Shown here one piece after another: positions 1 through 64,000 of a DNA stretch of 64,000 nt. The translations under genes and the position numbers were made by a program. This DNA is from Candidatus Obscuribacterales bacterium (GTDB lineage Bacteria > Cyanobacteriota > Vampirovibrionia > Obscuribacterales > Obscuribacteraceae). The notes beneath the pieces are model-generated. The model made no database searches, was not told where the DNA came from, and worked only from the letters and a program-made list of their open reading frames with translations. Positions within the stretch are counted from its first letter, which is position 1, and every line of letters begins with the position of its first letter. The stretch spans positions 1-64,000 of the forward strand of contig JAGVKB010000120.1 of assembly GCA_020050835.1 (NCBI GenBank). The letters run 5' to 3'.

Positions 1-1
1 A

Positions 2-436
2 ATTGGGTTCTTCAGCCCTCTGGCACTCGTCGGTAAGGATTACAACCAGGCTTTGTTGATACCGCTGGTGATGCACTGGTGTCAGTACATCGCTATCACT
101 TGGATTATTACTGCTAGGAAAAAGTCGACATCAGGAGTAAGAGCTAACCCCACTTGGAATTTTCTAACTATCTCATTTTCAATCGCGGCAATTATCTTAT
201 CGCTCGGATTTGCCAGCGTCTCGGCTCTAACATCGGCCTATTTCGGCAGACTCGCGGCCGGTCTATTAATTGGTATAAGCTTCATTCATTATCTACAGGA
301 TGCTTATCTCTGGCGCTTTCGTGACCCGGTAATCAGGCAGCGCCTCTTGCCCTATTTGAAACAGGTCGGTCTGCCGGCAGCCGCCTGCTCTCGACAACTG
401 GCACCGCAACCAGGAGCAAGCACCGCGCAACGGTAG
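2..436 (+). CDS. C-terminal part of a polytopic membrane protein (5' end outside window)
   Basis: The frame is open to the left edge, so the true start lies outside the window and only about the last 144 residues are seen. At least two hydrophobic segments are visible (around WNFLTISFSIAAIILSLGF and a following Ala/Gly-rich stretch), then a charged tail starting HYLQDAYLWRFRDP. The histidine, tyrosine and tryptophan just before the charged tail suggest a multi-span inner-membrane protein, but I do not recognise a named family. The last 25 residues are Pro/Ala/Gln-rich and probably disordered. About 120 bp separate it from the next gene, which has its own promoter, so it is probably not part of the exosortase group. 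The presence of a gene is fairly sure; its function is unknown. Confidence 0.6.
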   Translation: MGFFSPLALVGKDYNQALLIPLVMHWCQYIAITWIITARKKSTSGVRANPTWNFLTISFSIAAIILSLGFASVSALTSAYFGRLAAGLLIGISFIHYLQDAYLWRFRDPVIRQRLLPYLKQVGLPAAACSRQLAPQPGASTAQR

Positions 437-498
437 CCGGACTGGGTGTAGAACGAACGGAATCACACATGACATCCCGCTCCACAAGGGCGCCAGCA

Positions 499-529
499 TT
501 GACAATGCCATTTTAAAGGCAGGTATACT
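499..529 (+). promoter_or_regulatory. Sigma70-type promoter of the mini-protein/exosortase group
   Basis: A perfect TTGACA (499-504) is followed after 19 bp by TATACT (524-529). The spacer is longer than ideal. Transcription would start near 536, about 20 bp before the ATG at 557, which has a GGAGGGG ribosome site just upstream. This is the only clear promoter before the two mini-protein genes and the exosortase, so it may drive all three. Confidence 0.5.
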
Positions 530-556
530 TATTCGTGGTTTGAACTGGAGGGGTAC

Positions 557-766
557 ATGCAAGTTCGCAATCTGCTTTCGGCGCTAGGCATCTTAGCTGT
601 CTGCGCCAGCGCCGCGCTGGCTGGGGAAATTGTTCCAGTTCAAGCACCGGCGGCTGCCGCTCCACCAGGAGCCCCGGAAGTTGATGCCGGCATGTTGGCG
701 CTGCTTGGTACGGCAGCTTCGGCTGGCATCATTGCCTTCAAGAACAAGTTCAAGAAAAGTCACTAG
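557..766 (+). CDS. Mini exosortase-substrate-like protein, copy 1
   Basis: 69 residues. A signal peptide (1-22, cleavage expected after ALA) is followed by a short Pro/Ala-rich stretch of about 17 residues, then PEVDAG, one hydrophobic helix (GMLALLGTAASAGIIAF) and a basic end (KNKFKKSH). Motif, helix and basic tail together are the layout of a PEP-CTERM-like sorting signal; PEVD resembles the VPEID variant known from other exosortase systems. An exosortase gene starts 350 bp downstream of this stop, after copy 2. Cleavage at the motif would leave a peptide of only about 20 residues. Strong ribosome site GGAGGGG. The assignment as an exosortase substrate is inference from layout and neighbourhood. 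Confidence 0.8.
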   Translation: MQVRNLLSALGILAVCASAALAGEIVPVQAPAAAAPPGAPEVDAGMLALLGTAASAGIIAFKNKFKKSH

Positions 767-817
767 AGTCGGATTAACATCGCGGCGCCGGTACCGGTAG
801 ATCAACTGGAGGGATAC

Positions 818-1030
818 ATGCAAGTTCGCATTCTGCTTTCGACACTGAGCATCTTAGCTGTCTGTGCCAGCGCCGCACTGGCTGGCCAAATTGTTCCAGT
901 TGCAACGCCAACGGCGGCTGCCGCTCCACCAGGAGCCCCGGAAGTTGATGCCGGCATGTTGGCGCTGCTTGGTACGGCAGCTTCGGCTGGCATCATCGCC
1001 TTCAAGAACAAGTTCAAGAAAAGTCACTAG
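818..1030 (+). CDS. Mini exosortase-substrate-like protein, copy 2
   Basis: 70 residues, nearly identical to the preceding gene and created by the 261-bp tandem duplication. Signal peptide 1-22 (ending ALA), spacer GQIVPVATPTAAAAPPGA, sorting motif PEVDAG, the same hydrophobic helix and the same basic tail. The C-terminal sorting signal is identical in the two copies, while the spacer differs (GE/GQ, VQAP/VATPT). That fits selection on the part an exosortase would read. The ribosome site GGAGGG lies 8 bp before the ATG. The exosortase gene begins 81 bp after the stop and is probably co-transcribed. The role of the short mature peptide is unknown. Confidence 0.8.
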   Translation: MQVRILLSTLSILAVCASAALAGQIVPVATPTAAAAPPGAPEVDAGMLALLGTAASAGIIAFKNKFKKSH

Positions 1031-1111
1031 AGTCGGATTAACATCGCCACGCCGGCACCGGTAGATCAATGAGTCAGCCGATCTCCTCAATAGCAGCTCC
1101 TTGATTGCAGT

Positions 1112-2659
1112 ATGTTCGTGCACAGCCCACCGACAACTGCTTCGAATTCGGCTGACGCCGAAACGACTGCGGCGCAAAGCAAGCTATGCGGTAACAGCCG
1201 GGTGGCGATTTGGCCATGGCTAGTACTCTGGTCAATCACCGGGCTTATGCTGGCTTTCCAGATCGGCGGCAGTTGGTATCAATGTATCGCTCGCCGCTCT
1301 TTCAGTGAAAACCTGATCCCCGCCCTGTCCGCCTGCATACTCGCCTGGGCAGCCAGGAGATATGCCAAATCGGCACCCGTTCTTGCTTTGCACTTAGATA
1401 GCGCGGGGCTGCTCTTCTTCACGGCGATGATCGCTCTTACTGCCGCCGGGAATTACTTTCACTTCGCCCGCCTATCGTGGCTGGGTTTCCTGGCGGCGAC
1501 AGCGGGCTTAATCTGGGTATTGGCCGGAAGAGCCTACTTAAAACACTGGGCACCGCTCTTCCTGTTTTCCCTTCTGCTCCTGCCCGGGGCTCCCATAGCG
1601 GCTATCGACTGGACCGGTGCCTGGTTGAAGATGACATCGCTGCGTCTGACGATCGCTCTTTCCTCTCTTTTCATTCCGATTACGGCCAAAGGAAATGTTT
1701 TCTTTGTCAAAGGCGATGCCTTCGAAATTACGACGGCCTGTTGCGGAATGTCCATGTGGGTTGGTTTGACCTTCTTAGTGTTGCTTTGGCAGATCTATCA
1801 CAGACTGACCGTAGGCAGGACTGTAAGCCTGGTCTTTCTGGCCACTTGCTTATCCTTGCTGATGAACGGAGTGCGGCTCTGCATTACAGCGGTGGTTGCT
1901 TACTGGACGACTCAGTCGTTTGCGCTTTCCATTCATTCCAATCTCGAGTATCTGCTCTATCCGATTGCAGCGGCTGTCTTATGGCTGTGCATGCGCAGAA
2001 TCAGCCCCAATTCTTCAAAGCGAACTGCCGGTTACTTTCCAATTCCGTCGTTATCACCGGCGCGAAAGCTGCTCTTCTTCACATTAGTTTCAGCGTTGCT
2101 TGCAATTCCGGTCGTCGTTGAGCAGCTGGTCTGCGTAGTGGAGCCCAAGCGCCAGCGAGCAGCAATGCCGACGCTAGTCGGAGACTGGCATGGCACGGAC
2201 GTAGTTATCTCGGAGGCTGTCAGGAAAAACTACACACCACTCGATGTCACTTTGACCTGGCGAATGTACACGACGGCCGCTCAGCCACCTGTCTATGCGC
2301 TGGTTCAACAAGCGACCAACCTCGAAAACCTTCACGACGGCTACGCCTGCCTGGTATTTGCCGGAGCGCAGCCGAAGCGTATAGGGACAGTCAGAATACC
2401 AGGAACGCTCGCCTCTTCCGGTTCATTGTTTGAATACACGCTTGGCAATCAGCGGTCATATGCGCTTTTTCTCTACCAGTCCAAGGCGGGCACGGCGATC
2501 TTTCCTGCCAACGGTGTCTGGGAGCAACTAAACTTGGCCTTTCTTGGTCGACTGCCTTGCCGCTTGATCGAGCTCAATACGGCCATCGCCGGCAGTCCGG
2601 AGCAATCCGTTAAGCGCTTAACTCAATTCGCATCAGCATTTTCCAGGCAGCCGCTTTGA
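1112..2659 (+). CDS. xrt: Exosortase with fused C-terminal EpsI-like domain
   Basis: 515 residues. Residues 30-295 form about eight hydrophobic helices typical of exosortases, the integral-membrane transpeptidases that cleave PEP-CTERM-like signals. The expected catalytic residues are visible: Cys in TACCGMSMW (C210/C211), Arg in MNGVRL (R255) and His in SIHSN (H275). After a further membrane helix (about 318-342), residues 350-495 match the EpsI-type domain (DUF3485), including a WHG motif near 359 and a LHDGYACL segment near 407. Such fusions are known for several exosortase types. It directly follows two genes for mini-proteins with a matching sorting signal, which suggests a dedicated enzyme-substrate set. 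No strong ribosome site before the ATG, so translation may be coupled or start elsewhere. Which exosortase subtype it is remains open. Confidence 0.88.
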   Translation: MFVHSPPTTASNSADAETTAAQSKLCGNSRVAIWPWLVLWSITGLMLAFQIGGSWYQCIARRSFSENLIPALSACILAWAARRYAKSAPVLALHLDSAGLLFFTAMIALTAAGNYFHFARLSWLGFLAATAGLIWVLAGRAYLKHWAPLFLFSLLLLPGAPIAAIDWTGAWLKMTSLRLTIALSSLFIPITAKGNVFFVKGDAFEITTACCGMSMWVGLTFLVLLWQIYHRLTVGRTVSLVFLATCLSLLMNGVRLCITAVVAYWTTQSFALSIHSNLEYLLYPIAAAVLWLCMRRISPNSSKRTAGYFPIPSLSPARKLLFFTLVSALLAIPVVVEQLVCVVEPKRQRAAMPTLVGDWHGTDVVISEAVRKNYTPLDVTLTWRMYTTAAQPPVYALVQQATNLENLHDGYACLVFAGAQPKRIGTVRIPGTLASSGSLFEYTLGNQRSYALFLYQSKAGTAIFPANGVWEQLNLAFLGRLPCRLIELNTAIAGSPEQSVKRLTQFASAFSRQPL

Positions 2660-2722
2660 CCTTCTTGCCGCAATTTTGAAGCTTGCAATCTGATTGCAGA
2701 TGGTTTGCAACCGAGCTAGGGA

Positions 2723-2728
2723 TATAAT
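2723..2728 (+). promoter_or_regulatory. -10 element upstream of the PLP enzyme gene
   Basis: A perfect TATAAT in the context GATATAATTCGG. Transcription would start near 2735, about 38 bp before the ATG at 2773. No good -35 hexamer lies 17 bp upstream; TTGCAG and TTGCAA sequences occur nearby but at wrong distances, so an activator or an extended contact may be needed. Confidence 0.45.
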
Positions 2729-2772
2729 TCGGGTTCCAAAGCTACCGGCAACCGCCAGATACTGGGGCTCAG

Positions 2773-4047
2773 ATGAAAACAGAGATGCAAACACAAGAGT
2801 TGATTCAGTCAGCCGAGGCCGATCTGTCCGGACAGTTTGCCGCAATCGAAAGTATCGCCTTCGTCAACCAACGACGGGTACTGGAAGCATTCCAAGCTCA
2901 CCGGCTATGCGACGAGCACTTCGTAGAGAAGTCCGGTTACGGACGAGATGATCCTGCCCGCCAGACTATCGACAAGATCTTTGCCAGCGTATTCGAGGCC
3001 GAATCAGCCGCTGTTCGCATGCAATTGGTTTCCGGAACTCACGCTCTGGCTTGTGCACTCCTGGGCAACCTCAAGGCAGGAGAGCGTCTGGCTTGTCTGA
3101 CCGGAGACCCATATGACACGTTGGAGGAGGTGATTGGAATAGCAGGCGACCAACCTGGCTCTCTTCAGTCCTTGGGAGTGTCCTATGTACAAGCTGATGT
3201 CGAGCCGGCGCTAACAGGACAGGCGGACCTGGAGACATTGTTGCAACCTTTGATCGAGCCTCCCACCACTGTCGCTTACATTCAAAAATCTTGCGGCTAC
3301 TCTTTCGGCCGGCGCTCGCTGTCCAACCAAGACATCGCCAGAATCTGCGCGGCAGTGAAGACGCTCAACCCGAATTGCGCCATCCTGGTAGACAACTGTT
3401 ACGGCGAGTTTGTCGAAGATAAGGAGCCGACAGCCGCCGGCGCCGATCTGGTGGCCGGTTCGCTGATAAAAAATCCCGGCGGCGGGCTGGCTTTGACTGG
3501 CGGATATATAGCCGGCCGAACCAAAATGGTCGATGCCGCGCTCAATCGGCTTACCGCTCCTGGTATCGGCGGACATCTCGGGCTCACCCACAACCAGAAC
3601 CGGCTCGTGCTGCAGGGGCTTTTCCTGGCGCCTTCCGTCGTCGCGCAGGCCGTCAAGGGCGCGCTCTTGTTCGCACACGTCTTCGACAAGCTCGGCTTTC
3701 AGGTCGCCCCTGGACCGCAATCCAACCGTACGGACATCATTCAAGCGATCGCACTCGGCAGCGCCGAGCGCCTGATCTCTTTCTGCCGAGCGATTCAAAA
3801 GTTCTCCCCGGTCAATTCACATGTAGCTCCTGAGCCGGCTGAAATGCCAGGTTATCAGCACAAGGTAGTAATGGCTGGCGGAACTTTCATCGAAGGTGCG
3901 ACGATCGAACTGTCCGCCGACGGTCCGATGCGCGAGCCTTTTGCCGTCTTTTTCCAGGGCGGACTTACATACCTTCACGTTCGTTATGTACTCGAAGAGC
4001 TCCTGAAGGGAATGGCTGCCGGTGATCAGTGGGTGTTATACGGCTAA
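2773..4047 (+). CDS. PLP-dependent enzyme of the aluminium-resistance / methionine gamma-lyase-like family
   Basis: 424 residues, normal length for this family (YnbB type, Pfam Met_gamma_lyase). The cofactor site is clear: Schiff-base lysine in SLIKNPGGG (K233), cofactor-ring aspartate in LVDNCYGE (D207) and a glycine-rich patch GIGGHLG. An early segment EKSGYGRDDPAR and the SGTHALACAL stretch also fit the fold-type I family. It probably performs C-S lyase or related chemistry on a sulphur amino acid in the cytoplasm; the exact substrate is not known even for studied relatives. First gene of a run with prs and an MBL-fold hydrolase. ATG chosen because it follows a -10 element and GGGGC. Confidence 0.85.
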   Translation: MKTEMQTQELIQSAEADLSGQFAAIESIAFVNQRRVLEAFQAHRLCDEHFVEKSGYGRDDPARQTIDKIFASVFEAESAAVRMQLVSGTHALACALLGNLKAGERLACLTGDPYDTLEEVIGIAGDQPGSLQSLGVSYVQADVEPALTGQADLETLLQPLIEPPTTVAYIQKSCGYSFGRRSLSNQDIARICAAVKTLNPNCAILVDNCYGEFVEDKEPTAAGADLVAGSLIKNPGGGLALTGGYIAGRTKMVDAALNRLTAPGIGGHLGLTHNQNRLVLQGLFLAPSVVAQAVKGALLFAHVFDKLGFQVAPGPQSNRTDIIQAIALGSAERLISFCRAIQKFSPVNSHVAPEPAEMPGYQHKVVMAGGTFIEGATIELSADGPMREPFAVFFQGGLTYLHVRYVLEELLKGMAAGDQWVLYG

Positions 4048-4121
4048 AGATTTACTCTGTCGTCTTCCCGATTTTCTCTTTCTTATCTACAATGAGCCTG
4101 GGGCCGATGGAGAAACAGTCA

Positions 4122-5117
4122 ATGGTAGCTCAAGCTCAGATGCCGGCAAAGCAACGACAATACGCTGGTGGAAGTAGAAGCAGTTTGAAGATCTTCTCGG
4201 GGACTGCCAATCCTGAGTTGTCTCGGGAAGTGACCGACTACCTGGAGACCAATCTCGGGCAAGTCAGAATCTCACCTTTTTCCGACGGCGAAATTTACGT
4301 TCAAATTCAAGAGAGCGTTCGGGGCATAGATTGCTTTGTGATTCAGCCGACCTGCACGCCGGTCAACGAGAATTTGATGGAGCTGCTCATCTTGATCGAC
4401 GCGCTCAAGCGAGCCAGCGCCGGCCGGATCACAGTCGTGATGCCTTACTTCGGATATGGCAGACAGGATAGAAAAGCGGCCGGCCGAGAAGCGATCACAG
4501 CCAAGCTGGTCGCAGATCTTCTGACCACTTCAGGCGCCCAAAGAGTGGTCGGACTCGACCTTCATGCGCCGCAGATCATGGGCTTCTTCAATATTCTGGT
4601 CGACCACCTGTATGCCAGCCCGGTGCTTTTGGAGTACATTCGCGCCAATCTCATGCATAACGACGTGGTGGTAGTCTCGCCTGACGTCGGCGGCGTAGCC
4701 AGAGCCAGAGCGTTCGCGAAAAAGCTCAACGACGCGCCGATCGCCATCATTGATAAGCGCCGAACCAAGCACAATGAAGCCGAAGTGTTGAACATAGTTG
4801 GCGAAGTGAAAGGAAAGACAGCGATCATGGTCGATGACATGATCGATACGGCCGGCACGATCGTCAAAGGAGCGGAGCTGCTTCAGAAGGAAGGGGCGAA
4901 GGCGATCTACGCCTGCGCGACTCATCCCGTGCTCTCCGGTCCAGCCATGGACAGGATCAACAACTCACCAATCGAGAAACTGGTAGTCACTAACTCAATC
5001 CCACACGATCCCAAGCGAATCAGCAAGAAAATCGTTCAAGTCAGCGTAGCCAAATTGCTCGGTGAAGCGATTACCCGAATTCACGACGATTCTTCCGTAA
5101 GCGAACTTTTCGAATAA
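4122..5117 (+). CDS. prs: Ribose-phosphate pyrophosphokinase
   Basis: Makes PRPP from ribose 5-phosphate and ATP for nucleotide, histidine, tryptophan and NAD synthesis. Family landmarks: LKIFSGTANPELSREV near the start, the FSDGEIYVQIQESVRG segment, the flexible-loop sequence YGRQDRK, and the PRPP-binding loop MVDDMIDTAGT. The frame is open back to 4029, overlapping the upstream gene. The ATG at 4122 is preferred because GGAG lies 9 bp upstream and it gives 331 residues, close to the usual 310-330. GTG 4029 and ATGs 4092 and 4107 are alternatives. The stop codon shares one base with the next start (TAATG), so the next gene is translationally coupled. Confidence 0.95.
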   Translation: MVAQAQMPAKQRQYAGGSRSSLKIFSGTANPELSREVTDYLETNLGQVRISPFSDGEIYVQIQESVRGIDCFVIQPTCTPVNENLMELLILIDALKRASAGRITVVMPYFGYGRQDRKAAGREAITAKLVADLLTTSGAQRVVGLDLHAPQIMGFFNILVDHLYASPVLLEYIRANLMHNDVVVVSPDVGGVARARAFAKKLNDAPIAIIDKRRTKHNEAEVLNIVGEVKGKTAIMVDDMIDTAGTIVKGAELLQKEGAKAIYACATHPVLSGPAMDRINNSPIEKLVVTNSIPHDPKRISKKIVQVSVAKLLGEAITRIHDDSSVSELFE

Positions 5118-5746
5118 TGCTTGTCGATTCCTTTCCTGTCGGCCCACTGCAGTGCAACTGCTCGATTATCGCCTGCAAAGAGACTGGCGAGGCAGCCATA
5201 GTCGACGCCGGCGGCGATGCGCTCAAGATCATTGAAGCCTGCCAGGCACATGGACTGACGATCAAGTATCTATTGCATACACACGCCCATTTCGATCATA
5301 TCGTCGGCTCCAAGGAGCTCAAAGAGAAGACCGGAGCCGAAATACTCCTGCACAAGGGAGATCAATGGTTGTACGACAATCTGAGCAAGCAAGGACAGCT
5401 GTTCGGGTTCAAGTTCGATCAACCGCTGCCGGTAGACCGTTATCTGGACGACGGCGAAGAGATTCAAATCGGCAAATTGAAGACTACTGTTATTCACACG
5501 CCCGGACATACTCCCGGCAGCCTTTGCTTTTCATTGGCTGACAAAGAGAGCGTGCTCTTTTCGGGCGACACCCTCTTTCATCGCTCGATCGGCCGCACTG
5601 ATTTATGGGGCGGCTCATACGAGCAAATAATCGACTCGATCGCAAACCGGCTCATGACGCTCGATGACAGCACCAGAGTGATTCCCGGACATGGACCGGA
5701 CACCGACATCTGGTCGGAGAAGAAAGAGAATCCTTTCCTTTCGTAG
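5117..5746 (+). CDS. Metallo-beta-lactamase-fold hydrolase, glyoxalase II-like
   Basis: 209 residues. All metal ligands of the MBL fold are present: THAHFDH near 57, HTPGHTPGS near 129, FSGDTLF near 151 and VIPGHGPDT near 192. Length and motif order match the short glyoxalase II-like group (YcbL type), cytoplasmic thioester hydrolases without the long C-terminal domain of GloB. Its start overlaps the prs stop by one base (TAATG), so the two are made together, although no pathway link is obvious. Could hydrolyse S-lactoylglutathione-like or other acyl thioesters; the substrate cannot be read from sequence. Confidence 0.88.
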   Translation: MLVDSFPVGPLQCNCSIIACKETGEAAIVDAGGDALKIIEACQAHGLTIKYLLHTHAHFDHIVGSKELKEKTGAEILLHKGDQWLYDNLSKQGQLFGFKFDQPLPVDRYLDDGEEIQIGKLKTTVIHTPGHTPGSLCFSLADKESVLFSGDTLFHRSIGRTDLWGGSYEQIIDSIANRLMTLDDSTRVIPGHGPDTDIWSEKKENPFLS

Positions 5747-5770
5747 CGGCAAGGCAAGAGTGCTGCCTGC

Positions 5771-5794
5771 GGCATTGCCACCGGCGGCAGTGCC
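5771..5794. terminator. Hairpin between convergent genes
   Basis: GGCATTGCC and GGCAGTGCC form a 9-bp stem with one G-T pair and a 6-base loop, midway between the converging ends of the MBL-fold gene and the DUF2252 gene. There is no following T run, so intrinsic termination is uncertain. Confidence 0.3.
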
Positions 5795-5829
5795 GACCCT
5801 AATCTTCACGAGCGTGGTTTCAAACAGCT

Positions 5830-7275
5830 CTACTCCTGGTCGCTAATCGCTTTGATCCGGCCGGATCTGACAGCGGCTTGCAGCGCGGCATGATCCTTCT
5901 CCACTTGATTGGCGTATGCCAGAGAATAGTCGGCGATCGCCTTATCCAGCCCATCATCGCTGCCGAGATAACCTTTAATCACCGCCGAATCACCGGAGCG
6001 GGCATGCGCCCGCGCCAGCACCGCTCCCATCACTTCGGCTATCTCGACCAGCTGCGGACCTTCCCAAAGCTGCGGCTCCGGTTTCACCTTGGTGTCTCTC
6101 AGCTGGCGAAGATAGAAATGCTTGCCGTCATGAAACTTGGTCCAACCGAGGAAGATGTCGCTGGCAGACTGAACGATCCGCTGTCCTTCTACCACACGCT
6201 GTCCATGGTTTTCGAAGATGCTCTTGCCGGCGAACGGCTCCAAAACCGACTCGCGCGCCTCCTTGAACTGCAAGAACAGCGGCTCATCATCAGGAGCAAG
6301 CATCAACGCGACCGCGCACATCGTTCCGACACTGCCGATTCCGACCACCTTAATGGCAAAATCTGCCAGTTTGTAGCGATTGAACAGCCGGCGGCGGTCC
6401 TCTTGAAGCGACTCGGCATAGAGAGTCAGCGCATTGTGCACGCTCTCGTTGTAAGCTTTCCGGTCCTCCGACGGTACGTGATACATGACCGGCGGGCTGT
6501 CTTTTATCAAGTAACTACCGTCTTTTTGCTCGGTCAATTTCGGAAAGTAGTAGTCCTGAATCGTGCGCTTCTTCTCTTTCTTCAGCTGGTCTTTACTCCG
6601 CTTTTGCAACTCTGCATCGGTCGTTCCTTCAATCACGCGGTCGAAGTCGACCCGGTCGTACCAGATATCCAGAATGCTCATTTTGGAATACTCGCCCATC
6701 TTGTCTCGATAGGAGCGCACGACTGCCTCGACAGCTTCTGTTGCATAGCGCGGCTTCAAACCATTGTCCCTGGCGGTCAGCACAAAGCTGACGGTCAAAC
6801 GCTTTAAATCCCACTCCCAGGGAGCTGGCAAAGTTTCATCAAAGTCATTGATGTCAAAGACGATATTGCGCTCGGGAGTTCTAAACGCTCCGAAATTGAG
6901 GAGGTGGCAGTCACCGCAGACCTGCACTCGCACCTTCATTGTCGGCGTATTCGCCAGATCAACAGCCATCAACGCCGCCGCTCCCCGGTAGAAGGTAAAC
7001 GGCGATTGCATCATCCGCCCGTAGCGCAACGGGATTAGCTCCGGAAGCCGTCCCTGGTTGGATTTCTCCAGGACGTCGACCGGATCCGGCCGGTTCGGCG
7101 CGACCTTGAACCCGGCATGGTCCTCGACCGGGTAAGAGGCTCTTAACGCTTTGCCCCTGGCCTTGCGCTCGTCACGAGGGGAAATCGTGTTGTCGTGAAG
7201 CATCGCCGCCTCGGCAGTCTGCTGCCTCCGCTTTCTCTCCTCTTTAGGATCTTTCGCTTGAGTATCCAATTCCAT
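5830..7275 (-). CDS. DUF2252 family protein
   Basis: 481 residues. Typical DUF2252 segments: RMMQSPFTFYRGAAALM, CGDCHLLNFGAF, VFDINDFDET and WEWDLKRL. The CGDCHLxNFG and DINDFD pair resembles the catalytic and metal loops of aminoglycoside-phosphotransferase/kinase-like folds, so a small-molecule or protein kinase activity is possible; the family has no established reaction to my knowledge. The first 60 residues are very charged (many Lys/Arg/Glu). The start is supported by GGGGGAG just upstream of the ATG. It stands alone on the minus strand, 227 bp downstream of the foldase gene. Confidence 0.88.
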   Translation of the reverse strand: MELDTQAKDPKEERKRRQQTAEAAMLHDNTISPRDERKARGKALRASYPVEDHAGFKVAPNRPDPVDVLEKSNQGRLPELIPLRYGRMMQSPFTFYRGAAALMAVDLANTPTMKVRVQVCGDCHLLNFGAFRTPERNIVFDINDFDETLPAPWEWDLKRLTVSFVLTARDNGLKPRYATEAVEAVVRSYRDKMGEYSKMSILDIWYDRVDFDRVIEGTTDAELQKRSKDQLKKEKKRTIQDYYFPKLTEQKDGSYLIKDSPPVMYHVPSEDRKAYNESVHNALTLYAESLQEDRRRLFNRYKLADFAIKVVGIGSVGTMCAVALMLAPDDEPLFLQFKEARESVLEPFAGKSIFENHGQRVVEGQRIVQSASDIFLGWTKFHDGKHFYLRQLRDTKVKPEPQLWEGPQLVEIAEVMGAVLARAHARSGDSAVIKGYLGSDDGLDKAIADYSLAYANQVEKDHAALQAAVRSGRIKAISDQE

Positions 7276-7502
7276 CTCCCCCGAACCCGTCAGGAAAACC
7301 TACCGTAGAATTCATACCCAGATAAACGACATTCCCATTACAACTTAATGCTCTATAAAGGCAATTTTCCGATCACTTAAAATCCCAGGCGGCTGTTTTG
7401 GCCCCTACCGATCCGTATCGGGCAGATTAGCTGGTCATGACTGACCACCACCGACCGGCTTTCACTGTTCTGGGCGATGCTATCTTTAGCAGCCAGCCGC
7501 TC

Positions 7503-9113
7503 CTAATGCAGATTGGTGTTCAGCGAGCTGGTCTGCGGAGCATTTTGCAGGAGCGAAGCAAACTGCTGCGTGAGCACCAGCTTGGCTGTCTTGCGCTTGT
7601 CCTGAAGCCAGTTGTTTACGATCTGCTGCTTCTTCTGCTGCAGCAAAAGCTCTCTTAATTGCGGCTTGATCTCAGCCAGCGAAGCGATGCCAGCTCCCTC
7701 GTGAGCGGTCACTTTCACGACATGATATCCCAGTGCGCTCTGCACCAATCCCCCGTATACCTCACCTGACTTCAACGGCCAGATCGCCTTAGAGAATTCG
7801 GGGATCAATTGCTCCTTGTCCTGATAGCCCATATCCCCACCGTTCTTGGTCTTTTTCACCTGCATATCGTCGGATAGCGTATTGGCCAGTTCGGCAAAGT
7901 TTTTGCCTTGCTTGGCCATGGTCAAAATGGCGGTGGCCTTCTGACGCTGGACCTCCATCACTTGTTTGACCTTATCATCAAGCTCCTTGCCTTCCAGCTT
8001 CGGATTCTCTTTCTTGATTTGCGAGCGGACGCTCTGCACACCGCCGGAATCGATATTCGGAGCAGCAACGATGATCTGACTCATCCGAATTCTCTCTTTG
8101 TGTTGAAATTTGCTCTTGTTCTGGTCGTAGAACGATTGCAGATCTTGATCGGAGACAGCGGCTCGAGTCTGGATCTTCTCCATCATCAGCTTGGAAAGCT
8201 CATTTTTGACGATCTCCTGGTGCAGGTCCTCCGCCGTCAACTTGGTGGCATCGGACAGAAGCTTGAAATCGGGAGTATGTTTGAACTCCACATAATGATT
8301 CATCGCCTTGCCGGCCATTCCGGCCTGCTTGGCATAGCTCGCCAGCAGTTCGCGATTGACCAGATCGTTTAACAACGATTGCTGCAAGACGGCATTGACG
8401 GTCTTAACCGCCACGCCCACTTCGCTAATCTCCTGATCGAATTGCGCCTTCGTCAGATTTTGCGATTTGAGGAACTTCTGGAAGCCGGCTTCGTCAGGCG
8501 CTTTCGCTTTGTGAGCGGCAGCCAGAAGCTTAGCCTTTTCGTCAGGCGTCAAGGAGATCTTCATTTGTTTGGCCTGATTCAAGAGGTTGGCACGCAGCAT
8601 CGGATTATTCATCGCCAACGATTCGAGTTGCACCTGCTGCATCTTGAACATGCGCCGGTATTCGCCTACCGTAACCGGAGTTCCCGAAACGGTCAGGATC
8701 ACCATCTCCGGTCCGAGATTATCCACGTTGACATTCTGCTGTGCGGGATTCGCTTTTGGTGCGGCATTTTCCGCGGACGGATTGCTGGCCAGCTCTGTCT
8801 TCGGCGCTTCCTTAGCCGTCTGGGCCAGCGGCTGCTCCTTGCCTGTGGCGGAAGTCGCGCTTGCAGTCGGCTTTTCTGCTGATTCGGTCTCGGCAGAATC
8901 GGCCGAACCGGATTCGGCAGTGTTGGCCGTCGACCCGCCGGTGGCCGATGCTGATTGAGAATTCTGAGAATCCGCTGTTTCCGCCGGCTTAGCCGCCTCG
9001 GTCTTGGTGCCGGTCGAGCTGTCCGTCTTGGCGCTCTCCGGTGCCTTCGAGCAACCTGATACCAGCCCTGCGATCGAAACCGAGATTGCCAGCCAAGCAA
9101 ATTTCTTGTTCAT
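7503..9113 (-). CDS. Exported lipoprotein peptidyl-prolyl isomerase (SurA/PrsA type)
   Basis: 536 residues. A lipoprotein signal (LVSGC, lipid-modified C21) is followed by an Ala/Ser/Thr/Glu-rich linker of about 95 residues that must be disordered. A SurA-N-like helical domain (about 130-340) follows, then a parvulin domain (about 345-460: RIRMSQIIV, FAELANTLSDD, GGDMGYQDKEQLIPEF, GYHVVKVT). It should help fold secreted and outer-membrane proteins from the outer leaflet of the inner membrane or the inner leaflet of the outer membrane. The gene begins 37 bp after mfd on the same strand, so it is probably co-transcribed; mfd next to a surA/prsA-like gene is a known arrangement. Given the exported proteins in this window it has plausible clients. 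Confidence 0.92.
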   Translation of the reverse strand: MNKKFAWLAISVSIAGLVSGCSKAPESAKTDSSTGTKTEAAKPAETADSQNSQSASATGGSTANTAESGSADSAETESAEKPTASATSATGKEQPLAQTAKEAPKTELASNPSAENAAPKANPAQQNVNVDNLGPEMVILTVSGTPVTVGEYRRMFKMQQVQLESLAMNNPMLRANLLNQAKQMKISLTPDEKAKLLAAAHKAKAPDEAGFQKFLKSQNLTKAQFDQEISEVGVAVKTVNAVLQQSLLNDLVNRELLASYAKQAGMAGKAMNHYVEFKHTPDFKLLSDATKLTAEDLHQEIVKNELSKLMMEKIQTRAAVSDQDLQSFYDQNKSKFQHKERIRMSQIIVAAPNIDSGGVQSVRSQIKKENPKLEGKELDDKVKQVMEVQRQKATAILTMAKQGKNFAELANTLSDDMQVKKTKNGGDMGYQDKEQLIPEFSKAIWPLKSGEVYGGLVQSALGYHVVKVTAHEGAGIASLAEIKPQLRELLLQQKKQQIVNNWLQDKRKTAKLVLTQQFASLLQNAPQTSSLNTNLH

Positions 9114-9150
9114 TTAACTCAATTCCTGTACTGTTGAATGATCCGCATGT

Positions 9151-12100
9151 CTAAACGGCTCTCGGTTGCTGATAAGCAACCATCGCACTTAACAACTCCT
9201 CGAGCAAAGAGAGCTGCTCTTCCGGCGTCAGCCCATGTGACCGGACAAGAATATAAGGCGACGAGCCGTGTCCGCCTGCAATTCCCGGTTTGTAAGTGGT
9301 GCGACTGGCCAGGTGCTTGGGCAGCCGCGACTGAACCGGCAGCCACTGCTGCAAGCGGAAATCAACCGACAATCTCACGCCGGACATGTCCGGCTTGATT
9401 GCGCTTACTCCTGCCCGATAAGCGGTCAGGCGGAGGCGCACGACTGCCACCAACTGCTGAGTCTCAATCGGCAGCGCACCGAAACGATCGCGCCATTCTT
9501 CAGTGAGCAGCTGCAGATCGCGTTCGGCTTTGACATCAGCCAGTCGCTTGTACTCAATCAACTTCTGCTCGTTGTCGGCGATGTATGTTTCCGGAATATA
9601 GGCGGTGACATTGATGTCCACCTGCGTATCCGACTCCGGTGCGACCGCCTCGCCCTTCAATTCAGCAACCGACTCTTCCAGGAGTTTGCAATAAAGATCG
9701 AATCCGACAGCCACCATGTGACCATGCTGCTCCGATCCCAATATATTGCCAACCCCTCTGATCTCCATGTCTCTGAGCGCAATCTGATAGCCCGAGCCGA
9801 GACTGGTGAATTCTCTAATCGCCTTCAGGCGGCCCTGGGCGGATTCGGACAGGACTTTGTCAGGCCGATACAGGCAATAGCAGTATGCTTGCGTATCGCT
9901 GCGTCCGACCCGGCCACGCAGCTGGTACAACTGGGCAAGACCGAGCTTATCCGCCTCATCCATGATGATCGTGTTGACGTTTGGAATGTCCAGCCCGGAT
10001 TCAATAATCGCCGTGCAAACAAGTATATCCATCTGGTGCGCGGCGAAATCAAGCATGACATTTTCGAGGTCGCGCTCCTGCATCTGTCCGTGCCCGATGG
10101 CGATCCGCGCTTCCGGAATGAGCGTCTTAAGCTCCATCGCGATACTCTCGATATTCTCCACGCGATTGTGCAGGAAATAGACCTGACCACCGCGCTCCAG
10201 CTCGTGCAAAATAGCCGTGCGGACAAGCGCCGGCTTGTACTCGCCGATGTAGGTCTTAATTGGAGTGCGGTTGATCGGCGGCGTGTTGATCAAAGACATG
10301 TCGCGCGCGCCGGAAAGAGCCATGTGCAACGTCCGTGGAATCGGCGTGGCTGACATGGTCAAGATATCGACCATGACGCGCAGCTGCTTGAGCTTCTCCT
10401 TGTGAGCGACGCCGAAGCGCTGCTCTTCGTCAATCACCACCAGTCCGAGATCTTTAAAAGCGATATCCTTCTGAAGCAAACGATGCGTTCCAACTACGAC
10501 ATCGCATTCTCCATTAGACAGCCTTCCCACTACTTCTCTTTGCTCGCGAGCGGTGCGAAAGCGGCTGAGCAATCCCACTCTGATCGGATACGCGGCAAAA
10601 CGCTCGGTCATCGTGTTGAAGTGCTGCTGAGCCAGGATTGTCGTCGGCACCAGAATCGCCGCCTGCTTGCCGGACATGATTGTTTTGAAAATTGCCCGAA
10701 TCGCTACTTCCGTCTTGCCGAATCCCACATCGCCGCAGATCAGTCTGTCCATCGGCTTGATCGATTCAAGATCGCGTTTGGTATCGACGATCGCCTGCCA
10801 TTGATCGGGAGTTTCATCGTAGGGAAACGCTTCTTCCATCTCGAACTGCCAGGGTGTGTCAGGATTACAGGCGAACCCTTCCTGCTTGGCACGCATGGCA
10901 TAAAGATTGACGAGGTCTTCGGCCACCTGCTTGACGGAGCGCTTGACGCGCCGTTTAGTCGACTCCCATTCGGCGCCGCCCATCCGGGAGAGACGCGGAG
11001 CGGCATCTCCGGCACCACGATAGCGAGAGAGCAGATTGATCTGATCAACCGGTACGTACAAGCGGTCGTCGCCGGAGTATTGAATCGTCAGATACTCGCG
11101 CAACTGCTTGTCGACAGTGATGCGTTGAGTTCCGACAAATTGCCCGATCCCTTGTTTGACGTGTACGACATAATCACCGACTTTGAGATCGGCAACCGAT
11201 GTAAACCGCTCATACGGCTTCTCCGAAGCTGGACGCCTGTACATCACCGGCTTTTTCTTCTGTCCGAACAGTTCGGCGTCAGTCACCGATACGATCCGCA
11301 CGTCCACCAGCCTGAAGCCGCCGGAGAATCCGAACCTGGTTAACCAGACTTCGTTCATGTCTTGGCGATAGCGGGTTCCATCTTTATCGACGCCCACGCC
11401 TTGCACGGCATCGCTCAGCAATGTACCGGCCGCCGGACTGTCAGAACTCTTGACCTCCTCTTGCCCTGCCAGATAGACTGCCGGACAATCCCATTCCTTG
11501 AGGATTCCCATGATGCGCTGCGGCTGCTCGGTGGAAACCACTACGCGATAGCCTTCGCGTTTCCACTGCCGCACCTTTTCTACGAACTGCTGCATCTGGC
11601 TGTTGAAGCGTTCGATGCCATGACAATCGAACATCACCGACGGCAGCGCACCATCACCATCTTCAACTGTCGGCAAAGTGGAGAGAAACGCCCGTTGTTT
11701 CGTGCTCATCTTCTCAGCCAGCTCCTTGCAGCTGAGATGAAGCGCGCGCGGCAACGGCAGCAACCGGCCTTCAGATAATCCCTCATCGAAAGCCTTATCA
11801 AATTTGTCTTGCAAGGAGTTAAGAGTGGCGTTTACCGAATCCCATTCGTCATACAAAACCAGTGCGTTATCCGGGAAATAGTCCACCAATGTCACGAACT
11901 TTTCGTGGACATAAGGGGCGTAATACTCGGCTGATTCAAGATACTGTCCGGCGGCGAGCAGCGGCAGTTCGTTATTCATCACCGCTTTCAAAGTGTCGGC
12001 TGATTCATCGCCGAGCTGCTCAATCGCTCTGTCGGCAACCGCCGTCAATTTTTGACTGAGCTCCTCGCCATTATCCAGGACGATCCAGAATCGCGGCGTA

Positions 12101-12789
12101 ACCGAAGCCTGTGACAGCTCTTCGATCGAGCGCTGGCTCTCGACGTTGAATACGCGAATCGACTCGACTTCGTCATCAAACAGCTCCACCCGAATCGGCG
12201 GACCGGATGCCGGAAAGATGTCGACGATATCGCCGCGCACGCTAAATTCGCCGCGCAGCGTCACCAGGTTCTCTCGGACATAGCCCAGGCGAACCAGCAC
12301 AGCCGACAGCTCGTCTCGATTGATCTGCCCGCCGACTTTAAGCGGCAGTGTGTGCTTGATTAAGGTCTCGCGGTCCAATACACGCTGCACGAGCGCCCGG
12401 GCCGGAACTATTACGAAGAACGGCTGCTCCGGAGAGGCTGCGATGTGCTTGAGCACTTCGAGCTGGCCGCTGACGGTGTCGGCGCTGCTTAGAACCTGTT
12501 CATAGGGCGATACTTCGGAAGCCGGATAGAAGTAGACCGGGTACCGACAGAGGTTGACGATCTCCTGGTAATAGCGAGTGGCCTGGTGATTGTCGGCCGC
12601 CACCAGAAAGAACGGCCGCTTTACTTCATGGAGCAAGAGCGACAGTATGAGCGACTTTGCCGAATCAGACAGCCCAGAAATGTGCACTTCGGACTGGGAC
12701 GCTCGAGCGGTTCGAGCCAGCAACCGAGCGTACTGAGGACAGTCGAGAAACCTTTGATGAAGTTGGGATGCCAGAACGTTATCGCGCAT
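9151..12789 (-). CDS. mfd: Transcription-repair coupling factor
   Basis: 1212 residues, slightly above the usual 1150. It removes stalled RNA polymerase from damaged DNA and recruits UvrA. Domains: UvrB-like N-terminal modules (1-330), polymerase-interacting CarD-like module (about 545-605, VGDYVVHVKQGIGQFVG), SF2 translocase with Walker A GDVGFGKTE, Walker B DEEQRFG and MSATPIPRT, helicase second lobe with HNRVENI and ESGLDIPNVNT, then a QLRGRVGRSDTQAYCY motif and the C-terminal TRCF domain. All catalytic motifs are intact. Divergent from the downstream TPR gene. The ATG at 12789 fits the normal N-terminus. Confidence 0.98.
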   Translation of the reverse strand: MRDNVLASQLHQRFLDCPQYARLLARTARASQSEVHISGLSDSAKSLILSLLLHEVKRPFFLVAADNHQATRYYQEIVNLCRYPVYFYPASEVSPYEQVLSSADTVSGQLEVLKHIAASPEQPFFVIVPARALVQRVLDRETLIKHTLPLKVGGQINRDELSAVLVRLGYVRENLVTLRGEFSVRGDIVDIFPASGPPIRVELFDDEVESIRVFNVESQRSIEELSQASVTPRFWIVLDNGEELSQKLTAVADRAIEQLGDESADTLKAVMNNELPLLAAGQYLESAEYYAPYVHEKFVTLVDYFPDNALVLYDEWDSVNATLNSLQDKFDKAFDEGLSEGRLLPLPRALHLSCKELAEKMSTKQRAFLSTLPTVEDGDGALPSVMFDCHGIERFNSQMQQFVEKVRQWKREGYRVVVSTEQPQRIMGILKEWDCPAVYLAGQEEVKSSDSPAAGTLLSDAVQGVGVDKDGTRYRQDMNEVWLTRFGFSGGFRLVDVRIVSVTDAELFGQKKKPVMYRRPASEKPYERFTSVADLKVGDYVVHVKQGIGQFVGTQRITVDKQLREYLTIQYSGDDRLYVPVDQINLLSRYRGAGDAAPRLSRMGGAEWESTKRRVKRSVKQVAEDLVNLYAMRAKQEGFACNPDTPWQFEMEEAFPYDETPDQWQAIVDTKRDLESIKPMDRLICGDVGFGKTEVAIRAIFKTIMSGKQAAILVPTTILAQQHFNTMTERFAAYPIRVGLLSRFRTAREQREVVGRLSNGECDVVVGTHRLLQKDIAFKDLGLVVIDEEQRFGVAHKEKLKQLRVMVDILTMSATPIPRTLHMALSGARDMSLINTPPINRTPIKTYIGEYKPALVRTAILHELERGGQVYFLHNRVENIESIAMELKTLIPEARIAIGHGQMQERDLENVMLDFAAHQMDILVCTAIIESGLDIPNVNTIIMDEADKLGLAQLYQLRGRVGRSDTQAYCYCLYRPDKVLSESAQGRLKAIREFTSLGSGYQIALRDMEIRGVGNILGSEQHGHMVAVGFDLYCKLLEESVAELKGEAVAPESDTQVDINVTAYIPETYIADNEQKLIEYKRLADVKAERDLQLLTEEWRDRFGALPIETQQLVAVVRLRLTAYRAGVSAIKPDMSGVRLSVDFRLQQWLPVQSRLPKHLASRTTYKPGIAGGHGSSPYILVRSHGLTPEEQLSLLEELLSAMVAYQQPRAV

Positions 12790-12959
12790 TTCGAAATGGA
12801 CAGACTGACCCCTTCTCGATATAGCCGAGCCGGGATCTTGATGGGATTGACGATCCTCTTGCCGACCTGATTGCGACAGTAATGCGCGGTTTAGCGGGCA
12901 GGAGATCCTATAGATCCTAGCATAAGAGACAGCAGCGTTTCGCCCGCAGCGGTGCTAAC

Positions 12960-14378
12960 ATGAGCCATGTGCCAAGTTTGAAACATTATCAATTAATATT
13001 GGCAAACGGCCGGATGCAATCGGCCTCATCTATCTTCGCTCTAGCAGCATTTCTTTTAATTTCCGCTTCTCTCTCCTTACAAGTTTGTGACCCGTTCATT
13101 GCACCGGCGGCCGCTGAAAAAGGACACGACCAAAAGGTCTGGTCGAAGTTGGAAAGCGGCGCGGCCCACCTCAGACAGGGAGAGCTCGAAGCAGCTCGTC
13201 TGGATTTTGAAGCAGCTTTGCGAATCGAAAGCGATTGTTACCAGGCTTTGAACAACATCGGACTTTGTTACATGCGGCAAGGGCAGCTGGACAAAGCAGC
13301 CGATCAGTTTCGCCGGGCGCTCAAGGTCAACCCCACCTACGTCGGAAGCCTGAACAATCTCGGCATAGTCAATTATCTGCAAGGTCATTTCGAAGCAGCA
13401 GCCATCTTCTACCAGCAGGCTCTGGCGCTGTCTCATAACAAGGATGCGGAGATCCACACCAATCTTGCCAATGCCTTACGCGACAAGGGCGACAATGCCG
13501 GTGCGATCGATCACTATCGGCAGTCCATCAGGCTTCAGCCGGATTACGCCCCCGCTTACAACAACCTCGGTTTGACCTTGCTCTCGCTTCATCGGGAGCA
13601 GGAAGCAGCAGTCGAGGTTACGAAGGCGATCAAGCTTAAGCCGAGTTATGCCGAAGCCTACTACAACCTCGGACTGATTCGCAAAGCGCTCAACCAGACA
13701 GCAGAAGCGAAAGCCGCCTTCGAGGATTCATTAAAATATGAAACGAATCTTTCATATGCAGAGGCCACCCGCAAAATAATCGGCGAATTGAGTTTGCCTA
13801 CCGGCACGGAGAGTCACCTCAATCGAGGCTACCAGCTGCTGGAGAAGAATGATTGGTCGGGCGCCGAATCCGAGTTTCAAGCTGCGTTAAAAATCTCTCC
13901 GGACAAAGCGGTCGCCTGGAACAATCTTGGTTTGGCGCTTTCGCAACAACGAAAGGACCGCGAAGCGATTACTGCCTACAACAAAGCACTCGCCCTTAAG
14001 AAGGGCACATTCGCCGCTGCCCATTACAATCTCGGTCAGGTTTTGCGTGCGCTTGGCGATGCCGCCGGAGCAGAGAAGGCATTCCGAATGGCGATCAAAG
14101 ACAGCAACGGCACTCATGCCTACGCTCACATCGCGCTCGGTGTTCTGCTGAAGAGCAGAGGTGACCTCAAGGCTGCCGTGCAAAACTACAAGCTGGCAAT
14201 CCTGCAGTCCGGCGATACACTGCCGGTGGTGCACTACAATTTGGCGCTGGCACTCGAGCACATGGAGTCAACCCGTGATGCAGTGCACGAGTACCAGATA
14301 TATCTTACTCAGTCTCCCAGAGGCTTAAACGCCGACAGCGCCCGGGAGCGCCTGCGTCGCCTCGGTATCAGTATGTAG
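12960..14378 (+). CDS. Exported TPR-repeat protein
   Basis: 472 residues. A hydrophobic stretch (about 22-45) ending APAAAEKG looks like a signal peptide or N-terminal anchor. The ATG at 13014 would give a shorter signal peptide but has no better ribosome site. The rest is about eleven 34-residue TPR units (for example YQALNNIGLCYMRQGQLDKA, YNNLGLTLLSLHREQEAA, WNNLGLALSQQRKDREA). The repeats end 20 residues before the C-terminus and no catalytic domain is attached, so it is probably a periplasmic scaffold for protein-protein contacts. Divergent from mfd, about 100 bp before mnmA. Partner unknown. Confidence 0.85.
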   Translation: MSHVPSLKHYQLILANGRMQSASSIFALAAFLLISASLSLQVCDPFIAPAAAEKGHDQKVWSKLESGAAHLRQGELEAARLDFEAALRIESDCYQALNNIGLCYMRQGQLDKAADQFRRALKVNPTYVGSLNNLGIVNYLQGHFEAAAIFYQQALALSHNKDAEIHTNLANALRDKGDNAGAIDHYRQSIRLQPDYAPAYNNLGLTLLSLHREQEAAVEVTKAIKLKPSYAEAYYNLGLIRKALNQTAEAKAAFEDSLKYETNLSYAEATRKIIGELSLPTGTESHLNRGYQLLEKNDWSGAESEFQAALKISPDKAVAWNNLGLALSQQRKDREAITAYNKALALKKGTFAAAHYNLGQVLRALGDAAGAEKAFRMAIKDSNGTHAYAHIALGVLLKSRGDLKAAVQNYKLAILQSGDTLPVVHYNLALALEHMESTRDAVHEYQIYLTQSPRGLNADSARERLRRLGISM

Positions 14379-14414
14379 CCTTAAGTTTCGCCGGCCCGGA
14401 TGACGAGGTCGTGT

Positions 14415-14454
14415 TATGATTATTCCCTTGATAACCGGCCGGACCAGGCCGGTT
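14415..14454 (+). promoter_or_regulatory. Extended -10 promoter and leader hairpin before mnmA
   Basis: TGTTATGAT contains an extended -10 (TG-n-TATGAT; hexamer 14415-14420), with no clear -35. A perfect palindrome (AACCGGCC, 6-base loop, GGCCGGTT; 14433-14454) starts about 6 bp after the predicted transcription start and ends 10 bp before the mnmA ribosome site AAAGGAG. The 8-bp G/C-rich stem could affect translation or RNA stability. Confidence 0.4.
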
Positions 14455-14476
14455 TCGGGTGTTGAAAGGAGCGAAA

Positions 14477-15637
14477 TTGGACTTGGACATCACTGCCGAC
14501 GATCATCCGAAGATGCCAACGGAGGCCGAGGTAGCGTCCTGCTTTGCCGCCTCCGCCCACAAGGAAGTGAAGCCAGCCGTCAGCGGTAAGACAAGAGTAT
14601 CCGTCCTGATGAGCGGCGGCGTGGACAGCAGTACGACGGCGCTTCTGCTCAAACAGGCCGGATACGATGTTGTCGGCGTGACCGGTTGGCTAATCAAATC
14701 CGGCAGCCGCTGTTGCGATACCGGCATGATTGACGCCGCCAAGGTCGCTGAGCAGCTGGGTATAGATCATCACGCTGTCGACTTGCGCGAAATGTTCAAG
14801 CACCAGATTATCGACCAGTTTCACGAGTCATATGCTGTCGGCAAGACCCCTCTGCCCTGCAGCCTTTGCAATACACTTGTAAAGTGGGGAGCGCTCTTTC
14901 AGTACAGCAAAAAGGTGCTGGCGGCGGACTATATCGCCACCGGCCACTATGCTCGTGTTGTCCAGAAGGAAGATGGCGCTGCGCTGGCAAGAGCGTTAGA
15001 TCGCACCAAGGATCAGTCTTATGTGCTCTGGGGATTAACAAGAGATCAACTTCAATCGACTCTGCTGCCGCTCGGCGACTATACAAAGGAAGAGATCAGG
15101 AAGGTAGCCAGCGAGCACGAGCTCGCTTCAGCGAACCGCCCTGACAGCCAAGATCTCTGCTTCATTCCCAAAGGCACGACAGCGCAGGAGTATCTCGCCC
15201 AATTTCTCGACGAACAGCCCGGACCGCTCGTTGACGCGGTAACCGGCGCGCTGGTAGGCGAGCACAAAGGCACTCACAACTTCACAGTCGGGCAGCGGCG
15301 AGGAATCGGGTTGTCCACGCCGGAGCCGGTATATGTAACGCATATCGATCCGGAATCGCGAACTGTCTATGTCGGTCCGAAAGAGGCGCTCTTGCGCCCG
15401 GATTTGACTGCATCGCAAGTTAACTGGCTGGTGGCCGAGCCGCCGACCGAACCGTTTCATGCGCTTGCCAAGATAAGATACAACAGCGCCACCGTGAAGG
15501 CGATGGTCTACCCGCTGCCCGATGCAGCAGTCCGTGTAGTTTTTGAAGATCCGCAACCAGCCGTGACTCCAGGGCAGGTACTGGGTATATATGATGAGTC
15601 CGATACTTTTCTGACTGGCGGCGGCTGGATTGACTAA
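14477..15637 (+). CDS. mnmA: tRNA-specific 2-thiouridylase
   Basis: Transfers sulphur to C2 of the wobble uridine of Lys, Glu and Gln tRNAs. The PP-loop is VLMSGGVDSS. The first catalytic cysteine lies in PLPCSLCN and the second in DSQDLCFIPKG. FTVGQRRGIG is the family signature, and the C-terminal barrel ends TGGGWID. The insertion GSRCCDTGMIDAA and the KTPLPCSLCN variant resemble cyanobacterial MnmA as I remember it. The frame opens at GTG 14459, but TTG 14477 is preferred because AAAGGAG lies 5 bp upstream. About 40 extra residues precede the PP-loop region compared with E. coli. A hairpin sits in the leader. Confidence 0.95.
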   Translation: MDLDITADDHPKMPTEAEVASCFAASAHKEVKPAVSGKTRVSVLMSGGVDSSTTALLLKQAGYDVVGVTGWLIKSGSRCCDTGMIDAAKVAEQLGIDHHAVDLREMFKHQIIDQFHESYAVGKTPLPCSLCNTLVKWGALFQYSKKVLAADYIATGHYARVVQKEDGAALARALDRTKDQSYVLWGLTRDQLQSTLLPLGDYTKEEIRKVASEHELASANRPDSQDLCFIPKGTTAQEYLAQFLDEQPGPLVDAVTGALVGEHKGTHNFTVGQRRGIGLSTPEPVYVTHIDPESRTVYVGPKEALLRPDLTASQVNWLVAEPPTEPFHALAKIRYNSATVKAMVYPLPDAAVRVVFEDPQPAVTPGQVLGIYDESDTFLTGGGWID

Positions 15638-15782
15638 ATAATTTGCAGTTAAGGCTGCGATGATTTTATAATCAAGTCAGGGCTGAATGGTGTTGGCGCA
15701 AGGATCTGACAGCGCTTACCTCAGCGGTAAGCTCGGTACAACTGCGTTTCCAGCGTGACTGAGATGGGGAATCCAAGCAAGC

Positions 15783-17078
15783 ATGAAAAACTTTCTCTTC
15801 ACTGTTTCTCTAGTACTGATTTCGTTTTTCGTACCTGCCTGCGATCGAGTATCCGCCCGCGGATTAGCAACAACCGTAACTCCAGGACTGCACCACACAA
15901 ACATTCCTGTCCGGCACCGCTCAGCCCATCGCACACGGCAGCACAGCACCAGTTCGCGCAACCGCGAGCGAACAGTCACGCAATATCTCGGGCGCAAGCG
16001 GCGAGAAGTGCTGGTCACAAGCCACCACGCACGACAACATAAGACCAAGCATCACCGAGTTCGGCACGTCGCCGCTTCGCGCCATGCCTATCCGATGAAT
16101 TTCTTCATGCTCAAAGCACCGGAATTCGATCGCACTCCATTGCCGACAGAGCTATCGCAACGTATTCATAACCAGTTCGTCCAGGGCACGGCCGACGGAT
16201 TTTCACCGCGTGCGCTCGTGAGAGCAGGCATCGTCGGATACTTCCCGATGCGCGGTGGTATCTTCTGGCGGCGCGAACCGGTGAAATACATCGTCGTTCA
16301 TTCCACTGAAACCGGGCGGCCAATGGGTGCGACGCGCGTGATCGACAGCTGGAGCTCGGGCGGTCGCAGACATGCCGGCGCTCAATACGTGGTCGACCGC
16401 GACGGCAGTATCTTCCAAGCCGTAGACCCCGATCTCGCCACAGTGCACGTCAATATATTCAAGACGCTGCCCGGGATCAATAACGACAACACTGTCGGCA
16501 TCGAAATGTGTCACGCCGGCAGCCAGAATTATCCGACCGAGTTGAGAGAATCAGTGCTGAGGCTGGTTACTTATCTGCAAGAGCGCTACAAAGTGGCCGA
16601 CGAAAACATCATAACGCATCGCTACGCACAGCAGGGAGATCATACCGACCCGGTCGCCTTCGACTTTAACGGCTTTCTCCTGCAACAAAAGCGCTTTCAC
16701 ATGCAAGCTGTCGCCAGTCGCATGAACAAGGCCAATGAAGAGCTCGCCAGATTGACACCGGACAGCGGATTGCAAGCCACAGTTTACATGCAACCGCATG
16801 GTGCGCTTTCCGAAAAGCAGCCGGCGGCAACCGAGCAAGCCAACCCGGCAGAATCGACAACAATCATTCAAGAGAGCAAAGTATCGGGCAAAGTGGTCAA
16901 CACCGTCCAATCGGCGCCGGCCGAACAACCGGAACAAGCGATGCACTCGTCTTCGACCAAGCAACGACTACAGCCGGCTTTGCGCGGGCCGATTGAGATG
17001 GACCCTCAATCAGCAACGATTTTCAACGCGCCAGCGCAGCCAGCCGAGCCCACCCAAGAGACAGCGCCTAATCACTGA
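15783..17078 (+). CDS. Exported N-acetylmuramoyl-L-alanine amidase (Amidase_2)
   Basis: 431 residues. Signal sequence 1-19 ending VPAC, a borderline lipobox, so it may be a lipoprotein. A His/Arg-rich low-complexity region (about 30-95) is followed by an Amidase_2 / PGRP-type domain (about 150-300): zinc ligands in IVVHSTE and ITHRYAQQGDHTDP, plus HAGAQYVVDRDGSI and NTVGIEM. It should cut the amide bond between MurNAc and the stem peptide in peptidoglycan recycling, division or remodelling. The last 130 residues are Gln/Pro/Ala-rich and disordered-looking. GGGGA precedes the ATG. Stands alone between mnmA and the minus-strand thpR end. Confidence 0.9.
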   Translation: MKNFLFTVSLVLISFFVPACDRVSARGLATTVTPGLHHTNIPVRHRSAHRTRQHSTSSRNRERTVTQYLGRKRREVLVTSHHARQHKTKHHRVRHVAASRHAYPMNFFMLKAPEFDRTPLPTELSQRIHNQFVQGTADGFSPRALVRAGIVGYFPMRGGIFWRREPVKYIVVHSTETGRPMGATRVIDSWSSGGRRHAGAQYVVDRDGSIFQAVDPDLATVHVNIFKTLPGINNDNTVGIEMCHAGSQNYPTELRESVLRLVTYLQERYKVADENIITHRYAQQGDHTDPVAFDFNGFLLQQKRFHMQAVASRMNKANEELARLTPDSGLQATVYMQPHGALSEKQPAATEQANPAESTTIIQESKVSGKVVNTVQSAPAEQPEQAMHSSSTKQRLQPALRGPIEMDPQSATIFNAPAQPAEPTQETAPNH

Positions 17079-17223
17079 GTTAAGTTGCCTGCTCCGCCGG
17101 CATCTAGATCTAATGCCGTTCAGATAATAGGCATGCAAAACCCGGGAGCGCCGGACAGATAAATCATTAGCCGCAAGACCCGAAAGTTAATATGATCGAT
17201 CCTCAGAAGCGAGTACATCAGTC

Positions 17224-17850
17224 TCAATCCAGTAACGAGAGTCGGCAGGTCGCCAGCACCGCATAATCATTGCCGCCGCCATCTATCCTGCTTTCGATCA
17301 GATCGACTGTCGCGATCGGTAGCACCACGGGTAGTGCCAGTTCGTCGACCAGCCAGCCGGGCAAGCAGAGCGACGCTCTGCCTCCGCCTTCCTTGGGTGA
17401 GTCAAACCTGAGCAGCGTCACATGCGGTCGAAACTGCTTGTTGTCCGGATGCAGAACTCGATTCGCCAGCGCCGCCCTAATTGTCAAAGCAAGCTCAGTT
17501 ACGGCCGGCGCAACTGTTGATGCGGTGAGCACCAGTTGCCGCGGACTTTTGAACGACGGCCAGATCTCAAGGAGATCGAAGGCAACCGTCATCGGAATGC
17601 TTCCGCTGCACGCTGCAACAAGCGACTCTTTCAACTCGGCAAGACGCTCCGAGGGCAGACTGCCCAGAAAGGCCCAGGTCATGTGAAGCTTGGCAGCTTT
17701 GACCCAGCGCAGCTTTCTTTGCCACAAGCTGCTCAGCGCTTCATTGTGACGGCTAATCGATCCCAGTTGCTCCCGAAGCTCGCCTGAAAGAAAGCTGCCG
17801 ACGAACACTCGCTTTACAGCTTGGTTTTCGGCTGCGAACCTTTCACTCAT
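17224..17850 (-). CDS. thpR: RNA 2',3'-cyclic phosphodiesterase (2H family)
   Basis: 208 residues, family length about 180-200. The two catalytic HxTx motifs are HMTW (near 57) and HVTL (near 147), with the family opening RVFVGSFLS. It hydrolyses RNA 2',3'-cyclic phosphates to 2'-phosphates; the cellular RNA target is unknown. Its start overlaps the end of the fadJ-like gene by 8 bp, so it is translationally coupled as the last gene of a three-gene minus-strand operon. Confidence 0.9.
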   Translation of the reverse strand: MSERFAAENQAVKRVFVGSFLSGELREQLGSISRHNEALSSLWQRKLRWVKAAKLHMTWAFLGSLPSERLAELKESLVAACSGSIPMTVAFDLLEIWPSFKSPRQLVLTASTVAPAVTELALTIRAALANRVLHPDNKQFRPHVTLLRFDSPKEGGGRASLCLPGWLVDELALPVVLPIATVDLIESRIDGGGNDYAVLATCRLSLLD

Positions 17851-20014
17851 CCCCGTCGGTCGAGCGAGAATAAAATCGTCGTCCTTCCGCTTCCATTTTC
17901 TTTATAGACTCGGAGATCTGGCGATTCGAACCGTCCTGCCGGTAAATCTCCTCGAGCCGCGCTCTCAGATTGCCGATGCCGATGCTGTCGGCATACTTGA
18001 GCGGACCGCCTCGAAATGGCGGGAAGCCGGTGCCCAGTACCATGGCGAGGTCGATCTCGCGGGGCTTCCGGACAATTCTGTCAGCCAGACAGCGTGCAGC
18101 CTCGTCAATCATCGGATAGATCAATCGCTCGACTATCCAGGCCTGCCTCTCCGCCGGCGGTTTCTGGTCGGACACCACCAGCCCAATCTCGCTTACCAAG
18201 CGCGAATCAAACTGCAAACGACGGCCGCTCTCGTCCCAGCTATAGACACCGGTGCCGGTCTTCTTGCCGATCAATCCCAGCTCTTTGGTTTTACCAATCA
18301 CCGCCGGTGGTGCAAATCTCTCGCCGCATCCTTCATGGAGAGCGTCAGCAACCTTGAAAGCGACATCGAGACCGACTTCATCCAGAACGTTAAGCGGGCC
18401 CATCGCCATCCCGAACTCGACCGCGGAGTCATCGATCCAATTGAGCGGAACGCCAGATTCAGCAAGCCGCGCGGCTTCGATGATGTACGTGCAAAGCAAT
18501 CGGTTCACCAGGAATCCCGAACCGTCATTGACCATAGTCGGTATCTTACCCAGGCGCGAGACGACGCCGGCTGCTCTGGCAAGAGCTTCCCGCTTAGTGC
18601 CCTTATGAGAGATGATCTCGACCAGCGGCATCCGGTCTACCGGCAGGAAGAAATGCATCCCGAGAAATCTGCCGCTGTCCGCCAGGCGGCTGGCAAGCTT
18701 GTTGATAGACAGCGACGAAGTGTTGGAAGCTAAAGTACAATCCGCGCTAATGATGCTCTCCAAGCGCTCGAACAGCTCGTGCTTCAACTCTTCGCTTTCA
18801 AATACCGCTTCGATAATGAGATCGGCCGCTGCCAGCTCGCGCTCGTCAACAACCGGCTCGACGCGCTGGAGTATCTCAGCAATCTCGGCTTCACCCAACT
18901 TTGCCTTCTGTTGATTGCGCACAATCAAAGCTCGCAAGCGGTCGACCGGATTGTCCTGCGGATTACGGTTGGTTTGCTTGAATAGCACCCGGTATCCGCT
19001 TATTGCTGCCAGCTCGGCGATCGCTGTACCCATCGCGCCGCTGCCGATCACTGCCACGGTCGAGACAGGATTCGTCTGCATCTTAGCGGACATCATCGCC
19101 GCAGTCTGCCGGGCGAACTCCGTATTAAAGAACAGCGCGATCAAATTCTTGGCGGTGTCGCTGGCAGCCAAGTCGCCGAAAGCCTTGGCTTCGCCTTTGA
19201 GACCGAGCTCGATGCCGTTTCTCAGTCCATTGCGAATCGCTTCAATCGCCTTGAGCGGTGCCGGATAATTGCCCCTGGTCTTGATCCGCATCGAGCGCTC
19301 GGCAGTTGCCAGCACCTTCGTCCATTTCGCCTCTTCCAGTTGGATCATGGCGACTTTACGGTCGGCCAGCGCGCGCTTCCTTTCAGCAGTACTTTGCAGG
19401 AGCTCGAGCGCTCTTTCCTGGCAGCGTTCCAGAAGCTCGTCGGGTTTGACGACCTCGTCGACGAGTCCGAGCGCAAGCGCCCGGGATACATTTACCGGCT
19501 CGGATGAGAGGATCATCTCCAGTGCGTTTTGCAGTCCGATCAGGCGGGGCAGCCGCTGCGTTCCACCCATGCCGGGAATAAGTCCCAATCGCACTTCCGG
19601 CAGCCCCAGTAAGGTGCTTTCACAATCGCTGGCGATCCGTTGATCGAAAGACAGTGCCAGCTCTAAACCGCCACCGAGGCAAATTCCGTTGATTCCAACC
19701 ACAGTCGGCTTGCCGAGAGCCGCCAGGCGATTGAGAATGTCCTGGCCCTGTCTTGACTTTTCTTCTGCTGCCTCCGCCTTGGTTACTTTCACAATCTCGC
19801 GCAGATCCGCACCGGACAAGAAAGTGTCCGGTTTGCCAGAAACCAGAACCAGCGCCTTGACAGATGAATCGTTCTCGAGCTCGCAGAGAGTTTGTTCTAA
19901 TTCGGCAGTTACCTCGCTCGAAAGAGAATTCAATTTCCCCGGGCAATCCAACAGAACTACCGCTATTCCTGACGCCTTTTTCCGCAGGATGACTTGTTGC
20001 TTTGTTTGAGTCAC
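17843..20014 (-). CDS. fadJ: Fatty-acid oxidation multifunctional protein (enoyl-CoA hydratase / 3-hydroxyacyl-CoA dehydrogenase)
   Basis: 723 residues, normal for FadJ/FadB. The N-terminal crotonase domain (1-190) has oxyanion-hole segments SGADLREI and GICLGGGLELAL and the loop GLIPGMGGTQRLPR. The NAD-binding domain starts at VIGSGAMGTAIAE (about 320), with SNTSSLSI and the catalytic histidine in MHFFLPVDRMPLVEI. A C-terminal dehydrogenase repeat carries FGMAMGP and GTGFPPFRGGP. It catalyses two successive steps of beta-oxidation. The thiolase partner is not in the window. The gene starts one base after the stop of the upstream membrane-protein gene and overlaps thpR by 8 bp. fadJ rather than fadB is a best guess. 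Confidence 0.95.
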   Translation of the reverse strand: MTQTKQQVILRKKASGIAVVLLDCPGKLNSLSSEVTAELEQTLCELENDSSVKALVLVSGKPDTFLSGADLREIVKVTKAEAAEEKSRQGQDILNRLAALGKPTVVGINGICLGGGLELALSFDQRIASDCESTLLGLPEVRLGLIPGMGGTQRLPRLIGLQNALEMILSSEPVNVSRALALGLVDEVVKPDELLERCQERALELLQSTAERKRALADRKVAMIQLEEAKWTKVLATAERSMRIKTRGNYPAPLKAIEAIRNGLRNGIELGLKGEAKAFGDLAASDTAKNLIALFFNTEFARQTAAMMSAKMQTNPVSTVAVIGSGAMGTAIAELAAISGYRVLFKQTNRNPQDNPVDRLRALIVRNQQKAKLGEAEIAEILQRVEPVVDERELAAADLIIEAVFESEELKHELFERLESIISADCTLASNTSSLSINKLASRLADSGRFLGMHFFLPVDRMPLVEIISHKGTKREALARAAGVVSRLGKIPTMVNDGSGFLVNRLLCTYIIEAARLAESGVPLNWIDDSAVEFGMAMGPLNVLDEVGLDVAFKVADALHEGCGERFAPPAVIGKTKELGLIGKKTGTGVYSWDESGRRLQFDSRLVSEIGLVVSDQKPPAERQAWIVERLIYPMIDEAARCLADRIVRKPREIDLAMVLGTGFPPFRGGPLKYADSIGIGNLRARLEEIYRQDGSNRQISESIKKMEAEGRRFYSRSTDGDE

Positions 20015-20015
20015 C

Positions 20016-20522
20016 TTAATCCCTTGTCCCCTGACGCATCTTCATGCCCCGGGCTATGAGAGCGCCACCGGCCGCAAACGGCAAGAACATGATTACCAGT
20101 CCAAGCAGCGACATAGACGGAAAGCTCATCACTACCTGCGACAGAACCGCAAATAGAATAAGTGCAAGCGATGCAATTGTAATGATCCAGCCGAGCCTGT
20201 TTTTATAATCAAAAAACAGCAGTCCCACACCGATCATGAGCGGGATGATCGTGAGCCCGAATCCGGCACTGTGAAAGCCTAAAAGCGACATGAACCCGGA
20301 GCCGACATGCACATGGTTCATGAACAAAAAGAGCCCGAGCAACAGCAAGCCGAAACCTCCGCATAAACAGAGATCGGATGCGGTGGAGTCTGTGCCGGAG
20401 TCCTTGCCGCCCGCTACGATCTCGGACTTCTTTTGACGGGTGGCTGGCGGCTGCGGTGCTTCTTCGAGGCTGGCTTCCAGCTCCGCCAATTTTTCCTTAA
20501 TCTCGTCTTCCGGCCTGCTCAT
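20016..20522 (-). CDS. Small four-helix membrane protein, unknown function
   Basis: 168 residues. The first 50 are charged (MSRPEDEIKEKLAELEASLEE, then a Lys/Gln/Gly linker) and cytoplasmic-looking. Four hydrophobic segments follow (for example LCLCGGFGLLLLGLFLF and LTIIPLMIGVGLLFF), then a short basic tail. No family recognised. The stop lies immediately before the fadJ start, and the tight operon suggests a link to lipid metabolism or simple co-expression. nadE ends 120 bp upstream on the same strand and may also belong to the unit. Confidence 0.8.
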   Translation of the reverse strand: MSRPEDEIKEKLAELEASLEEAPQPPATRQKKSEIVAGGKDSGTDSTASDLCLCGGFGLLLLGLFLFMNHVHVGSGFMSLLGFHSAGFGLTIIPLMIGVGLLFFDYKNRLGWIITIASLALILFAVLSQVVMSFPSMSLLGLVIMFLPFAAGGALIARGMKMRQGTRD

Positions 20523-20642
20523 GACAACGACGACTTCCAGTCAATAGTTTGAATCGGGTCACCTGAATTACTAAGGATACCAGCTATGTACTCCAATTCT
20601 AGTGCCGAATTACCATCAACTTAACTGCCTGGGCTTACCGGC

Positions 20643-22307
20643 TTACTTTCCCTGGGTAACTGAACTACTCTCCTTGAAGCGCTGGGCGATCGGCATGCGC
20701 CAACCGAAACCAAAAGATTGAGCTGTCACCTTTAGCCCCGGCGCTGCCTGGTGCCTCTTGTATTCGTTGCGATCGATTCGGTTGACAACATCCCGCACCA
20801 CTTCCGGGCGATATCCCAAGGCGATGATCTCATCGATGCGCTTCTTCTGCTCCACATAAGCGTTAATAATTCCATCTAGCACTACATATGGTGGCAGCGT
20901 ATCCTGATCGAGCTGATTTGGTCTAAGCTCCGCCGATGGTGGCTTGTCGACAGTAGAGCTGGGAATAATCTCCCTCCCGGACTCCTCATTGATGAATTTG
21001 GCCAACTCGTACACCATCATTTTTGGCAGATCGGATATCACGGCCAGACCGCCGCACATGTCACCATAGAGGGTGCAATACCCGACTGCCAGTTCCGATT
21101 TGTTGCCGGTGGTAAGCACAAGAGAGCCGTACTTGTTGGAAAGAGACATCAGGATTGTGCCGCGAATTCTGGCTTGAATGTTCTCCTCCGTAACATCCTT
21201 TGCGAGATTACTGAATGCTGGTGCCAGCATTGAATCGAATGCGCTCATCGTAAGCGCGATCGGAATCTCTTTCAGTTCGATGCCGAGGTTATGAGCCAAA
21301 CTCTTGGCGTCGTCAAGGCTTCCTTTGGAAGAGTAGGGCGACGGCATAGCCACTCCCAAGACGTTGTCACGACCGACAGCCTGACAGGCGATCGCGCAGG
21401 TAACCGCAGAGTCTATCCCGCCGGAAAGGCCAATCACCGTCTTTTCGAATCCGCACTTTCGCATGTAATCTCTGGTTCCCAGCACAAGCGCCTGATAGAT
21501 ATTGGCTGTCTTGTCTTCCGGACAATCCTTGATCTCACCGCGCTCGGCAGCGAGATCGACAATGAGCAAATCCTCTTCGAAAGAGCTGGCTCTGGCGATC
21601 AAATCGCCTTTGGCGTTGACCACAATCGACCGGCCGTCGAAGATCAGCTCATCATTGCCGCCGACCTGATTGACGTATACAACCGGAATATTGTGGCTGC
21701 GAGCCTGATTTCTGACCAGTTCGTGCCGAATATGTTGTTTGCCGACTGTAAAAGGAGAAGCCGAGATATTAATGAGCACTCTCGGCTCGAACTGCGATAT
21801 CGAGTCGATCGGATCGACTTGATATCGCGGCCGCGGATAGAGCTCACGATAATTCCAAATGTCCTCGCAGATGGACAGGCCGACTGACCAATCATCGACA
21901 GCACAGTGAGCATAGGACCTAGCCGGCTCGAAGTAGCGATCTTCGTCAAAAACATCATATGTAGGAAGGAGAGTCTTATGCTGCACGGCCCGTAGCTGAC
22001 CGCCATCGGCCAGCGCGCAGGCATTGAAAACCGGTCTGCCCGCACCCGGATTCGGCTCGACGTACCCCACCAATACAGCCAATTCAGCCAACTCAGCGAT
22101 CACTCGTTGCAGCCCTTCGAGATTCGCTTTGATGAAACTCTCTTTCAATAGCAGGTCCATTGGCGGATAGCCGCAAATAGCCAGCTCGGGAAAGACAACC
22201 AGGCGTGCGCCGGCAGCCGCAGCCCGCTTGCCGAAATCGACGATTTTGGCAACATTGTTCTGGAAATCACCGATCGTGGGATTAATTTGGGCAAGTGCGA
22301 CTTTCAT
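20643..22307 (-). CDS. nadE: Glutamine-hydrolysing NAD+ synthetase
   Basis: 554 residues. The N-terminal nitrilase-type glutaminase domain (1-260) has the Glu-Lys-Cys triad in VVFPELAICG, HKTLLPTYDVFDE and LSICEDIWN. The C-terminal ATP-pyrophosphatase domain (about 275-554) has the P-loop GLSGGIDSAVT, plus TGNKSELAVGY and SSTVDKPPSAEL. It converts deamido-NAD to NAD with glutamine as nitrogen donor. Both active sites are intact. The ATG at 22307 matches the usual N-terminus MKVALAQINPTIGDF. Divergent from the exported TIM-barrel gene. Confidence 0.97.
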   Translation of the reverse strand: MKVALAQINPTIGDFQNNVAKIVDFGKRAAAAGARLVVFPELAICGYPPMDLLLKESFIKANLEGLQRVIAELAELAVLVGYVEPNPGAGRPVFNACALADGGQLRAVQHKTLLPTYDVFDEDRYFEPARSYAHCAVDDWSVGLSICEDIWNYRELYPRPRYQVDPIDSISQFEPRVLINISASPFTVGKQHIRHELVRNQARSHNIPVVYVNQVGGNDELIFDGRSIVVNAKGDLIARASSFEEDLLIVDLAAERGEIKDCPEDKTANIYQALVLGTRDYMRKCGFEKTVIGLSGGIDSAVTCAIACQAVGRDNVLGVAMPSPYSSKGSLDDAKSLAHNLGIELKEIPIALTMSAFDSMLAPAFSNLAKDVTEENIQARIRGTILMSLSNKYGSLVLTTGNKSELAVGYCTLYGDMCGGLAVISDLPKMMVYELAKFINEESGREIIPSSTVDKPPSAELRPNQLDQDTLPPYVVLDGIINAYVEQKKRIDEIIALGYRPEVVRDVVNRIDRNEYKRHQAAPGLKVTAQSFGFGWRMPIAQRFKESSSVTQGK

Positions 22308-22451
22308 CTAATATCTCTGGATTAAATCCTGGGTCTTCGAGGAAATTATCGCATCAGAAGTTGGTATGAAGCAGGCAGAGACAGCCTTGCCTCCGAGCCG
22401 TGATTAAATGAAGGTGTTTTCAAGCGGAATGGACATACTATCGTCACTATC

Positions 22452-22457
22452 TATAAT
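22452..22457 (+). promoter_or_regulatory. -10 element upstream of the exported TIM-barrel gene
   Basis: A perfect TATAAT in CTATCTATAATGG. Transcription would begin near 22464, about 43 bp before the ATG. The -35 region is poor, so strength is uncertain. Confidence 0.4.
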
Positions 22458-22506
22458 GGTTATTACTCACTTACCAAGTGGCTATCCCTAGAAAGTTTGG
22501 TGAGCT

Positions 22507-23856
22507 ATGAAAGCAGCCGTCGGACTGTTGGTTCGGGCACTCTCAGTTTTAGCAGTCCTCGCCCTGGCATCGCCCGCGTTTGCCGGACAAGTGCAAAATC
22601 TATCTCCAGCTGGTCTGGCCGATGGCGCCGGTATCTGGGTCAACCTCTGGCACTGGCCTGACGGCGACCTTGACAGCTACTGCTCAAAGCTCAGAGCCAA
22701 CGGCATTCGCAACATCTTCTTGCAAACGTCGCGCAGCAACACCGAGGCAGTGCCACGCCCGGAGAAGCTCGGTCCCATTATCGAGGCCTGCCACCGTCAC
22801 AATATTCGAGTAATCGCCTGGTCCTTTTCAGAACTCGACCATCCCAAAGTGGACGCCCAGAAGTTAATCGCCGCCGCCAACTTCCGCAGCACGCTGGGAC
22901 ACCGGCTCGACGGTATCGCCGGCAATATGGAGAAGAACCTCGCGCAAGAGCGCGTCGAAGAATACAGTGTGCTGCTGCGAGAGAAGCTCGGGCATAACTA
23001 TCCGATGATCGCTGTCGTCTACAGCCCGCTCAACCGCGCACCGGCGGTAGCACACATTCCCTGGAAGACACTTGCCCAGCACTGGGACGTGATCGCCCCC
23101 ATGACGTACTGGGGCGGCAGATATCAGAAGCTAGATCCATATACATATACACAGCTGACCGTGCAGACTGTACGAAAGCTAACCGGCCGGCCCGATCTCG
23201 AGATTCACCTGATCGGCGACGGCATGGGCACCACGAGCGAGCAAGTCCAGCAATTCCTGAAAGCCTGCGGAAGCTCCGAAGTTACCAGCGCCAGTCTTTA
23301 CCCCAATCATGTTCCAACCGGCGAACAGTTAGCTTGCCTGGGTCGTTACCGTGATTACTTTCCATCTAACTCCCGATTTCGCTTGGCGGCCATGCGAGAG
23401 CTGTGTCGAACCGGCTCATTGGCGATGCCACCAAAAGGCGACCCGTCACAGCCGATCGCTCGCAGCGAGTTTTATCGATTAGTGGCTCGTCAGCTTTTCC
23501 GGCGCAATCCGTCCGAAGACTTATCCACCGTTCAAGCGATGGAGATTCTCGATAATGCCGGAGTGCTGCCTGAACTGTTCGCTCCCGACGCAGCGCTCGA
23601 GCAAGCGCTGGCACAGCCGGTAGACTCGCTGGAGGCGATTTCGTTGGTCGCTCGTTCAATCGAGTTTCAGAGCAGCAATCAGGCCCACAAACACCAGCCT
23701 AATCATCCTAAAATTGCCCAGAAGCGCCGGGCGGACCGCTGGTTGGTTCAGCCCGCCAGCGCCGAAGCTGCTCAGCCGGCAACCGCTCAAGTCAAGCTGG
23801 TGAACTACCTGGATGCCTCTCAGTTGGTTCTGCAAGCGCGCGCAGGCTTGCGATAA
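22507..23856 (+). CDS. Exported glycoside-hydrolase-like TIM-barrel protein
   Basis: 449 residues. Signal peptide 1-26 (cleavage after AFA). Residues 30-290 read as an alternating beta/alpha barrel resembling glycosidase-like families: GIWVNLWHW, GIRNIFLQTSR, NIRVIAWSFSELDHP, LDGIAGNMEKN, MIAVVYSPLN, WDVIAPMTYWGG. Acidic residues at strand ends (D/E in SELDHP, GNME) are candidates for catalysis but I cannot assign them. Residues about 310-395 (IARSEFYRLVARQ, MEILDNAGVL, FAPDAALEQAL) weakly resemble S-layer-homology repeats, which would tie the protein to the wall. The last 50 residues are Ala/Gln/His-rich. GGTGAG precedes the ATG. Divergent from nadE. Confidence 0.7.
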   Translation: MKAAVGLLVRALSVLAVLALASPAFAGQVQNLSPAGLADGAGIWVNLWHWPDGDLDSYCSKLRANGIRNIFLQTSRSNTEAVPRPEKLGPIIEACHRHNIRVIAWSFSELDHPKVDAQKLIAAANFRSTLGHRLDGIAGNMEKNLAQERVEEYSVLLREKLGHNYPMIAVVYSPLNRAPAVAHIPWKTLAQHWDVIAPMTYWGGRYQKLDPYTYTQLTVQTVRKLTGRPDLEIHLIGDGMGTTSEQVQQFLKACGSSEVTSASLYPNHVPTGEQLACLGRYRDYFPSNSRFRLAAMRELCRTGSLAMPPKGDPSQPIARSEFYRLVARQLFRRNPSEDLSTVQAMEILDNAGVLPELFAPDAALEQALAQPVDSLEAISLVARSIEFQSSNQAHKHQPNHPKIAQKRRADRWLVQPASAEAAQPATAQVKLVNYLDASQLVLQARAGLR

Positions 23857-24126
23857 GAAGCTCAACAATTCGGCTCAAGTCTGGTTCGAACTTGAATCGT
23901 TCGGGTAGAACGAGAGGTAGAGAATATGAGGAATCGAAAGCTCCATTAAATCTCAGAGCACTGGCGACGCCGGGTGCTATTCTAGATATAACTTGAAAAA
24001 GAAGAATTTCCAGCATTCACGCGAGTGTTTCCAAGGCCTTTTTAAGGACCTTCAATTTTTGCATTCAATCTCAAACATCTGGTTCAGTTTACTTCCGGTT
24101 TTCCCGGTCCCAGCGGAGGTACGCCC

Positions 24127-24708
24127 ATGCATGTCGTCGTTACCGGACGCAACATCGACCTTACTCCAGCGCTCAAGGAGTATCTATCAGACAAACTGCA
24201 ACGAGCGCAAAAACATTTCAGCCACCCGCTCGATATTCAGGCGCTTCTAAGCGTTGCCAAAAACCCCTCGATTGCCAAGAACCAGACAGCCGAGGTGACA
24301 ATCAAAGTAAACGGCAACATTATTCGAGGCGAAGAATCGAGCGAGAATATGTACAACTCGATCGATCTCGTAGCCGATAAAATCGAACGCCAATTGCGCA
24401 AATTCAAGACTAGACATTGGCAGCGCAAGAAGCCACACGACAAAGAGCCGGACCTTTCCATTGACGTTAGTCCCGACGTCGACACCGACGAGGCAGTCAA
24501 GAAATCGCTGGCGACCGAAGAGATCAAGTCAAGAATCGTGCGGTCCAAGCGCTTCCCACTCAAGCCGATGACACCGGAAGAAGCTTGCGCACACATGGAC
24601 CTGCTCGGCCATGACTTCTTCATGTTTGTGAATTCGGAGACCGGTCACGTAAATACTGTCTACCACAGGCGTGATGGACAATATGGGTTGATCGAACCCG
24701 AAGTTTAG
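24127..24708 (+). CDS. hpf: Ribosome hibernation promoting factor, long form
   Basis: 193 residues. The N-terminal S30AE/YfiA domain (1-105; MHVVVTGRNIDLTPALKEYLSDKL, EVTIKVNG, YNSIDLVADKIERQLRKFK) occupies the decoding centre. A charged linker (105-135) is followed by the C-terminal dimerisation domain (about 135-193; IVRSKRFPLKPMTPEEA, FFMFVNSETG, VVYHRRDG-like end). Long HPF forms 100S ribosome dimers in stationary phase and is the form in Cyanobacteria and most bacteria outside gamma-proteobacteria. Strong ribosome site GGAGG 7 bp before the ATG. A 270-bp non-coding leader region precedes it. Confidence 0.95.
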   Translation: MHVVVTGRNIDLTPALKEYLSDKLQRAQKHFSHPLDIQALLSVAKNPSIAKNQTAEVTIKVNGNIIRGEESSENMYNSIDLVADKIERQLRKFKTRHWQRKKPHDKEPDLSIDVSPDVDTDEAVKKSLATEEIKSRIVRSKRFPLKPMTPEEACAHMDLLGHDFFMFVNSETGHVNTVYHRRDGQYGLIEPEV

Positions 24709-25146
24709 TCGATTCAAGAATTCGCAACTCCAGCGCCGGCGACGCATGGCATTTCAGGCGGTGCACGATCGAACTATAATGGCATCACGATCGGCCTATG
24801 ACAGCGTCGCGATGGACGAATGACGACTTCGAAAGGACCCTCGGATCCTTCTGTAGGGGTCTTGCCATGCATGACCCGGTTTCTTCAGGACATATTCAAT
24901 ACAACCGCTTGCCGAGCCAAATCGATTTAGCTCGGAACAACTTCTTACCGGGCGCGTCACTTGAAATCGACAGGATTGCCAAGCGCCACAAATTGCAACT
25001 GCAACTTACACTTTTAGTAAGTTCAGGGAAATTGTGGTGTAAGCATTTGCTTCGATCCTTTAGAATCCATAGTTGGAACAAAATGGTGCGGCGGGACAGG
25101 ACTGTCGGACTTGGTTTCTCCGACCGTCGACTTTCAGGGGTAGACA
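24709..25146. other. 438-bp intergenic region: -10-like site, palindromic element, leader hairpin
   Basis: No convincing gene. It holds a TATAAT at 24775-24780, a copy of the dispersed palindromic element (24853-24878), and a hairpin ACTTAC/GTAAGT (25004-25022) nested in CACAA/TTGTG (24987-25036) about 110 bp before the long TPR gene. An open frame across it (24798-25154) runs through the palindromic element and has no protein character. Confidence 0.5.
24853..24878 (+). repeat. Dispersed palindromic element, copy A
   Basis: GTAGGGGTCTTGCCATGCATGACCCG (written as GTAGGGG...TGCCATGCAT...CCCG) matches the pattern of three other intergenic copies at 38310, 43001 and 43115. The ends GGGTC/GACCC can pair. 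Confidence 0.6.
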
Positions 25147-28100
25147 GTGACTAAAGGCAAGCTTGGTACGAGAATCTTTATTGCAACTGCCGCTACGGTG
25201 TTTTGCTCGGGGTTGGCAGCTTTCGGAATTTTGCCCGGCACCTTCCCGGCACAAGCAGAGTCGGCCCAAGCGGTTGATCTCAACAACGCCGGCGTTCAAG
25301 CGCTGAATAAAGGCAACTTTCAACTGGCGATTCAGAACCTGGAAAAGGCTGTGAAAGCCGATCCCGGATATACACTGGCGCGCCAGAATCTAGCGATTGC
25401 ATACAACAACTATGGACTGCAGCTGCAAAACAACCCGAAGGAAGCGATCAAACAGTTTCACAAGGCGCTCTTCTACGATCCCACCAACAGCACAACCGGA
25501 GCCAACCTCGACGGCATCATCCGCTACATGGGAAAGGATCCCAACTCTTTCAAGGATCGGATAGCCCTTGCCAACGAAGCCAGAAACGCATCACCTAATG
25601 ACTTCATAGGCGCCACCATCGAATACAAAGCAGCGCTGAAAATCAAAGACGACGGCAAGACACACTCCAGCCTGGGTGATGTTTATCGCGTGATGGAGAT
25701 GACCGATCCGGCGATCGAAGAATATAAAGCAGCCACCAGGACGGCGGATTCAGCAGAGATCGAAGTAAAGCTCGGGCAGGCGTACCAGGCCAAGAAGGAT
25801 CTACCAAATGCAATCGGTTCTTACAACCGCGCTATTCAATTCAAATCTGACGACCAGGATGTGCTTGACGCTCTGAAAGCGGGCTGGGATGAAGCTTTAA
25901 AAGAAGAGCCGCTCGCCCCCGAAAACCACCTTGGATTGGGCCAGGCCCTGCAGTATATGGGTGATTTCGAACAGGCCAGGGCTGAGTATCAGCAAACCAT
26001 CCGTTTGGACAAAAGCGGCAAGGTAGCACCGATCGCTCAGCGGCTTTTGGCGGACCTCGAAGTGGCGAAGAGAACAGCCGCAATCAAACGGCACATCAAC
26101 TCTGGTGTGGACCTGCAAACCAAAGGCTTGTTCGACCAGGCGATCGCCGAATACAACAAGGCGCTCGAGGCCGATCCCAAGAATGCCGTCGCCTGGGTGG
26201 ACATTGGCAGCGCCTATCAGCAAAAGAAGTCCTACGACGAAGCGATTGACGCGTACAAGAGAGCTCTCGCGCTCGATCCTAAGAATGCCACTGCGACGCA
26301 GGGAATCAAGGCGGCTCAGGACGCTAAACAGGACAAGCTGGTCGACGATCTGACAAAGTCGGCTGCCGACCTGTTTAAGATCGGCAAGTATGACGATGCG
26401 ATCGCAAAGTATCAGGAAGTGCTGAAGCAGAATCCGACCGATCCTGCCGTTCACTTCAATATCGGTGCCACTTATCAGGCCAAAAGAGATCTTGATGCGG
26501 CGATCACGCAGTACCGACAAGCAATTAACTTAGATCCAAAGAACGACGACTACAAGAAAGCCTTGCAAGCGGCTTATCAACAGAAGGCAGATCCGGTCGT
26601 CGCACAGGCAGTGCAAAAGTACAACGCAAAGGATTACGCCTCCGCGATCGATCTTTACTTGCAAGCGATCACCTTTCTACCCAAAAACGCCGGTCTCTGG
26701 TACAACCTGGCCAGCGCGTATTACGCCAGAGAGCAGTACGACAAAGCACGTGATTCTTACAAGAAAGCGCTGGATCTGGATCCCAAAGGTCAGTCCGACG
26801 ATCTTTACCTGATGTCGGTGATCGATGAGCACTACGACCGCGGTCAGGCTGCTCTTGACGGCTACCAGGCATATCTCGCCGCCTCTCCAAACGGGCAGTT
26901 CTCACCGCGCGCCAAAGAGCGAATCAAAGCTCTCAACACCAACATCAAAGACACGATCAAGATCAAGTCCGAAACGGAGATCGCCCAGATCAAAGAGGCC
27001 GAAGACTCCTACCGCAAAGCGATCGATCTGCAGAAGCTACAAAAGTACGACGAGGCGGTCGCTCTCTATCAGAAGGCGATCAACCTGCAACCGAAGAATC
27101 CTGATTATGTCTACGCCCTGGGTACGCTGTTCCAGGACAAGAAGGAGATCGACATCGCGATCAATTGGTATAAGCAAGCGATGGAGCTCGATCCCAAGAA
27201 CAAAGATTATCCCAAGGTGTTGCAGCAGGCATATGTTTTAAAAGCTGGACCGATTGCGGCAGAAGCGATCAAGAAGCAAACTTCCGGAGACGTAGCGGGA
27301 GCGATTGCACTTTATCAACAAGCGATCGATATTCTGCCCAATGACTCAGGGCTCTGGACCAACATGGGAACAGCGCTTCAGCAATCAGACGCATTTGCCG
27401 ACGCTCGCCAAGCTTATGAGAAGGGTTACAACATCGATCAAAAGGCCGCCGTCGGTAATCTTTTCTTGATGGCGGCGATCGACGAAAACTTCCGACAGGG
27501 ACAAAAGGCGCTCCAAGAGTACACGAAGTATTTGCAAGCAGCTCCCACCGGGCAATACGCGGCCGACGCAAAGACGCGTGTCGCCGCTCTGTCGAAGAAT
27601 CCCAACGACACCAAAGCGCTGGCAACCTCGGGCGAAATCAAGTCCGGAAGAGAAGCGGCAGAAGCTTACGATCAAGCCGTGAAACTCCAGCAGTCCCAAA
27701 AGTATGACGAAGCAATTCCGCTCTACGAAAAGGCCTCCGGCTTGATTCCCAAAGAAGCCAGCTATCCTTACGCGTTGGGCACCGTGTACCAGGCTAAGGG
27801 CGACTACGACAACGCGATTGCCGCGTATCAAAGGGCGATTTCGCTTGATCCTAAGAACAAGGATTATCCAAAGCTGCTCACTCAGTGCCAGGAGCTGAAA
27901 GCGGCCCCGCTCATGGACAAGGCTGTTAAGCTGCATACCGGCGGCGATATCGCCGGTGCTATTCCGCTGTACGAGCAGGGTCTGTCCATTTTCCCGAACA
28001 ATCCACGCGGCTGGACTAACCTCGCGTCGGCTTATCAAGCCACGGATAACTTCGCCAAAGCCCGTGAGGTCTATCAAAAAGCCCTCGATATGGACCCCAA

Positions 28101-29586
28101 AGGCGAGTCGGAAAACTGGTACTACATAGCCGCTCTCGATGAAAACTTCGGTCAGGGAGCCAAGGCGCTTCAGGAGTATCAGAAGTACATTTCAATCGGC
28201 GGGCAGCGACAATATGCCGCCCTTGCCCAGCAGCGCATCAAGGCTCTCGTGGTTAATCCAGGCAATGTGCAAAAGCTTGAGACGCAGGCCGACATCAAGA
28301 AAGCGCAAAGCGCATCGCAAGCCTATGACGCTGCCGTCAAATTACAGCATGAAAGTAAGTTTGACGAGGCGATACCGCAGTATATGCAAGCGATTCAAAT
28401 CGCCCCGAACAATGCTTCATATGCTTACGCACTGGGCACTTGCTACCAGGCTAAAGGTGATTTTGATAGCGCTATGCAGTGGTACAAGAAAGCCTCTGCA
28501 CTAGATCCGAAGAACAAGGACTATCAGAAGCTTTTGACTGATGCGACGGTATTGAAAGCCAGACCGATCTTGGATGAAGCCGTTAAGAAGCATGCTGCCG
28601 GCGACTATGCCGGAGCAGTTCAACTTTATTTGCAAGGTTTACAAATCATTCCAAATGATGCCCACAGCTGGACTAATATTGCCGGCGCCTATCAGGCGAT
28701 GGATGATTACACTCATGCCCGCGATGCGTTCCAGAAAGGGGTCACGCTCGATCCGAAGAACGAAGCAGAGAACTGGTACTTCATCGCCGCAATCGACGAG
28801 AATTTCGGTCAGGGTCCAAAAGCGCTCCAAGAGTATCAGAAGTACGTCCAAGCCTTGCCGAAAGGCAGCTACGTGGCCCTCGCTCAACAACGGATCGCCG
28901 CGCTGACGGCCAATCCGGCTGCTGTCCAGAAGATAGTCACTCAGGCCGAGCAGAAGAAGAGTTCGGAAGCCGACACCGCTTTCCAAGCAGCTATTCAGCT
29001 CCAGCAAGAGAACAAGTTCGATGAAGCGATTGAATCGTACAAGAAAGCGATCGCCGTCGCTCCCAACAACTTCAATTACTGGTACAGCATGGGAACCGCT
29101 TATCAAGCCAAGAACGACATCGACAACGCAATTAGCGCTTACACCAAGGCCTCGGCTTTGAATCCCAAGGAGCCTACTTACAAGCAATACATCAAACAAC
29201 TAAAACAGGCCAAAGCCGCGCCGCTCGTCGAGTCAGCCATCAAGAAGCAGACTACCAAGGACGACAAGGGCAATTACGATCTGCCCGGTGCGATTGTTGA
29301 TTACGAAGCAGCACTTAGAATCGATGATGATGCCGGAACCCATGCCAATCTCGGCACTGCCTATCAGGCAACGAATAACCTGCCGAAGGCGCTTGCCGAG
29401 TACAAAAAGGCGATTCAGCTTGATGCCAAACAATGTGATGCCTACTATTACTTAGGCACTACCTACCAGGCGATGAAGCAGAATGCGCTGGCGATCGCGG
29501 AGTACAAGCATTACCTGCAATGCGCCCCATCCGGGCCGAACGCCGCCGATTCCAAAGTACAAATCAAAGCGCTCGGCGGGAAGTAA
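25147..29586 (+). CDS. Giant exported TPR protein with about 218-residue super-repeats
   Basis: 1479 residues, GTG start with AGGGG 6 bp upstream. Signal peptide 1-37 (cleavage after AQA). The whole mature chain is TPR-like helices (YNNYGLQLQNNPKEAIKQF type). From about residue 399 a higher-order unit of about 218 residues repeats four times and starts a fifth. Each copy has a KYDEAIPLY-type TPR, YALGTxYQAKGD, SLDPKNKDY, then AAPxxxxAVKxH, GDIAGAIPLY, WTNxAxAYQ, AIDENFGQGxKALQEY and a linker QRIKAL. No enzyme domain or membrane anchor follows. Probably a large periplasmic or surface scaffold. Partner unknown. The repeats could recombine. Confidence 0.92.
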   Translation: MTKGKLGTRIFIATAATVFCSGLAAFGILPGTFPAQAESAQAVDLNNAGVQALNKGNFQLAIQNLEKAVKADPGYTLARQNLAIAYNNYGLQLQNNPKEAIKQFHKALFYDPTNSTTGANLDGIIRYMGKDPNSFKDRIALANEARNASPNDFIGATIEYKAALKIKDDGKTHSSLGDVYRVMEMTDPAIEEYKAATRTADSAEIEVKLGQAYQAKKDLPNAIGSYNRAIQFKSDDQDVLDALKAGWDEALKEEPLAPENHLGLGQALQYMGDFEQARAEYQQTIRLDKSGKVAPIAQRLLADLEVAKRTAAIKRHINSGVDLQTKGLFDQAIAEYNKALEADPKNAVAWVDIGSAYQQKKSYDEAIDAYKRALALDPKNATATQGIKAAQDAKQDKLVDDLTKSAADLFKIGKYDDAIAKYQEVLKQNPTDPAVHFNIGATYQAKRDLDAAITQYRQAINLDPKNDDYKKALQAAYQQKADPVVAQAVQKYNAKDYASAIDLYLQAITFLPKNAGLWYNLASAYYAREQYDKARDSYKKALDLDPKGQSDDLYLMSVIDEHYDRGQAALDGYQAYLAASPNGQFSPRAKERIKALNTNIKDTIKIKSETEIAQIKEAEDSYRKAIDLQKLQKYDEAVALYQKAINLQPKNPDYVYALGTLFQDKKEIDIAINWYKQAMELDPKNKDYPKVLQQAYVLKAGPIAAEAIKKQTSGDVAGAIALYQQAIDILPNDSGLWTNMGTALQQSDAFADARQAYEKGYNIDQKAAVGNLFLMAAIDENFRQGQKALQEYTKYLQAAPTGQYAADAKTRVAALSKNPNDTKALATSGEIKSGREAAEAYDQAVKLQQSQKYDEAIPLYEKASGLIPKEASYPYALGTVYQAKGDYDNAIAAYQRAISLDPKNKDYPKLLTQCQELKAAPLMDKAVKLHTGGDIAGAIPLYEQGLSIFPNNPRGWTNLASAYQATDNFAKAREVYQKALDMDPKGESENWYYIAALDENFGQGAKALQEYQKYISIGGQRQYAALAQQRIKALVVNPGNVQKLETQADIKKAQSASQAYDAAVKLQHESKFDEAIPQYMQAIQIAPNNASYAYALGTCYQAKGDFDSAMQWYKKASALDPKNKDYQKLLTDATVLKARPILDEAVKKHAAGDYAGAVQLYLQGLQIIPNDAHSWTNIAGAYQAMDDYTHARDAFQKGVTLDPKNEAENWYFIAAIDENFGQGPKALQEYQKYVQALPKGSYVALAQQRIAALTANPAAVQKIVTQAEQKKSSEADTAFQAAIQLQQENKFDEAIESYKKAIAVAPNNFNYWYSMGTAYQAKNDIDNAISAYTKASALNPKEPTYKQYIKQLKQAKAAPLVESAIKKQTTKDDKGNYDLPGAIVDYEAALRIDDDAGTHANLGTAYQATNNLPKALAEYKKAIQLDAKQCDAYYYLGTTYQAMKQNALAIAEYKHYLQCAPSGPNAADSKVQIKALGGK
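26341..29330 (+). repeat. Super-repeat array inside the TPR gene, period about 657 bp
   Basis: Unit starts near 26341, 26998, 27658, 28312 and 28970; the last is partial. Each unit encodes about 218 residues containing several TPRs and the marker A-I-D-E-N-F-G-Q-G. Copies starting at 27658 and 28312 are the most alike, the first is the most diverged. This is nested duplication above the level of the 34-residue TPR. Confidence 0.85.
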
Positions 29587-29899
29587 CTGTCGTGCAGATA
29601 CCTATAAACGCTCGGCGTAAACCCAGCGCAGCTGGCCCGTCGGCTGCGCCGCCTCGTGGAATCCATTGCAGATGCAGGCGTTCAGGTAAACCTTGCGTAA
29701 ACCCGCAAATCCGCAAGAGGCGCATTGACTACGTATTATTCCCATATCGCTTCCACGATTTTGCCACCATTGCTGGCTAAATTACACTCAACGCACGGGT
29801 TGAATTCAACTAATTGTCAAAACCTCAAAACGCATCGGACGGCGCACCACTGCTGGTCGTCCGGGCAGGTACCTTCACTGGCCTACAGGACGACCAAAT
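29587..29899. other. 313-bp intergenic region
   Basis: Between the long TPR gene and the LRR gene. The only structure seen is a hairpin GCGCAGC/GCTGCGC (29626-29649) about 40 bp after the TPR stop, without a T run; it may be a weak terminator. No gene, no clear promoter. Confidence 0.4.
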
Positions 29900-30811
29900 A
29901 TGGCTGTAAACTCCCAAGGAATCCCACCCATTCTGCCTGCGGGCGAAGACTTCAGAAGAACACGCGAATGGTTGAACGAACAAACTAGTCCACTCGAGCT
30001 CCGCCTGTGCGGAAAGGATGTGACCGATCAAGACCTGATCGAGCTGCTCCAATCCGCAAACCTTCAATATGTAGATATCGCCCGCACCAACATTACCGAT
30101 GTCGGGCTCGGTCATCTCAAAGTGCTCAACAATTTGCGCGAGCTGAGGATTAGCGAAACCAAGATTTCAGACGCGGGGCTCAAGTCATTCGAAGGTTGGA
30201 CACGGCTGCACCGGCTCGATCTCACCAATACGGCAATCACGGAAACCGGTCTCGATCACCTGAAAAATCTCCCGGTTCTCAAAGAGCTGAAGATCGGCGG
30301 CACGCGCATCACGGACGGTGCGCTGGAAAAGCTCGCCGGAATGAAACAGCTGCAAGATCTCAGCCTCTTCAATACAGCTGTAAGCGATACGAAGCTGGAG
30401 CTATTGTGCCAGCTGCCAAACCTGAGATGCTTGAATCTGGGAGCAACGAAAATAACTGATTCGGGGCTTGCGAAGTTGAAGCAATTCATCTGTCTCGAAG
30501 AGCTGTTTCTCGCCAAGACTAAAGTCACAGACCAGGGATTGCGGTGGTTGGCCGGACTGACCGAGCTGCGCACGCTAGCGCTCTGGGATACAGAGATAAC
30601 TGATGCGGGACTACCGCACCTGAAAGCGCTGATGCATCTACAAACGCTGTACTTACAGGGGACACAAGTCTCCGACGCCGGTCTTGATTGCTTTAGCGCC
30701 TTTCCCGAACTCGAGACATTGTTGCTCGACCGCACCCGAGTAACACCAGAAGGACTTTCACGCCTTCAATTGATGCGCCGCTTGACCGACATCGGGAAAT
30801 CAGGACAGTAG
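29900..30811 (+). CDS. Leucine-rich-repeat protein
   Basis: 303 residues. From about 40 to 295 there are roughly ten 24-residue LRRs of the cysteine-containing/ribonuclease-inhibitor-like type with the pattern TKISDAGLKxLxxLxxLxxLxLxxT (for example DVGLGHLKVLNNLRELRI, TKVTDQGLRWLAGLTELRTL). No signal peptide, membrane segment or catalytic domain, so it is a cytoplasmic binding protein, or exported by a non-Sec route. LRRs of this style are common in Planctomycetes and in large bacterial genomes. No strong ribosome site. The target is unknown. Confidence 0.85.
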   Translation: MAVNSQGIPPILPAGEDFRRTREWLNEQTSPLELRLCGKDVTDQDLIELLQSANLQYVDIARTNITDVGLGHLKVLNNLRELRISETKISDAGLKSFEGWTRLHRLDLTNTAITETGLDHLKNLPVLKELKIGGTRITDGALEKLAGMKQLQDLSLFNTAVSDTKLELLCQLPNLRCLNLGATKITDSGLAKLKQFICLEELFLAKTKVTDQGLRWLAGLTELRTLALWDTEITDAGLPHLKALMHLQTLYLQGTQVSDAGLDCFSAFPELETLLLDRTRVTPEGLSRLQLMRRLTDIGKSGQ

Positions 30812-30825
30812 GACGCGAAGGGAAA

Positions 30826-31128
30826 CTACGCTACCTCGGAATTGAACTCTCTCAGGACTTCTTCAATCAGCCCTTCCCTGAGGGCCGTGGTTAGATCTGC
30901 ACAATAGTACACTGCTGCTGCAACATTGGTGGCACTTTCCGGTTTCCCGAGCGGAAATCGATCGTGTCTTTCCAGGGTTGCTCGTACCGATTCGGACTCA
31001 TCTATTTCGAGCAATTCGTATTCGCTGTCAGTACACGTTAGTATCGCGTAAATGCCAGGCTCATGGAGGATCTCCTTTGCCTGGGTAAATGGACCCTCGA
31101 ACTCCCAACTGCCAATTAAAACCGTCAT
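30826..31128 (-). CDS. Small conserved protein, faint GIY-YIG-like pattern
   Basis: 100 residues with a good AGGA ribosome site 8 bp before the ATG. The pattern EPGIYAILTC...YELLEIDESESVRATLERHDR resembles the first strands and helix of GIY-YIG domains (GVYxI ... YVGxSxxxxxRxxxH), but the key tyrosine and glycine of the second motif are replaced, so nuclease activity is doubtful. Small conserved proteins beginning MTVLIGSWEFEGPF are, from memory, present in other bacteria without a known role. Convergent with the LRR gene, 15 bp between stops. Confidence 0.7.
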   Translation of the reverse strand: MTVLIGSWEFEGPFTQAKEILHEPGIYAILTCTDSEYELLEIDESESVRATLERHDRFPLGKPESATNVAAAVYYCADLTTALREGLIEEVLREFNSEVA

Positions 31129-31294
31129 CTCAAATCCTCGCGCAAAGTCGTAGTAGCTGAGCGCCTAAATGCTCGCAAGGAATCGTTTAAGAAGCGGTTA
31201 AGTTCCGTCACCGGAAAGCAGCCAGACACGATAGCCGGCTGATAAGACAGTCCCAATTTTAACTTCGGCTACGTACATTCCCCAATGACATCTC

Positions 31295-33754
31295 GTGTTA
31301 ATCAGCACAAAATTAATTAGCAAAGGTGATTCTCGACATTGCTGTCCGCGGGAAGATCGGGCTGGATCTGGACCCATTTTTATGGAGTCGGATCTAATTG
31401 TGGCCGAAAGACTTTCCAGAGAGAATCAAGAACCAAAGAGCGATCGCCCGGATCAATCTCTAGATGCTCTAAGAGTTCAGATCGAAGCTCATCGAAAGCA
31501 CGACCGAAGAGAATCGTGGTTGAGTCATGGCGTCGGCTGGTTGACATCATTAAACAGCCAAAGCGACGACTCGTTGAAGCAACTGGAGCGTTTGCGGCAA
31601 AAGGCCGATCAGCAGCTCAAGGCAGGCGACACCGAGTCCTTGAAAGCGACCAAACAATCGATAAACGCACAAGTAAAAGCGGACCGTGAAAGTCTGTCTT
31701 GGAAGGACGAAGTTACCCGCTACAGCGGGGGATTCGCAAAAGCAGCCGCCCTTTTTGCAAGAGGCCGAATCGGCGCTGCTGCCACCATCGGATTGCATGG
31801 GATCGATCAGGCGCGCTACGGCGACACCGCACTCGCCAATATTGCCGATTTAACGCTAGGCGGCACAAAGGGCGGAGCGATGAGATTTGTCTTCGACAAG
31901 GTCGGTCCTGCTCCCATCGGGCCGGCTGCGAAAGGAATAACCCTTGGCTTGGCCAACACCACCCTGGAAGTAGGACTGGCCAGGCACCAGTATTTAGACA
32001 AGAGCAGCGGGGCGTTAACGGTAAGCAGCTTTGGGCAGGGTCTGTTCCAATCAGCTCTGACTACTTTGGATCCCAAAGCTCGGGCAATCGACGGGGCGAT
32101 CTTCGTGGCCGGACACGGACTGTTCAAGGGCTTGAACAGCAGTACCGGCGGTGCCCTGGAACGCAGCAAAATGCTGAGCACGATGTTTACCGGCGGCACT
32201 TTCGGAGTATCGAGCGGGGCCGCCGGCGAACTGATGCGTCAACAGCAAGAAGGCGAGCGATTCGACCCGGCGAAGATAGTGGTGCGCGGTCTGCTGCAGG
32301 GTTCAGTCGACAGCCTGGCCGCCAGCTTCGGACATGGCATATCCGACCCTCACATTCGCAACCAAGCACGAAAGTGGTCGGACGAATGTTTGAATAATCT
32401 CCGCTCCAGCACAGAAAGGCTTCAGCGATCCGTTAGCAATGTGATCGAGTCAGCGTTTCCTGGTCCACGTCTTGGCTTAGCCGGCATCGGAGAATCAGCT
32501 GCAATTCCGGTTGAGCCGCTAGCACAATCAAGCAGTATTCACCGTGATTTCCGGGATAGACAGCACCAGAATACACCGGATACTAACTTAGCCAGCGATC
32601 GCCTGATGCTGATGAAGCAGCCCAACGCCACCGCCTCCCCGCTCGAATGGCTCGAATCAATGAAAACGGAGCTGATTCGCATTGACGACCGCGGAGCCAA
32701 AGAGAAAGTCGAGTCGATTCGCGACATGTGGAAACACCTGGAGAGGTTTGACCGCATGCCGGTGGACAGCATCCAACAGGCTCAACTAATGCTTGAAGTC
32801 GACCAGCTTTTCAACAATCAAATGAGGCAGATTAAGTGGGAAGCGAAAAGAAGGGAATCAATCGAAGTACCAGATGAGCAATTGGCAGAACACTGTGCGC
32901 CGCAAAAACTGGTAGCGCAAATAGTTCGCGACCGCTTAGCAAGAAGCTACGCCTGGGACACCTATTCAAAGGGACAGCTAGACCGCGTCAACACAGCGAA
33001 TGTACAGCAAGGGATACAAGTCCAAGCTGAGATTTCGAATGCTATATCGGAGATGCTCAGCAGCGGACTCCATCTTCAGCCGGGGGTAGTGGCTATCCTT
33101 TCGGCGAACGGGCACGGCAGAAAGCGCGCGATGGACTGGAGCGGAGTACCTGTGCCGGCATCGTCGGCAGCAGACAAAGCCGGCTGCGATTATCTCTTAA
33201 TGCACAGGCTTACTGGCGAGCTGATTCCCTTTGATACCACCTTGAAGGGCACCAACATGCGCAGCGGTGCGCTGATTGATAGCAGGTTGGTCAATCAGAG
33301 TTTGCAGTGGGTAGATAAGACCGTTCCGGCCGGTCGCGAGGACTGGATACTAGCCGCGCTGGACCAGAATGCCTGGGAGCGCCGGGTACTTGAGACGAGC
33401 AGGAAAGGCGCCGGCACAACCTGGACGAGGGCGCTCGAAAGCACGCGCGCCCAGCTCAAAGAGCAGCTGGCTACTATCGTTGCACACGCTGTTTCGCCGC
33501 ACTCGAGAATCGATGTATTCGGAGCGCAGGTTCCGTCCAACGATCCGACTTTGCCACCGAGCAGGCAGCTCTATGAGCTGTGGCGATTCAGAGCCGGATT
33601 GGAACAGGTCGTAGGGCTGCCGGAATGGAGCGACGGGCTCAAGGGCAGCATGGGCTACCTGTTAAAGACCCATGGCATTCATCAAGGTAGTTGGGGGTAC
33701 TGGGCGCTAGACAATGTGCCGTCCCCACCAAAGCGGAAAATTCCCAGATTTTAG
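31295..33754 (+). CDS. Large protein with a shared N-terminal domain and a unique C-terminus
   Basis: 819 residues from GTG 31295; ATG 31382 is an equally possible start. Residues about 55-355 are clearly homologous to the N-terminus of the 1328-residue protein 550 bp downstream: KADRESLSWKDEV, ADLTLGGTKGGAMR, GLANTTLEVGLAR, ARAIDGAIF, FTGGTFGVSSGAAGELMRQ. This domain is Gly/Ala-rich with several small-residue helices. The remaining 460 residues show no recognised domain. The last 170 (GCDYLLMHRLTGELIPFDTTLKG, WERRVLETSR, HGIHQGSWGYWALDN) look like a compact globular enzyme or toxin-like module. No signal peptide. Common head with variable tail is typical of polymorphic effector families, but delivery is not shown. 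Confidence 0.75.
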   Translation: MLISTKLISKGDSRHCCPREDRAGSGPIFMESDLIVAERLSRENQEPKSDRPDQSLDALRVQIEAHRKHDRRESWLSHGVGWLTSLNSQSDDSLKQLERLRQKADQQLKAGDTESLKATKQSINAQVKADRESLSWKDEVTRYSGGFAKAAALFARGRIGAAATIGLHGIDQARYGDTALANIADLTLGGTKGGAMRFVFDKVGPAPIGPAAKGITLGLANTTLEVGLARHQYLDKSSGALTVSSFGQGLFQSALTTLDPKARAIDGAIFVAGHGLFKGLNSSTGGALERSKMLSTMFTGGTFGVSSGAAGELMRQQQEGERFDPAKIVVRGLLQGSVDSLAASFGHGISDPHIRNQARKWSDECLNNLRSSTERLQRSVSNVIESAFPGPRLGLAGIGESAAIPVEPLAQSSSIHRDFRDRQHQNTPDTNLASDRLMLMKQPNATASPLEWLESMKTELIRIDDRGAKEKVESIRDMWKHLERFDRMPVDSIQQAQLMLEVDQLFNNQMRQIKWEAKRRESIEVPDEQLAEHCAPQKLVAQIVRDRLARSYAWDTYSKGQLDRVNTANVQQGIQVQAEISNAISEMLSSGLHLQPGVVAILSANGHGRKRAMDWSGVPVPASSAADKAGCDYLLMHRLTGELIPFDTTLKGTNMRSGALIDSRLVNQSLQWVDKTVPAGREDWILAALDQNAWERRVLETSRKGAGTTWTRALESTRAQLKEQLATIVAHAVSPHSRIDVFGAQVPSNDPTLPPSRQLYELWRFRAGLEQVVGLPEWSDGLKGSMGYLLKTHGIHQGSWGYWALDNVPSPPKRKIPRF

Positions 33755-33906
33755 GGTCGGCGACTTTACATAACGCAGTCCTCGACTTAGTTCCACAGAA
33801 CTTTCACGAACACTTATTAAGATCAGCCGACACAAACTGATTGCAGTTTATGGATGGTCCCGGGGGCTTTAACCGCCCGATTGCGTCGATAGTGAGGCTG
33901 CTGGCG

Positions 33907-34143
33907 ATGAATCACAGCGACAACCGAAGAGATCGAGCCACACCCAAACAGATCTCCAACGCCGAATTGGCGCTGTACGGAATTCTTGTTATGGTTACAG
34001 CCGTCTCCCAGGTTCTTCTGCATGGCAGCAAGAGTATCGCGGATACGCTTGCCTGGGTGATAGTCTTCGCATTCATTCTCGCTCTTTTGTTCTTCGGCTG
34101 GGCTAGAACGAAGACTGAGACGTCTAAGGAATCTGACAAATGA
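33907..34143 (+). CDS. Small two-helix membrane protein
   Basis: 78 residues starting at ATG 33907, which has TGAGG 9 bp upstream; the frame is open to TTG 33841. After a polar N-terminus (NHSDNRRDRATPKQ) there are two hydrophobic helices (ALYGILVMVTAVSQVLL and LAWVIVFAFILALLFFGW) and a charged tail. It lies between the two genes that share an N-terminal domain, with 152 bp before and 161 bp after. Unknown function; its position suggests a possible accessory role for those proteins, but this is weak. Confidence 0.55.
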   Translation: MNHSDNRRDRATPKQISNAELALYGILVMVTAVSQVLLHGSKSIADTLAWVIVFAFILALLFFGWARTKTETSKESDK

Positions 34144-34304
34144 CACCGGTACTCGCGTTGTTACATTGTCGCTAAAAAGTTGACGGCACTACGTATTCTC
34201 CTCAATGACATTGAGACCGGGCGCTGTCATGATACGGCCGCCTGGCCTTCGGGTTAAGGCAATTACCAGGTCTGGCTGAATCTGGGGGGTATGCCTTTGC
34301 GCAA

Positions 34305-37300
34305 GTGAGGTTGCACAGAGTGCTGGACGGTCACTTCGACAAACAAGCGGAAAGCAACGGCCATTCAGACCGGCAGATCGACGCATTTTCGCTGCTCGAT
34401 CAGCAGATCAAAAATCATCGCCGGCACGAGAAGCAGACGACCTGGCTCGGGCACGGAATAGCAAAAATTACCGGCACTGCCGCTGACTGTGATCGGTCGC
34501 TGGCAAGACTCGTCGAGCTGAAAGAAAAGGATCAACGAGAGCAGAAGGCAGGGGAGCAAAAGGCGCTGGCCGAAACGAAAGAAGAGATAATTCGCCACGT
34601 AAAGGCGGACCGTGACAAATTAGGATGGAAGGATGAAGTCGGCCATTACAGTTCAGCAGCGCTCAAGACCGCAACACTGTTTCTGCGCGGACGAGTAGCA
34701 TTAGCAGGAACAGTCGCTCTTTATGGTCTCGACCAGGCTAATCCTAATGACACTTTGAAAACTCAATTTGTCGATCTGACGCTGGGAGGAGCTAAGGGCG
34801 GAGCGATGAGACTCGTGCTTCAAACGCTTGGTGAAAGACCTGTCAGCGCAGCCAGCAAGGGCGTCGCAATGGGACTCGCCAATACTGCTTGCGAGATCGG
34901 TCTTACCCGCAAGACGTATCTGGATCGAACCGGAAGCTTCAATCTAAACTCCGGTCTCGAACAGATAGTCAGCAATAGTTTGGATCTACGAGCGCGCGCA
35001 ATCGATGGCGGAGTTTTCCTCTTCGCTCACGGGCTGTCGGGAGCGGCAAACAAGTTTAGCCACGGAGCGCTGCAATCAAGCCCGCTTTGGAACACCGTCT
35101 TTACCGGTGGCACCTTCGGTTTATCCAGCGGAGCGACTGGTGAATATATGAGGCAGAATGCAACCGGCGAAAGTTTCGACCTGACAAAAGTGATCACTTG
35201 CGGACTAAAACAAGCGGCTGTTGACAGCATTGCATCCGTACCAGGCGGCATTCAAGCACGAAGTATTATGCATAGGCAGTCCACCGCCGCCGGAGTTGAA
35301 AGAAATCCGCAAGCGAGATTAGATCAACACGATGCAGCAACCCAAGCGCTTAAGTTGCAGTCCGTTCTCGAGCAGCCCAATCGTTTTACTACCCAAACAG
35401 GCGCCGAGCACAAACTTTCCGGCAATGTCGAAGCCGAGCTCAATTCAAACGGCGGTCGAGCGAAGTCGTTGTTTGAACCAAGCAGACCGTCAGTCGAAGA
35501 CTCATCACAGCTGGGGCTTCCCGCCCGGGTTGAGCGTTCCCGCACTGACACTGGTAGCGCTGAAAACACCGCCGAAACTGTCACCGCCAAACCAACTGTC
35601 CAGAAGTCGATTGATTGGGACGCCCCAGGCACCATGGACATTGTGCCGCTTCCGGAAGGACGCATGGAGATTCTCAAAGGAAAGATCGGCGACTACAAAG
35701 TGGTGACCGAGAAATTTCCGGTAGCGATCGAAGGTGATACCGCCACCTACAAGTGCTGGTCGGACTTTTTCAATCGAGGTCTAAAATGGGAAGACAGGCC
35801 GCTCAGGCTCTACGAAGTAAAGGACAGCCAGGTCAAGATATCCGTACGCGAAGAACACGCCCACGAAATTGAAAAGGTGCGCGAATTAGAGATTCAGCGT
35901 GAGCGCAAGCCTGACGCTGCCTTAACCGAACAGCTGAGCAAACTTCCCATGTTCGAGAACCTCCGCCCGGAGCACATCGCTCAGCTTCTCTCCGAATTGC
36001 CCGATGGTGGTGTCATCTTCGCCAAGCGAATCAACCTGCTTTACGGAGAGATCAGTCCATACGACCGCTGGCACCGCCAGAGCTATGACCGGGAGTTCAA
36101 AACCGCCGGTCAGGCTTCAAGAGACGGTGAGATCGATCTGTTCTCAACCAAGAGAGACTCGCTGGAGCGCATAAGACACTTGCTCTTTCACGAATGGGCT
36201 CACCTGGTCAAATTCGCCCTGCCCAAGGAGAGCAATCTATTCAATCTAGCCACGGTTCTTGAAGAGCATGGGTGGGCCCAGAGGCGCTATGCCCGCAAGG
36301 ACACCGAAGAGAATTGGGCGGTCCACTTCGAAAAGGCGCTGCGCGCCGATGGTGATCATCTGCTGGAATTGGAAGCGGCGGCGCCGATCAGGCTTGCCAT
36401 GTTCGGAAGAACGCTCGGGCAGATTCTCGAGGCGGTTCCGGAAGCAAGCAGAAGCCCGCACCACGAGCAGTATCAAAAACGCGTAAAGTTCATCACACAA
36501 GAGGTCATGCCGGAAGCGATTGACAGGCTGTGGTCATTACAGGATAGTCCCAACGCGCGCTATAGAAAGATTGCCACACAATTGCTCGGACACCTGGGCG
36601 ATCGGACCGATTTAGTCGTTCTCGCAAGGACTTGTAAGAATGGAAGCTCAAACGCCAGAGATTTGAATCAACAATTTCTGGCCGCTAAAGAGATCGGCTC
36701 TCGCCATCCAGATGATTGGCTCGACAAGCTCGCCTTCATGAGTAACGGTGAGTCGAAAGTCAAGCAGCGAGCCACCGATGAGTTAGCCAACTTTCTGGCA
36801 GCTAACCAACTCCCGGCGGAGATCAGATACAGCTTGGAGCCGGACGCTCGCCGAATGGTAGCTTTGAAAGCGGCTGAAAAACTGGCGCAGGAAGGGACTT
36901 TCGGCAGAGCTCGCGAACTTGCCGATGCAGCCCTGCAATCAGCCGAGAAGTGGGGCTTTGTCTGCTATGAAGATTACCGATTTATCGTAGATAGCATAAA
37001 CCGCATAGCCGGCCTGCACGCGCACCATGGTAGCGCTCGACGGGGCGAGCAACTGGTACAGCGCCTGCTCGATGTTCAGCTGGGCGGTGAGCATCATGCC
37101 GACACCGCAATAACGCTCAGCACCATTGCCGCACTGCAGGCGAAACAAGGAAAGACGATATATGCTGTCGCTTCATACGAATTGGCCTTAAATATCACAG
37201 AGACAAGATACGGCAAGGATCATCCACGCACTGAAAAGTTGAGGCATGAATTGGCCTCGGTGCACTCCGACCAGGGATCCGCAGCAGAAGCAATTCCCCA

Positions 37301-38291
37301 TTTCAAGTATCTCCTGGACGACCCGGTAAATGCAACAGACAAAAATTTCAAGCACCGTCTGGCTGTCATTCAAAGGGCCGCCGACCGCTTTTCAGCACTG
37401 CGCGAGCATGAGTTCAGCGAGGCTCTCTCGCGTCGGGCGATTGAAATGCTGGACGGTCGCGTCTGCGAAGAGTTGGCGGATACGCACCACTGGCTCGGCT
37501 ATCGTTTGTGGGAACAGCAGAGATTGCTAGAAGCCGCAGAGAGTTTCAAGCAAGAACTTGAGGTTCGCGACCAGCTTTCCAACCAAGACACGCAGTATAT
37601 CGACCACCTAAAGTCCGCGATCAGATGGGTTGAGCAAGACCTGATCACCACCAAACTTCACTTGCAACCGAATCAAGCGAATCCGAAGTACAATCCCCGC
37701 ATGGACTCTGCCGCGCAGCGCCTGCAAGAGCTACCAGTAGATCAAGACAGTATCAATCCAATGCTGTACCGCTACCAGAGAGCTGTACAGCTCGGCAGAC
37801 TGGCTGACTTTAAAAGCGACCTAACCAGCTATTACGCGCATGCCGTCCCGACCGAACAAGCATTAGCGCTGATGGGACGCTTTGGACCGATCGTCGAAAT
37901 TGGTGCCGGAAGCGGTTATTGGTCCGCCTTGCTCAGGCAAAGGGGAGTGGACGTCACCGCATACGATGCCTGGCTTGGTAGCACATATGCCCCGGGAGTC
38001 ACCTGGTCACCGGTATTGACGGGCGACGCAAAGATGTCGGCATTGCATCCGGATCACAGCCTGTTTCTGTGTTGGCCGACCGGAGCCGGAGGAGCATACG
38101 AAGCGCTCTCCAACTATAAGGGGAAGAGACTGCTCTATGTTGGAGAAATGGACTCGGACATCATGGCCGATCAGCGATTCTTCACAGCGCTCAAGCAAGA
38201 CTGGAGATTGACTGACAGAGTTGCAGTGCCTTCTCTCCAACCGACAGGTACGTTCGACCACAGTCTATTTGCGTTCGAGCGAAAGGAATAG
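34305..38291 (+). CDS. Multidomain protein: shared N-domain, HExxH peptidase-like, TPR, methyltransferase-like
   Basis: 1328 residues, GTG start. Residues about 25-325 match the N-terminal domain of the upstream 819-residue protein (KADRDKLGWKDEV, LTLGGAKGGAMR, GLANTACEIGL, FTGGTFGLSSGATGEYMRQ). A polar linker follows (330-440). Residues about 450-690 hold a putative zinc peptidase: HEWAH (629-633) with downstream glutamates in EENWAVHFE (668-676) as the possible third ligand. Residues about 710-850 resemble HEAT-like helices and 850-1120 TPR-like helices. The end (about 1180-1325) is a Rossmann methyltransferase-like domain with VEIGAGSGYW (glycines 1200, 1202, 1204) and an acidic loop VTAYDAW. 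No signal peptide. This combination is unknown to me. It may be an effector-like or modification enzyme. Confidence 0.8.
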   Translation: MRLHRVLDGHFDKQAESNGHSDRQIDAFSLLDQQIKNHRRHEKQTTWLGHGIAKITGTAADCDRSLARLVELKEKDQREQKAGEQKALAETKEEIIRHVKADRDKLGWKDEVGHYSSAALKTATLFLRGRVALAGTVALYGLDQANPNDTLKTQFVDLTLGGAKGGAMRLVLQTLGERPVSAASKGVAMGLANTACEIGLTRKTYLDRTGSFNLNSGLEQIVSNSLDLRARAIDGGVFLFAHGLSGAANKFSHGALQSSPLWNTVFTGGTFGLSSGATGEYMRQNATGESFDLTKVITCGLKQAAVDSIASVPGGIQARSIMHRQSTAAGVERNPQARLDQHDAATQALKLQSVLEQPNRFTTQTGAEHKLSGNVEAELNSNGGRAKSLFEPSRPSVEDSSQLGLPARVERSRTDTGSAENTAETVTAKPTVQKSIDWDAPGTMDIVPLPEGRMEILKGKIGDYKVVTEKFPVAIEGDTATYKCWSDFFNRGLKWEDRPLRLYEVKDSQVKISVREEHAHEIEKVRELEIQRERKPDAALTEQLSKLPMFENLRPEHIAQLLSELPDGGVIFAKRINLLYGEISPYDRWHRQSYDREFKTAGQASRDGEIDLFSTKRDSLERIRHLLFHEWAHLVKFALPKESNLFNLATVLEEHGWAQRRYARKDTEENWAVHFEKALRADGDHLLELEAAAPIRLAMFGRTLGQILEAVPEASRSPHHEQYQKRVKFITQEVMPEAIDRLWSLQDSPNARYRKIATQLLGHLGDRTDLVVLARTCKNGSSNARDLNQQFLAAKEIGSRHPDDWLDKLAFMSNGESKVKQRATDELANFLAANQLPAEIRYSLEPDARRMVALKAAEKLAQEGTFGRARELADAALQSAEKWGFVCYEDYRFIVDSINRIAGLHAHHGSARRGEQLVQRLLDVQLGGEHHADTAITLSTIAALQAKQGKTIYAVASYELALNITETRYGKDHPRTEKLRHELASVHSDQGSAAEAIPHFKYLLDDPVNATDKNFKHRLAVIQRAADRFSALREHEFSEALSRRAIEMLDGRVCEELADTHHWLGYRLWEQQRLLEAAESFKQELEVRDQLSNQDTQYIDHLKSAIRWVEQDLITTKLHLQPNQANPKYNPRMDSAAQRLQELPVDQDSINPMLYRYQRAVQLGRLADFKSDLTSYYAHAVPTEQALALMGRFGPIVEIGAGSGYWSALLRQRGVDVTAYDAWLGSTYAPGVTWSPVLTGDAKMSALHPDHSLFLCWPTGAGGAYEALSNYKGKRLLYVGEMDSDIMADQRFFTALKQDWRLTDRVAVPSLQPTGTFDHSLFAFERKE

Positions 38292-38309
38292 AGTCCAGCT
38301 GCCGCAGGC

Positions 38310-38332
38310 GGGCGATGCATGGCATCGCCCCT
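38310..38332 (-). repeat. Dispersed palindromic element, copy B
   Basis: Read on the minus strand as AGGGGCGATGCCATGCATCGCCC, the best match to the core of the family. It can fold into a hairpin through GGGCGATGC/GCATCGCCC. It lies 18 bp after the stop of the multidomain gene. Confidence 0.65.
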
Positions 38333-38389
38333 CCGGCCGAACCGCAAAGTCTCGGCTTGACGAGCAAGAGGGAATCAACAGGCGAACAA

Positions 38390-38456
38390 CACGATCTTCA
38401 CGGAACAACACAATTTTCACGGAACAGCACGATCTTCAAGGAACAGCACGATCCGG
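38390..38456. repeat. 19-bp tandem repeat, three and a half copies
   Basis: Units at 38390, 38409, 38428 and a partial at 38447, consensus CACGATCTTCACGGAACAG with one to three mismatches. Contiguous, with no spacers. It lies in a 287-bp stretch without genes between the multidomain protein and the GH1 gene end. Confidence 0.8.
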
Positions 38457-38578
38457 ACGCAGCGTCACGACAGACGGAACGCCTGTTTCGCAAGTCGGCA
38501 TAGCAGCCACGTTGTGACGAGTGGACGCCGCTCCGAAAGGAGCAATATTAGCTTTACGAACCGGCATGCGCTTAGAGC

Positions 38579-39970
38579 TTACAAGCTCTTCGCCAGCGCT
38601 CGCTCAGCCAGAGACTTTTGGCTCGTGTCATCACCGGCAGTGCTCATCGAAAAACCGTTTCGACGGCTGGTCTGTGCGTACCAGTTGCCGCTGTCCTTGA
38701 TGATGCGCTTTTGGGTAGGGTAGTCCACATGAACCAATCCAAATCGTTTGGAATAGCCGTACTGCCACTCGAAATTGTCCAGGAGCGACCACGCGAAGTA
38801 CCCCCGCACATCAACACCGTCTTCAATTGCATTGCGCACTTGAATTAAGTGGTCGCGGAGGAAGGCAATCCGTCTTTCATCGTGAATCTGTCCGTCCTCA
38901 CTGACTACGTCTTTGAAGGCGGCACCATTTTCGGTGATGTAAATCGGTGGAACCTTGTATTCCTTGTGAAGACGAACCAGCAATCGGCGAAGCGTGGGAG
39001 GACTGACTTCCCACCCCATTTCGGTGTACTCGGAGCCCGGCACCGGATTGATCTGCCCTTCCGGTCCAATCAGATTGCGCGAGTAATAGTTGACTCCCAG
39101 GAAATCCAGCTTCTGAGCGATGATCGCCATGTCGCCTGGCTTTACCTCGGGAACGGATGCTCCATATTCTTGCCAGCCGATAATCGGGTAGTGGGCCCGC
39201 AGGAGTGGATCGATAAACCAAGCTTGATCCTTTTGCCAGATCTTCTCTGCTGCATCCTTCTCAGCCTGCGAACTGCCTGCAGGCTCCGACGGCCACAGAC
39301 TGAGCACCATACCGGCTTGAATATCCGACTTAGACGCTCGCATCGCCTGCATCGCCATACCATGGGCGAGCAGAGCATTGTGTCCGATCTGCAGCGAAAG
39401 CTTCTCATCCTTATAGCCGGGGGCATGCTCGCCGGAGCGATTACCAATGAATGTAAACACGCCAGGCTCGTTGAAAGTCGTCCAGTACTTCACCCTGTCG
39501 CCCAGTCGATGCGCCATGAGAGCGGCATAGTCAGCGAAGTAAGCGCTGACGTCACGGTTCGACCAGCCACCGATCTCCTGCAGAGCCTGCGGTAGATCCC
39601 AGTGATAGAGGGTCAAAAACGGCTCAATACCGGCGGAAAGCAGCGAATCGACCAGCCGATCGTAAAAATCCAGCCCGACCCAATTCGCCGGTCCGCTGCC
39701 GGTCGGCATTACCCGCGGCCAGGAGACGGAGAAGCGATAGCCCCTCAGGTTCATGCGCCTCATAATCTCAATGTCTTCGGCAAAGCGGTGGTAGTGATCG
39801 CAAGCGACATCACCGGTGTCTCCGCCCAGAACTTTGCCTGGCGTATGGCTGAAGCGATCCCAGATGGACTCGCCTCGCCCGTCGACATTCCAGGCACCCT
39901 CAATCTGGTAGGCAGCGGTAGCCGCGCCCCAGAGGAAATCACGCGGAAAGCTGAAGTTGTTATGTGTCAT
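38579..39970 (-). CDS. Glycoside hydrolase family 1 beta-glucosidase
   Basis: 463 residues from ATG 39970 (AGAGG upstream). The frame extends to 40105, but the family normally begins FPRDFLWGAATAAYQIEG right after this ATG. Acid/base glutamate in TFNEPGVF and nucleophile in YITENGA are intact, as are SVSWPRVMPTG and WSLLDNFEW for glucose binding. It hydrolyses beta-1,4-linked glucosides such as cellobiose in the cytoplasm. Its start overlaps the end of rsgA by 11 bp, an odd coupling of a sugar hydrolase to a ribosome GTPase. No transporter is adjacent. Confidence 0.95.
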   Translation of the reverse strand: MTHNNFSFPRDFLWGAATAAYQIEGAWNVDGRGESIWDRFSHTPGKVLGGDTGDVACDHYHRFAEDIEIMRRMNLRGYRFSVSWPRVMPTGSGPANWVGLDFYDRLVDSLLSAGIEPFLTLYHWDLPQALQEIGGWSNRDVSAYFADYAALMAHRLGDRVKYWTTFNEPGVFTFIGNRSGEHAPGYKDEKLSLQIGHNALLAHGMAMQAMRASKSDIQAGMVLSLWPSEPAGSSQAEKDAAEKIWQKDQAWFIDPLLRAHYPIIGWQEYGASVPEVKPGDMAIIAQKLDFLGVNYYSRNLIGPEGQINPVPGSEYTEMGWEVSPPTLRRLLVRLHKEYKVPPIYITENGAAFKDVVSEDGQIHDERRIAFLRDHLIQVRNAIEDGVDVRGYFAWSLLDNFEWQYGYSKRFGLVHVDYPTQKRIIKDSGNWYAQTSRRNGFSMSTAGDDTSQKSLAERALAKSL

Positions 39971-41045
39971 CGAGTGCGTCCTCTTCGAGTTCATCGGTCT
40001 GTTCTGCTGTATGCTCGGAAAGCTGTTGTTTCTTCGTTCTCCGCGAGGCGGCGCGATATCGCCCTGCAAGCCTGGGAACGACAACCCCACGGTCGTTCTT
40101 GCCACCGACCACCTTCACCGAAGATTCCTCCTTCTGTGAGGTTTCCTGGCGCAGTTTCAATTCAGACTGCGCCGCCGTTACCAGAGTCCTATAACTTTGA
40201 TAACGACTTTCGGCAATTTTATCCAGATTGGCCAGAACGTTACAGTCCTGCTCGACCAGGTGCATGCAGTTGGAAAAACGGCAATTTTCGTAAAGCTCGG
40301 TCAGTTCAGGGAATTGGAAGAAAACATCGTAAGGTTCAGGATGTTTTAGCTCGGAGAGATTGAAGCCAGGCGTATCGGCGACCCAACTGGGCCGGTCAAC
40401 CGCCGCCCGAATTCGATAAAGCTCGCTGTAGGTCGTAGTGTGCCGCCCGAGCTGAACTTCTTCGTCAACGACTCCGACCTTCAACTGCAGCTCAGGGTCG
40501 AGATAGTTAATCAAGCTCGATTTGCCGACCCCGGAGGGTCCCGCCAGCACAGAGACCTTTCCGGTCAACATCTCGACGAAGGTCTGCATCGACTGTCCGG
40601 TCACCGCCGAGACAATTATTACGGAGTATCCAAGCGGCTCATAAATCTTTTGTAAAGTAGTAAGGTCGTCCGGAGCAGCAATATCGCACTTATTTACACA
40701 CAGGATCGGCAGTGCGGAAGGCACTTCCAACTGGTAATGCACGAGGTAGCGATCGCACAAAAGCGGGCTCCATTCGGGCTGATGGAGGGACTGTACAATG
40801 ATCACCTGGTCCACATTGGCGATCGGTGGACGAGACAATAGATTCTGCCTTTCTAATCTCGCTGAAATGACAGCGGTAGCCCGGGCAGCATCTATCTCAT
40901 CGAGCTCGACGCGATCGCCCGTAAGTATCGAGATTCTCTCTTTCTTAAGACGCCCTCGAGCTGCGCACTGTAAAGTGACACCCAGCTCATCCGAGTGCAC
41001 CACAGAGCCACCAGCGTGGCTTCTCAATACAGTTCCAACTACCAT
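39960..41045 (-). CDS. rsgA: Ribosome small-subunit-dependent GTPase A
   Basis: 361 residues. Circularly permuted GTPase: N-terminal OB fold (1-70), then G4 NKCD, G1 GPSGVGKSS and G3 DTPGF in that order, and the C-terminal zinc finger CRFSNCMHLVEQDC. It acts in late 30S subunit maturation. The last 70 residues are a charged tail (many Lys/Arg then Glu/Asp) beyond the usual end. The upstream neighbour is the divergent bipA, 71 bp away, so two ribosome-assembly GTPases share this promoter region. Confidence 0.96.
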   Translation of the reverse strand: MVVGTVLRSHAGGSVVHSDELGVTLQCAARGRLKKERISILTGDRVELDEIDAARATAVISARLERQNLLSRPPIANVDQVIIVQSLHQPEWSPLLCDRYLVHYQLEVPSALPILCVNKCDIAAPDDLTTLQKIYEPLGYSVIIVSAVTGQSMQTFVEMLTGKVSVLAGPSGVGKSSLINYLDPELQLKVGVVDEEVQLGRHTTTYSELYRIRAAVDRPSWVADTPGFNLSELKHPEPYDVFFQFPELTELYENCRFSNCMHLVEQDCNVLANLDKIAESRYQSYRTLVTAAQSELKLRQETSQKEESSVKVVGGKNDRGVVVPRLAGRYRAASRRTKKQQLSEHTAEQTDELEEDALDDT

Positions 41046-41116
41046 GCCTGGCTACACCGGCGCACACATTCGAGACCACTTTAGAATACACTACAATCCT
41101 TAAAGGCAGCACCTCC

Positions 41117-42979
41117 ATGAGCACGGCAACAATGAGCCCACCACCGGGACTGGTAGACAATCAGAGCGAAGACAACAACAGCTCGGCCGATCGCGCCATC
41201 TTGAGCCACATTCGCAATATAGCAATCATCGCTCACGTAGACCACGGCAAGACCACTCTGGTTGACGGCTTCCTCAAACAGACCGGTGTCTTTCGCGACA
41301 ACCAGGAAGTAGTCGATTGCGTCATGGATTCAAACGATCTCGAGCGCGAGCGCGGCATCACTATTCTGGCCAAGAACACTGCCGTTACCTACAAAGACTA
41401 TCTGATCAACATCGTTGACACGCCAGGGCACGCTGACTTCGGCGGAGAAGTAGAGCGAATTCTAGGGATGGTCGATGGCGCCTTGTTGATTGTGGACGCC
41501 GGCGAGGGTCCGATGCCGCAAACACGTTTTGTGCTTCGCAAAGCTCTGGAACGTGGTTTGCGCCCGATTGTAGTGATCAATAAAATCGATCGTCCCAACA
41601 TCGACCCGCACATAGCTGTCGATAAGGTATTCGATCTGTTCGTCGAGCTCGGCGCCGATGAGCATCAGCTCGATTTCCCTTATGTGTTCGCCTCGGGAGT
41701 CAAGGGCATCTCGTCGCTCACCCTCGAAGAGGAAGGCAAAGACTTAAGACCGTTGCTGGATCTGATCTTGAGCCACTGCCCACCACCAACCGGAGATCCT
41801 TCCCAGCCGCTTCAGATGCAGATCAGCATCCTCGACTACAGCGACTACCTCGGACGGATCGGCATCGGCAGAATTTACAACGGTAAAATTCGAGACAACG
41901 AGCAAGTTCTTCTGCTGAAAGAAGACGGTCAGCAGGTAAAGGGCAAGATTACGAAGCTATATTCGTTCCAGGGGCTCAAGCGCCTGGAAGTGCAGGAAGC
42001 GTTAGCGGGACAGATTGTTGCGATTGCCGGATTTGCCAACGCCAATGTAGGCGATACGGTGGCTTCAACCGATCAGGCAACTGAACTTCCGCGCATTAGA
42101 GTAGACGAGCCGACGATGAAGATGGCATTTCTCGTCAACGACAGCCCGTTTGCTGGTCAAGAAGGCAAGTTCGTAACCTCGCGTCAAGTGCGGGAGCGGC
42201 TCTGGCGTGAGCTAGAGACCAATGTCAGCCTGCGCGTGGAAGAAACAGACAGCACCGATACTTTCATGGTGAGCGGGCGCGGCGAGCTGCACCTGGGCAT
42301 CTTAATCGAGACCATGCGCCGGGAAGGCTATGAATTTGCCGCCTCGCGACCGGAAGTGATCGTGCGAGAGATCGAGGGCAAGAGCTGCGAGCCGTTCGAA
42401 CGGCTGTTGATCGACGTACCGGAAGACTATCTCGGCAACGTCATGCAAGAGCTCGGACCACGCAAAGCCGAGCTTCAAAACATGCACATCGATCGCACGC
42501 AAGCGCTGCTGGAATTTGTAGTACCAACTCGCGGGTTGATGGGTTTCCGCAGTGAATTCCTGCGGCTGACCAAAGGTAACGGCGTGATGAATCATGCCTT
42601 CCTGGAATACCGTCCCTGGAGCGGAGACATCCAGCAGCAGCGAAACGGCGTACTGGTTGCCTGGGAAGAAGGCGAAGCCACGGCTTATGCACTGCTTGGC
42701 GCTGAAGACCGCGGAGTCTTCTTCATCTCGCCGGGAACGCGCGTCTATGGTGGCATGATCATCGGGGAAAATAGCCGCCAGCAAGACATGGACATCAACG
42801 TTTGCAAAATGAAGAAGATGAGCAACATACGCAGCTCGACCAGCGATGTACTGGTGACACTGCAAGCGCCGATCGAGATGGGGCTAGAGCGCTGTCTCGA
42901 ATACATCCAATCGGACGAGCTCGTCGAAGTCACGCCGAAGTCTATTAGAATGCGCAAACGCGTTCTCCCGCGCCGCTAG
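41117..42979 (+). CDS. typA: Ribosome-associated GTPase TypA/BipA
   Basis: 620 residues, typical length. Translational GTPase motifs: P-loop AHVDHGKTT, switch I RERGITI, G3 [12 protein letters not shown] and G4 NKID. Domain II and the EF-G-like domains follow, then the BipA-specific C-terminal domain. It assists 50S assembly and stress or cold adaptation. AAAGG lies 9 bp upstream of the ATG. The first 35 residues are a small polar extension. A perfect 13-bp inverted repeat lies 21 bp after the stop. Confidence 0.97.
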
Positions 42980-43000
42980 GTTCCTGAATCGATGCCAGAA

Positions 43001-43033
43001 GCGTAGGGGGCATGCATGCTATGCCCCCTACGC
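43001..43033. repeat. Dispersed palindromic element, copy C (perfect hairpin)
   Basis: GCGTAGGGGGCAT, loop GCATGCT, ATGCCCCCTACGC: a perfect 13-bp stem 21 bp after the typA stop. It shares GTAGGGG and the GCATGC centre with the other copies. It could stabilise the mRNA end or help termination, although no T run follows. Confidence 0.75.
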
Positions 43034-43114
43034 TCATGCTACAGGTCGATTACAATCCCGGAGACGTTGGTAGATTTCCTCTTGAACGTCAAGCCGAGAC
43101 ATTGCGGTTCGGCC

Positions 43115-43141
43115 GTAGGGGCGCTGCCATGCATCGCCCGG
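43115..43141 (+). repeat. Dispersed palindromic element, copy D
   Basis: GTAGGGGCGCTGCCATGCATCGCCC-type sequence. GGGCGATGC/GCGCTGCC partially pair. It lies 82 bp after copy C in the same intergenic region and 124 bp before the next gene. Confidence 0.65.
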
Positions 43142-43264
43142 CTCGCATCGTAAAGAAGGCTAACAGCAACCAACCTGCTAACGACTAACCTGCCAAGACA
43201 ATTTGACGAATCGCACCGCCTAATCGATGATATCTAGGTATCGGCGCGTGGAGAGGTCAAGACG

Positions 43265-43930
43265 GTGGAGAAATTCTCGATTGAGGATGCCCTTAGTTAC
43301 GGCTGGGGCACCATGACCAACAATTTTGGCAATTTGTTGGTCTACATGGGCGCACCTATTTTTGCCACAATTGTGCTCGAGCTGGTATTGAGTTTTGGAC
43401 TCTCGCAATTGCCTAATAGTTTAAAAATGTTGGGAGGCCTTCAAATCATCTTCAACATATTGCTCGGCGCAATGGCTACTACGGTAATAGTGCGAGTAGC
43501 GCTGAAGGTTTACGATCAACAACCGCTGTTACCAACCGACCTGATACCAAATTTTTCCCATGTGTCCACTTACGTTACTGCTTCCATCGTAGTCGGACTC
43601 AAGGTCTTGTTGGGATTTTTTCTGCTGATCGTGCCCGGTATCATCTGGCAAATTCGACGGGAGTTTTTTCCTTTCTTTATCGTCGATCAAAATGCCAATA
43701 TGGGAGAGTCGATCGCCAATAGCATCACGCTCACCAAGGACAATACAGGCCGACTATTTCTATTTGGTTTGCTCTGCTTCGTAATCAACATGGCCGGGCT
43801 CATTCTCTTCGTAGTCGGTATCATTCCGGCGATCATGATCACGTTCATGGCATCGGTGCATGTTTATCGCGAACTGCTGGGCAATGCCGATCAAGGGCGC
43901 CAGAGCAAGCAGCTCGTACGGCCCGGTTAA
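43265..43930 (+). CDS. Polytopic membrane protein, unknown function
   Basis: 221 residues, GTG start with GGAGAGG about 8 bp upstream. The N-terminus FSIEDALSYGWGTMTNNFGNLL, five or six hydrophobic helices and the segment GIIWQIRREFFPFFIVDQNANMGESIANSITLTKDN match the general pattern of DUF975 / glycerophosphodiester-phosphodiesterase membrane-domain-like proteins, in which a cytosolic loop reads IALxxSxxLTxGN. No catalytic residues known. Ends with a short polar tail. A probable membrane-organising or transport accessory role is only a guess. Confidence 0.75.
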   Translation: MEKFSIEDALSYGWGTMTNNFGNLLVYMGAPIFATIVLELVLSFGLSQLPNSLKMLGGLQIIFNILLGAMATTVIVRVALKVYDQQPLLPTDLIPNFSHVSTYVTASIVVGLKVLLGFFLLIVPGIIWQIRREFFPFFIVDQNANMGESIANSITLTKDNTGRLFLFGLLCFVINMAGLILFVVGIIPAIMITFMASVHVYRELLGNADQGRQSKQLVRPG

Positions 43931-44163
43931 CTCGTCCACGAGCAGTAATAAAACCCGTCCGGGCAGGCGTTTGCGCGCACTGCTGCCCCTATTGAGCGCA
44001 AGGAGCTTGCAACGCTCTGCTTTAATGACCGAAACCTGAAATTGTCGTAGAGTATATCTCACGGCAATTCGTTCTGCACATCACAGCTCTCTTTGCAAGC
44101 GCAAGGGTGTTGTGCGTGCCTATTTCCAGGTAGTATCCAGTTAAAACAACGATAGGAGACGCC

Positions 44164-44670
44164 ATGAGTCAACTTATAGTGATCGGCTACGACGACCAAC
44201 ACAAAGCCGAAGAGGTCCGTTTGACATTGCTTAAAATGCAGAAGGAATACCTGATCGATCTAGAAGACGCGGTAGTAGCAGTCAAGAAGCCGGACGGCAA
44301 GATCAAGCTCAACCAGGCGATCAATCTGCCACTAGTCGGCGCCACCGAAGGTAGTTTCTGGGGACTTCTAATCGGTTGTTTGTTCCTGAGCCCGGTATTC
44401 GGAGTAGCTGTTGGAGCCACTTCCGGAGCACTTGCTGGCGTGCTGTCTGATGTAGGCATCAATGACAAGTTCATGAAAGAGTTGTCCACAACTTTGAAAC
44501 CTGGGTCATCAGCATTGTTTGTGCTTGCGCGCAGCATGACGCCGGACAAAGCGCTCGAAGAACTCAAGGGCACAGGCGGAACAATTCTGAAAACATCGCT
44601 CACGCACGAAGATGAAGCCAAGCTTCAAGCTGCGCTTAACGAAGCCAAGCTGGCAGCAACGGCAGTCTAA
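44164..44670 (+). CDS. DUF1269 family protein
   Basis: 168 residues, ribosome site AGGAG 6 bp before the ATG. Opens MSQLIVIGYDDQHKAEEVRLTL, then KEYLIDLEDAVV, as in DUF1269. A Gly-rich membrane-inserting hairpin (GSFWGLLIGCLFLSPVFGVAVGATSGALAG, residues about 62-92) and a C-terminal soluble domain (KPGSSALFVL...) complete the family pattern. Usually linked to stress or envelope functions, with no known reaction. Followed directly by a strong bidirectional terminator. Confidence 0.88.
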   Translation: MSQLIVIGYDDQHKAEEVRLTLLKMQKEYLIDLEDAVVAVKKPDGKIKLNQAINLPLVGATEGSFWGLLIGCLFLSPVFGVAVGATSGALAGVLSDVGINDKFMKELSTTLKPGSSALFVLARSMTPDKALEELKGTGGTILKTSLTHEDEAKLQAALNEAKLAATAV

Positions 44671-44686
44671 TTCACAGACTCAAGTC

Positions 44687-44730
44687 AAAAAAGCAATGAG
44701 AACCCAAGACTGGGTTCTCATTGCTTTTTT
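44687..44730. terminator. Bidirectional intrinsic terminator
   Basis: A6, stem GCAATGAGAACCCA, loop AGAC, TGGGTTCTCATTGC, T6. The 14-bp perfect stem is flanked by A and T runs, so it works for both the DUF1269 gene (ends 44670) and the convergent HPt gene (ends 44754). Confidence 0.95.
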
Positions 44731-44753
44731 GAGCAAGTTTGGCTCACCCCATG

Positions 44754-45179
44754 TTACTTCTCATCTGTCTCGAAGTTCATAGCGGTACTTAACTCAAGTT
44801 GATCCGCCTCTCGACAGTTTTGGTCGCCCGCGCAGGGTTCGGATGCACTCAAGTCATCTGCAGACAATGTCTTAGAAAGTTCCGAAATCAATTGCTTGAA
44901 CTTTCCCAAACTCCGGTCGGTAGGACAACGTGCTTCGTCAATCAGCTTCTGCGATACCGCCTCACCATCCTGCCCTAAGGTGGAAATTTCGGGAACGCCG
45001 AAAGTCCTGCCGGCGCCAGACAGGAAATGGAAATGGTGCTGCATTCGAGAGACACTCCGTTTGTCGCCGCTTCCACTTTGATAGTCAGAGACAATCGATG
45101 TGAGTTCGCCAAGAGCCGCTCGCACTCGAGTGAGAAACTTACTTCGCATCGCTTGCAGAAGTATTTGCAAAGATTCCAT
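44754..45179 (-). CDS. Histidine phosphotransfer (HPt) domain protein
   Basis: 141 residues from ATG 45179. The frame runs open to 45599, but that part is antisense to the response regulator and is not real. The core FLTRVRAALGELTSIV followed by MQHHFHFLSGAGRTFGVPEISTLGQ matches the HPt signature H-x-L-[KSA]-G-[SA]-x3-[FL]-G, placing the phospho-accepting His at H51. Residues 90-141 are a polar tail. It would pass phosphate between a kinase and a receiver in a phosphorelay. Divergently placed from the OmpR-type regulator, 163 bp apart. The exact start is uncertain (TTG 45230 also possible). Confidence 0.65.
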   Translation of the reverse strand: MESLQILLQAMRSKFLTRVRAALGELTSIVSDYQSGSGDKRSVSRMQHHFHFLSGAGRTFGVPEISTLGQDGEAVSQKLIDEARCPTDRSLGKFKQLISELSKTLSADDLSASEPCAGDQNCREADQLELSTAMNFETDEK

Positions 45180-45342
45180 TGCTTGCCCTGTCGAACTCAA
45201 AGGTACAACGAGTTTATGTACCCACCGCAAGAGGCTTTCAAACCTCCGGAGTAACCGATTAGCGAAGTTGGCATCAATAAATGCCAGTAGATTGGGTACA
45301 TAACACAGTAAAGTCTTAATGGATCCCTGGCACTGATGCGCT

Positions 45343-46023
45343 ATGGCAAAAATACTGGTTGTTGAAGACGAAGACGTTTTTGCCGAACTGATTGCCAATC
45401 TCCTGCGAAAGGAGCAGCACGCAGTAGACGTTGCACGGGACGGTGACGCAGCGCTCGTACTTTTGAAGCTGAATTCGTACGAACTGCTAATACTTGACTG
45501 GAACATTCCCGGGCCCTCTGGGCTGGAAGTCTTAAAAACGTTCAGGGGAAAAGGTGGTAATACACCAGCGCTAATGCTTACTAGCAAGTCTGAGATCAAC
45601 GATAAAGAGACCGGATTCGCAGCCGGCAGCGACGACTACCTAACTAAGCCGTTCAATGTTCGTGAGCTAACTGCAAGAGTCAAGGCGCTCCTCCGTCGCA
45701 GTAGCAATCTGATCCCATCAGTGCTGCAGTTCGGAGCGCTCAAGATGAACCTGGATAGTTACTCAGTCGTAGTAAACGACACAACCGTTCACCTGCAGCC
45801 GCGAGAGTTTGCCCTGCTCGAGTTTCTGATAAAACACCCGAACCAGGTTTTCAGCGCCGAAGCGCTCATCTCGCGGGTCTGGTCTTACGAGCGAGACATT
45901 TCGGCTGAAAGCGTAAGAACATTTATTATGCGCCTGCGAAAAAAGGTCGAGAAGAGCGACTCCGGTATTCGCCTAAGGACGTTACACAAGCTGGGCTACA
46001 AGCTCGAGGCAGCCCAAGATTGA
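45343..46023 (+). CDS. OmpR/PhoB-family response regulator
   Basis: 226 residues. Receiver domain 1-115 with acidic pocket VVEDED, phospho-acceptor D52 in LLILDWNIPG and lysine in DDYLTKPFN. Winged-helix DNA-binding domain 130-222 with VHLQPREFALLEFLIKHPNQVFS, RVWSYERDISAESVRTFIMRLRKKV and LRTLHKLGYKLE. Family members bind head-to-tail half-sites with 11-bp spacing and contact sigma70 when bound at -35. Four such sites are found just to the right, before surface genes, and this is the obvious candidate to bind them. Weak ribosome site. Its stop lies 23 bp from the convergent kinase end. Confidence 0.95.
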   Translation: MAKILVVEDEDVFAELIANLLRKEQHAVDVARDGDAALVLLKLNSYELLILDWNIPGPSGLEVLKTFRGKGGNTPALMLTSKSEINDKETGFAAGSDDYLTKPFNVRELTARVKALLRRSSNLIPSVLQFGALKMNLDSYSVVVNDTTVHLQPREFALLEFLIKHPNQVFSAEALISRVWSYERDISAESVRTFIMRLRKKVEKSDSGIRLRTLHKLGYKLEAAQD

Positions 46024-46045
46024 CGGCGGAAGCGACAAGTGTCAG

Positions 46046-47956
46046 TCATTTGACGAAATCTTTGCCCTCTTTCCTCAATTCCAATAAAATCGGATCATCA
46101 GGCAGGCAGGTGGATAAAGCCAGGACAAGCGCCTTCTGTTTGGCGGCACGAAACTGCCGTGAATTTCCCAGCCTTTGCTCGATCTTGGCTTTCAGCAACA
46201 AAGGCGGCAACAATTGAGCGGAATCCGCCCCGAGCAATGGAGCAAGCCTGGCAATAGTGCTATTTGTCAAAGTTGCAGCCCTGTCTAGCTGACCCTGTTG
46301 CAAGAAAGCCTCGACCAATAGCAATTCTGTCTGGGCGGCAAGCACACTGTTGGCGCCGACAGACTTTACCTGTAGTTTAAGCGCTTCGCTAAGCAGCTGT
46401 TCGGCCATCTTGTACTTCTGGTGCCGGCTGGCCCACTCGCTCAACGCCATAAGTTCACGTGCTACTTGAAGGCTACCTTGCGTGTTGTTCTGCGCAAACG
46501 CTGTCAGCGCATCACGCTTCAATGAGGACATCTTGCTCAGAGCTTGCTCTTCATCTAATTCCAGCGCAAGTCTGCGCTGCTTTCGCAGTGATGACAGCTG
46601 ACTCTTCACTGTAGCCGCTTCCGTATCCTTCCCCTGAGCCTTCTTTGTCTTGCAAAGGTAATCAAGACTCTCCATCACAGCAATAGTGCTGCCATCCCTT
46701 TCAGCTACCGGCACTGCCTCAAGGAAATACCGCTCAGCTTCCTCATAGTTTCCACTCAGTAAGGACCTTCTGCCTTTATCATCCAATCGAGCCCATTCGG
46801 TCAACCCTCGGGGTACTTGACTCACCTGGTCGTATTGAAATTTCAGCTCGTTGAGCACCAGCAGCCCCGTTACGACCAATAGGACTGAAGCACAGGCGAC
46901 ACCAAAAATGGGATTAGCCAGGACTCGACTCCGACGCATGAGCCAGCGACGAAGCGTAAGCCAGCTGCCCTGCCATCGCCGCTTGCCTGGCTGAGCAAGC
47001 GCTTCATGCAAAGCTTCGCCCAACTCCGCCATGCTCTGGAATCTGTCCCGAGGCTGCTTCTCCAGACACTTCAGAATCACCGACTCGATTGGCGAAGAAA
47101 GCTCGACGATCAACTTGCCCGCCTCGAAAGGGTCCGGATGATCAGCCAGATGCTTCATCAGTGTATCGAACGTACTCTCGCCGACCAGCGGTGGGTGACC
47201 AGCAATCGCCTCATACATTACACAACCGAAAGAGTAGATATCGCTGCGTGCATCGAGTTGTCCCCCGCTAATGTGCTCGGGACTCATATAAAACGGACTC
47301 CCAAACAACTCACCGGTACGAGTCAGGGTTTCAACCTTGTTGCCCTCCTGTGGCAACAGGCGCGCGATGCCAAAATCCACGATCTTGGCGGTCTGCTGTC
47401 CGACTTCATTTCTGACTACCATGATATTGCTCGGTTTCAAATCGCGATGGACGATGCCACGACGATGAACATGACTGAGAGCGTCGCAGCACTGCAAGAA
47501 GATTGTCGCGCATAACTCCTTTGTTAAGTTCCTAGCCTCGATCAGGTCTGCCAGGCTTTGTCCATCCAGATAGTCAAGCACGATGAAAGGACGTCCACTC
47601 TTATCTGCTCCGAAGTCGTAGATCGTGACAATATTGGGATGGCCAAGACTGCTTGACGCCATCGCTTCCTGCTGAAAACGTTTCAAACTTATCTCATCGC
47701 ATTCTTGCTCCTTCAACATCTTCAGAGCAACAGTTCTGTTCAAAAATAGGTGGCGAGCCTTGTAGACAATGCTCATGCCACCGCGACCGAGGACCGAGAT
47801 TATCTTGAACCGCTCTCCAAGCACGGTTCCAATCAGCGGGTCAACGCTTGCCAGAACAGCTCCATCCTTCGGGCATACGATTTCGCCCGATGAAACTTCT
47901 AGCCCGCATTCAACGCAACGCCTGACGTCCAGCTCTTCCGACATGTCTGCCGCCAT
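46046..47956 (-). CDS. Membrane Ser/Thr protein kinase with N-terminal zinc ribbon
   Basis: 636 residues. A short zinc-ribbon-like start (CVECGLEVSSGEIVCPKDG, residues 14-32) precedes a Hanks-type kinase domain (about 50-315): glycine loop GRGGMSIVY, K79 in VALKML, HRDLKPSN (catalytic D172), DFG 194-196 and SPEH. A transmembrane helix (about 345-368, ACASVLLVVTGLLVL) is followed by a 260-residue extracytoplasmic region of TPR-like helices (LDDKGRRSLLSGNYEEAERYF). All catalytic residues are intact. It probably senses an envelope state and phosphorylates cytoplasmic targets. Convergent with the response regulator and divergent from the histidine kinase, so possible cross-talk. Confidence 0.94.
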   Translation of the reverse strand: MAADMSEELDVRRCVECGLEVSSGEIVCPKDGAVLASVDPLIGTVLGERFKIISVLGRGGMSIVYKARHLFLNRTVALKMLKEQECDEISLKRFQQEAMASSSLGHPNIVTIYDFGADKSGRPFIVLDYLDGQSLADLIEARNLTKELCATIFLQCCDALSHVHRRGIVHRDLKPSNIMVVRNEVGQQTAKIVDFGIARLLPQEGNKVETLTRTGELFGSPFYMSPEHISGGQLDARSDIYSFGCVMYEAIAGHPPLVGESTFDTLMKHLADHPDPFEAGKLIVELSSPIESVILKCLEKQPRDRFQSMAELGEALHEALAQPGKRRWQGSWLTLRRWLMRRSRVLANPIFGVACASVLLVVTGLLVLNELKFQYDQVSQVPRGLTEWARLDDKGRRSLLSGNYEEAERYFLEAVPVAERDGSTIAVMESLDYLCKTKKAQGKDTEAATVKSQLSSLRKQRRLALELDEEQALSKMSSLKRDALTAFAQNNTQGSLQVARELMALSEWASRHQKYKMAEQLLSEALKLQVKSVGANSVLAAQTELLLVEAFLQQGQLDRAATLTNSTIARLAPLLGADSAQLLPPLLLKAKIEQRLGNSRQFRAAKQKALVLALSTCLPDDPILLELRKEGKDFVK

Positions 47957-48132
47957 TCAACCACCAATGAGACCGTCATCTCTTCTAACAAGCTTATACC
48001 AAGCGCATACAACCAAACCAACCAGCGCGCCGGCGCATCAAGTCAGGTTGTTGGCATCACAGCAAGTGGTACATAGAAATCGAAGGCGGCGCACATCGCC
48101 AGATATCAAGCGTCCAATCAATCGGAAAGCTC

Positions 48133-50346
48133 TTGAGACCACCTATGAGATTGAATCTTAAACTGACGCACTGGGGATTCGTTCTTGTCGGCGTACCGGT
48201 GCTGGTGGAGCTGGTCTTGCTAGCGTTGCTCTCCGTTCAACTCCAACAATCTTTCCAGGAGCGTCGCGCCGAAATTCGCTCGAAGTCGATCATTGCACAT
48301 GTCGGTGATCTGATCGAGCTGTTTCACGATATGTCCACCGGTCCGGCCGGATTTGGTCTAACCGGAGGAAAGCAATTCTCAGAGCGATACGAAGAGTCTG
48401 CCAGACAGGTACCGGAGAAGTTCGAGGCGATCGAAGGGCTGCTGGACGACAAACCCGCTGAGCTCAAGCAGCTCAACGAGGGCCGATTGATAGCGGATAA
48501 CATGATGAAACTTCTGTCCGACTTAGCCGACCTGATGCGGAAGGAAGATAGAGCGGAGCTGCTCTATCGAATCGAGACCGATGGTCCTGAGCTCAGACTG
48601 CAATACGACCAGCTGGCTGCCAAGATGGAAAGCATTATCTACCAAGAACGGAAGGTTGAACTAGCCAGTCCCGAAGCCCAATCAAAATCGAGGGAGCGAA
48701 TTGTACAGCTTCTCATTGTCGGCGCCATTGGCAATATTATCCTGGCTCTCGCTTTGACAAATTCATTCGGCAAGGCCATAGTCAAACGGCTGGCGATCGT
48801 ACAGGAAAACTGCCGGAGGCTAGTGACACTGGAAGCACCGGCCGTCATTTTAACCGGGAAGGACGAAATTGCTGAATTGGACCGGGCACTGCATCGAGTG
48901 GCCGAGGAGCTAAGCGAGCTCAGAGAACGAGAGCGAGCAATACTAGAAAGTACACTTGACGTTGTTTGCTCGATAGACTCAACTGGACGCTTTTTGCGGG
49001 TCGGGCCATCCTGCCAGAAGCTCTGGGGATATAGCTCAGAAGAGCTGATCGGAAGACGGCTCACTGACTTTATCGCGGAGGACAGCAAAGCTGAGGCACA
49101 CTCGCTGGTTGCCAACGCAGTTGAGCGTTCTTCCCGATGTACATTCGAGACGTCCATTCGCAAGCGAGATGGACAGATAAGCATTGTTTACTGGTACATC
49201 TCCTGGTCCAAACTCGACAACTCTCTTTTCTGTGTAGCTCAGGACATAACCGGCAGAAAACAATATGAAAAGGCGCTTGAAGCGAGCGAGTCATACATCC
49301 GTAGCATTATTGACAGACTACCTGTCGGGGTAGTCATCTGCGATCGCAGCGGACAGATCGAGTCTCTCAATACCAAGAGCTCGCAAATGCTGCAGTGGTC
49401 ACAAGCAGATTTAGCTGGAAAAAGTTTCACAGACATCCTGGAGAGTTCGCTTTTCCCTACGCTTGCTGATTTTCTGCAAACGCTAAACCAGAAAGAGATC
49501 GGTGGCATCAGCGAGTGGCGGATAAAGCGCAAGGCAGGACCACCCATTACGATCGAACTTACAAGAGAACTGTTCGAAACAGCCACTGGCACGAAACATT
49601 TGTTGGTTCTGCAAGACATCTCAGAGCGAGAAAATATCGAACGACTAAAAAAAGAGTTTGTCGCTATGGTCAGCCACGAGTTGCGCACGCCGTTGACTTC
49701 CATCAGAGGAACACTCGGTCTGGCAACAGCCGGCGCGTTCGGACACCTCAACGAGAATGCTGAAAATGCCTTTCGCACGGCGGAACGCAATGCGGTTCGT
49801 CTCACCAGCCTGGTCAACGATCTGCTCGACCTGCAAAAGCTTGAAAGTGGAAAGGTGGATATGGAGCTTCGTGAAATTGCCGTATGTTCTGCCGTGGAAA
49901 GAGCATTGGATTCAGTGAAGGGATTTGCCGAGAAGTTTGAGGTTGAGATCGCCCTGGACCTGGACGATCTATTGGTACGGGCTGACGAAGACCGATTGAT
50001 CCAAGTTTTGGTCAACCTTCTTTCGAATGCCGCCAAATTCTCACCGAAGGGCTCGACAATCACACTGAGCGTGCGCGAGGTCGGCGATACAGTCTTGTTT
50101 AGCATCACCGACCAGGGGCGAGGCATACCGGCTGAATACAAAGATGTGATTTTCGAGCGATTTCAGCAAGTAGACCGCAAACAAGACCGGCAGAAAGGTG
50201 GAACCGGTCTCGGGCTAGCTATCTGCCGAGCGATCGTAGAGCAACATGGCGGAATCATTGGCTTTGACAGCGAAGAGGGCAAAGGCAGCACCTTCTGGTT
50301 CAAGCTACCGCTGGAACGCCCTGAAGCACCACTGACCGCAGCATAG
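48133..50346 (+). CDS. PAS-domain sensor histidine kinase
   Basis: 737 residues from TTG 48133; ATG 48145 is the alternative. One membrane helix (13-33), a periplasmic helical region like CHASE3 (about 40-190, with FHDMSTGPAGFGLTGG), a second helix (about 195-215), a HAMP-like stretch, two PAS domains (about 272-385 and 390-500), HisKA with phospho-acceptor in MVSHELRTPLTSI, and HATPase with NLLSNAAKFSPKG, DQGRGIP and GGTGLGLAI. No receiver domain. Cytosolic autokinase feeding an OmpR-type regulator or the HPt protein nearby. It is the nearest kinase partner for the regulator at 45343, though not in one operon with it. Confidence 0.95.
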   Translation: MRPPMRLNLKLTHWGFVLVGVPVLVELVLLALLSVQLQQSFQERRAEIRSKSIIAHVGDLIELFHDMSTGPAGFGLTGGKQFSERYEESARQVPEKFEAIEGLLDDKPAELKQLNEGRLIADNMMKLLSDLADLMRKEDRAELLYRIETDGPELRLQYDQLAAKMESIIYQERKVELASPEAQSKSRERIVQLLIVGAIGNIILALALTNSFGKAIVKRLAIVQENCRRLVTLEAPAVILTGKDEIAELDRALHRVAEELSELRERERAILESTLDVVCSIDSTGRFLRVGPSCQKLWGYSSEELIGRRLTDFIAEDSKAEAHSLVANAVERSSRCTFETSIRKRDGQISIVYWYISWSKLDNSLFCVAQDITGRKQYEKALEASESYIRSIIDRLPVGVVICDRSGQIESLNTKSSQMLQWSQADLAGKSFTDILESSLFPTLADFLQTLNQKEIGGISEWRIKRKAGPPITIELTRELFETATGTKHLLVLQDISERENIERLKKEFVAMVSHELRTPLTSIRGTLGLATAGAFGHLNENAENAFRTAERNAVRLTSLVNDLLDLQKLESGKVDMELREIAVCSAVERALDSVKGFAEKFEVEIALDLDDLLVRADEDRLIQVLVNLLSNAAKFSPKGSTITLSVREVGDTVLFSITDQGRGIPAEYKDVIFERFQQVDRKQDRQKGGTGLGLAICRAIVEQHGGIIGFDSEEGKGSTFWFKLPLERPEAPLTAA

Positions 50347-50488
50347 TCCATAGCGCTAGAACTTAGCACTACACAGACAGTGTGCTCGCAGCGGGCGCAT
50401 CGCAGGCGCCGCCCCATCCGAAATCACTTATAAGTATGCGGTCAAAAAGTTGAAGACCGGCGAAAGTGGCGGAGGCGATCACTCATAT

Positions 50489-50521
50489 GGCTACAACTTG
50501 GTTGCAACTTTGCACTAGTTT
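50489..50521 (+). promoter_or_regulatory. PHO-box-like direct repeat plus -10, site 1 (before TadE-like gene)
   Basis: GGCTACAACTT (50489-50499) then GGTTGCAACTT (50500-50510), exact 11-bp period. Five bases later TAGTTT (50516-50521) fits a -10. No -35 hexamer; the second half-site lies over that position. The predicted transcription start near 50528 leaves a 62-base leader to ATG 50590. Confidence 0.75.
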
Positions 50522-50589
50522 AGGAACTGTGAACTGATGATTTCAAATAATCCAGACTAATGACCATCAACGACTTAGAGGACGGATCC

Positions 50590-51168
50590 ATGCTGAAAAG
50601 CTCTAGAAAAAACAACGGCACATCTATGGCTGAATTGCCTCTGGTTCTCCTTATTCTTTTTGTGATTCTCGGATTTCCTCTGATAGACCTGGTGACCATT
50701 ACGCTTCAATGTACCTGGGTTCGAACAGTCGTAAGAAGAGCCGCCGAGGAATCAGCAAAGAAAGCGACCTTCGACGACGCAACTGATCCAAATAGCGCAC
50801 GTGCCACAGCAAAGAGAATCATCGAGAACAGTTTGGCTCCGATGAATATCAAAACTGAAACACCGGATGTAAAAATAGTCGTTCTCAAGGGCGCAAAAAC
50901 TACAAACAGTCCTGCAACCCGCAAGGATCATTCAGCAACTATCGGTACTTATCTGGCTGACCAACAGTATCACTGTTTCAATCCAGATGTTCATGTAAGT
51001 GAACTCGAAGTGTCGGTTAAAGCAAGCATTACTCCGTTTTTAGTCTTCAACAAATCGATGTTCGGCAAAGTACCCGGACTAACGGAACCCTTTGAGATCA
51101 GAGAGTCTGCTCGCGCCTTCTTCGAGCACCCGGAAAGTTTGTTCGAACACGAATCTCAAGCGGAATAG
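50590..51168 (+). CDS. TadE-like pilus-associated protein
   Basis: 192 residues from ATG 50590 (GAGG about 8 bp upstream); TTG/ATG at 50560 is less likely. A polar start, then one hydrophobic helix (AELPLVLLILFVILGFPLIDLV), where the conserved Glu before the helix (MAELP) is the typical TadE/prepilin-like mark. A helical spacer WVRTVVRRAAEESAKKAT and an extracytoplasmic domain of about 120 residues follow. TadE-type pseudopilins belong to Tad/Flp pili or to surface secretion. No Tad ATPase or secretin is in the window. The gene has a PHO-box-like site at 50489. Confidence 0.75.
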   Translation: MLKSSRKNNGTSMAELPLVLLILFVILGFPLIDLVTITLQCTWVRTVVRRAAEESAKKATFDDATDPNSARATAKRIIENSLAPMNIKTETPDVKIVVLKGAKTTNSPATRKDHSATIGTYLADQQYHCFNPDVHVSELEVSVKASITPFLVFNKSMFGKVPGLTEPFEIRESARAFFEHPESLFEHESQAE

Positions 51169-51439
51169 CTGGGGCGGGAAGCGGCACTCGCGCAGCGCAG
51201 TCACACCCTGGGACTACTGAAACTCGACTACCTGCAGGTAGTCGACCACAGGACGGCATGTAAAAACTGCGATATAAACTGCAAGCACCATTTTGAAATC
51301 TGGCCCAAAGAAAGGTATTTTATAGAAACAGAAGCGCTCGGAGCCTGGTACTCAATTTTCATTTACTTGCCAGTCGAATTACTCAGGCTATGAATCTGGT
51401 CAACCTAAATTTAGCCTGAGAACCTCAGGAGGCTCGAAA

Positions 51440-52060
51440 ATGGCATGGGCTAACGCCATCAGGAAATTTTGGACGGAGACATGCCTCGCGATCCGGCGCC
51501 GGTCCAATGCTCCAACCCTCGATGAGATCGGCTGTGCAATGAGAGCGCTCCAGGACGAGCTTGGACCACACACGACTGTGGAGTATCGCAACCCCAATTG
51601 CCGCTTGACAGTTCCCAGCGACTCAACAAACATTATTTTGCAGTACCGAAAATATCGGGGACGGTGGGATACCAACGCAACCTATCCGGACATCTCAAGC
51701 AGTTTTCAATGCTCATGCCGAACCTCCTCTACGTTCAGATTTCAGATCGGTCGTAACCATTCACATTGCAACGCGATGGAATCTGGAAAGGTAAAAACAG
51801 GATTTACAGAGCTCGACAGCAGCTTTCTGACAACTACTAACGACCTTGAACTACTAAGGCACGTACTCGCAGACGACAACCTGCGAAGTCAACTACGCAG
51901 GTTTGATCCGTTTTACTGTTATTGCATACCAAACGGTACGCATTGGTCCATGCTCATATACTGCGATGCCAAACAAGTGCTGAACACAGATGGACTTAAA
52001 ACTGTATATGAAATTACCCGCAAATTTTACGAAAGACTAAGCACGCTTTCTGTCTGGTAA
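51440..52060 (+). CDS. Unrecognised protein
   Basis: 206 residues with an AGGAGG-like ribosome site (CAGGAGGCTCGAAA) before the ATG. No signal peptide or membrane helix. The N-terminal half is Arg-rich with helices (IRKFWTETCLAIRRRSNAPTLDEIGCAMRALQDEL). The C-terminal half has Cys/Tyr pairs (FYCYCIPNGTHWSMLIYCD). Eight or so cysteines are unusual for a cytosolic protein of this size. I recognise no family. The PHO-box-like element found before its neighbours is not present here. Lies between two genes that do have it. Confidence 0.6.
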   Translation: MAWANAIRKFWTETCLAIRRRSNAPTLDEIGCAMRALQDELGPHTTVEYRNPNCRLTVPSDSTNIILQYRKYRGRWDTNATYPDISSSFQCSCRTSSTFRFQIGRNHSHCNAMESGKVKTGFTELDSSFLTTTNDLELLRHVLADDNLRSQLRRFDPFYCYCIPNGTHWSMLIYCDAKQVLNTDGLKTVYEITRKFYERLSTLSVW

Positions 52061-52144
52061 CCTATCTGCACAGCACGAGCTTGTCCGCAATGCTGCCCTC
52101 CAGACTCTAGTCCGTTGAGCTCGCCAAAGAACCTAGATCGTACT

Positions 52145-52200
52145 GCCACCATCACCGGCGGCCACTCGGAAGATTCCGATTGCCCGCCGGTGATGGTGGC
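52145..52200. terminator. Long perfect hairpin between convergent genes
   Basis: GCCACCATCACCGGCGG (52145-52161) pairs perfectly with CCGCCGGTGATGGTGGC (52184-52200), 17 bp, with a loop that can fold again (TCGGA/TCCGA). It lies between the converging ends at 52060 and 52309. No T run, so a Rho-independent terminator is uncertain; a transcript-stabilising or repeat-type hairpin is possible. Confidence 0.6.
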
Positions 52201-52308
52201 TCTTGCGTACCGAAACTGTTTATCATAAGAAACATCTGCCCTCGCCTAATTAGGAGCTGCACGCAACTTAACTCCGAGCACGACATCTCTGATTGAACGC
52301 AACTGACA

Positions 52309-52872
52309 CTAGTTGCCCATCGAAAAGGTTGCCACAAAGAAGATGACCAACGCCACCATTGCACAGATAACTGCGATCACACCAGCTGAGTTCTTCTTAC
52401 CAGCCAATTTACAACGGCAGGTCACAATGGTTCCATCCGCTCGCCGGTATAAAGTATCTGGTCTTCGTCCCTCACGAAACATGATCAATGCTTCGAGCTC
52501 TCGATGACTCAATGTTTTCGGGTCGTAGACAAAGTGATTGCACATTTCCGACCACCTGAGTCTCTCCAATCCCACCATGGAATTCCACGGAACCGAGCAG
52601 GCGGAATCCTTGAAAACACGCATCATCACACCACTTTCCCGCTGGGACGGTCTATTTGCCCCGACGATCGGAACGCGGCTCTGGCGCTCTGAATTCTCTA
52701 ATACCTTCTGCTCGACAGCCGAGCGCTGCTGCTCTAGAAGCTCGTATATATTCTCCCGGCGCAAAGGTTCGGACGTGTTCTGCGTCACCGATTCAAAACT
52801 TGAGTTTTGCCGGCCCTTCGCAATCCTTTCAAACAGCCCGACTCTATTGTTACAGAATTGATTTAACAGCAT
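52309..52872 (-). CDS. Tail-anchored protein, unknown function
   Basis: 187 residues from ATG 52872. The frame opens at 52920, but the predicted transcription start (about 52919) excludes that. A soluble Arg/Glu/Ser-rich region (many charged residues, CNHFVYDPKTLSHRELEALIMF around 110-130) is followed by a basic stretch and one C-terminal helix (GVIAVICAMVALVIFFVATF), so the bulk faces the cytoplasm. No family recognised. The gene is preceded by a PHO-box-like element identical in layout to those before the TadE-, TadG- and adhesin genes, so it likely belongs to the same programme. Confidence 0.65.
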   Translation of the reverse strand: MLLNQFCNNRVGLFERIAKGRQNSSFESVTQNTSEPLRRENIYELLEQQRSAVEQKVLENSERQSRVPIVGANRPSQRESGVMMRVFKDSACSVPWNSMVGLERLRWSEMCNHFVYDPKTLSHRELEALIMFREGRRPDTLYRRADGTIVTCRCKLAGKKNSAGVIAVICAMVALVIFFVATFSMGN

Positions 52873-52925
52873 GACGTAAAACCTCGTACAACTTGCATGA
52901 TTCAGTAGCACTGCCAACATTCTTT

Positions 52926-52958
52926 AGTCTATTGATCTTCTGCAACCAAGTTGTAGCC
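52926..52958 (-). promoter_or_regulatory. PHO-box-like direct repeat plus -10, site 2 (before tail-anchored gene)
   Basis: On the minus strand GGCTACAACTT (52958-52948) then GGTTGCAGAAG (52947-52937), 11-bp period, five bases (ATCAA), then TAGACT (52931-52926) as -10. The first 11-mer is identical to site 1. Predicted start near 52919, 47 bases before ATG 52872. Confidence 0.75.
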
Positions 52959-53162
52959 AATCTGCTAGAGCAAACCGATCGCCCATACCTGGTGCGAGTC
53001 ACCACAAAATGAAGCCCACCGGCTCCATAACAGACAGCCCTGGCAGCGACCAATCACTGTGCAGCCGACTGAATGCAGAAAAATTCGAACGCAACTAACA
53101 AGGCGCGAGTGCAAAAGTAGCAACGATGCAAGACATTGGTCTTATCGGTTCTACGACTGACA

Positions 53163-56100
53163 CTACTTGTGTATGGCTACATAAGGACCATGAGACACAG
53201 TGACCATCTGAAGACAAGCAGCCATGGAGATCAGCTTGCTAGCCAGTAAGCGATCGCGCTTTTGCTTGCTGTTGATTACTTCTCTAAGAAGCTTGGAGTT
53301 GTGGATCAACCCGACAATAGAAACTTCAGAACTTGCTATGCTATGTCCGTTTGGAAGATCCAGCCTGCGAATATCCCGACGTCCTACTTGATCGTTCAGA
53401 CTGTTAACATTGTACTGCTTCCGTCCTACCAACAGAGCTTCCTCTCCAGCTGATATCGCAAATGAATTTGCCCCTAAGCTCACTTTGACGGACTTTCGCT
53501 TGTGCTCGTATACGTTTCGCACCTTTGTGACATCCCCTTGCTGGCAGACGTGCACCATGCCACCTTCCGATACACTTATGCTGTAAGAGCCGGCTCGTAC
53601 TGAAACGTCCTCGAATGCCGACAACAGCACCTCTCCTTCATACAGCGTCATATGTTGCTGCTCATTGAAAGAGAGAGTAGTGTCACCGATGTATCTCGTC
53701 TCAGCCTTATCAGTGATTACCGTTCTCAAGCGAGTTTCATTGGTACCACTGCTGGAGGCTATCCGCTCGTCGAAGCGCACCACCAATAAATTGCCTGAAT
53801 CAGAAAGCAGATCGCCAACTCTTTCAGGAAACAAATCAAAACGCTCATGTCTGATGGATACTTCATCTCCATGCGCACCAGAACTCGACGGAACGAGTCC
53901 CCATTTTCGTTGAATGTAAGCCTTTAGCGATCGCATGTTATCTGAACCCATCACTCCCACGCAGTCAAATCTACACATAAAGCTACTGGTATCATCTAGC
54001 ATCCTGTTCGCGTCGAAGGTTGATATGGCGATATCACATGCAAGCATTTTCTGATTGCGAGCACGGTCGATAGAATCTACGCCAGCTAGCTCACCAGGAC
54101 TTGACTCGGCAGCGGTTACAACCAGTTGTTGACCCGGCGGGACTTCCAACTGCCTGGTGCGGCCGCTCCGATCTGTCCCCACGAATTTCACCGGTGCACC
54201 AGCAATTGAGCTGACAACCAGGACACTTTTACCCGAGTCATTCCGGCACTCGACGATCGAGGCGCTCGAACCTGAAATCTCTACTTTGCCATATCTACTA
54301 CCAAAAACACAGCCCTCGTCCTTTGTTGCAAGAACCACCAGCTTGCCGCTTTCAATTTCAAGCGACCTCGCCCCGGAGCGTCCGACGGTAGCTCCAGAGC
54401 TACCAATCAAGAACAGACCGTCGCTGTGTTGAAATACAAATGGCTGACAGATACCGGGGGCAATAAGCCATTCTTCGCCATTGTCCGAACCGACCCCGAC
54501 ATTTCGATCTACGCTGAACGTGACAGCTTGCTGGCACATATCAGTCAGAGACTGTAAGACACCCTTATTGACCGGAGTGAGATCGGTTGGCACCAAAGCG
54601 TTCTTTTGCGGATCGGACGGAAGATTGAATCTGACGCCGAAAGGGTTGCTGGAGACACCCGGAACACCATCTCCCTCTGGAACTTCAGGTAGCAAGAGAA
54701 AAGGCAAGCTACCGACTATAGTCGAATTGTTGACGATTATCTCACCGGAATAAGTGCCACCGGGATCGATCAACAATCCGCCGCCCTGTGCTGACAGGGC
54801 TGAGCCTGTCAAAACGACGCTGCCAGACACGTTTCGTTCCAGTATGGTAGCCAACCCGTTGCCAGCTGACGATATGCCACCACCGCTAAGTGCCACAGTA
54901 AATCCAGAGACCCCGGTGACCAACTGCCCATCATCGAAGCTCATGCTGGCTGCGTTTTCTATTCGCAACGGCGGCGACTGTCCGTGCCTCTGCACGACCA
55001 TCTGATCGAGCTGTGCAAACGGAATGTCTGACAGTGGAATGAAGTCTTCTACCAAAGTCGGGGGCGGTCCATTTACAACTATCCCTACAACCCCGCCAAC
55101 CGGTGTCTGTCCGACAAATCCACCAATCGACTGCAAGGATGCGGAGTCTACATTCACCAGCGGAGCGACCGGTAGGGAAAGTGGATTAGTGTCAGCACCA
55201 TAAACATTCAGAGCCAGGTTTCCGCCAACCGCAGTAAGATTGCTTCCTGGATTCACGCTGATTCCAATCTCGCTGGAGTCTCTGAAACTGCCACCGGTCG
55301 GATCGCCACTCAGAATAAAAATTCCATTACTGACGGTGCTGGAAGAAACGGATGTAACATCGCCCGAAAGACTTACTTTACCTCCGCTTCCAATAGTCAG
55401 CCCGCTTCCGTTCACAGAAATGTTGGCCAAGGCGAGATCGGACAATATCGAAATCAACTGAGTTCCAAATTCATTAGGCGAAGTAACTGATACATCTATC
55501 CGGCTGCTTGCCGGAACCGTAATTGTCTCGGCCAGCAACAATACAAACGACTCGGCGCTCAAACTCAAACTGGCACCAGCCGCCAAGTCGAGTAGCGTGA
55601 CAGCCGCAGCGATTCCACCACCCTCAACTTGAATCGATGGGCTGGTTCCGCCGATATCGAAAGAGGACAACAACGCGCCGAAGCCTAGAGCCTGGTTTAA
55701 TGGAGAACTTCCGTTTGGCACTGCGCGAACCACAAACGGCAGGTCGCCACTCAGGGTAATAAAGATGGCAATTGCATTTGAAAAATTTACCGGTCCGTCC
55801 GCGTCAATTGACAGACGACCATTCATAGCAGGCGACAGATCGACATTGTCTGAGGACACTTGTAACCCGCCACCGCCCCGGCTGACTATCAGTCCACCCC
55901 CCAGTGTCAAATGACCTGTCCTTTCGGTAGGTAAAAAGAAGTTCCCGCGACCCAGCGTTGACAGCTCAGCACCACCGCTGTTGACCAACAATATCTGCCC
56001 GGTGCCGGTGTTATAGTCAGTCGTGTCATCGATTTCAGCCGAAAAGGGTTTTGGTTGTAAATTGGCACTACCCGAAGTCGATGCCAGCGTTATCTCACCG

Positions 56101-57923
56101 GCCACGTATACACCGCCAGGCAATGGTGCACCGGCCGCGCTGTTTGCCACCCGTGAAGCATTGATGCTGCCGACCGACACCGCCACGAACTCCTGCCCCT
56201 TTGTTGCCGGTGATCCAGGCACTCCGAAAACATCTTCAAAATTAGCGCCAGCCGGGTCAGAGACAAAAAATGGCACTACCAGATCATCGAAGCCAGCAAA
56301 CCCGTCTCCCAGCCCCAGAGGCACGACGATATCCCGAGACAGTGTAATCTGCCCCTGATCGTTATCAAAACTGACAAAACCGCCCCCTGGCAGCATGGAG
56401 GGAGTGACCGGCAGCGGACCGGAGTTCGTAAATGCAACTGGCAGAGTCCCAGACACCGGAACAGATCCGTCTTCATAAATCTGCTCGGAATGCGCCCCAG
56501 CTATGCTGCCAGTAACAACATTGTGATTAGTTCCGGACAGTCCGCCAACGGCCGTGACGAGAACATCGCCACCCCGACCGCCAACTCCGCTCGAAACATC
56601 TAGGCTCCCGAGCGAAATAGGCGCATCAGCGCTGGCATAGATACTGCCACCGCTGCCTCCAGCCGCAAGCGCTACTGCCTTAATATTAGCCGCCGTAACA
56701 CCGTTTCTTCCCAGCAGTGCTATGTGGCCGGCCTCGTCAAGGCCGGATGTATTGATGCCGCCCTGCACGTCTACAGCACCGCCAGCCACAAGCACAACAT
56801 TGCCTCCACGCCCGGTTGTGCTGGCTGTGTTGAGATCACTGGTGATGGTTATGTTACCGTTAGCTGTTACCTGGAAAAGCTCCCCAGCGAAATTTCCTCC
56901 CGGAGAAATGAAATTGCCAGCGACATTGAAGACCGGATCACCGGACAGGTCCAAACGCGCGATATTTAAGTCTCCACTTGAGACCGCAGCCGAAAGCTCT
57001 CTGGCCTTTATGGACACTGCCCCCTGCACTTGCTGCGCAGCCAAGCTAATTGCTCCCTGCAAAGCTGTGAGGTTGATATTTTGAGCCTGTAGCGCGCCAC
57101 CAGATACCGCCAGCTGGGACTGCCAGACAGCAGTCTGGATGTTGACCGTACCAGACGGAGCCAATATGTTGCCACCGGCATTGTTTACTACAAAACTGCT
57201 GCCGGATCCAGCAAAATTCACGTTGCCGAGAGTTGACTGAATGACACCGAAATTGCTTATCGACTGCCCTACCAACACACTCAAATCGCCTGTACTGGAG
57301 ATCAAGCCAGCATTAGCCAAGCTTCCAAGAACATTCAGCGTCAAATTCGCCTTGTCTTGAGCAAGCGCATTGGAAATCTGCCCGCCGGCAGCAACCTGCA
57401 GGTTGGACGCATTGATAATGCCATTTTCGGCCTGCATCAAAATGCTTCCTGCAATACTTGCCTGCCCTGCAATATTCAACGAATGGACAGTACTTTCACT
57501 TGCTGCACCACCAGAGCTGGAAGACACCACCGAATAAGCAACGACACCTTGCGGTAAAACGAAGTTAGCCAGACTGGTCGACGGCCCGAGATTGAGAGAG
57601 CCTCCTACTGCCGCACCCAGACTGTTGACGGTTAGTTCTTGCTGCCCGGACTGCACCTGAGTGAGCGCTACAAATTCTGCCGGTGTTAGCAACATGCCAG
57701 CAGAGATCTGTCTAGGGTCCTGGCCGGCAATCTGTATCTGTCCAGCAGCCGGAGCCTCGATTGAAGCTGTAGTGGACGAAAGGTCCAGATGCTCAGGCAA
57801 TGATTCCGCCAGCGCCGGCTGAAGTAAGAATTCACCGATAAATACAAGCAGTAAGATCCAGACAGTTCCTTGCTCGAATGTACTACCTGCACTAAATCTA
57901 CGCAGTGAATGAAACTTCACCAT
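53163..57923 (-). CDS. Large exported beta-helix adhesin-like protein with FecR-like segments
   Basis: 1586 residues from ATG 57923 (GAGGGA 6 bp upstream; 57953 would be almost leaderless at the predicted start site). Signal peptide to about 41 (QPALAES). Residues about 60-1090 are Ser/Gly/Asn-rich repeats of a parallel beta-helix like filamentous haemagglutinin (NAGLISSTGDLSVLVGQSI, GGNVVLVAGGAVDVQGG), opening with LTPAEFVALTQVQSGQQ. The last 480 residues differ: two stretches resemble FecR domains (about 1170-1255, ESGKLVVLATKDEGCV; about 1435-1510, LYEGEVLLSAFEDVSVRAGSYSI). Probably a cell-surface adhesin or matrix protein; no TpsB partner or autotransporter barrel is seen. Preceded by site 3. 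Confidence 0.82.
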   Translation of the reverse strand: MVKFHSLRRFSAGSTFEQGTVWILLLVFIGEFLLQPALAESLPEHLDLSSTTASIEAPAAGQIQIAGQDPRQISAGMLLTPAEFVALTQVQSGQQELTVNSLGAAVGGSLNLGPSTSLANFVLPQGVVAYSVVSSSSGGAASESTVHSLNIAGQASIAGSILMQAENGIINASNLQVAAGGQISNALAQDKANLTLNVLGSLANAGLISSTGDLSVLVGQSISNFGVIQSTLGNVNFAGSGSSFVVNNAGGNILAPSGTVNIQTAVWQSQLAVSGGALQAQNINLTALQGAISLAAQQVQGAVSIKARELSAAVSSGDLNIARLDLSGDPVFNVAGNFISPGGNFAGELFQVTANGNITITSDLNTASTTGRGGNVVLVAGGAVDVQGGINTSGLDEAGHIALLGRNGVTAANIKAVALAAGGSGGSIYASADAPISLGSLDVSSGVGGRGGDVLVTAVGGLSGTNHNVVTGSIAGAHSEQIYEDGSVPVSGTLPVAFTNSGPLPVTPSMLPGGGFVSFDNDQGQITLSRDIVVPLGLGDGFAGFDDLVVPFFVSDPAGANFEDVFGVPGSPATKGQEFVAVSVGSINASRVANSAAGAPLPGGVYVAGEITLASTSGSANLQPKPFSAEIDDTTDYNTGTGQILLVNSGGAELSTLGRGNFFLPTERTGHLTLGGGLIVSRGGGGLQVSSDNVDLSPAMNGRLSIDADGPVNFSNAIAIFITLSGDLPFVVRAVPNGSSPLNQALGFGALLSSFDIGGTSPSIQVEGGGIAAAVTLLDLAAGASLSLSAESFVLLLAETITVPASSRIDVSVTSPNEFGTQLISILSDLALANISVNGSGLTIGSGGKVSLSGDVTSVSSSTVSNGIFILSGDPTGGSFRDSSEIGISVNPGSNLTAVGGNLALNVYGADTNPLSLPVAPLVNVDSASLQSIGGFVGQTPVGGVVGIVVNGPPPTLVEDFIPLSDIPFAQLDQMVVQRHGQSPPLRIENAASMSFDDGQLVTGVSGFTVALSGGGISSAGNGLATILERNVSGSVVLTGSALSAQGGGLLIDPGGTYSGEIIVNNSTIVGSLPFLLLPEVPEGDGVPGVSSNPFGVRFNLPSDPQKNALVPTDLTPVNKGVLQSLTDMCQQAVTFSVDRNVGVGSDNGEEWLIAPGICQPFVFQHSDGLFLIGSSGATVGRSGARSLEIESGKLVVLATKDEGCVFGSRYGKVEISGSSASIVECRNDSGKSVLVVSSIAGAPVKFVGTDRSGRTRQLEVPPGQQLVVTAAESSPGELAGVDSIDRARNQKMLACDIAISTFDANRMLDDTSSFMCRFDCVGVMGSDNMRSLKAYIQRKWGLVPSSSGAHGDEVSIRHERFDLFPERVGDLLSDSGNLLVVRFDERIASSSGTNETRLRTVITDKAETRYIGDTTLSFNEQQHMTLYEGEVLLSAFEDVSVRAGSYSISVSEGGMVHVCQQGDVTKVRNVYEHKRKSVKVSLGANSFAISAGEEALLVGRKQYNVNSLNDQVGRRDIRRLDLPNGHSIASSEVSIVGLIHNSKLLREVINSKQKRDRLLASKLISMAACLQMVTVSHGPYVAIHK

Positions 57924-58247
57924 AGGATCCCTCGCTAAACACTCTGGCAGCATCCAAGTTCGAACTTACTTCTTATCTGTAACCAAACCGTAACCGTTCG
58001 CGCCGCCAGATGAATTCCACCGATGCGTCGACCGAACTATCTTTAGTCATCTCAGCTCCCCAGCTCTAAGACACTATCGTGAGGACAAGTCACCGAAAGA
58101 TTATTGACCAGGACTCAACTGAGCCAGTCACAGCGGCAGATCCAGATATCGCACGTTATTCCCCATTTATCACCTTTACCCAGCAAGACGCAGTCTGTAA
58201 CATCCATTCGGGCTCTGGAGACAGAGAAAGAGTATGACCGCATTCGG
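57924..58247. other. 324-bp intergenic region upstream of the adhesin
   Basis: Holds the PHO-box-like site 3 (57963-57995) near the adhesin start. The rest, up to the end of the TadE-like gene, shows no gene, hairpin or promoter that I can support. Confidence 0.5.
57963..57995 (-). promoter_or_regulatory. PHO-box-like direct repeat plus -10, site 3 (before adhesin)
   Basis: On the minus strand GGTTACGGTTT (57995-57985) then GGTTACAGATA (57984-57974), 11-bp period, five bases (AGAAG), then TAAGTT (57968-57963) as -10. Predicted start near 57956, 33 bases before ATG 57923. Confidence 0.7.
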
Positions 58248-58772
58248 TTACATTGAGGCAGAACCATCCGTTCCAGAAGACCCGATAGCGGTCACCTTCG
58301 GCAATCTTAGTTTGACTACCGGGAAAGTATATTGCTGTCTCAAACCAACTTTCGTGCCCGCTGAATCGGCCCCAAAAGGCATGAGCGGGAACGGCAGGCG
58401 AACAGACAGCCTGGTGCCAACCGTAACGCGCGGTCCATCACTTGACTCTGCTCCTTCCGTCGGAAAGCTGAATACTTCAGGCGCGTCAGCGTCAACGGTA
58501 AAAAATGACGGATTCAATTGGAATGAACTTATAACTGCCCTTGCCGCATTCTTTGCACTGGTTGCATCCGATGACTGAGCTGCCGCGCGTGCGGATTCGC
58601 GTGTAATTTTGTCGTTAAGACTGGCTGCTTGAACCAACAACACTGCGTTGGTTGTCAGCCCGATCATCACAAACAACAGCGGGATAGCAGCACACAACTC
58701 CACAAGTAGACTTCCTCTGCTGGTCCGATTTTTACTATTCGACTTCAGCCTGGGCGAGACGTTAATATTCAT
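58248..58772 (-). CDS. TadE-like pilus-associated protein (second)
   Basis: 174 residues with a perfect AGGAGG 8 bp before the ATG. Polar N-terminus, conserved Glu in LLVELCAAIPLLF, a hydrophobic helix (about 22-45), a helical spacer (SLNDKITRESARAAAQSS) and an extracytoplasmic domain of about 110 residues. It follows the TadG-like gene by 12 bp and is its operon partner, the usual TadE-TadG pairing. Different in sequence from the TadE-like protein at 50590, so two paralogues serve this island. Confidence 0.8.
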   Translation of the reverse strand: MNINVSPRLKSNSKNRTSRGSLLVELCAAIPLLFVMIGLTTNAVLLVQAASLNDKITRESARAAAQSSDATSAKNAARAVISSFQLNPSFFTVDADAPEVFSFPTEGAESSDGPRVTVGTRLSVRLPFPLMPFGADSAGTKVGLRQQYTFPVVKLRLPKVTAIGSSGTDGSASM

Positions 58773-58784
58773 ATGACTTACCTC

Positions 58785-60734
58785 CTAAAGCGTAACTAGA
58801 TTGCGCGCTATGTTTTGAAAGACCTGATCAAGCCTGCTTCTTATGTTGTCGCGCTGAGCCGGCTCCGGAGCCTGGTACTCACCCGGCAACATTGATGGTT
58901 TGACGCCGCCGGCAAAATCGCTTTCCGCTACCCGGTAATAGCGCGCTCCATGCCCTGAACTTCCGGCCAGTCCGAAACCATCTTTATACTGATCGCCAAG
59001 GTCTTTGTCGACGCTGCCAAGCTTAACTTCCGGGTCGTCTCGAAAATGCCAGTTGTGAGGAGCGTCGTAATGTCCAAACTCTTCGCGTGGTCCATAAAAT
59101 CCGATTGTATAAATCGGAATGCCCTGTTTACGAGCACGGTTGCAAGGGTCAACACACGAGCCCTGTCTCCAGGTATGAATCCCCAGAATACTTATCTTGA
59201 AGTCATCAACTAGCGGGAAATCCATCCAGCGCTTCAGCTTGTACGCCCACGGACTTTTGTCATCTTTGTTTTCCTCACGCAAGCCCAGCGCAAGTCCTCT
59301 GGTCAGAAGCACGATAACCTTGCGTCGCGTGGGATCTTTCTGTGCATCCAGCAAGTTAAGCGCTTCGTCGAGACCATGATTGATCGCCGAACCAGGATAA
59401 ACCGTAACCCCTTCCCCATCTTGATCGTTGCTGAGTTTTCTTTTGAGCGCATCGGCACTATCTGTCAGCTGACTGTAAGGCAAGGTGTATGTTCTGACCT
59501 CACCCACTCCTTTGCCAACAACGCTGCCGCCTGCAGTGTCGCCATAACCGGTCGAAACCGACTGGAACTTAAACTCAGAGGTGCTGGGGTCAGAATAGGC
59601 TGATGAGGCTGCCTGACCGGCAAATGTCACCAGGCCAATCCGCGCACCGGGATATCTCTCATGAAGAGTGTCGACAAACCCCCTCAAAGAATCCAAGCAG
59701 AGATTGAGTGGTTGAAGTTGCTGTCTTGCTTCCATTTCATAAGCCGAAGTAAAACCTTCCTTGCTTTGCTGTGCGGCTCTTGACTCATCGACAAGCTTTT
59801 CCAAAGGCCAGTTGGGTACATCAACGACGAGATCTGTATATTGCCGCTTTTCATCTTGACTGCCCGGACGAATAGGTCCGCCACGCAAGCCTGTTGCCGG
59901 GTCGACCTGAGCATCACCGAATGTCGCCGGAAGATCCCATTTACGAGGGTCCCCAGTTTCTCTAAGCAGTGGATTAAAGTGCAACATAGGGAAATAACCA
60001 CCCCCATCATGATTGGCGATTAGCATCTGGGGAGGCAATGGATAACCGATTGGATGCTCCCATCCGCGCTTACCGAAAACCATCTCCCCATTGGGACAGA
60101 CATCATACCCCCACTCATTGCTCAACCCCTTGCCGGGGTCGTTGTCCTGCCACTTCCTGTACCTTCGAGCGAATTTTACCGGCGTCCAGTCAGCCATCCT
60201 GTCGCCAATCTCCACACAAAGTACGATATCCAGTTTTGGGAAGGCGACTTGGGATTTACACTTGAGCTTATAGGGGCTCAACCCGAGAATTCTTTGACAC
60301 AGCGGAGTAACCGTACAGCTCGAGTTGACCTTCACCGTGACTGGCTCCTTAGCGCTTCCATCAACCACCTCGAAGTCGATGAAGGAACCTTTTTGAAGTT
60401 TGGATCCTAAAATTGTATTTTCAGCAAAAATCTCGTCGGCAACTTTCCTGGCAGTCGCCTTGATGTTTGTGCTGGCGCCAGTGGAATTGCCTTTATCCGC
60501 ATATGTCAGCAAGTATGCCAACCCTGCCGCATCAGTTGCAACCTTAAGCTGTTCAGATGCAAGCGCCGCACGGCTCACTTCCAGGGCAAAGAGTCCAATC
60601 GCTCCTAGGACAGCAAAGCCAAAGACCAGAGCCAAAGCCGATACTGCTATACCGGATTGCTTTCTAACCATCCGCGGTGCAGTTCCGCGCACAGCCCTAT
60701 CCTGCGTTCTCAAACCACTAGTTGCGTACTTCAT
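58785..60734 (-). CDS. TadG-like protein with degenerate von Willebrand A domain
   Basis: 649 residues from ATG 60734 (GGTGG 7 bp upstream). The frame runs open to 60812, but that is the predicted transcription start. After a Lys/Arg-rich start comes the TadG helix (GIAVSALALVFGFAVLGAIGLFALEVSRA), then ASEQLKVATDAAGLA as in TadG/RcpC proteins. The VWA domain (about 175-640) carries the first strand DIVLCVEIGDR, a helix-strand LRGFVDTLHERYPGARIGLVTFAG, and IVLLTRGL then IPIYTIGFYG. The MIDAS pattern DxSxS is replaced by ExGxR and the later D of LLTDG by R, so metal binding is probably lost. A long insert (about 170 residues) separates the first strand from the rest. Surface or pilus-tip adhesin-like function. 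Confidence 0.78.
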   Translation of the reverse strand: MKYATSGLRTQDRAVRGTAPRMVRKQSGIAVSALALVFGFAVLGAIGLFALEVSRAALASEQLKVATDAAGLAYLLTYADKGNSTGASTNIKATARKVADEIFAENTILGSKLQKGSFIDFEVVDGSAKEPVTVKVNSSCTVTPLCQRILGLSPYKLKCKSQVAFPKLDIVLCVEIGDRMADWTPVKFARRYRKWQDNDPGKGLSNEWGYDVCPNGEMVFGKRGWEHPIGYPLPPQMLIANHDGGGYFPMLHFNPLLRETGDPRKWDLPATFGDAQVDPATGLRGGPIRPGSQDEKRQYTDLVVDVPNWPLEKLVDESRAAQQSKEGFTSAYEMEARQQLQPLNLCLDSLRGFVDTLHERYPGARIGLVTFAGQAASSAYSDPSTSEFKFQSVSTGYGDTAGGSVVGKGVGEVRTYTLPYSQLTDSADALKRKLSNDQDGEGVTVYPGSAINHGLDEALNLLDAQKDPTRRKVIVLLTRGLALGLREENKDDKSPWAYKLKRWMDFPLVDDFKISILGIHTWRQGSCVDPCNRARKQGIPIYTIGFYGPREEFGHYDAPHNWHFRDDPEVKLGSVDKDLGDQYKDGFGLAGSSGHGARYYRVAESDFAGGVKPSMLPGEYQAPEPAQRDNIRSRLDQVFQNIARNLVTL

Positions 60735-60818
60735 CTCCATTCCACCCGTAGTTGAAAGTCCCAGCCAAACGTTGCCGTACAGTTGTGCTTTACGCGCACC
60801 CTCAGCATCCACAATTTC

Positions 60819-60851
60819 ACCCTATCCAGGAGATGCAACCAATTTGTAACC
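60819..60851 (-). promoter_or_regulatory. PHO-box-like direct repeat plus -10, site 4 (before TadG-TadE operon)
   Basis: On the minus strand GGTTACAAATT (60851-60841) then GGTTGCATCTC (60840-60830), 11-bp period, five bases (CTGGA), then TAGGGT (60824-60819) as -10. Predicted start near 60812, 78 bases before ATG 60734. Confidence 0.75.
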
Positions 60852-61044
60852 AATCGCCCGGAAGCTCTCCGGATGAGTAGCTTGCGGCAGAGCACTTGCA
60901 TGGTGGCATTCTTACTACTCCTGCTGTCTGGCACGCACTATTAGTGGTGCGCCATTTAGACAGGCAGTATCACCTTTCATCAGGTAGAATGAACATGCGG
61001 TGAGCAGTCCGTAATCGAGATGTGAGCTCATACAACGATTAACA

Positions 61045-61074
61045 TTGACAATTTCAATCGATGAGAACGATACT
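61045..61074 (+). promoter_or_regulatory. Sigma70-type promoter of the exported protein gene
   Basis: TTGACA (61045-61050), 18-bp spacer, GATACT (61069-61074). Transcription would start near 61081, 52 bp before the ATG at 61133. Unlike its neighbours this gene has a -35 box and no PHO-box-like repeat. Confidence 0.5.
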
Positions 61075-61132
61075 TGTAACTGAAGTCGCACTCATTTGGC
61101 TTCGCTTAACCAGAAAGTGTTGAAAGACTCGT

Positions 61133-62071
61133 ATGAAAAATGCAATCTGCAATTGTGCCCTGCTGCTAGCTGTCGTTCTTTCAAGTGTCGCGAGCGAAAC
61201 AACACTTGCTGAATCCGGCAATGACAGCAATTCTTCAAAGGCTGCGCCTCTCGAAGGTCGAATCGAGCAGACTGCGGATTTCAAGGTACCGTTGCCGGCT
61301 GGACTAACAAAGCTAAAGGCGCTGGTTCCTAAGATGGATACGACTCATCGCCCAGTGCTCAAAGGCGGAGTCACAGAACTAGGCAGTGAGGTTGTAGAGT
61401 CAAGTTTTTCGTCCGATATGCTCGGCTTCTGGGGCGGTGAATTGAAGATCACTTCAATTTATCACGCCCGCCCATTTGCGGATGGACAGCAACGAGAGGG
61501 CATCACAGGGTTAGTCGTCTTTCATTTTGTTAAAGATGGCAATGATATCAAGCTAAAACCGGCAACGATTTTCATGCCGCATGTGCGAAAGCGCGTGAGA
61601 GACTCAGTCTTTCGCCCGGCTCGCCTAGAACAGATGAAGGAGACCGCGAATCAAACTGGTAAGGACATCGATCCCGATCAGTTATTGGAACGAAATCCAG
61701 TTATCTCTCTGGGCAGCGGTGAATGGGCTAGACTAGGCGGGGCTACAGGCAAAGCTACCATCACCGCCAACACCTTGCGCACGCTCGGGACCGGAATTGT
61801 CGAGCAAGACATAGTCAGCAGATACGAGCACAATAGCGCAGTTGGAGACAAGCGCAGTGGCTATCTTGAAGTAATCTGCCGTTTCAAGCAAACCGGTCCG
61901 GATTCACGATTTGTCCAGGTCGCTAAGGTTGGTTACGCAGCCAACGGTACTATGATTAGACGTGTGCTTCTTGAAGGAATAGTTACTCGCGATTGGCAAC
62001 CGACAGCTGACAAGATCAGCAAGCAAGTCAATCGTCCCTGGCAACGCATTGTTTTGATCCACGATATTTGA
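61133..62071 (+). CDS. Exported protein of unknown function
   Basis: 312 residues with a signal peptide (about 1-27, cleavage near TTLAES). The mature part is a mixed alpha/beta chain (for example SSDMLGFWGGELKITSIYHARP, IVEQDIVSRYEHN, YLEVICRFKQTG) without motifs I recognise. Only one or two cysteines remain in the mature chain, no lipobox, no membrane helix. It has its own sigma70 promoter and is divergent from the TadG-like gene. Probably periplasmic or secreted. Function unknown. Confidence 0.7.
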   Translation: MKNAICNCALLLAVVLSSVASETTLAESGNDSNSSKAAPLEGRIEQTADFKVPLPAGLTKLKALVPKMDTTHRPVLKGGVTELGSEVVESSFSSDMLGFWGGELKITSIYHARPFADGQQREGITGLVVFHFVKDGNDIKLKPATIFMPHVRKRVRDSVFRPARLEQMKETANQTGKDIDPDQLLERNPVISLGSGEWARLGGATGKATITANTLRTLGTGIVEQDIVSRYEHNSAVGDKRSGYLEVICRFKQTGPDSRFVQVAKVGYAANGTMIRRVLLEGIVTRDWQPTADKISKQVNRPWQRIVLIHDI

Positions 62072-62143
62072 GCCGTGGACTCCTGCTAAAGCCGTTGCTC
62101 GATTCACGCTATGGCTACGAAATCATGCATTGGTGGTCACGCT

Positions 62144-62701
62144 TTACAGATATCCTCTGTGCCTGTATCGGCTGATTTCATACTCTGTGCGCAGGGTAGC
62201 GTCAAGTTTTTTGTTTGCCTTGTCGATTTCTTCCAATTTCTTCTTTTCCGAAATGACGGATTGATCTGTAATGGTTCCCTGCTTTTGCGCGTCGAGGTAA
62301 TCGGTAAACAGTTGGCGCGCCGTGCTGAAGTACAAGACATAGCCATCTTGTAAGTCCTTCGTCTCCGGTATCGGCTTCAGCTCCTTCAATGCAGACAGCG
62401 CGGCTGTATACCTCTCTATCATGCGGGCTGCCAAACCCGAGCTTCGCTTCTCAGATCTGGCTGCTGTCAGCAGGCAGAACAGCAGCTTATCGCTTAAGGG
62501 CATTTCCGCATCTCTCCGAATCCGATCGTATTTACAGAACCACTTCGTTACGGAGGCTACACGCTGGTGTGCCCGACACATTTCGGAAGGAAGTTCAGGT
62601 TCGGACACAAAATTGGTCTTCTCCGGAGCTGCCTGAACCGTTGCCAGCAAAATGGTTACCGTGAGCACAATGACCGTCAGCAGAATTCGAATCTGTAGCA
62701 T
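62144..62701 (-). CDS. Small exported helical protein, unknown function
   Basis: 185 residues from ATG 62701; GTG 62731 adds ten residues and is possible. Signal peptide about 1-24 (ILLATVQA, cleavage before APEK). The mature chain is helical and charged (KLLFCLLTAARSEKRSSGLAARMIERY, then KKKLEEIDKANKKLDATL), with possible coiled-coil character in the last 60 residues. No family recognised. Convergent with the exported protein gene to its left. Confidence 0.6.
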   Translation of the reverse strand: MLQIRILLTVIVLTVTILLATVQAAPEKTNFVSEPELPSEMCRAHQRVASVTKWFCKYDRIRRDAEMPLSDKLLFCLLTAARSEKRSSGLAARMIERYTAALSALKELKPIPETKDLQDGYVLYFSTARQLFTDYLDAQKQGTITDQSVISEKKKLEEIDKANKKLDATLRTEYEISRYRHRGYL

Positions 62702-62961
62702 GGACTGTGATACCTTTCGATTCCTTTTCACGTCTTAGAGTACAGGCACTGCAGCCCACCGATCCGCATCGACAATGTACCCACGGAGTGAGCAGATTCT
62801 TCGGCACTACCGCTGTCAATCAGCTGACCGATACGGAAACGTCTCCAAGCGAACAATCTACTACTACTTGAGTGCCAAGTTATCGGTCCAACTGCCACTT
62901 TTGTGTCTAATCGCGGTTTCAAGAGCACAGTTTTACTCCCTTTCCCTACCGAACATTAATG

Positions 62962-64000
62962 TTAGTATCTCGCCAGCCGCTCAAGCCGCTCTTCGAGAAC
63001 TTGAATTGGCAATTCGCCGCGCTTCCTGAGCTTGCGGTTTCTAATCATGCCACTAGAAATGGTGTATGGCGTGTTAAGGAGGGCATAAGCCTGACCTGTT
63101 CCATGCGTTAAACGGCCGGCGAACCCCAGCTTATTAGCCGTATCCAGATCGCGACGATATCCGTAGATGGCAACAGCGGCAAGGATGGAGCTTGCCACTC
63201 CGGTCAGACCGATCAATGGACCCGAGATAGTCTGCTGCTGAGCCACCTGGCGATAACGCTCTATCTCTCTGGTTTCGCGATTCAGTTCAGTGTCCAGCAA
63301 TTCTGTTCTGGTCGTGAGTGCCACCACCTTTTGCAGCCAATCTTCATGTTTTTCCAGTGAGAGTTTCTTCAGAAGCAGATCAAGCTCCGGCGAAGGAGTG
63401 GACGGGCGTTCGAACAAAAGTTCTTCGGTCAGCCTGTGCTCTTGATGCTTGCGGATAGCAATTCCTGCACAACTGCTAACAATTGGATTGAGCGTTGCAA
63501 GCGAGTTAGACACCAACGCGCAGACGACAGAAGGGCGAGCTAACTCGGGATGCCCGAACGCCCTCATTGCCATGATCGCAGCGCTCATGCGGGTGAAGTT
63601 CTGCATCGAGTCTAGAGTATAGAACGTGTTCTCACGCCAGGCTTGATCTCTGGAGTGGCGACTCCAGTTGCAAAATTCGAAGAGCAGTTGTTGCCGTATT
63701 CTGCGAACCAGCTTTGTCTCAAGATCGGTGATTCGCCGTTTCTCGTCCGACGGTTCGTAAGCTGACAATTGTTGTCTAATTTCCAGCAAGCGATCCGTAT
63801 CGGCAACGATCTTTTTTACAAACACAACCGAACTCTTCGGTGAATAACCCTTCTCTTTCGCCCTCAGCATAACCCAAGTGTTTTGCGCCAATTCCAGGGC
63901 AGACGAGCCGCCACTCACGGCATTTCCGATCAACCCGCACGTGACAGCCTTTTTCAGCTCATTCCTGGAAATGCGAGCCGGACTATCAAGTCCTTTCGCT
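62962..64000 (-). CDS. Membrane-associated protein, N-terminus outside window
   Basis: The frame stays open from TTG 63933 to the right edge, so the start lies outside and 346 residues are seen. Helical soluble region with many Arg/Leu/Glu (KKIVADTDRLLEIRQQL, ETKLVRRIRQQLLFEFCNWSRHSRDQAW), then a hydrophobic segment near ISGPLIGLTGVASSILAAVAIYGY and a Lys/Arg-rich tail (NRKLRKRGELPIQVLEERLERL). A segment about 120-150 residues before the helix may also be membrane-buried (MRAFGHPELARPSVVCALVSNSLATL). Family unknown; presence of a gene is likely. Confidence 0.65.
   Translation of the reverse strand, partial: AKGLDSPARISRNELKKAVTCGLIGNAVSGGSSALELAQNTWVMLRAKEKGYSPKSSVVFVKKIVADTDRLLEIRQQLSAYEPSDEKRRITDLETKLVRRIRQQLLFEFCNWSRHSRDQAWRENTFYTLDSMQNFTRMSAAIMAMRAFGHPELARPSVVCALVSNSLATLNPIVSSCAGIAIRKHQEHRLTEELLFERPSTPSPELDLLLKKLSLEKHEDWLQKVVALTTRTELLDTELNRETREIERYRQVAQQQTISGPLIGLTGVASSILAAVAIYGYRRDLDTANKLGFAGRLTHGTGQAYALLNTPYTISSGMIRNRKLRKRGELPIQVLEERLERLARY

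Follow-up and report, generated by a model that had tools for sequence, protein, structure and literature searches.

The window analysed here, a stretch of DNA of 64 kb, carries genes for surface proteins in four transcription units (Table 1): a TadE-like pseudopilin-type protein, a tail-anchored protein, an adhesin, and a TadG-like protein followed by a second TadE-like protein. Neither the TadE-like protein of unit 1 nor the adhesin has a Pfam or NCBIfam match, and describing the latter as haemagglutinin-like is our judgement. Genome-wide, members of the tail-anchored family tend to lie near regulators (12/24 vs. 3.6 expected, p 6e-5); adhesins of the filamentous-haemagglutinin type are not significantly nearer to them than expected (6/25, p 0.17 at 12 kb). 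Relatives of the TadG-type N-terminus were found in 26 of the 50 family genomes searched, the own genome counted, and since TadG relatives in the family are only 30–42% identical, cross-species footprinting is precluded. The units do not amount to a Tad pilus locus, as neither the window proteins scanned nor the 60–100 kb part of the same contig (C4) include a TadA ATPase, TadB-C or secretin to accompany TadE and TadG. No Rfam families were found in the region, and a PPK2 gene at C4:64.5-65.4 kb has no box according to the genome-wide search.

The window also encodes signalling proteins, namely an OmpR/PhoB-family response regulator, which did not figure in an earlier note on this DNA, an adjoining Hpt-domain protein, a Ser/Thr protein kinase and a histidine kinase. 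The histidine kinase gene stops 142 bp short of box 1. The response regulator reaches the cut-off of none of the NCBIfam equivalogs listed and, of 51 OmpR/PhoB-family regulators in the genome, is the only one on this contig.

Table 1 Features of the surface island and its signalling genes (positions in the window).
Feature	Position	Strand	Letters or basis
Hpt-domain protein adjoining response regulator	44754..45482	-	PF01627 just over cut-off; homologue in C117 island
OmpR/PhoB-family response regulator, proposed to act on the four boxes	45343..46023	+	PF00072 + PF00486
TPR-containing Ser/Thr protein kinase, encoded between the regulator and histidine kinase genes	46046..47956	-	kin in islands C44, C50, C117
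Histidine kinase, proposed partner	48145..50346	+	domains CHASE3-PAS-PAS-HisKA-HATPase
Box 1, 11-bp direct repeat	50488..50506	+	TGGCTACAACTTGGTTGCA; pattern, profile, leave-one-out matrix
-10-like hexamer of box 1	50516..50521	+	TAGTTT; fixed offset
Composite 1	50489-50521	+	GGCTACAACTTGGTTGCA...TAGTTT
TadE-like pseudopilin-type protein, unit 1	50590..51168	+	ORF; weakly similar to TadE-like ORFs in other islands
Tail-anchored protein, unit 2	52309..52872	-	ORF; member of 25-copy family in genome
-10-like hexamer of box 2	52926..52931	-	TAGACT; fixed offset
Composite 2	52926-52958	-	GGCTACAACTTGGTTGCA...TAGACT
Box 2	52941..52959	-	TGGCTACAACTTGGTTGCA; pattern, profile, leave-one-out matrix
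Filamentous-haemagglutinin-like adhesin, unit 3	53163..57923	-	ORF; kin to adhesin ORFs of other islands
-10-like hexamer of box 3	57963..57968	-	TAAGTT; fixed offset
Composite 3	57963-57995	-	GGTTACGGTTTGGTTACA...TAAGTT
Box 3, most divergent of the four	57978..57996	-	CGGTTACGGTTTGGTTACA; pattern, profile, leave-one-out matrix
TadE-like protein, unit 4 second gene	58248..58772	-	ORF; comparison with other islands
TadG-like protein containing a VWA-like segment, first gene of unit 4	58785..60734	-	PF00092 below cut-off
-10-like hexamer of box 4	60819..60824	-	TAGGGT; fixed offset
Composite 4	60819-60851	-	GGTTACAAATTGGTTGCA...TAGGGT
Box 4	60834..60852	-	TGGTTACAAATTGGTTGCA; pattern, profile, leave-one-out matrix

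Spacing and uniqueness of the four boxes

Ahead of the four units, each time in the correct orientation and in register, lies the composite TGGYTACRNNTTGGTTRCA-N9-TARNNT (n = 4, 50.5-60.9 kb), one copy of which begins with CGG. All four composites described in the earlier note were recovered on their strands and at their positions, and the 11-bp distance between half-sites claimed there is exact in 4/4, with TTGGYTACA and TTGGTTRCA standing head to tail. The hexamer starts exactly 9 bases past TGGTTRCA in every copy; of the two distances that had been given for it, 5 bp after the second 11-mer holds when counted from GG, and 7–8 further bases is slightly off. The half-sites had been said to cover the -35 position, and the box does lie there, at a fixed distance to the -10-like hexamer in 4/4, with no consensus sigma-70 -35/-10 pair at any of the four sites when read in their direction.

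As the earlier note had gathered by eye, the window holds no further paired copy: a 0-mismatch search with GGYTACNNNTTGGTTRC returned just the four. In a leave-one-out matrix scan each held-out site tops the remainder of the window. A profile of the four sites run over the whole 7.01-Mb genome retrieved exactly those four at E<=10, with E-values (3.5e-8 to 1.4e-7) that are in-sample, so that the informative part is the lack of any further match. The pattern TGGYTACNNNTTGGTTRCA at <=1 mismatch found the four and a single intragenic site, and the remaining genome matches at <=2 mismatches all fall within ORFs. When the full composite was scanned across GTDB, 14 singletons turned up in unrelated taxa, about the chance rate given an estimated ~15 expected, the source genome possibly lying outside that collection. 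In 60 related genomes the box has only scattered matches at <=1 mismatch, mostly within ORFs. Among these, two matches (L029 and L030) are conserved in one genus, with TGGTTACAACTTTGTTGCA ahead of an opine-dehydrogenase-like gene, and genome G049 has two intergenic ones (L031 and L032); both pairs may represent a related operator.

Boxes of the same geometry near other regulators

Around other OmpR-type regulators of the genome lie locally repeated boxes that keep the 11-bp tandem repeat and have other letters. At >=13/16 identity, 23 pairs of repeated period-11 boxes were found in 13 regulator loci, compared to a single pair in 40 control loci that lack a regulator; with the window left out, 12 of 49 regulator neighbourhoods have them vs. 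1 of 40 controls (Fisher p 0.003). Periods of 9, 10, 12, 13 and 14 show no excess (2–5 at regulators vs. 1–9 in controls). A TANNNT hexamer at an identical offset in both members accompanies 12 of the 45 period-11 pairs (in the window, L180, L189, L192 and L195), compared to none in controls and, apart from two period-13 reads at the TGTCACA array in L177, none when the period differs. Scanning the gap to the -10 gave a peak at 8–9 and zero at <=4 and >=14, with no control pair at any gap. At least four of these boxes share the same -10 offset (TTTGGNACA in L192, TTTGCACA in L195, TTTGTTAC and GTTTKACC). Two boxes other than that of the window were searched genome-wide, and they are local and unique as well. 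From island to island the letters of both half-sites change together, as expected of a tandem dimer. Two box-bearing loci also hold TadG-like genes and one holds an adhesin. Period-11 pairs in L210 (tandem repeats), in L170 and L209, and in the KdpE-like locus L188 with its CGTAAAGA arrays are probably not of this type.

Single period-11 sites are weakly enriched at regulators of the own genome (43 vs. 31, p 0.02). In relatives, 25 regulator loci contained no repeated composite boxes; single period-11 composites are over-represented there, at 41 vs. 18 expected from own-genome controls, with 7–27 at other periods.

One sister island, C117, repeats the set of Hpt protein, regulator, histidine kinase, adhesin and tail-anchored gene. 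Its regulator is 48% identical to that of the window, and its histidine kinase (44%) is the closest paralogue in the genome. Because C117 has these homologues together, the signalling genes of the window belong to the island. No candidate box was found in C117, and island C44 has one (L179 11989, minus strand, TTCGACCCG-TTTTGACCCG); in this respect, these closest sister islands count against the regulation proposed below. Overall, the letters and their distribution suggest that each island may possess its own regulator and a private address code.

Proposed regulation of the island

We propose that each composite is an activator-dependent promoter, at which a phosphorylated OmpR/PhoB-family regulator would bind head to tail on the two half-sites, substitute for the missing -35 and set RNA polymerase on TARNNT; the transcription starts, too, are predicted. 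The most likely regulator is the 45343-46023 product, a candidate singled out by its domains and position. The histidine kinase would feed it, and the Hpt and Ser/Thr kinase proteins may do so as well. This regulator would jointly switch on the TadE-like, tail-anchored, adhesin and TadG-TadE genes. The box would be private to this island, and paralogous regulators elsewhere would serve their own neighbourhoods through boxes of this geometry spelled with other letters. The local regulon under a PhoB/OmpR-type activator put forward in the earlier note is supported as a prediction, which geometry, orientation, island restriction and the presence of such a regulator in the same window all fit.

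The boxes could also be operators of a different OmpR-family activator. The genome offers many paralogues, and the 45343-46023 gene lies 4.5–15 kb from the boxes and carries none itself; by a chance estimate, 51 regulators in 7 Mb would place one within ~5 kb of a regulon about 1 time in 7. We nevertheless consider another activator unlikely, given that the contig holds no second such regulator, that boxes elsewhere sit near a regulator and that C117 repeats the Hpt-regulator-kinase-adhesin-tail-anchored set. The sign of regulation could also differ: OmpR-family proteins are capable of repression, and a box that overlaps the -35 might obstruct polymerase, so that a same-family protein might repress all the units, or repress some and activate others. 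This is quite improbable, because the identical -10 distance in 4/4 and the lack of a consensus -35 to block are the arrangement of activated Pho-type promoters.

The conserved hexamer at a fixed distance, together with the absent consensus -35, might instead mean that an alternative (ECF-type) sigma factor reads these promoters, with the two half-sites forming an extended -35. That one 8-9-mer occurs twice, 11 bp apart, and varies in concert in both copies from island to island, and that no sigma-factor domain was found among the window proteins scanned make this very improbable; ECF promoters are not known to be tandem repeats. Finally, boxes 1 and 2 are nearly identical, with ~20 bp in common in opposite orientation, and this likeness could partly stem from copying. 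It is scarcely credible, however, that the four boxes lack a common regulator and are what is left of a duplicated promoter or mobile element, or sites of recombination for inversion, as the flanks of the four sites are unrelated and similarity ends at the functional letters, sites 3 and 4 differ in spacer yet keep half-sites and hexamer, no recombinase was found among the proteins scanned, and the geometry recurs in other islands although the letters there differ.

Judging from sequence, we regard it as probable that the 45343-46023 product is a tandem-binding regulator which activates its own island via a private operator, and that the genome has several insulated copies of this system. We give even weight, for and against, to the broader proposition that duplicated surface islands each have their own OmpR/PhoB-type regulator and private 11-bp tandem operator, of constant geometry, with a largely constant TTTG-like start and a 3' half-site that varies. 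Dozens of paralogous regulators would then be kept apart by the DNA they recognise, and one genome would suffice to read a regulator-to-operator code. About 50 OmpR-type regulators in one genome, several with private boxes of the same geometry, would provide a natural series in which recognition helices are paired with half-sites, and the bacterium might express alternative adhesin/Tad surface sets independently, with one sensor each. To our knowledge, the splitting of DNA specificity among duplicated two-component systems is much less documented than their insulation. Such insulation has been studied mainly at the kinase-regulator interface (e.g. PMC9208753).

Comparison with known systems

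The box has a tandem period within the ~10-11 bp of OmpR/PhoB operators and, like them, a fixed place over the -35 with a -10 downstream. Its likeness to the Pho box, noticed earlier together with the difference in letters, is confirmed in both respects: the Pho box, read by PhoB-family proteins (SphR in cyanobacteria), consists of head-to-tail 8-mers with 3-bp linkers and an 11-bp repeat unit (PMC1906773; PMC4415409), as does the island box, whereas TTGGTTRCA differs from CTGTCAT of E. coli (PMC4415409). The island is not part of a Pho regulon, as its targets are surface proteins (TadE, tail-anchored, adhesin, TadG) rather than phosphate genes and its regulator scores 189 bits against a PhoB equivalog cut-off of 296 (TIGR02154). 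HLR1, the element of the OmpR-family protein RpaB in cyanobacteria, shares tandem GTTACA-type half-sites and consists of two (G/T)TTACA(T/A)(T/A) units separated by 2 nt, which gives a period of 10 bp (PMC9241938). Identity with HLR1/RpaB is likewise rejected, because the island period is 11, period 10 is without excess near this genome's regulators, and the window regulator, at 131 bits, lies far below the NF045944 cut-off of 330. Duplicated EnvZ/OmpR provides an insulated paralogous system (PMC9208753) and resembles the islands, as do two-component systems regulating adjacent genes, in that a regulator has been duplicated and has a partner and targets of its own. Our literature search found no description of paralogues sharing promoter geometry with differently spelled island operators. 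The geometry is that of the Pho box, and the arrangement departs from known ones in that several paralogues in one genome appear to keep one promoter geometry, each with other operator letters, tied to repeated surface-protein islands.

Confinement of the composite to the surface island

The four composites described in the earlier note, each with two head-to-tail half-sites followed by a -10-like hexamer, lie exactly where it placed them in the window, and the 11-bp distance between half-sites is borne out in all four. The flanks show no conservation outside the composite save a faint GAAMTTG 3' of the hexamer. These four composites are not a product of chance. With leave-one-out matrices, each held-out box is the top remaining site in the window at 14.9-29.8 bits, vs. 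9.3-12.8 bits for the best unrelated site, half-shifted matches of the boxes themselves being left out of that choice. Across all 154 contigs (7.01 Mb) of the complete source genome, a pattern search with at most one mismatch finds the four boxes and one match in coding sequence, matches with two mismatches all fall within ORFs, and a whole-genome profile scan returns the four boxes and nothing else at E<=10. The note's refuting condition, an element as frequent within genes as before starts, therefore does not hold. Among 84,980 species, the source genome possibly not included, the exact composite occurs as 14 scattered singletons, against about 15 random matches estimated, and no contig carries two.

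Coordinates of boxes and associated genes (gene starts are mechanical ORF calls throughout; window boxes are written from the base preceding GG)
Feature	Locus (contig)	Position	Strand	Details
Box 1	window	50488	+	TGGCTACAACTTGGTTGCA; hexamer TAGTTT after nine bases
Box 2	window	52941	-	TGGCTACAACTTGGTTGCA; TAGACT after nine bases
Box 3	window	57978	-	CGGTTACGGTTTGGTTACA; TAAGTT after nine bases
Box 4	window	60834	-	TGGTTACAAATTGGTTGCA; TAGGGT after nine bases
OmpR/PhoB-family response regulator	window	45343-46023		PF00072, PF00486; recognition helix SAESVRTFIMRLRKKVE
Boxes	L192 (C77)	904, 6472, 6796, 8968	-, -, +, +	TTTGGNACA type; TAATCT, TAGACT, TAAACT, TAACTT, each nine bases past second 9-mer
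Haemagglutinin-like adhesin N-terminus	L192 (C77)	1-837	-	
TadG-like gene	L192 (C77)	9076		
Boxes; regulator	L195 (C128)			TTTGCACAC type; TAGATT, TACTCT; recognition helix SLDTIRSFIRMLRRKID
Boxes; regulator	L180 (C122)			TTTGTTAC/CCTGTTAC; TACACT, TATGCT; recognition helix APEALRVCLARLRKKID
Boxes; regulators	L189 (C50)			CGTTTGACC/CATTTTACC; TATACT, TATATT; recognition helices SINTVKTYVYMLRKKLA and SLNTVKSFVYLLRKKLA
TadG	L189 (C50)	8838		VWA and PF13400 domains
Three arrays; regulator	L177 (C47)			TCTGTCACA-like, read by eye; TAAAGT, TAAAGT, TACACT; recognition helix SPDTVRTNIKRLRQKID
Receiver-Ser/Thr kinase fusion	L179 (C44)	17222-18457		
Receiver-Ser/Thr kinase fusion	L189 (C50)	13091-14329		
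Receiver-Ser/Thr kinase fusion	L208 (C117)	14599-15840		
GGTGACA-type 11-bp repeats	L206 (C41:43201-63200)	3795, 8119, 10769		
CGTAAAGA half-site arrays	L188 (C41:63501-83500)	12822-12873, 19060-19101		
ORF of 3743 aa	L033 (C4:67986-79217)	7986-19217	-	no Pfam match
Helicase with HTH_17, DUF3800 protein, AbiEi/AbiEii toxin-antitoxin pair	L034 (C4:91.2-96.6 kb)	11181-16639		

Signalling genes beside the island and in its sister islands

The window regulator is the only one of the 51 PF00486 loci of the source genome on its contig, C4. An Hpt-domain ORF on the opposite strand overlaps its start, a CHASE3-PAS-PAS histidine kinase ends 142 bp upstream of box 1, and a Ser/Thr kinase is also present. 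Contig C117 carries the histidine kinase's closest paralogue (44%), which adjoins a response regulator with 48% identity to that of the window, and the same locus holds Hpt and tail-anchored homologues, a Ser/Thr kinase and an adhesin that is a relative of 53163-57923 (31% over 496 aa). Regulator, kinase, adhesin and tail-anchored gene recur together on contig C44. Because this gene set is repeated at both places, the window regulator and kinase are, judged by gene content, most likely parts of the island and not chance neighbours. Three sister islands carry receiver-Ser/Thr kinase fusions; the window Ser/Thr kinase, unlike these, has no receiver. Further along C4, a long ORF lies shortly past the window, and the genes in L034 are likely a defence cluster.

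Differently spelled boxes near other regulators

Several other loci have the full window architecture: response-regulator loci on C77, C128, C122, C50 and C47 each hold repeated 11-bp boxes of their own, spelled differently and at the same -10 offset. Whole-genome searches with the TTTGGNAC and TTTGCACA boxes gave matches restricted to their own loci. We compared stretches of up to 20 kb around the source genome's OmpR-type regulators, often on small contigs, with 40 regulator-free 20-kb control loci from five large contigs and one stretch of C86, seeking direct repeats in non-coding DNA that a locus contains two or more times. At period 11 and at least 13/16 identity, 13 regulator loci yield 23 pairs vs. 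1 pair in 1 control locus; without the window, 12/49 vs. 1/40 loci have such boxes (Fisher p 0.003), or 8/49 vs. 0/40 at 14/16 identity or more (p 0.006). Periods 9, 10, 12, 13 and 14 give 2-5 pairs in regulator loci vs. 1-9 in controls, counts that argue against a general repeat bias without eliminating it. When the hexamer is required, pairs in regulator loci are most numerous at gaps of 8-9 and absent at <=4 and >=14, and the 40 control loci have none at any gap. In all these comparisons, hexamer offset and thresholds were set after the window had been seen. Both members share an identical TANNNT offset in 12 of 45 period-11 pairs, six of them from the window; no control pair does, nor any other-period pair save the C47 arrays, which a period-13 search also picked up. 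In relatives, single period-11 composites are in excess, and no repeated boxes were found in their regulator loci.

The genes behind these boxes are in part of the same kinds as in the window. On C50, TadG is followed by a TadE-like gene, with a tail-anchored homologue opposite. At least one surface family (TadG/TadE-like, adhesin or tail-anchored) occurs in 16/48 sampled regulator neighbourhoods vs. 1/40 controls. Genome-wide, and not counting the window, 12 of 24 tail-anchored genes have a regulator no more than 12 kb away (3.6 expected, p 6e-5), and adhesins show no such clustering. The tail-anchored family, with 25 loci in the source genome clustered near OmpR-type regulators, has a conserved Cys-rich segment.

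Some further repeats were seen. One of the L206 repeats, near a regulator, lies 156 bp upstream of the regulator gene; they lack the -10 offset common to the other boxes and are perhaps an autoregulated variant. The L188 arrays, close to a KdpE-like regulator, precede a pair of ORFs that are similar in length. In relatives, an intergenic TGGTTACNNNTTTGTTRCA site is conserved upstream of an opine-dehydrogenase-like gene in two species of one genus (L029, L030; G031, G021) and has two further intergenic copies in G049 (L031, L032); it may be a related operator.

Proposed recognition and known operators

The arrangement seen, an 11-bp tandem site over -35 with two halves that change together between islands and a fixed distance to the TANNNT hexamer, is the one expected if an OmpR/PhoB dimer binds head to tail at a class-II-type promoter. 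A TTTG-like start is common to most half-sites, which vary in their remaining letters. The recognition helices, like the half-sites, differ between these loci, and those of the two regulators flanking the C50 boxes are near-identical; we infer that each helix would read its local half-site.

The window box does not belong to the Pho or RpaB regulons. The window regulator scores under the PhoB and RpaB equivalog cut-offs, as it does for RppA and all other NCBIfam equivalogs listed. HLR1, with its 2-nt linker (PMC9241938), is unlike the window box. The Pho box, on the other hand, consists of 8-mers with a 3-bp linker (PMC1906773, PMC4415409), a geometry identical to that of the window box, as the earlier note had suspected, and the window box is predicted to work like a Pho-type operator.

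Follow-up and report, generated by a model that had tools for sequence, protein, structure and literature searches.

Two kinds of described systems bear on the protein analysed here. The first comprises the TpsA adhesins. One account (PMC5422565) describes how the disulfide-closed C-terminus of HMW1 stays in the periplasm and locks HMW1 in the TpsB pore, and gives the same periplasmic C-terminal anchoring as expected for HxuA. For FhaB, PMC8263021 describes a prodomain that is kept in the periplasm. The second comprises proteins with FecR domains. The periplasmic FecR-type region of PupR is described in PMC7186176 as an all-beta subdomain next to the membrane with an STN domain after it, and the Leptospira protein LIC11834 is presented, in PMC3444417, as an exported protein with a FecR domain and not as a sigma regulator.

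We analysed a 64,000-nucleotide stretch of DNA (the window) on contig C4 of a Candidatus Obscuribacterales genome (7.01 Mb, 154 contigs, 95.7% complete). The host is a non-photosynthetic relative of cyanobacteria. The initial annotation had joined a long beta-helix to two FecR-like segments in one frame, and we confirm this observation and show that it applies more widely than first described. Our literature search found no report of FecR-ended giant or haemagglutinin-like proteins in Obscuribacterales or Vampirovibrionia.

Gene layout and signal peptide

The long reverse-strand frame annotated at 53163–57923 exists. Counted from its first ATG, the open reading frame spans 53163..57953 (−) and encodes 1596 aa, while position 57923 is the second ATG, which lies directly downstream of an SD-like GAGGG and yields 1586 aa. 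This protein consists of a signal peptide, a right-handed beta-helix and two C-terminal domains, D1 and D2 (Table 1), and its hydropathy profile peaks at residues 21–39. Searches of the whole protein against Pfam (E up to 1), NCBIfam and PDB sequences returned no match, and the fold calls therefore needed structure models and profiles. Promoter and terminator scans at the locus stayed at chance level.

We found no barrel match (Pfam, E up to 1), no hydrophobic tail and no LPXTG- or exosortase-like end in the protein. Pfam and hydropathy thus agree with the annotated absence of a barrel or exosortase tail from the chain. The features of a type Va autotransporter or of an exosortase or sortase substrate are absent, as there is neither a C-terminal barrel nor a TM-plus-motif tail.

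Table 1. Features of the giant gene and its neighbours (positions in the window).
Feature	Position	Strand	Basis or remark
Sec signal peptide, residues 1–39 (ends ...LLQPALA, followed by ES)	57807..57923	−	sequence and hydropathy; cleavage site by eye
N-terminal TPS-like beta-helix cap (N-cap; predicted), LTPAEF... motif, common to paralogues	56925..57788	−	AlphaFold model
Beta-helix passenger (putative), cysteine-free	54564..56924	−	repetitive G/S/T/V/N-rich sequence
D1, FecR-fold domain (predicted; Cys 1159 and 1317 in near-invariant columns)	53949..54476	−	model, VIA Z, HMM, Cys counts
D2, second FecR-like domain with helical tail	53169..53798	−	profile 237.5 bits; homologous to D1
Conserved helical tail of D2, SEVSLVSL..LL..L..S..D..L..K.IKMAACL	53202..53318	−	model helices and conserved columns
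TadE-like protein, upstream neighbour	58248..58772	−	pilin-like N-terminus by eye; paralogue in C117 block
TadG-like protein, weak VWA	58785..60812	−	VWA E 0.0008, below cut-off
Conserved neighbour, one hydrophobic segment	52309..52920	−	30% identical to C117 neighbour; no Pfam match
Second TadE-like neighbour	50560..51168	+	27% identical to C117 neighbour
CHASE3-PAS histidine kinase	48133..50346	+ (other strand)	Pfam

The N-terminal beta-helix resembles TPS secretion domains in predicted fold

We modelled residues 36–480 with AlphaFold from five N-caps (pLDDT 80, pTM 0.80). Among 88 Foldseek chains compared with this model, the top VIA Z scores belonged to EtpA (20.4 and 20.1), HxuA (20.2) and HMW1 (19.8). 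The HxuA secretion domain superposed with an rmsd of 2.7 over 211 residues, and FHA gave a Z of 16.7. As for non-TPS chains, tailspikes reached a Z of 16.8 and CsgA 19.1, but the latter with an rmsd of 9.2. Foldseek alone returned nothing significant for the model. Among the superpositions of low rmsd, TPS secretion domains match best and the predicted fold is TPS-like, which, with a Z of about 20, bears out at the level of a model the filamentous-haemagglutinin-like beta-helix proposed in the initial annotation. Judging from its sequence, the passenger past residue 480 is probably beta-helical as well.

The TPS domain PF05860 had no match in the host genome or in 38 relatives of the order; of 21 class genomes not belonging to the order, eight had matches over the cut-off. 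Furthermore, hhalign of 15 N-caps against 15 TPS domains gave 6.6%. Ten of the 12 N-cap frames of the host genome that could be read to both ends finish in D2; one of the 12, on C75, was assembled from several separate results. N-cap proteins without a FecR end lie on contigs C2 and C86, and also on C33, where the frame is cut at its start. The C33 protein (L223:865-7875, −) has a calpain-like C-terminus in place of the FecR-like one, with a Peptidase_C2 match of 17.2 bits, below the cut-off.

A duplicated FecR-like domain and its helical tail

For the C-terminal model, we aligned 18 C-termini, namely that of the window and those of 17 of 18 loci from a named collection, four of which consisted of D2 only. 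The model had a mean pLDDT of 72.9 and a pTM of 0.46, with ten-residue pLDDT means mostly of 73–94 within D1 and D2 and a linker that was not resolved. The sole Foldseek match under 1e-3 was PupR (6ovk, E 2.1e-4). By VIA, the three FecR-type anti-sigma structures stood out, with Z scores of 15.7 for 4m0h (rmsd 2.4 over 133 residues), 15.6 for 4m0n and 15.2 for 6ovk, compared with 5.2 in the next row; their rmsd values were 2.3–3.0 over 133–135 residues. Two of these rows span D1, and the 4m0n row begins in D1 and extends to model residue 418. In the model, D1 has the FecR fold. Each FecR unit leads into further strands and helices, and the tail helices occupy model residues 395–401, 403–409 and 414–433.

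D2 is FecR-like through its homology to D1, as judged from profile comparison. The two domains aligned in hhalign at 97.9% (E 4.7e-13), and comparison with FecR domains from 27 of 30 loci in the phylum gave 79.7% for D1 and 53.5% for D2, versus 0.1–2.7% for six control pairs. Furthermore, a search of 292 sampled genomes of the phylum with the D2 profile produced a single weak match outside the host genome (E 2.5e-4), and this protein, L095, is a cyanobacterial Pfam FecR protein (34.1 bits), in which the match is confined to the FecR part and leaves out the tail. In the VIA list, the D2 region (model residues 255–360) found only lyase beta-sandwiches with Z of about 4–5, a neutral result.

The Pfam FecR signature is absent from the protein at E up to 1 and was not among the 25 families in the matches listed for 45 D2 members; D1 of one paralogue reached 14.2 bits against it (cut-off 24). 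Matches of D2 members to GGA_N-GAT (13 of 45, best 7e-5), of a single member to MACPF_SNTX (5e-4) and the remaining scattered, weak Pfam and PDB matches were taken as chance. The two annotated FecR-like stretches are thus upheld, D1 by its model and D2 by homology and by the link from its profile to a Pfam FecR protein. A known autotransporter or anchor fold in place of FecR was looked for and did not appear. Beyond that first reading, both segments turn out to be copies of a single domain that carries a helical tail.

The C-terminal module recurs throughout Obscuribacterales

The genome-wide search that the initial annotation had suggested showed that many proteins share this C-terminal part and form a large family. 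The D2 profile matched 36 of 39 Obscuribacterales genomes, the host included (no match in G003, G012 and G030), and none of 21 class genomes outside the order. In the host genome, it found 29 D2 ends, seven D1 matches in the same frames and four weak ones. In the window protein, the match stops 1 aa short of the stop codon. The distance from profile end to stop is at most 9 aa in 23 of the 29 host copies and at most 33 aa in 28; the one exception, L202 on contig C41, has 152 aa beyond its D2 match. Similarly, in the named collection, the match ended within 6 aa of the stop in 17 of 18 loci and 25 aa from it in the other. These 18 kin, from a scan with one short pattern that is not a census, are titled Candidatus Obscuribacterales (14), Melainabacteria (1), uncultured bacterium (1) and Chloroflexi (2). 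The two titled Chloroflexi, SBAT01000216.1 (L103) and SBAT01000240.1 (L111), carry the module and are probably mislabelled. D2, often together with D1, is a C-terminal module found so far in Obscuribacterales alone.

The passengers of the D2 family are beta-helices, GPT repeats, Pro-rich linkers or missing altogether. Seven of the 29 host copies are short exported proteins without a long passenger (frames of 219–486 aa, signal peptides by eye), consisting of a signal peptide, a linker and D2 only. At the other extreme, genome G021 has an intact frame of 25,007 aa (G021:C2:174646-249666, −; L216–L219) that opens with a signal peptide and closes with D1–D2, in which the N-cap profile found no match, and G011 has a family frame of 15,075 aa. 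Two loci, L009:3-2234 (+) and L063:1535-3706 (−), on contigs C123 and C121, have long GPT/GPS collagen-like repeats as passengers and share two neighbouring genes. In L105, L106 and L115, near 6.5–7 kb, giant family genes stand head to tail, and the N-cap frame begins about 300 bases past the preceding D2 stop. The order has many long genes of this family, which therefore probably shape its surface.

Could D1–D2 be a C-terminal sorting signal, similar to the type IX C-terminal domain, that addresses its passengers to a dedicated, undescribed exporter of the order? Its nearly constant C-terminal place, unrelated passengers, many copies per genome and restriction to one lineage would fit such a role in export instead of anchoring. 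However, D1–D2 is large, is duplicated and folds like an interaction domain, and the short proteins made of signal peptide, linker and D2 also speak against a sorting signal, which we consider unlikely.

Secretion partners, barrels and secretins

No ShlB (TpsB) match over the cut-off of 22.7 bits was found in the 39 genomes of the order, with a sub-threshold 21.1 bits in one of them and no hit at all in the host genome; the same profile exceeded the cut-off in 12 of the 21 class controls. The host genome has one POTRA_2 gene, and since it lies beside Skp-, LpxD- and LpxC-like genes (sequences named by eye), it reads as BamA. The missing TpsB partner reported in the initial annotation is therefore confirmed, by the ShlB and POTRA_2 profiles, in this genome, which is 95.7% complete.

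Could the proteins stay inside the outer membrane as periplasmic or wall-bound fibres, with their FecR-fold domains in the usual place? The missing TpsB and sequence-level TPS domain, together with a signal peptide that is Sec-type only, are compatible with such a location, and according to PMC7186176 the FecR-type domain of sigma regulators is periplasmic. On the other hand, frames of up to 25,007 aa, the TPS-like cap and the Cys-poor passengers fit surface proteins better, although they are no proof. We regard a purely periplasmic location as quite improbable, and the fibre proteins as probably surface-exposed.

TonB barrels occur in a minority of the order genomes. The host genome has one (contig C136) compared with 29 family copies, one of which it may still be linked to; matches over the cut-off occurred in 9 of the 27 order genomes searched, and the copy-rich genomes G008, G016 and G021 had none. 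In three genomes from another family of the class, frames of 1155–1160 aa (G048:C2:38825-41980; L133, L137 and L141) carry a FecR domain close to their start and have TPR-like repeats recognised by eye. In the G048 frame, two weak matches to a TonB barrel (28.9 and 29.4 bits) would place FecR under an outer-membrane barrel; G043, searched likewise, has none.

FecR-type domains bind STN-type domains, and secretins can carry STN. The host genome has three secretins, of which a pair on contig C88, presumably of the Tad/CpaC type, carries T2SS-T3SS_pil_N, and one on C69 carries STN. We considered docking of the FecR pair to a secretin and found it not supported, as no family gene lay in the secretin flanks examined and secretins occurred in 39 of the 40 genomes searched, class genomes included. 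The C88 pair has a weak FecR-like protein some 10 kb away. The tandem secretin genes of C88 (L210:8927-14077, +) have counterparts in close secretin pairs of several other order genomes.

Neighbouring genes

The giant gene shares its surroundings with its nearest paralogue on contig C117. The C117 block contains this paralogue, two TadE-like proteins, one TadG-like protein, another small protein and a CHASE3 histidine kinase, which follows the giant gene by 66 bases on the same strand and to which the window kinase is 44% identical. The upstream neighbour in the window matched TadE_Rv3655c with E 0.074, below the cut-off; the C117 counterpart of the second TadE-like protein reached E 0.0014, also below it, while the window copy had no match; and the two TadG-like proteins show weak similarity to each other (E 1.5e-4). 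Counting a related kinase frame two genes on from a family gene on C56, histidine kinases of this group stand beside family genes in three places (C4, C117 and C56). We also noted a group of 16 neighbouring frames with TPR, Ser/Thr kinase and response-regulator domains, of which four lie in other parts of the window; since such domains are common, we read nothing into this group.

Kinases beside the giant genes raise the question of whether the FecR pair serves in signalling, as the end by which a surface-sensing fibre relays through the periplasm, here to the CHASE3 kinase. FecR-type domains do signal in PupR and FecR, related kinase frames recur at three loci, and the C4 and C117 giants have kept the same companions (two TadE-like proteins, one TadG-like protein and a fourth neighbour). 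However, kinase adjacency concerns 3 of 29 copies of one genome, the window kinase is on the other strand, and TonB receptors, the classic partners, exceed the cut-off in only a third of the order genomes searched, with no match in three copy-rich ones. We hold signalling to be quite improbable overall, although these three members may have such a role.

Cysteine distribution and a possible periplasmic anchor

The target protein has no cysteine before residue 1130 and nine after it. Across 59 members with a passenger of at least 200 aa (18 of 77 distinct ends were dropped), we counted 1.7 cysteines per 1000 residues in passengers (157 in 90,399 aa, many passengers being truncated by locus ends), 12.0 in C-terminal modules (238 in 19,820 aa) and 9.2 in 19 other genes of the window (117 in 12,678 aa). 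Beta-helices are generally cysteine-poor, so this contrast is suggestive only. In D1, two cysteine columns are each filled in 32 of 36 sequences, and both are filled in 31.

Could the FecR pair serve as an anchor that keeps the end of a surface fibre in the periplasm? We tentatively favour this mechanism as the most likely one. The Sec machinery would bring the protein to the periplasm, as its signal peptide suggests, and the unfolded, cysteine-free beta-helix may then cross the outer membrane N-terminus first, in the manner of TpsA proteins, through a pore that may be BamA or an unrecognised Omp85 protein. The FecR-fold pair, with its conserved cysteines and helical tail, would fold in the periplasm and not be exported, perhaps closed by a disulfide. 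Staying behind in folded form, it would hold the fibre in the envelope, by analogy with the disulfide-closed end of HMW1 and the prodomain of FhaB.

Several lines of evidence point to such an anchor: the FecR fold predicted for D1, the homology of D1 and D2, and their near-constant C-terminal place; passengers that differ while the C-terminal end is kept; and the TPS-like N-terminal fold, the lack of a TpsB over the cut-off, the cysteine asymmetry and the conserved cysteine pair. The periplasmic anchors shown for HMW1, expected for HxuA and provided by the FhaB prodomain lend it further weight by analogy. The weak barrel matches in the FecR frame of G048 count in its favour too, with the reservation that G043 has none. 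On the other hand, the 7 of 29 copies without a long passenger do not need a fibre anchor, N-cap proteins without a FecR end exist (C2, C86 and C33), and the N-cap profile misses the largest frame. For the three members with histidine kinase genes beside them, this proximity favours a role in signalling.

A broader form of the proposal is that the order exports TpsA-like giants without TpsB, via BamA or another pore, and uses a duplicated FecR-fold signalling domain as the general periplasmic end-stop of dozens of fibres per genome, in frames of up to 25,007 residues. We consider this generalisation rather doubtful. If true, it would add a new means of retaining giant surface proteins in the envelope of Gram-negative bacteria and extend the FecR fold to a new function, and it raises the question by what route TPS-like proteins pass the outer membrane when no TpsB is found.

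Comparison with known systems

The protein shares with the TpsA adhesins HMW1, HxuA and FhaB a signal peptide, a predicted N-terminal TPS-like beta-helix and a long beta-helix. Similar to the disulfide-closed anchor of HMW1, its cysteines are concentrated at the C-terminus, for which we propose periplasmic retention. Unlike these adhesins, it has no TPS signature by sequence, and no TpsB exceeds the cut-off in the order. Its C-terminal part consists of two FecR-fold domains of about 440 aa in total, whereas HMW1 has a short disulfide loop and FhaB a prodomain. The protein thus resembles an anchored TpsA but lacks two defining TPS features and, by these tests, is not a TPS member.

With the FecR-type sigma regulators (FecR and PupR; 6ovk, 4m0h and 4m0n) it shares the modelled FecR fold of D1, followed by strands and helices. 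It differs from them in having no anti-sigma domain, no transmembrane helix and no Pfam-level FecR match, and in that a signal peptide and beta-helix precede the FecR domains, which stand in tandem at the end of a fibre. Leptospira LIC11834 and the cyanobacterial L095 are likewise exported proteins (lipoprotein or surface protein) that carry FecR without being sigma regulators, but they are short, with one FecR domain each. The protein described here has the FecR fold without being a sigma regulator.
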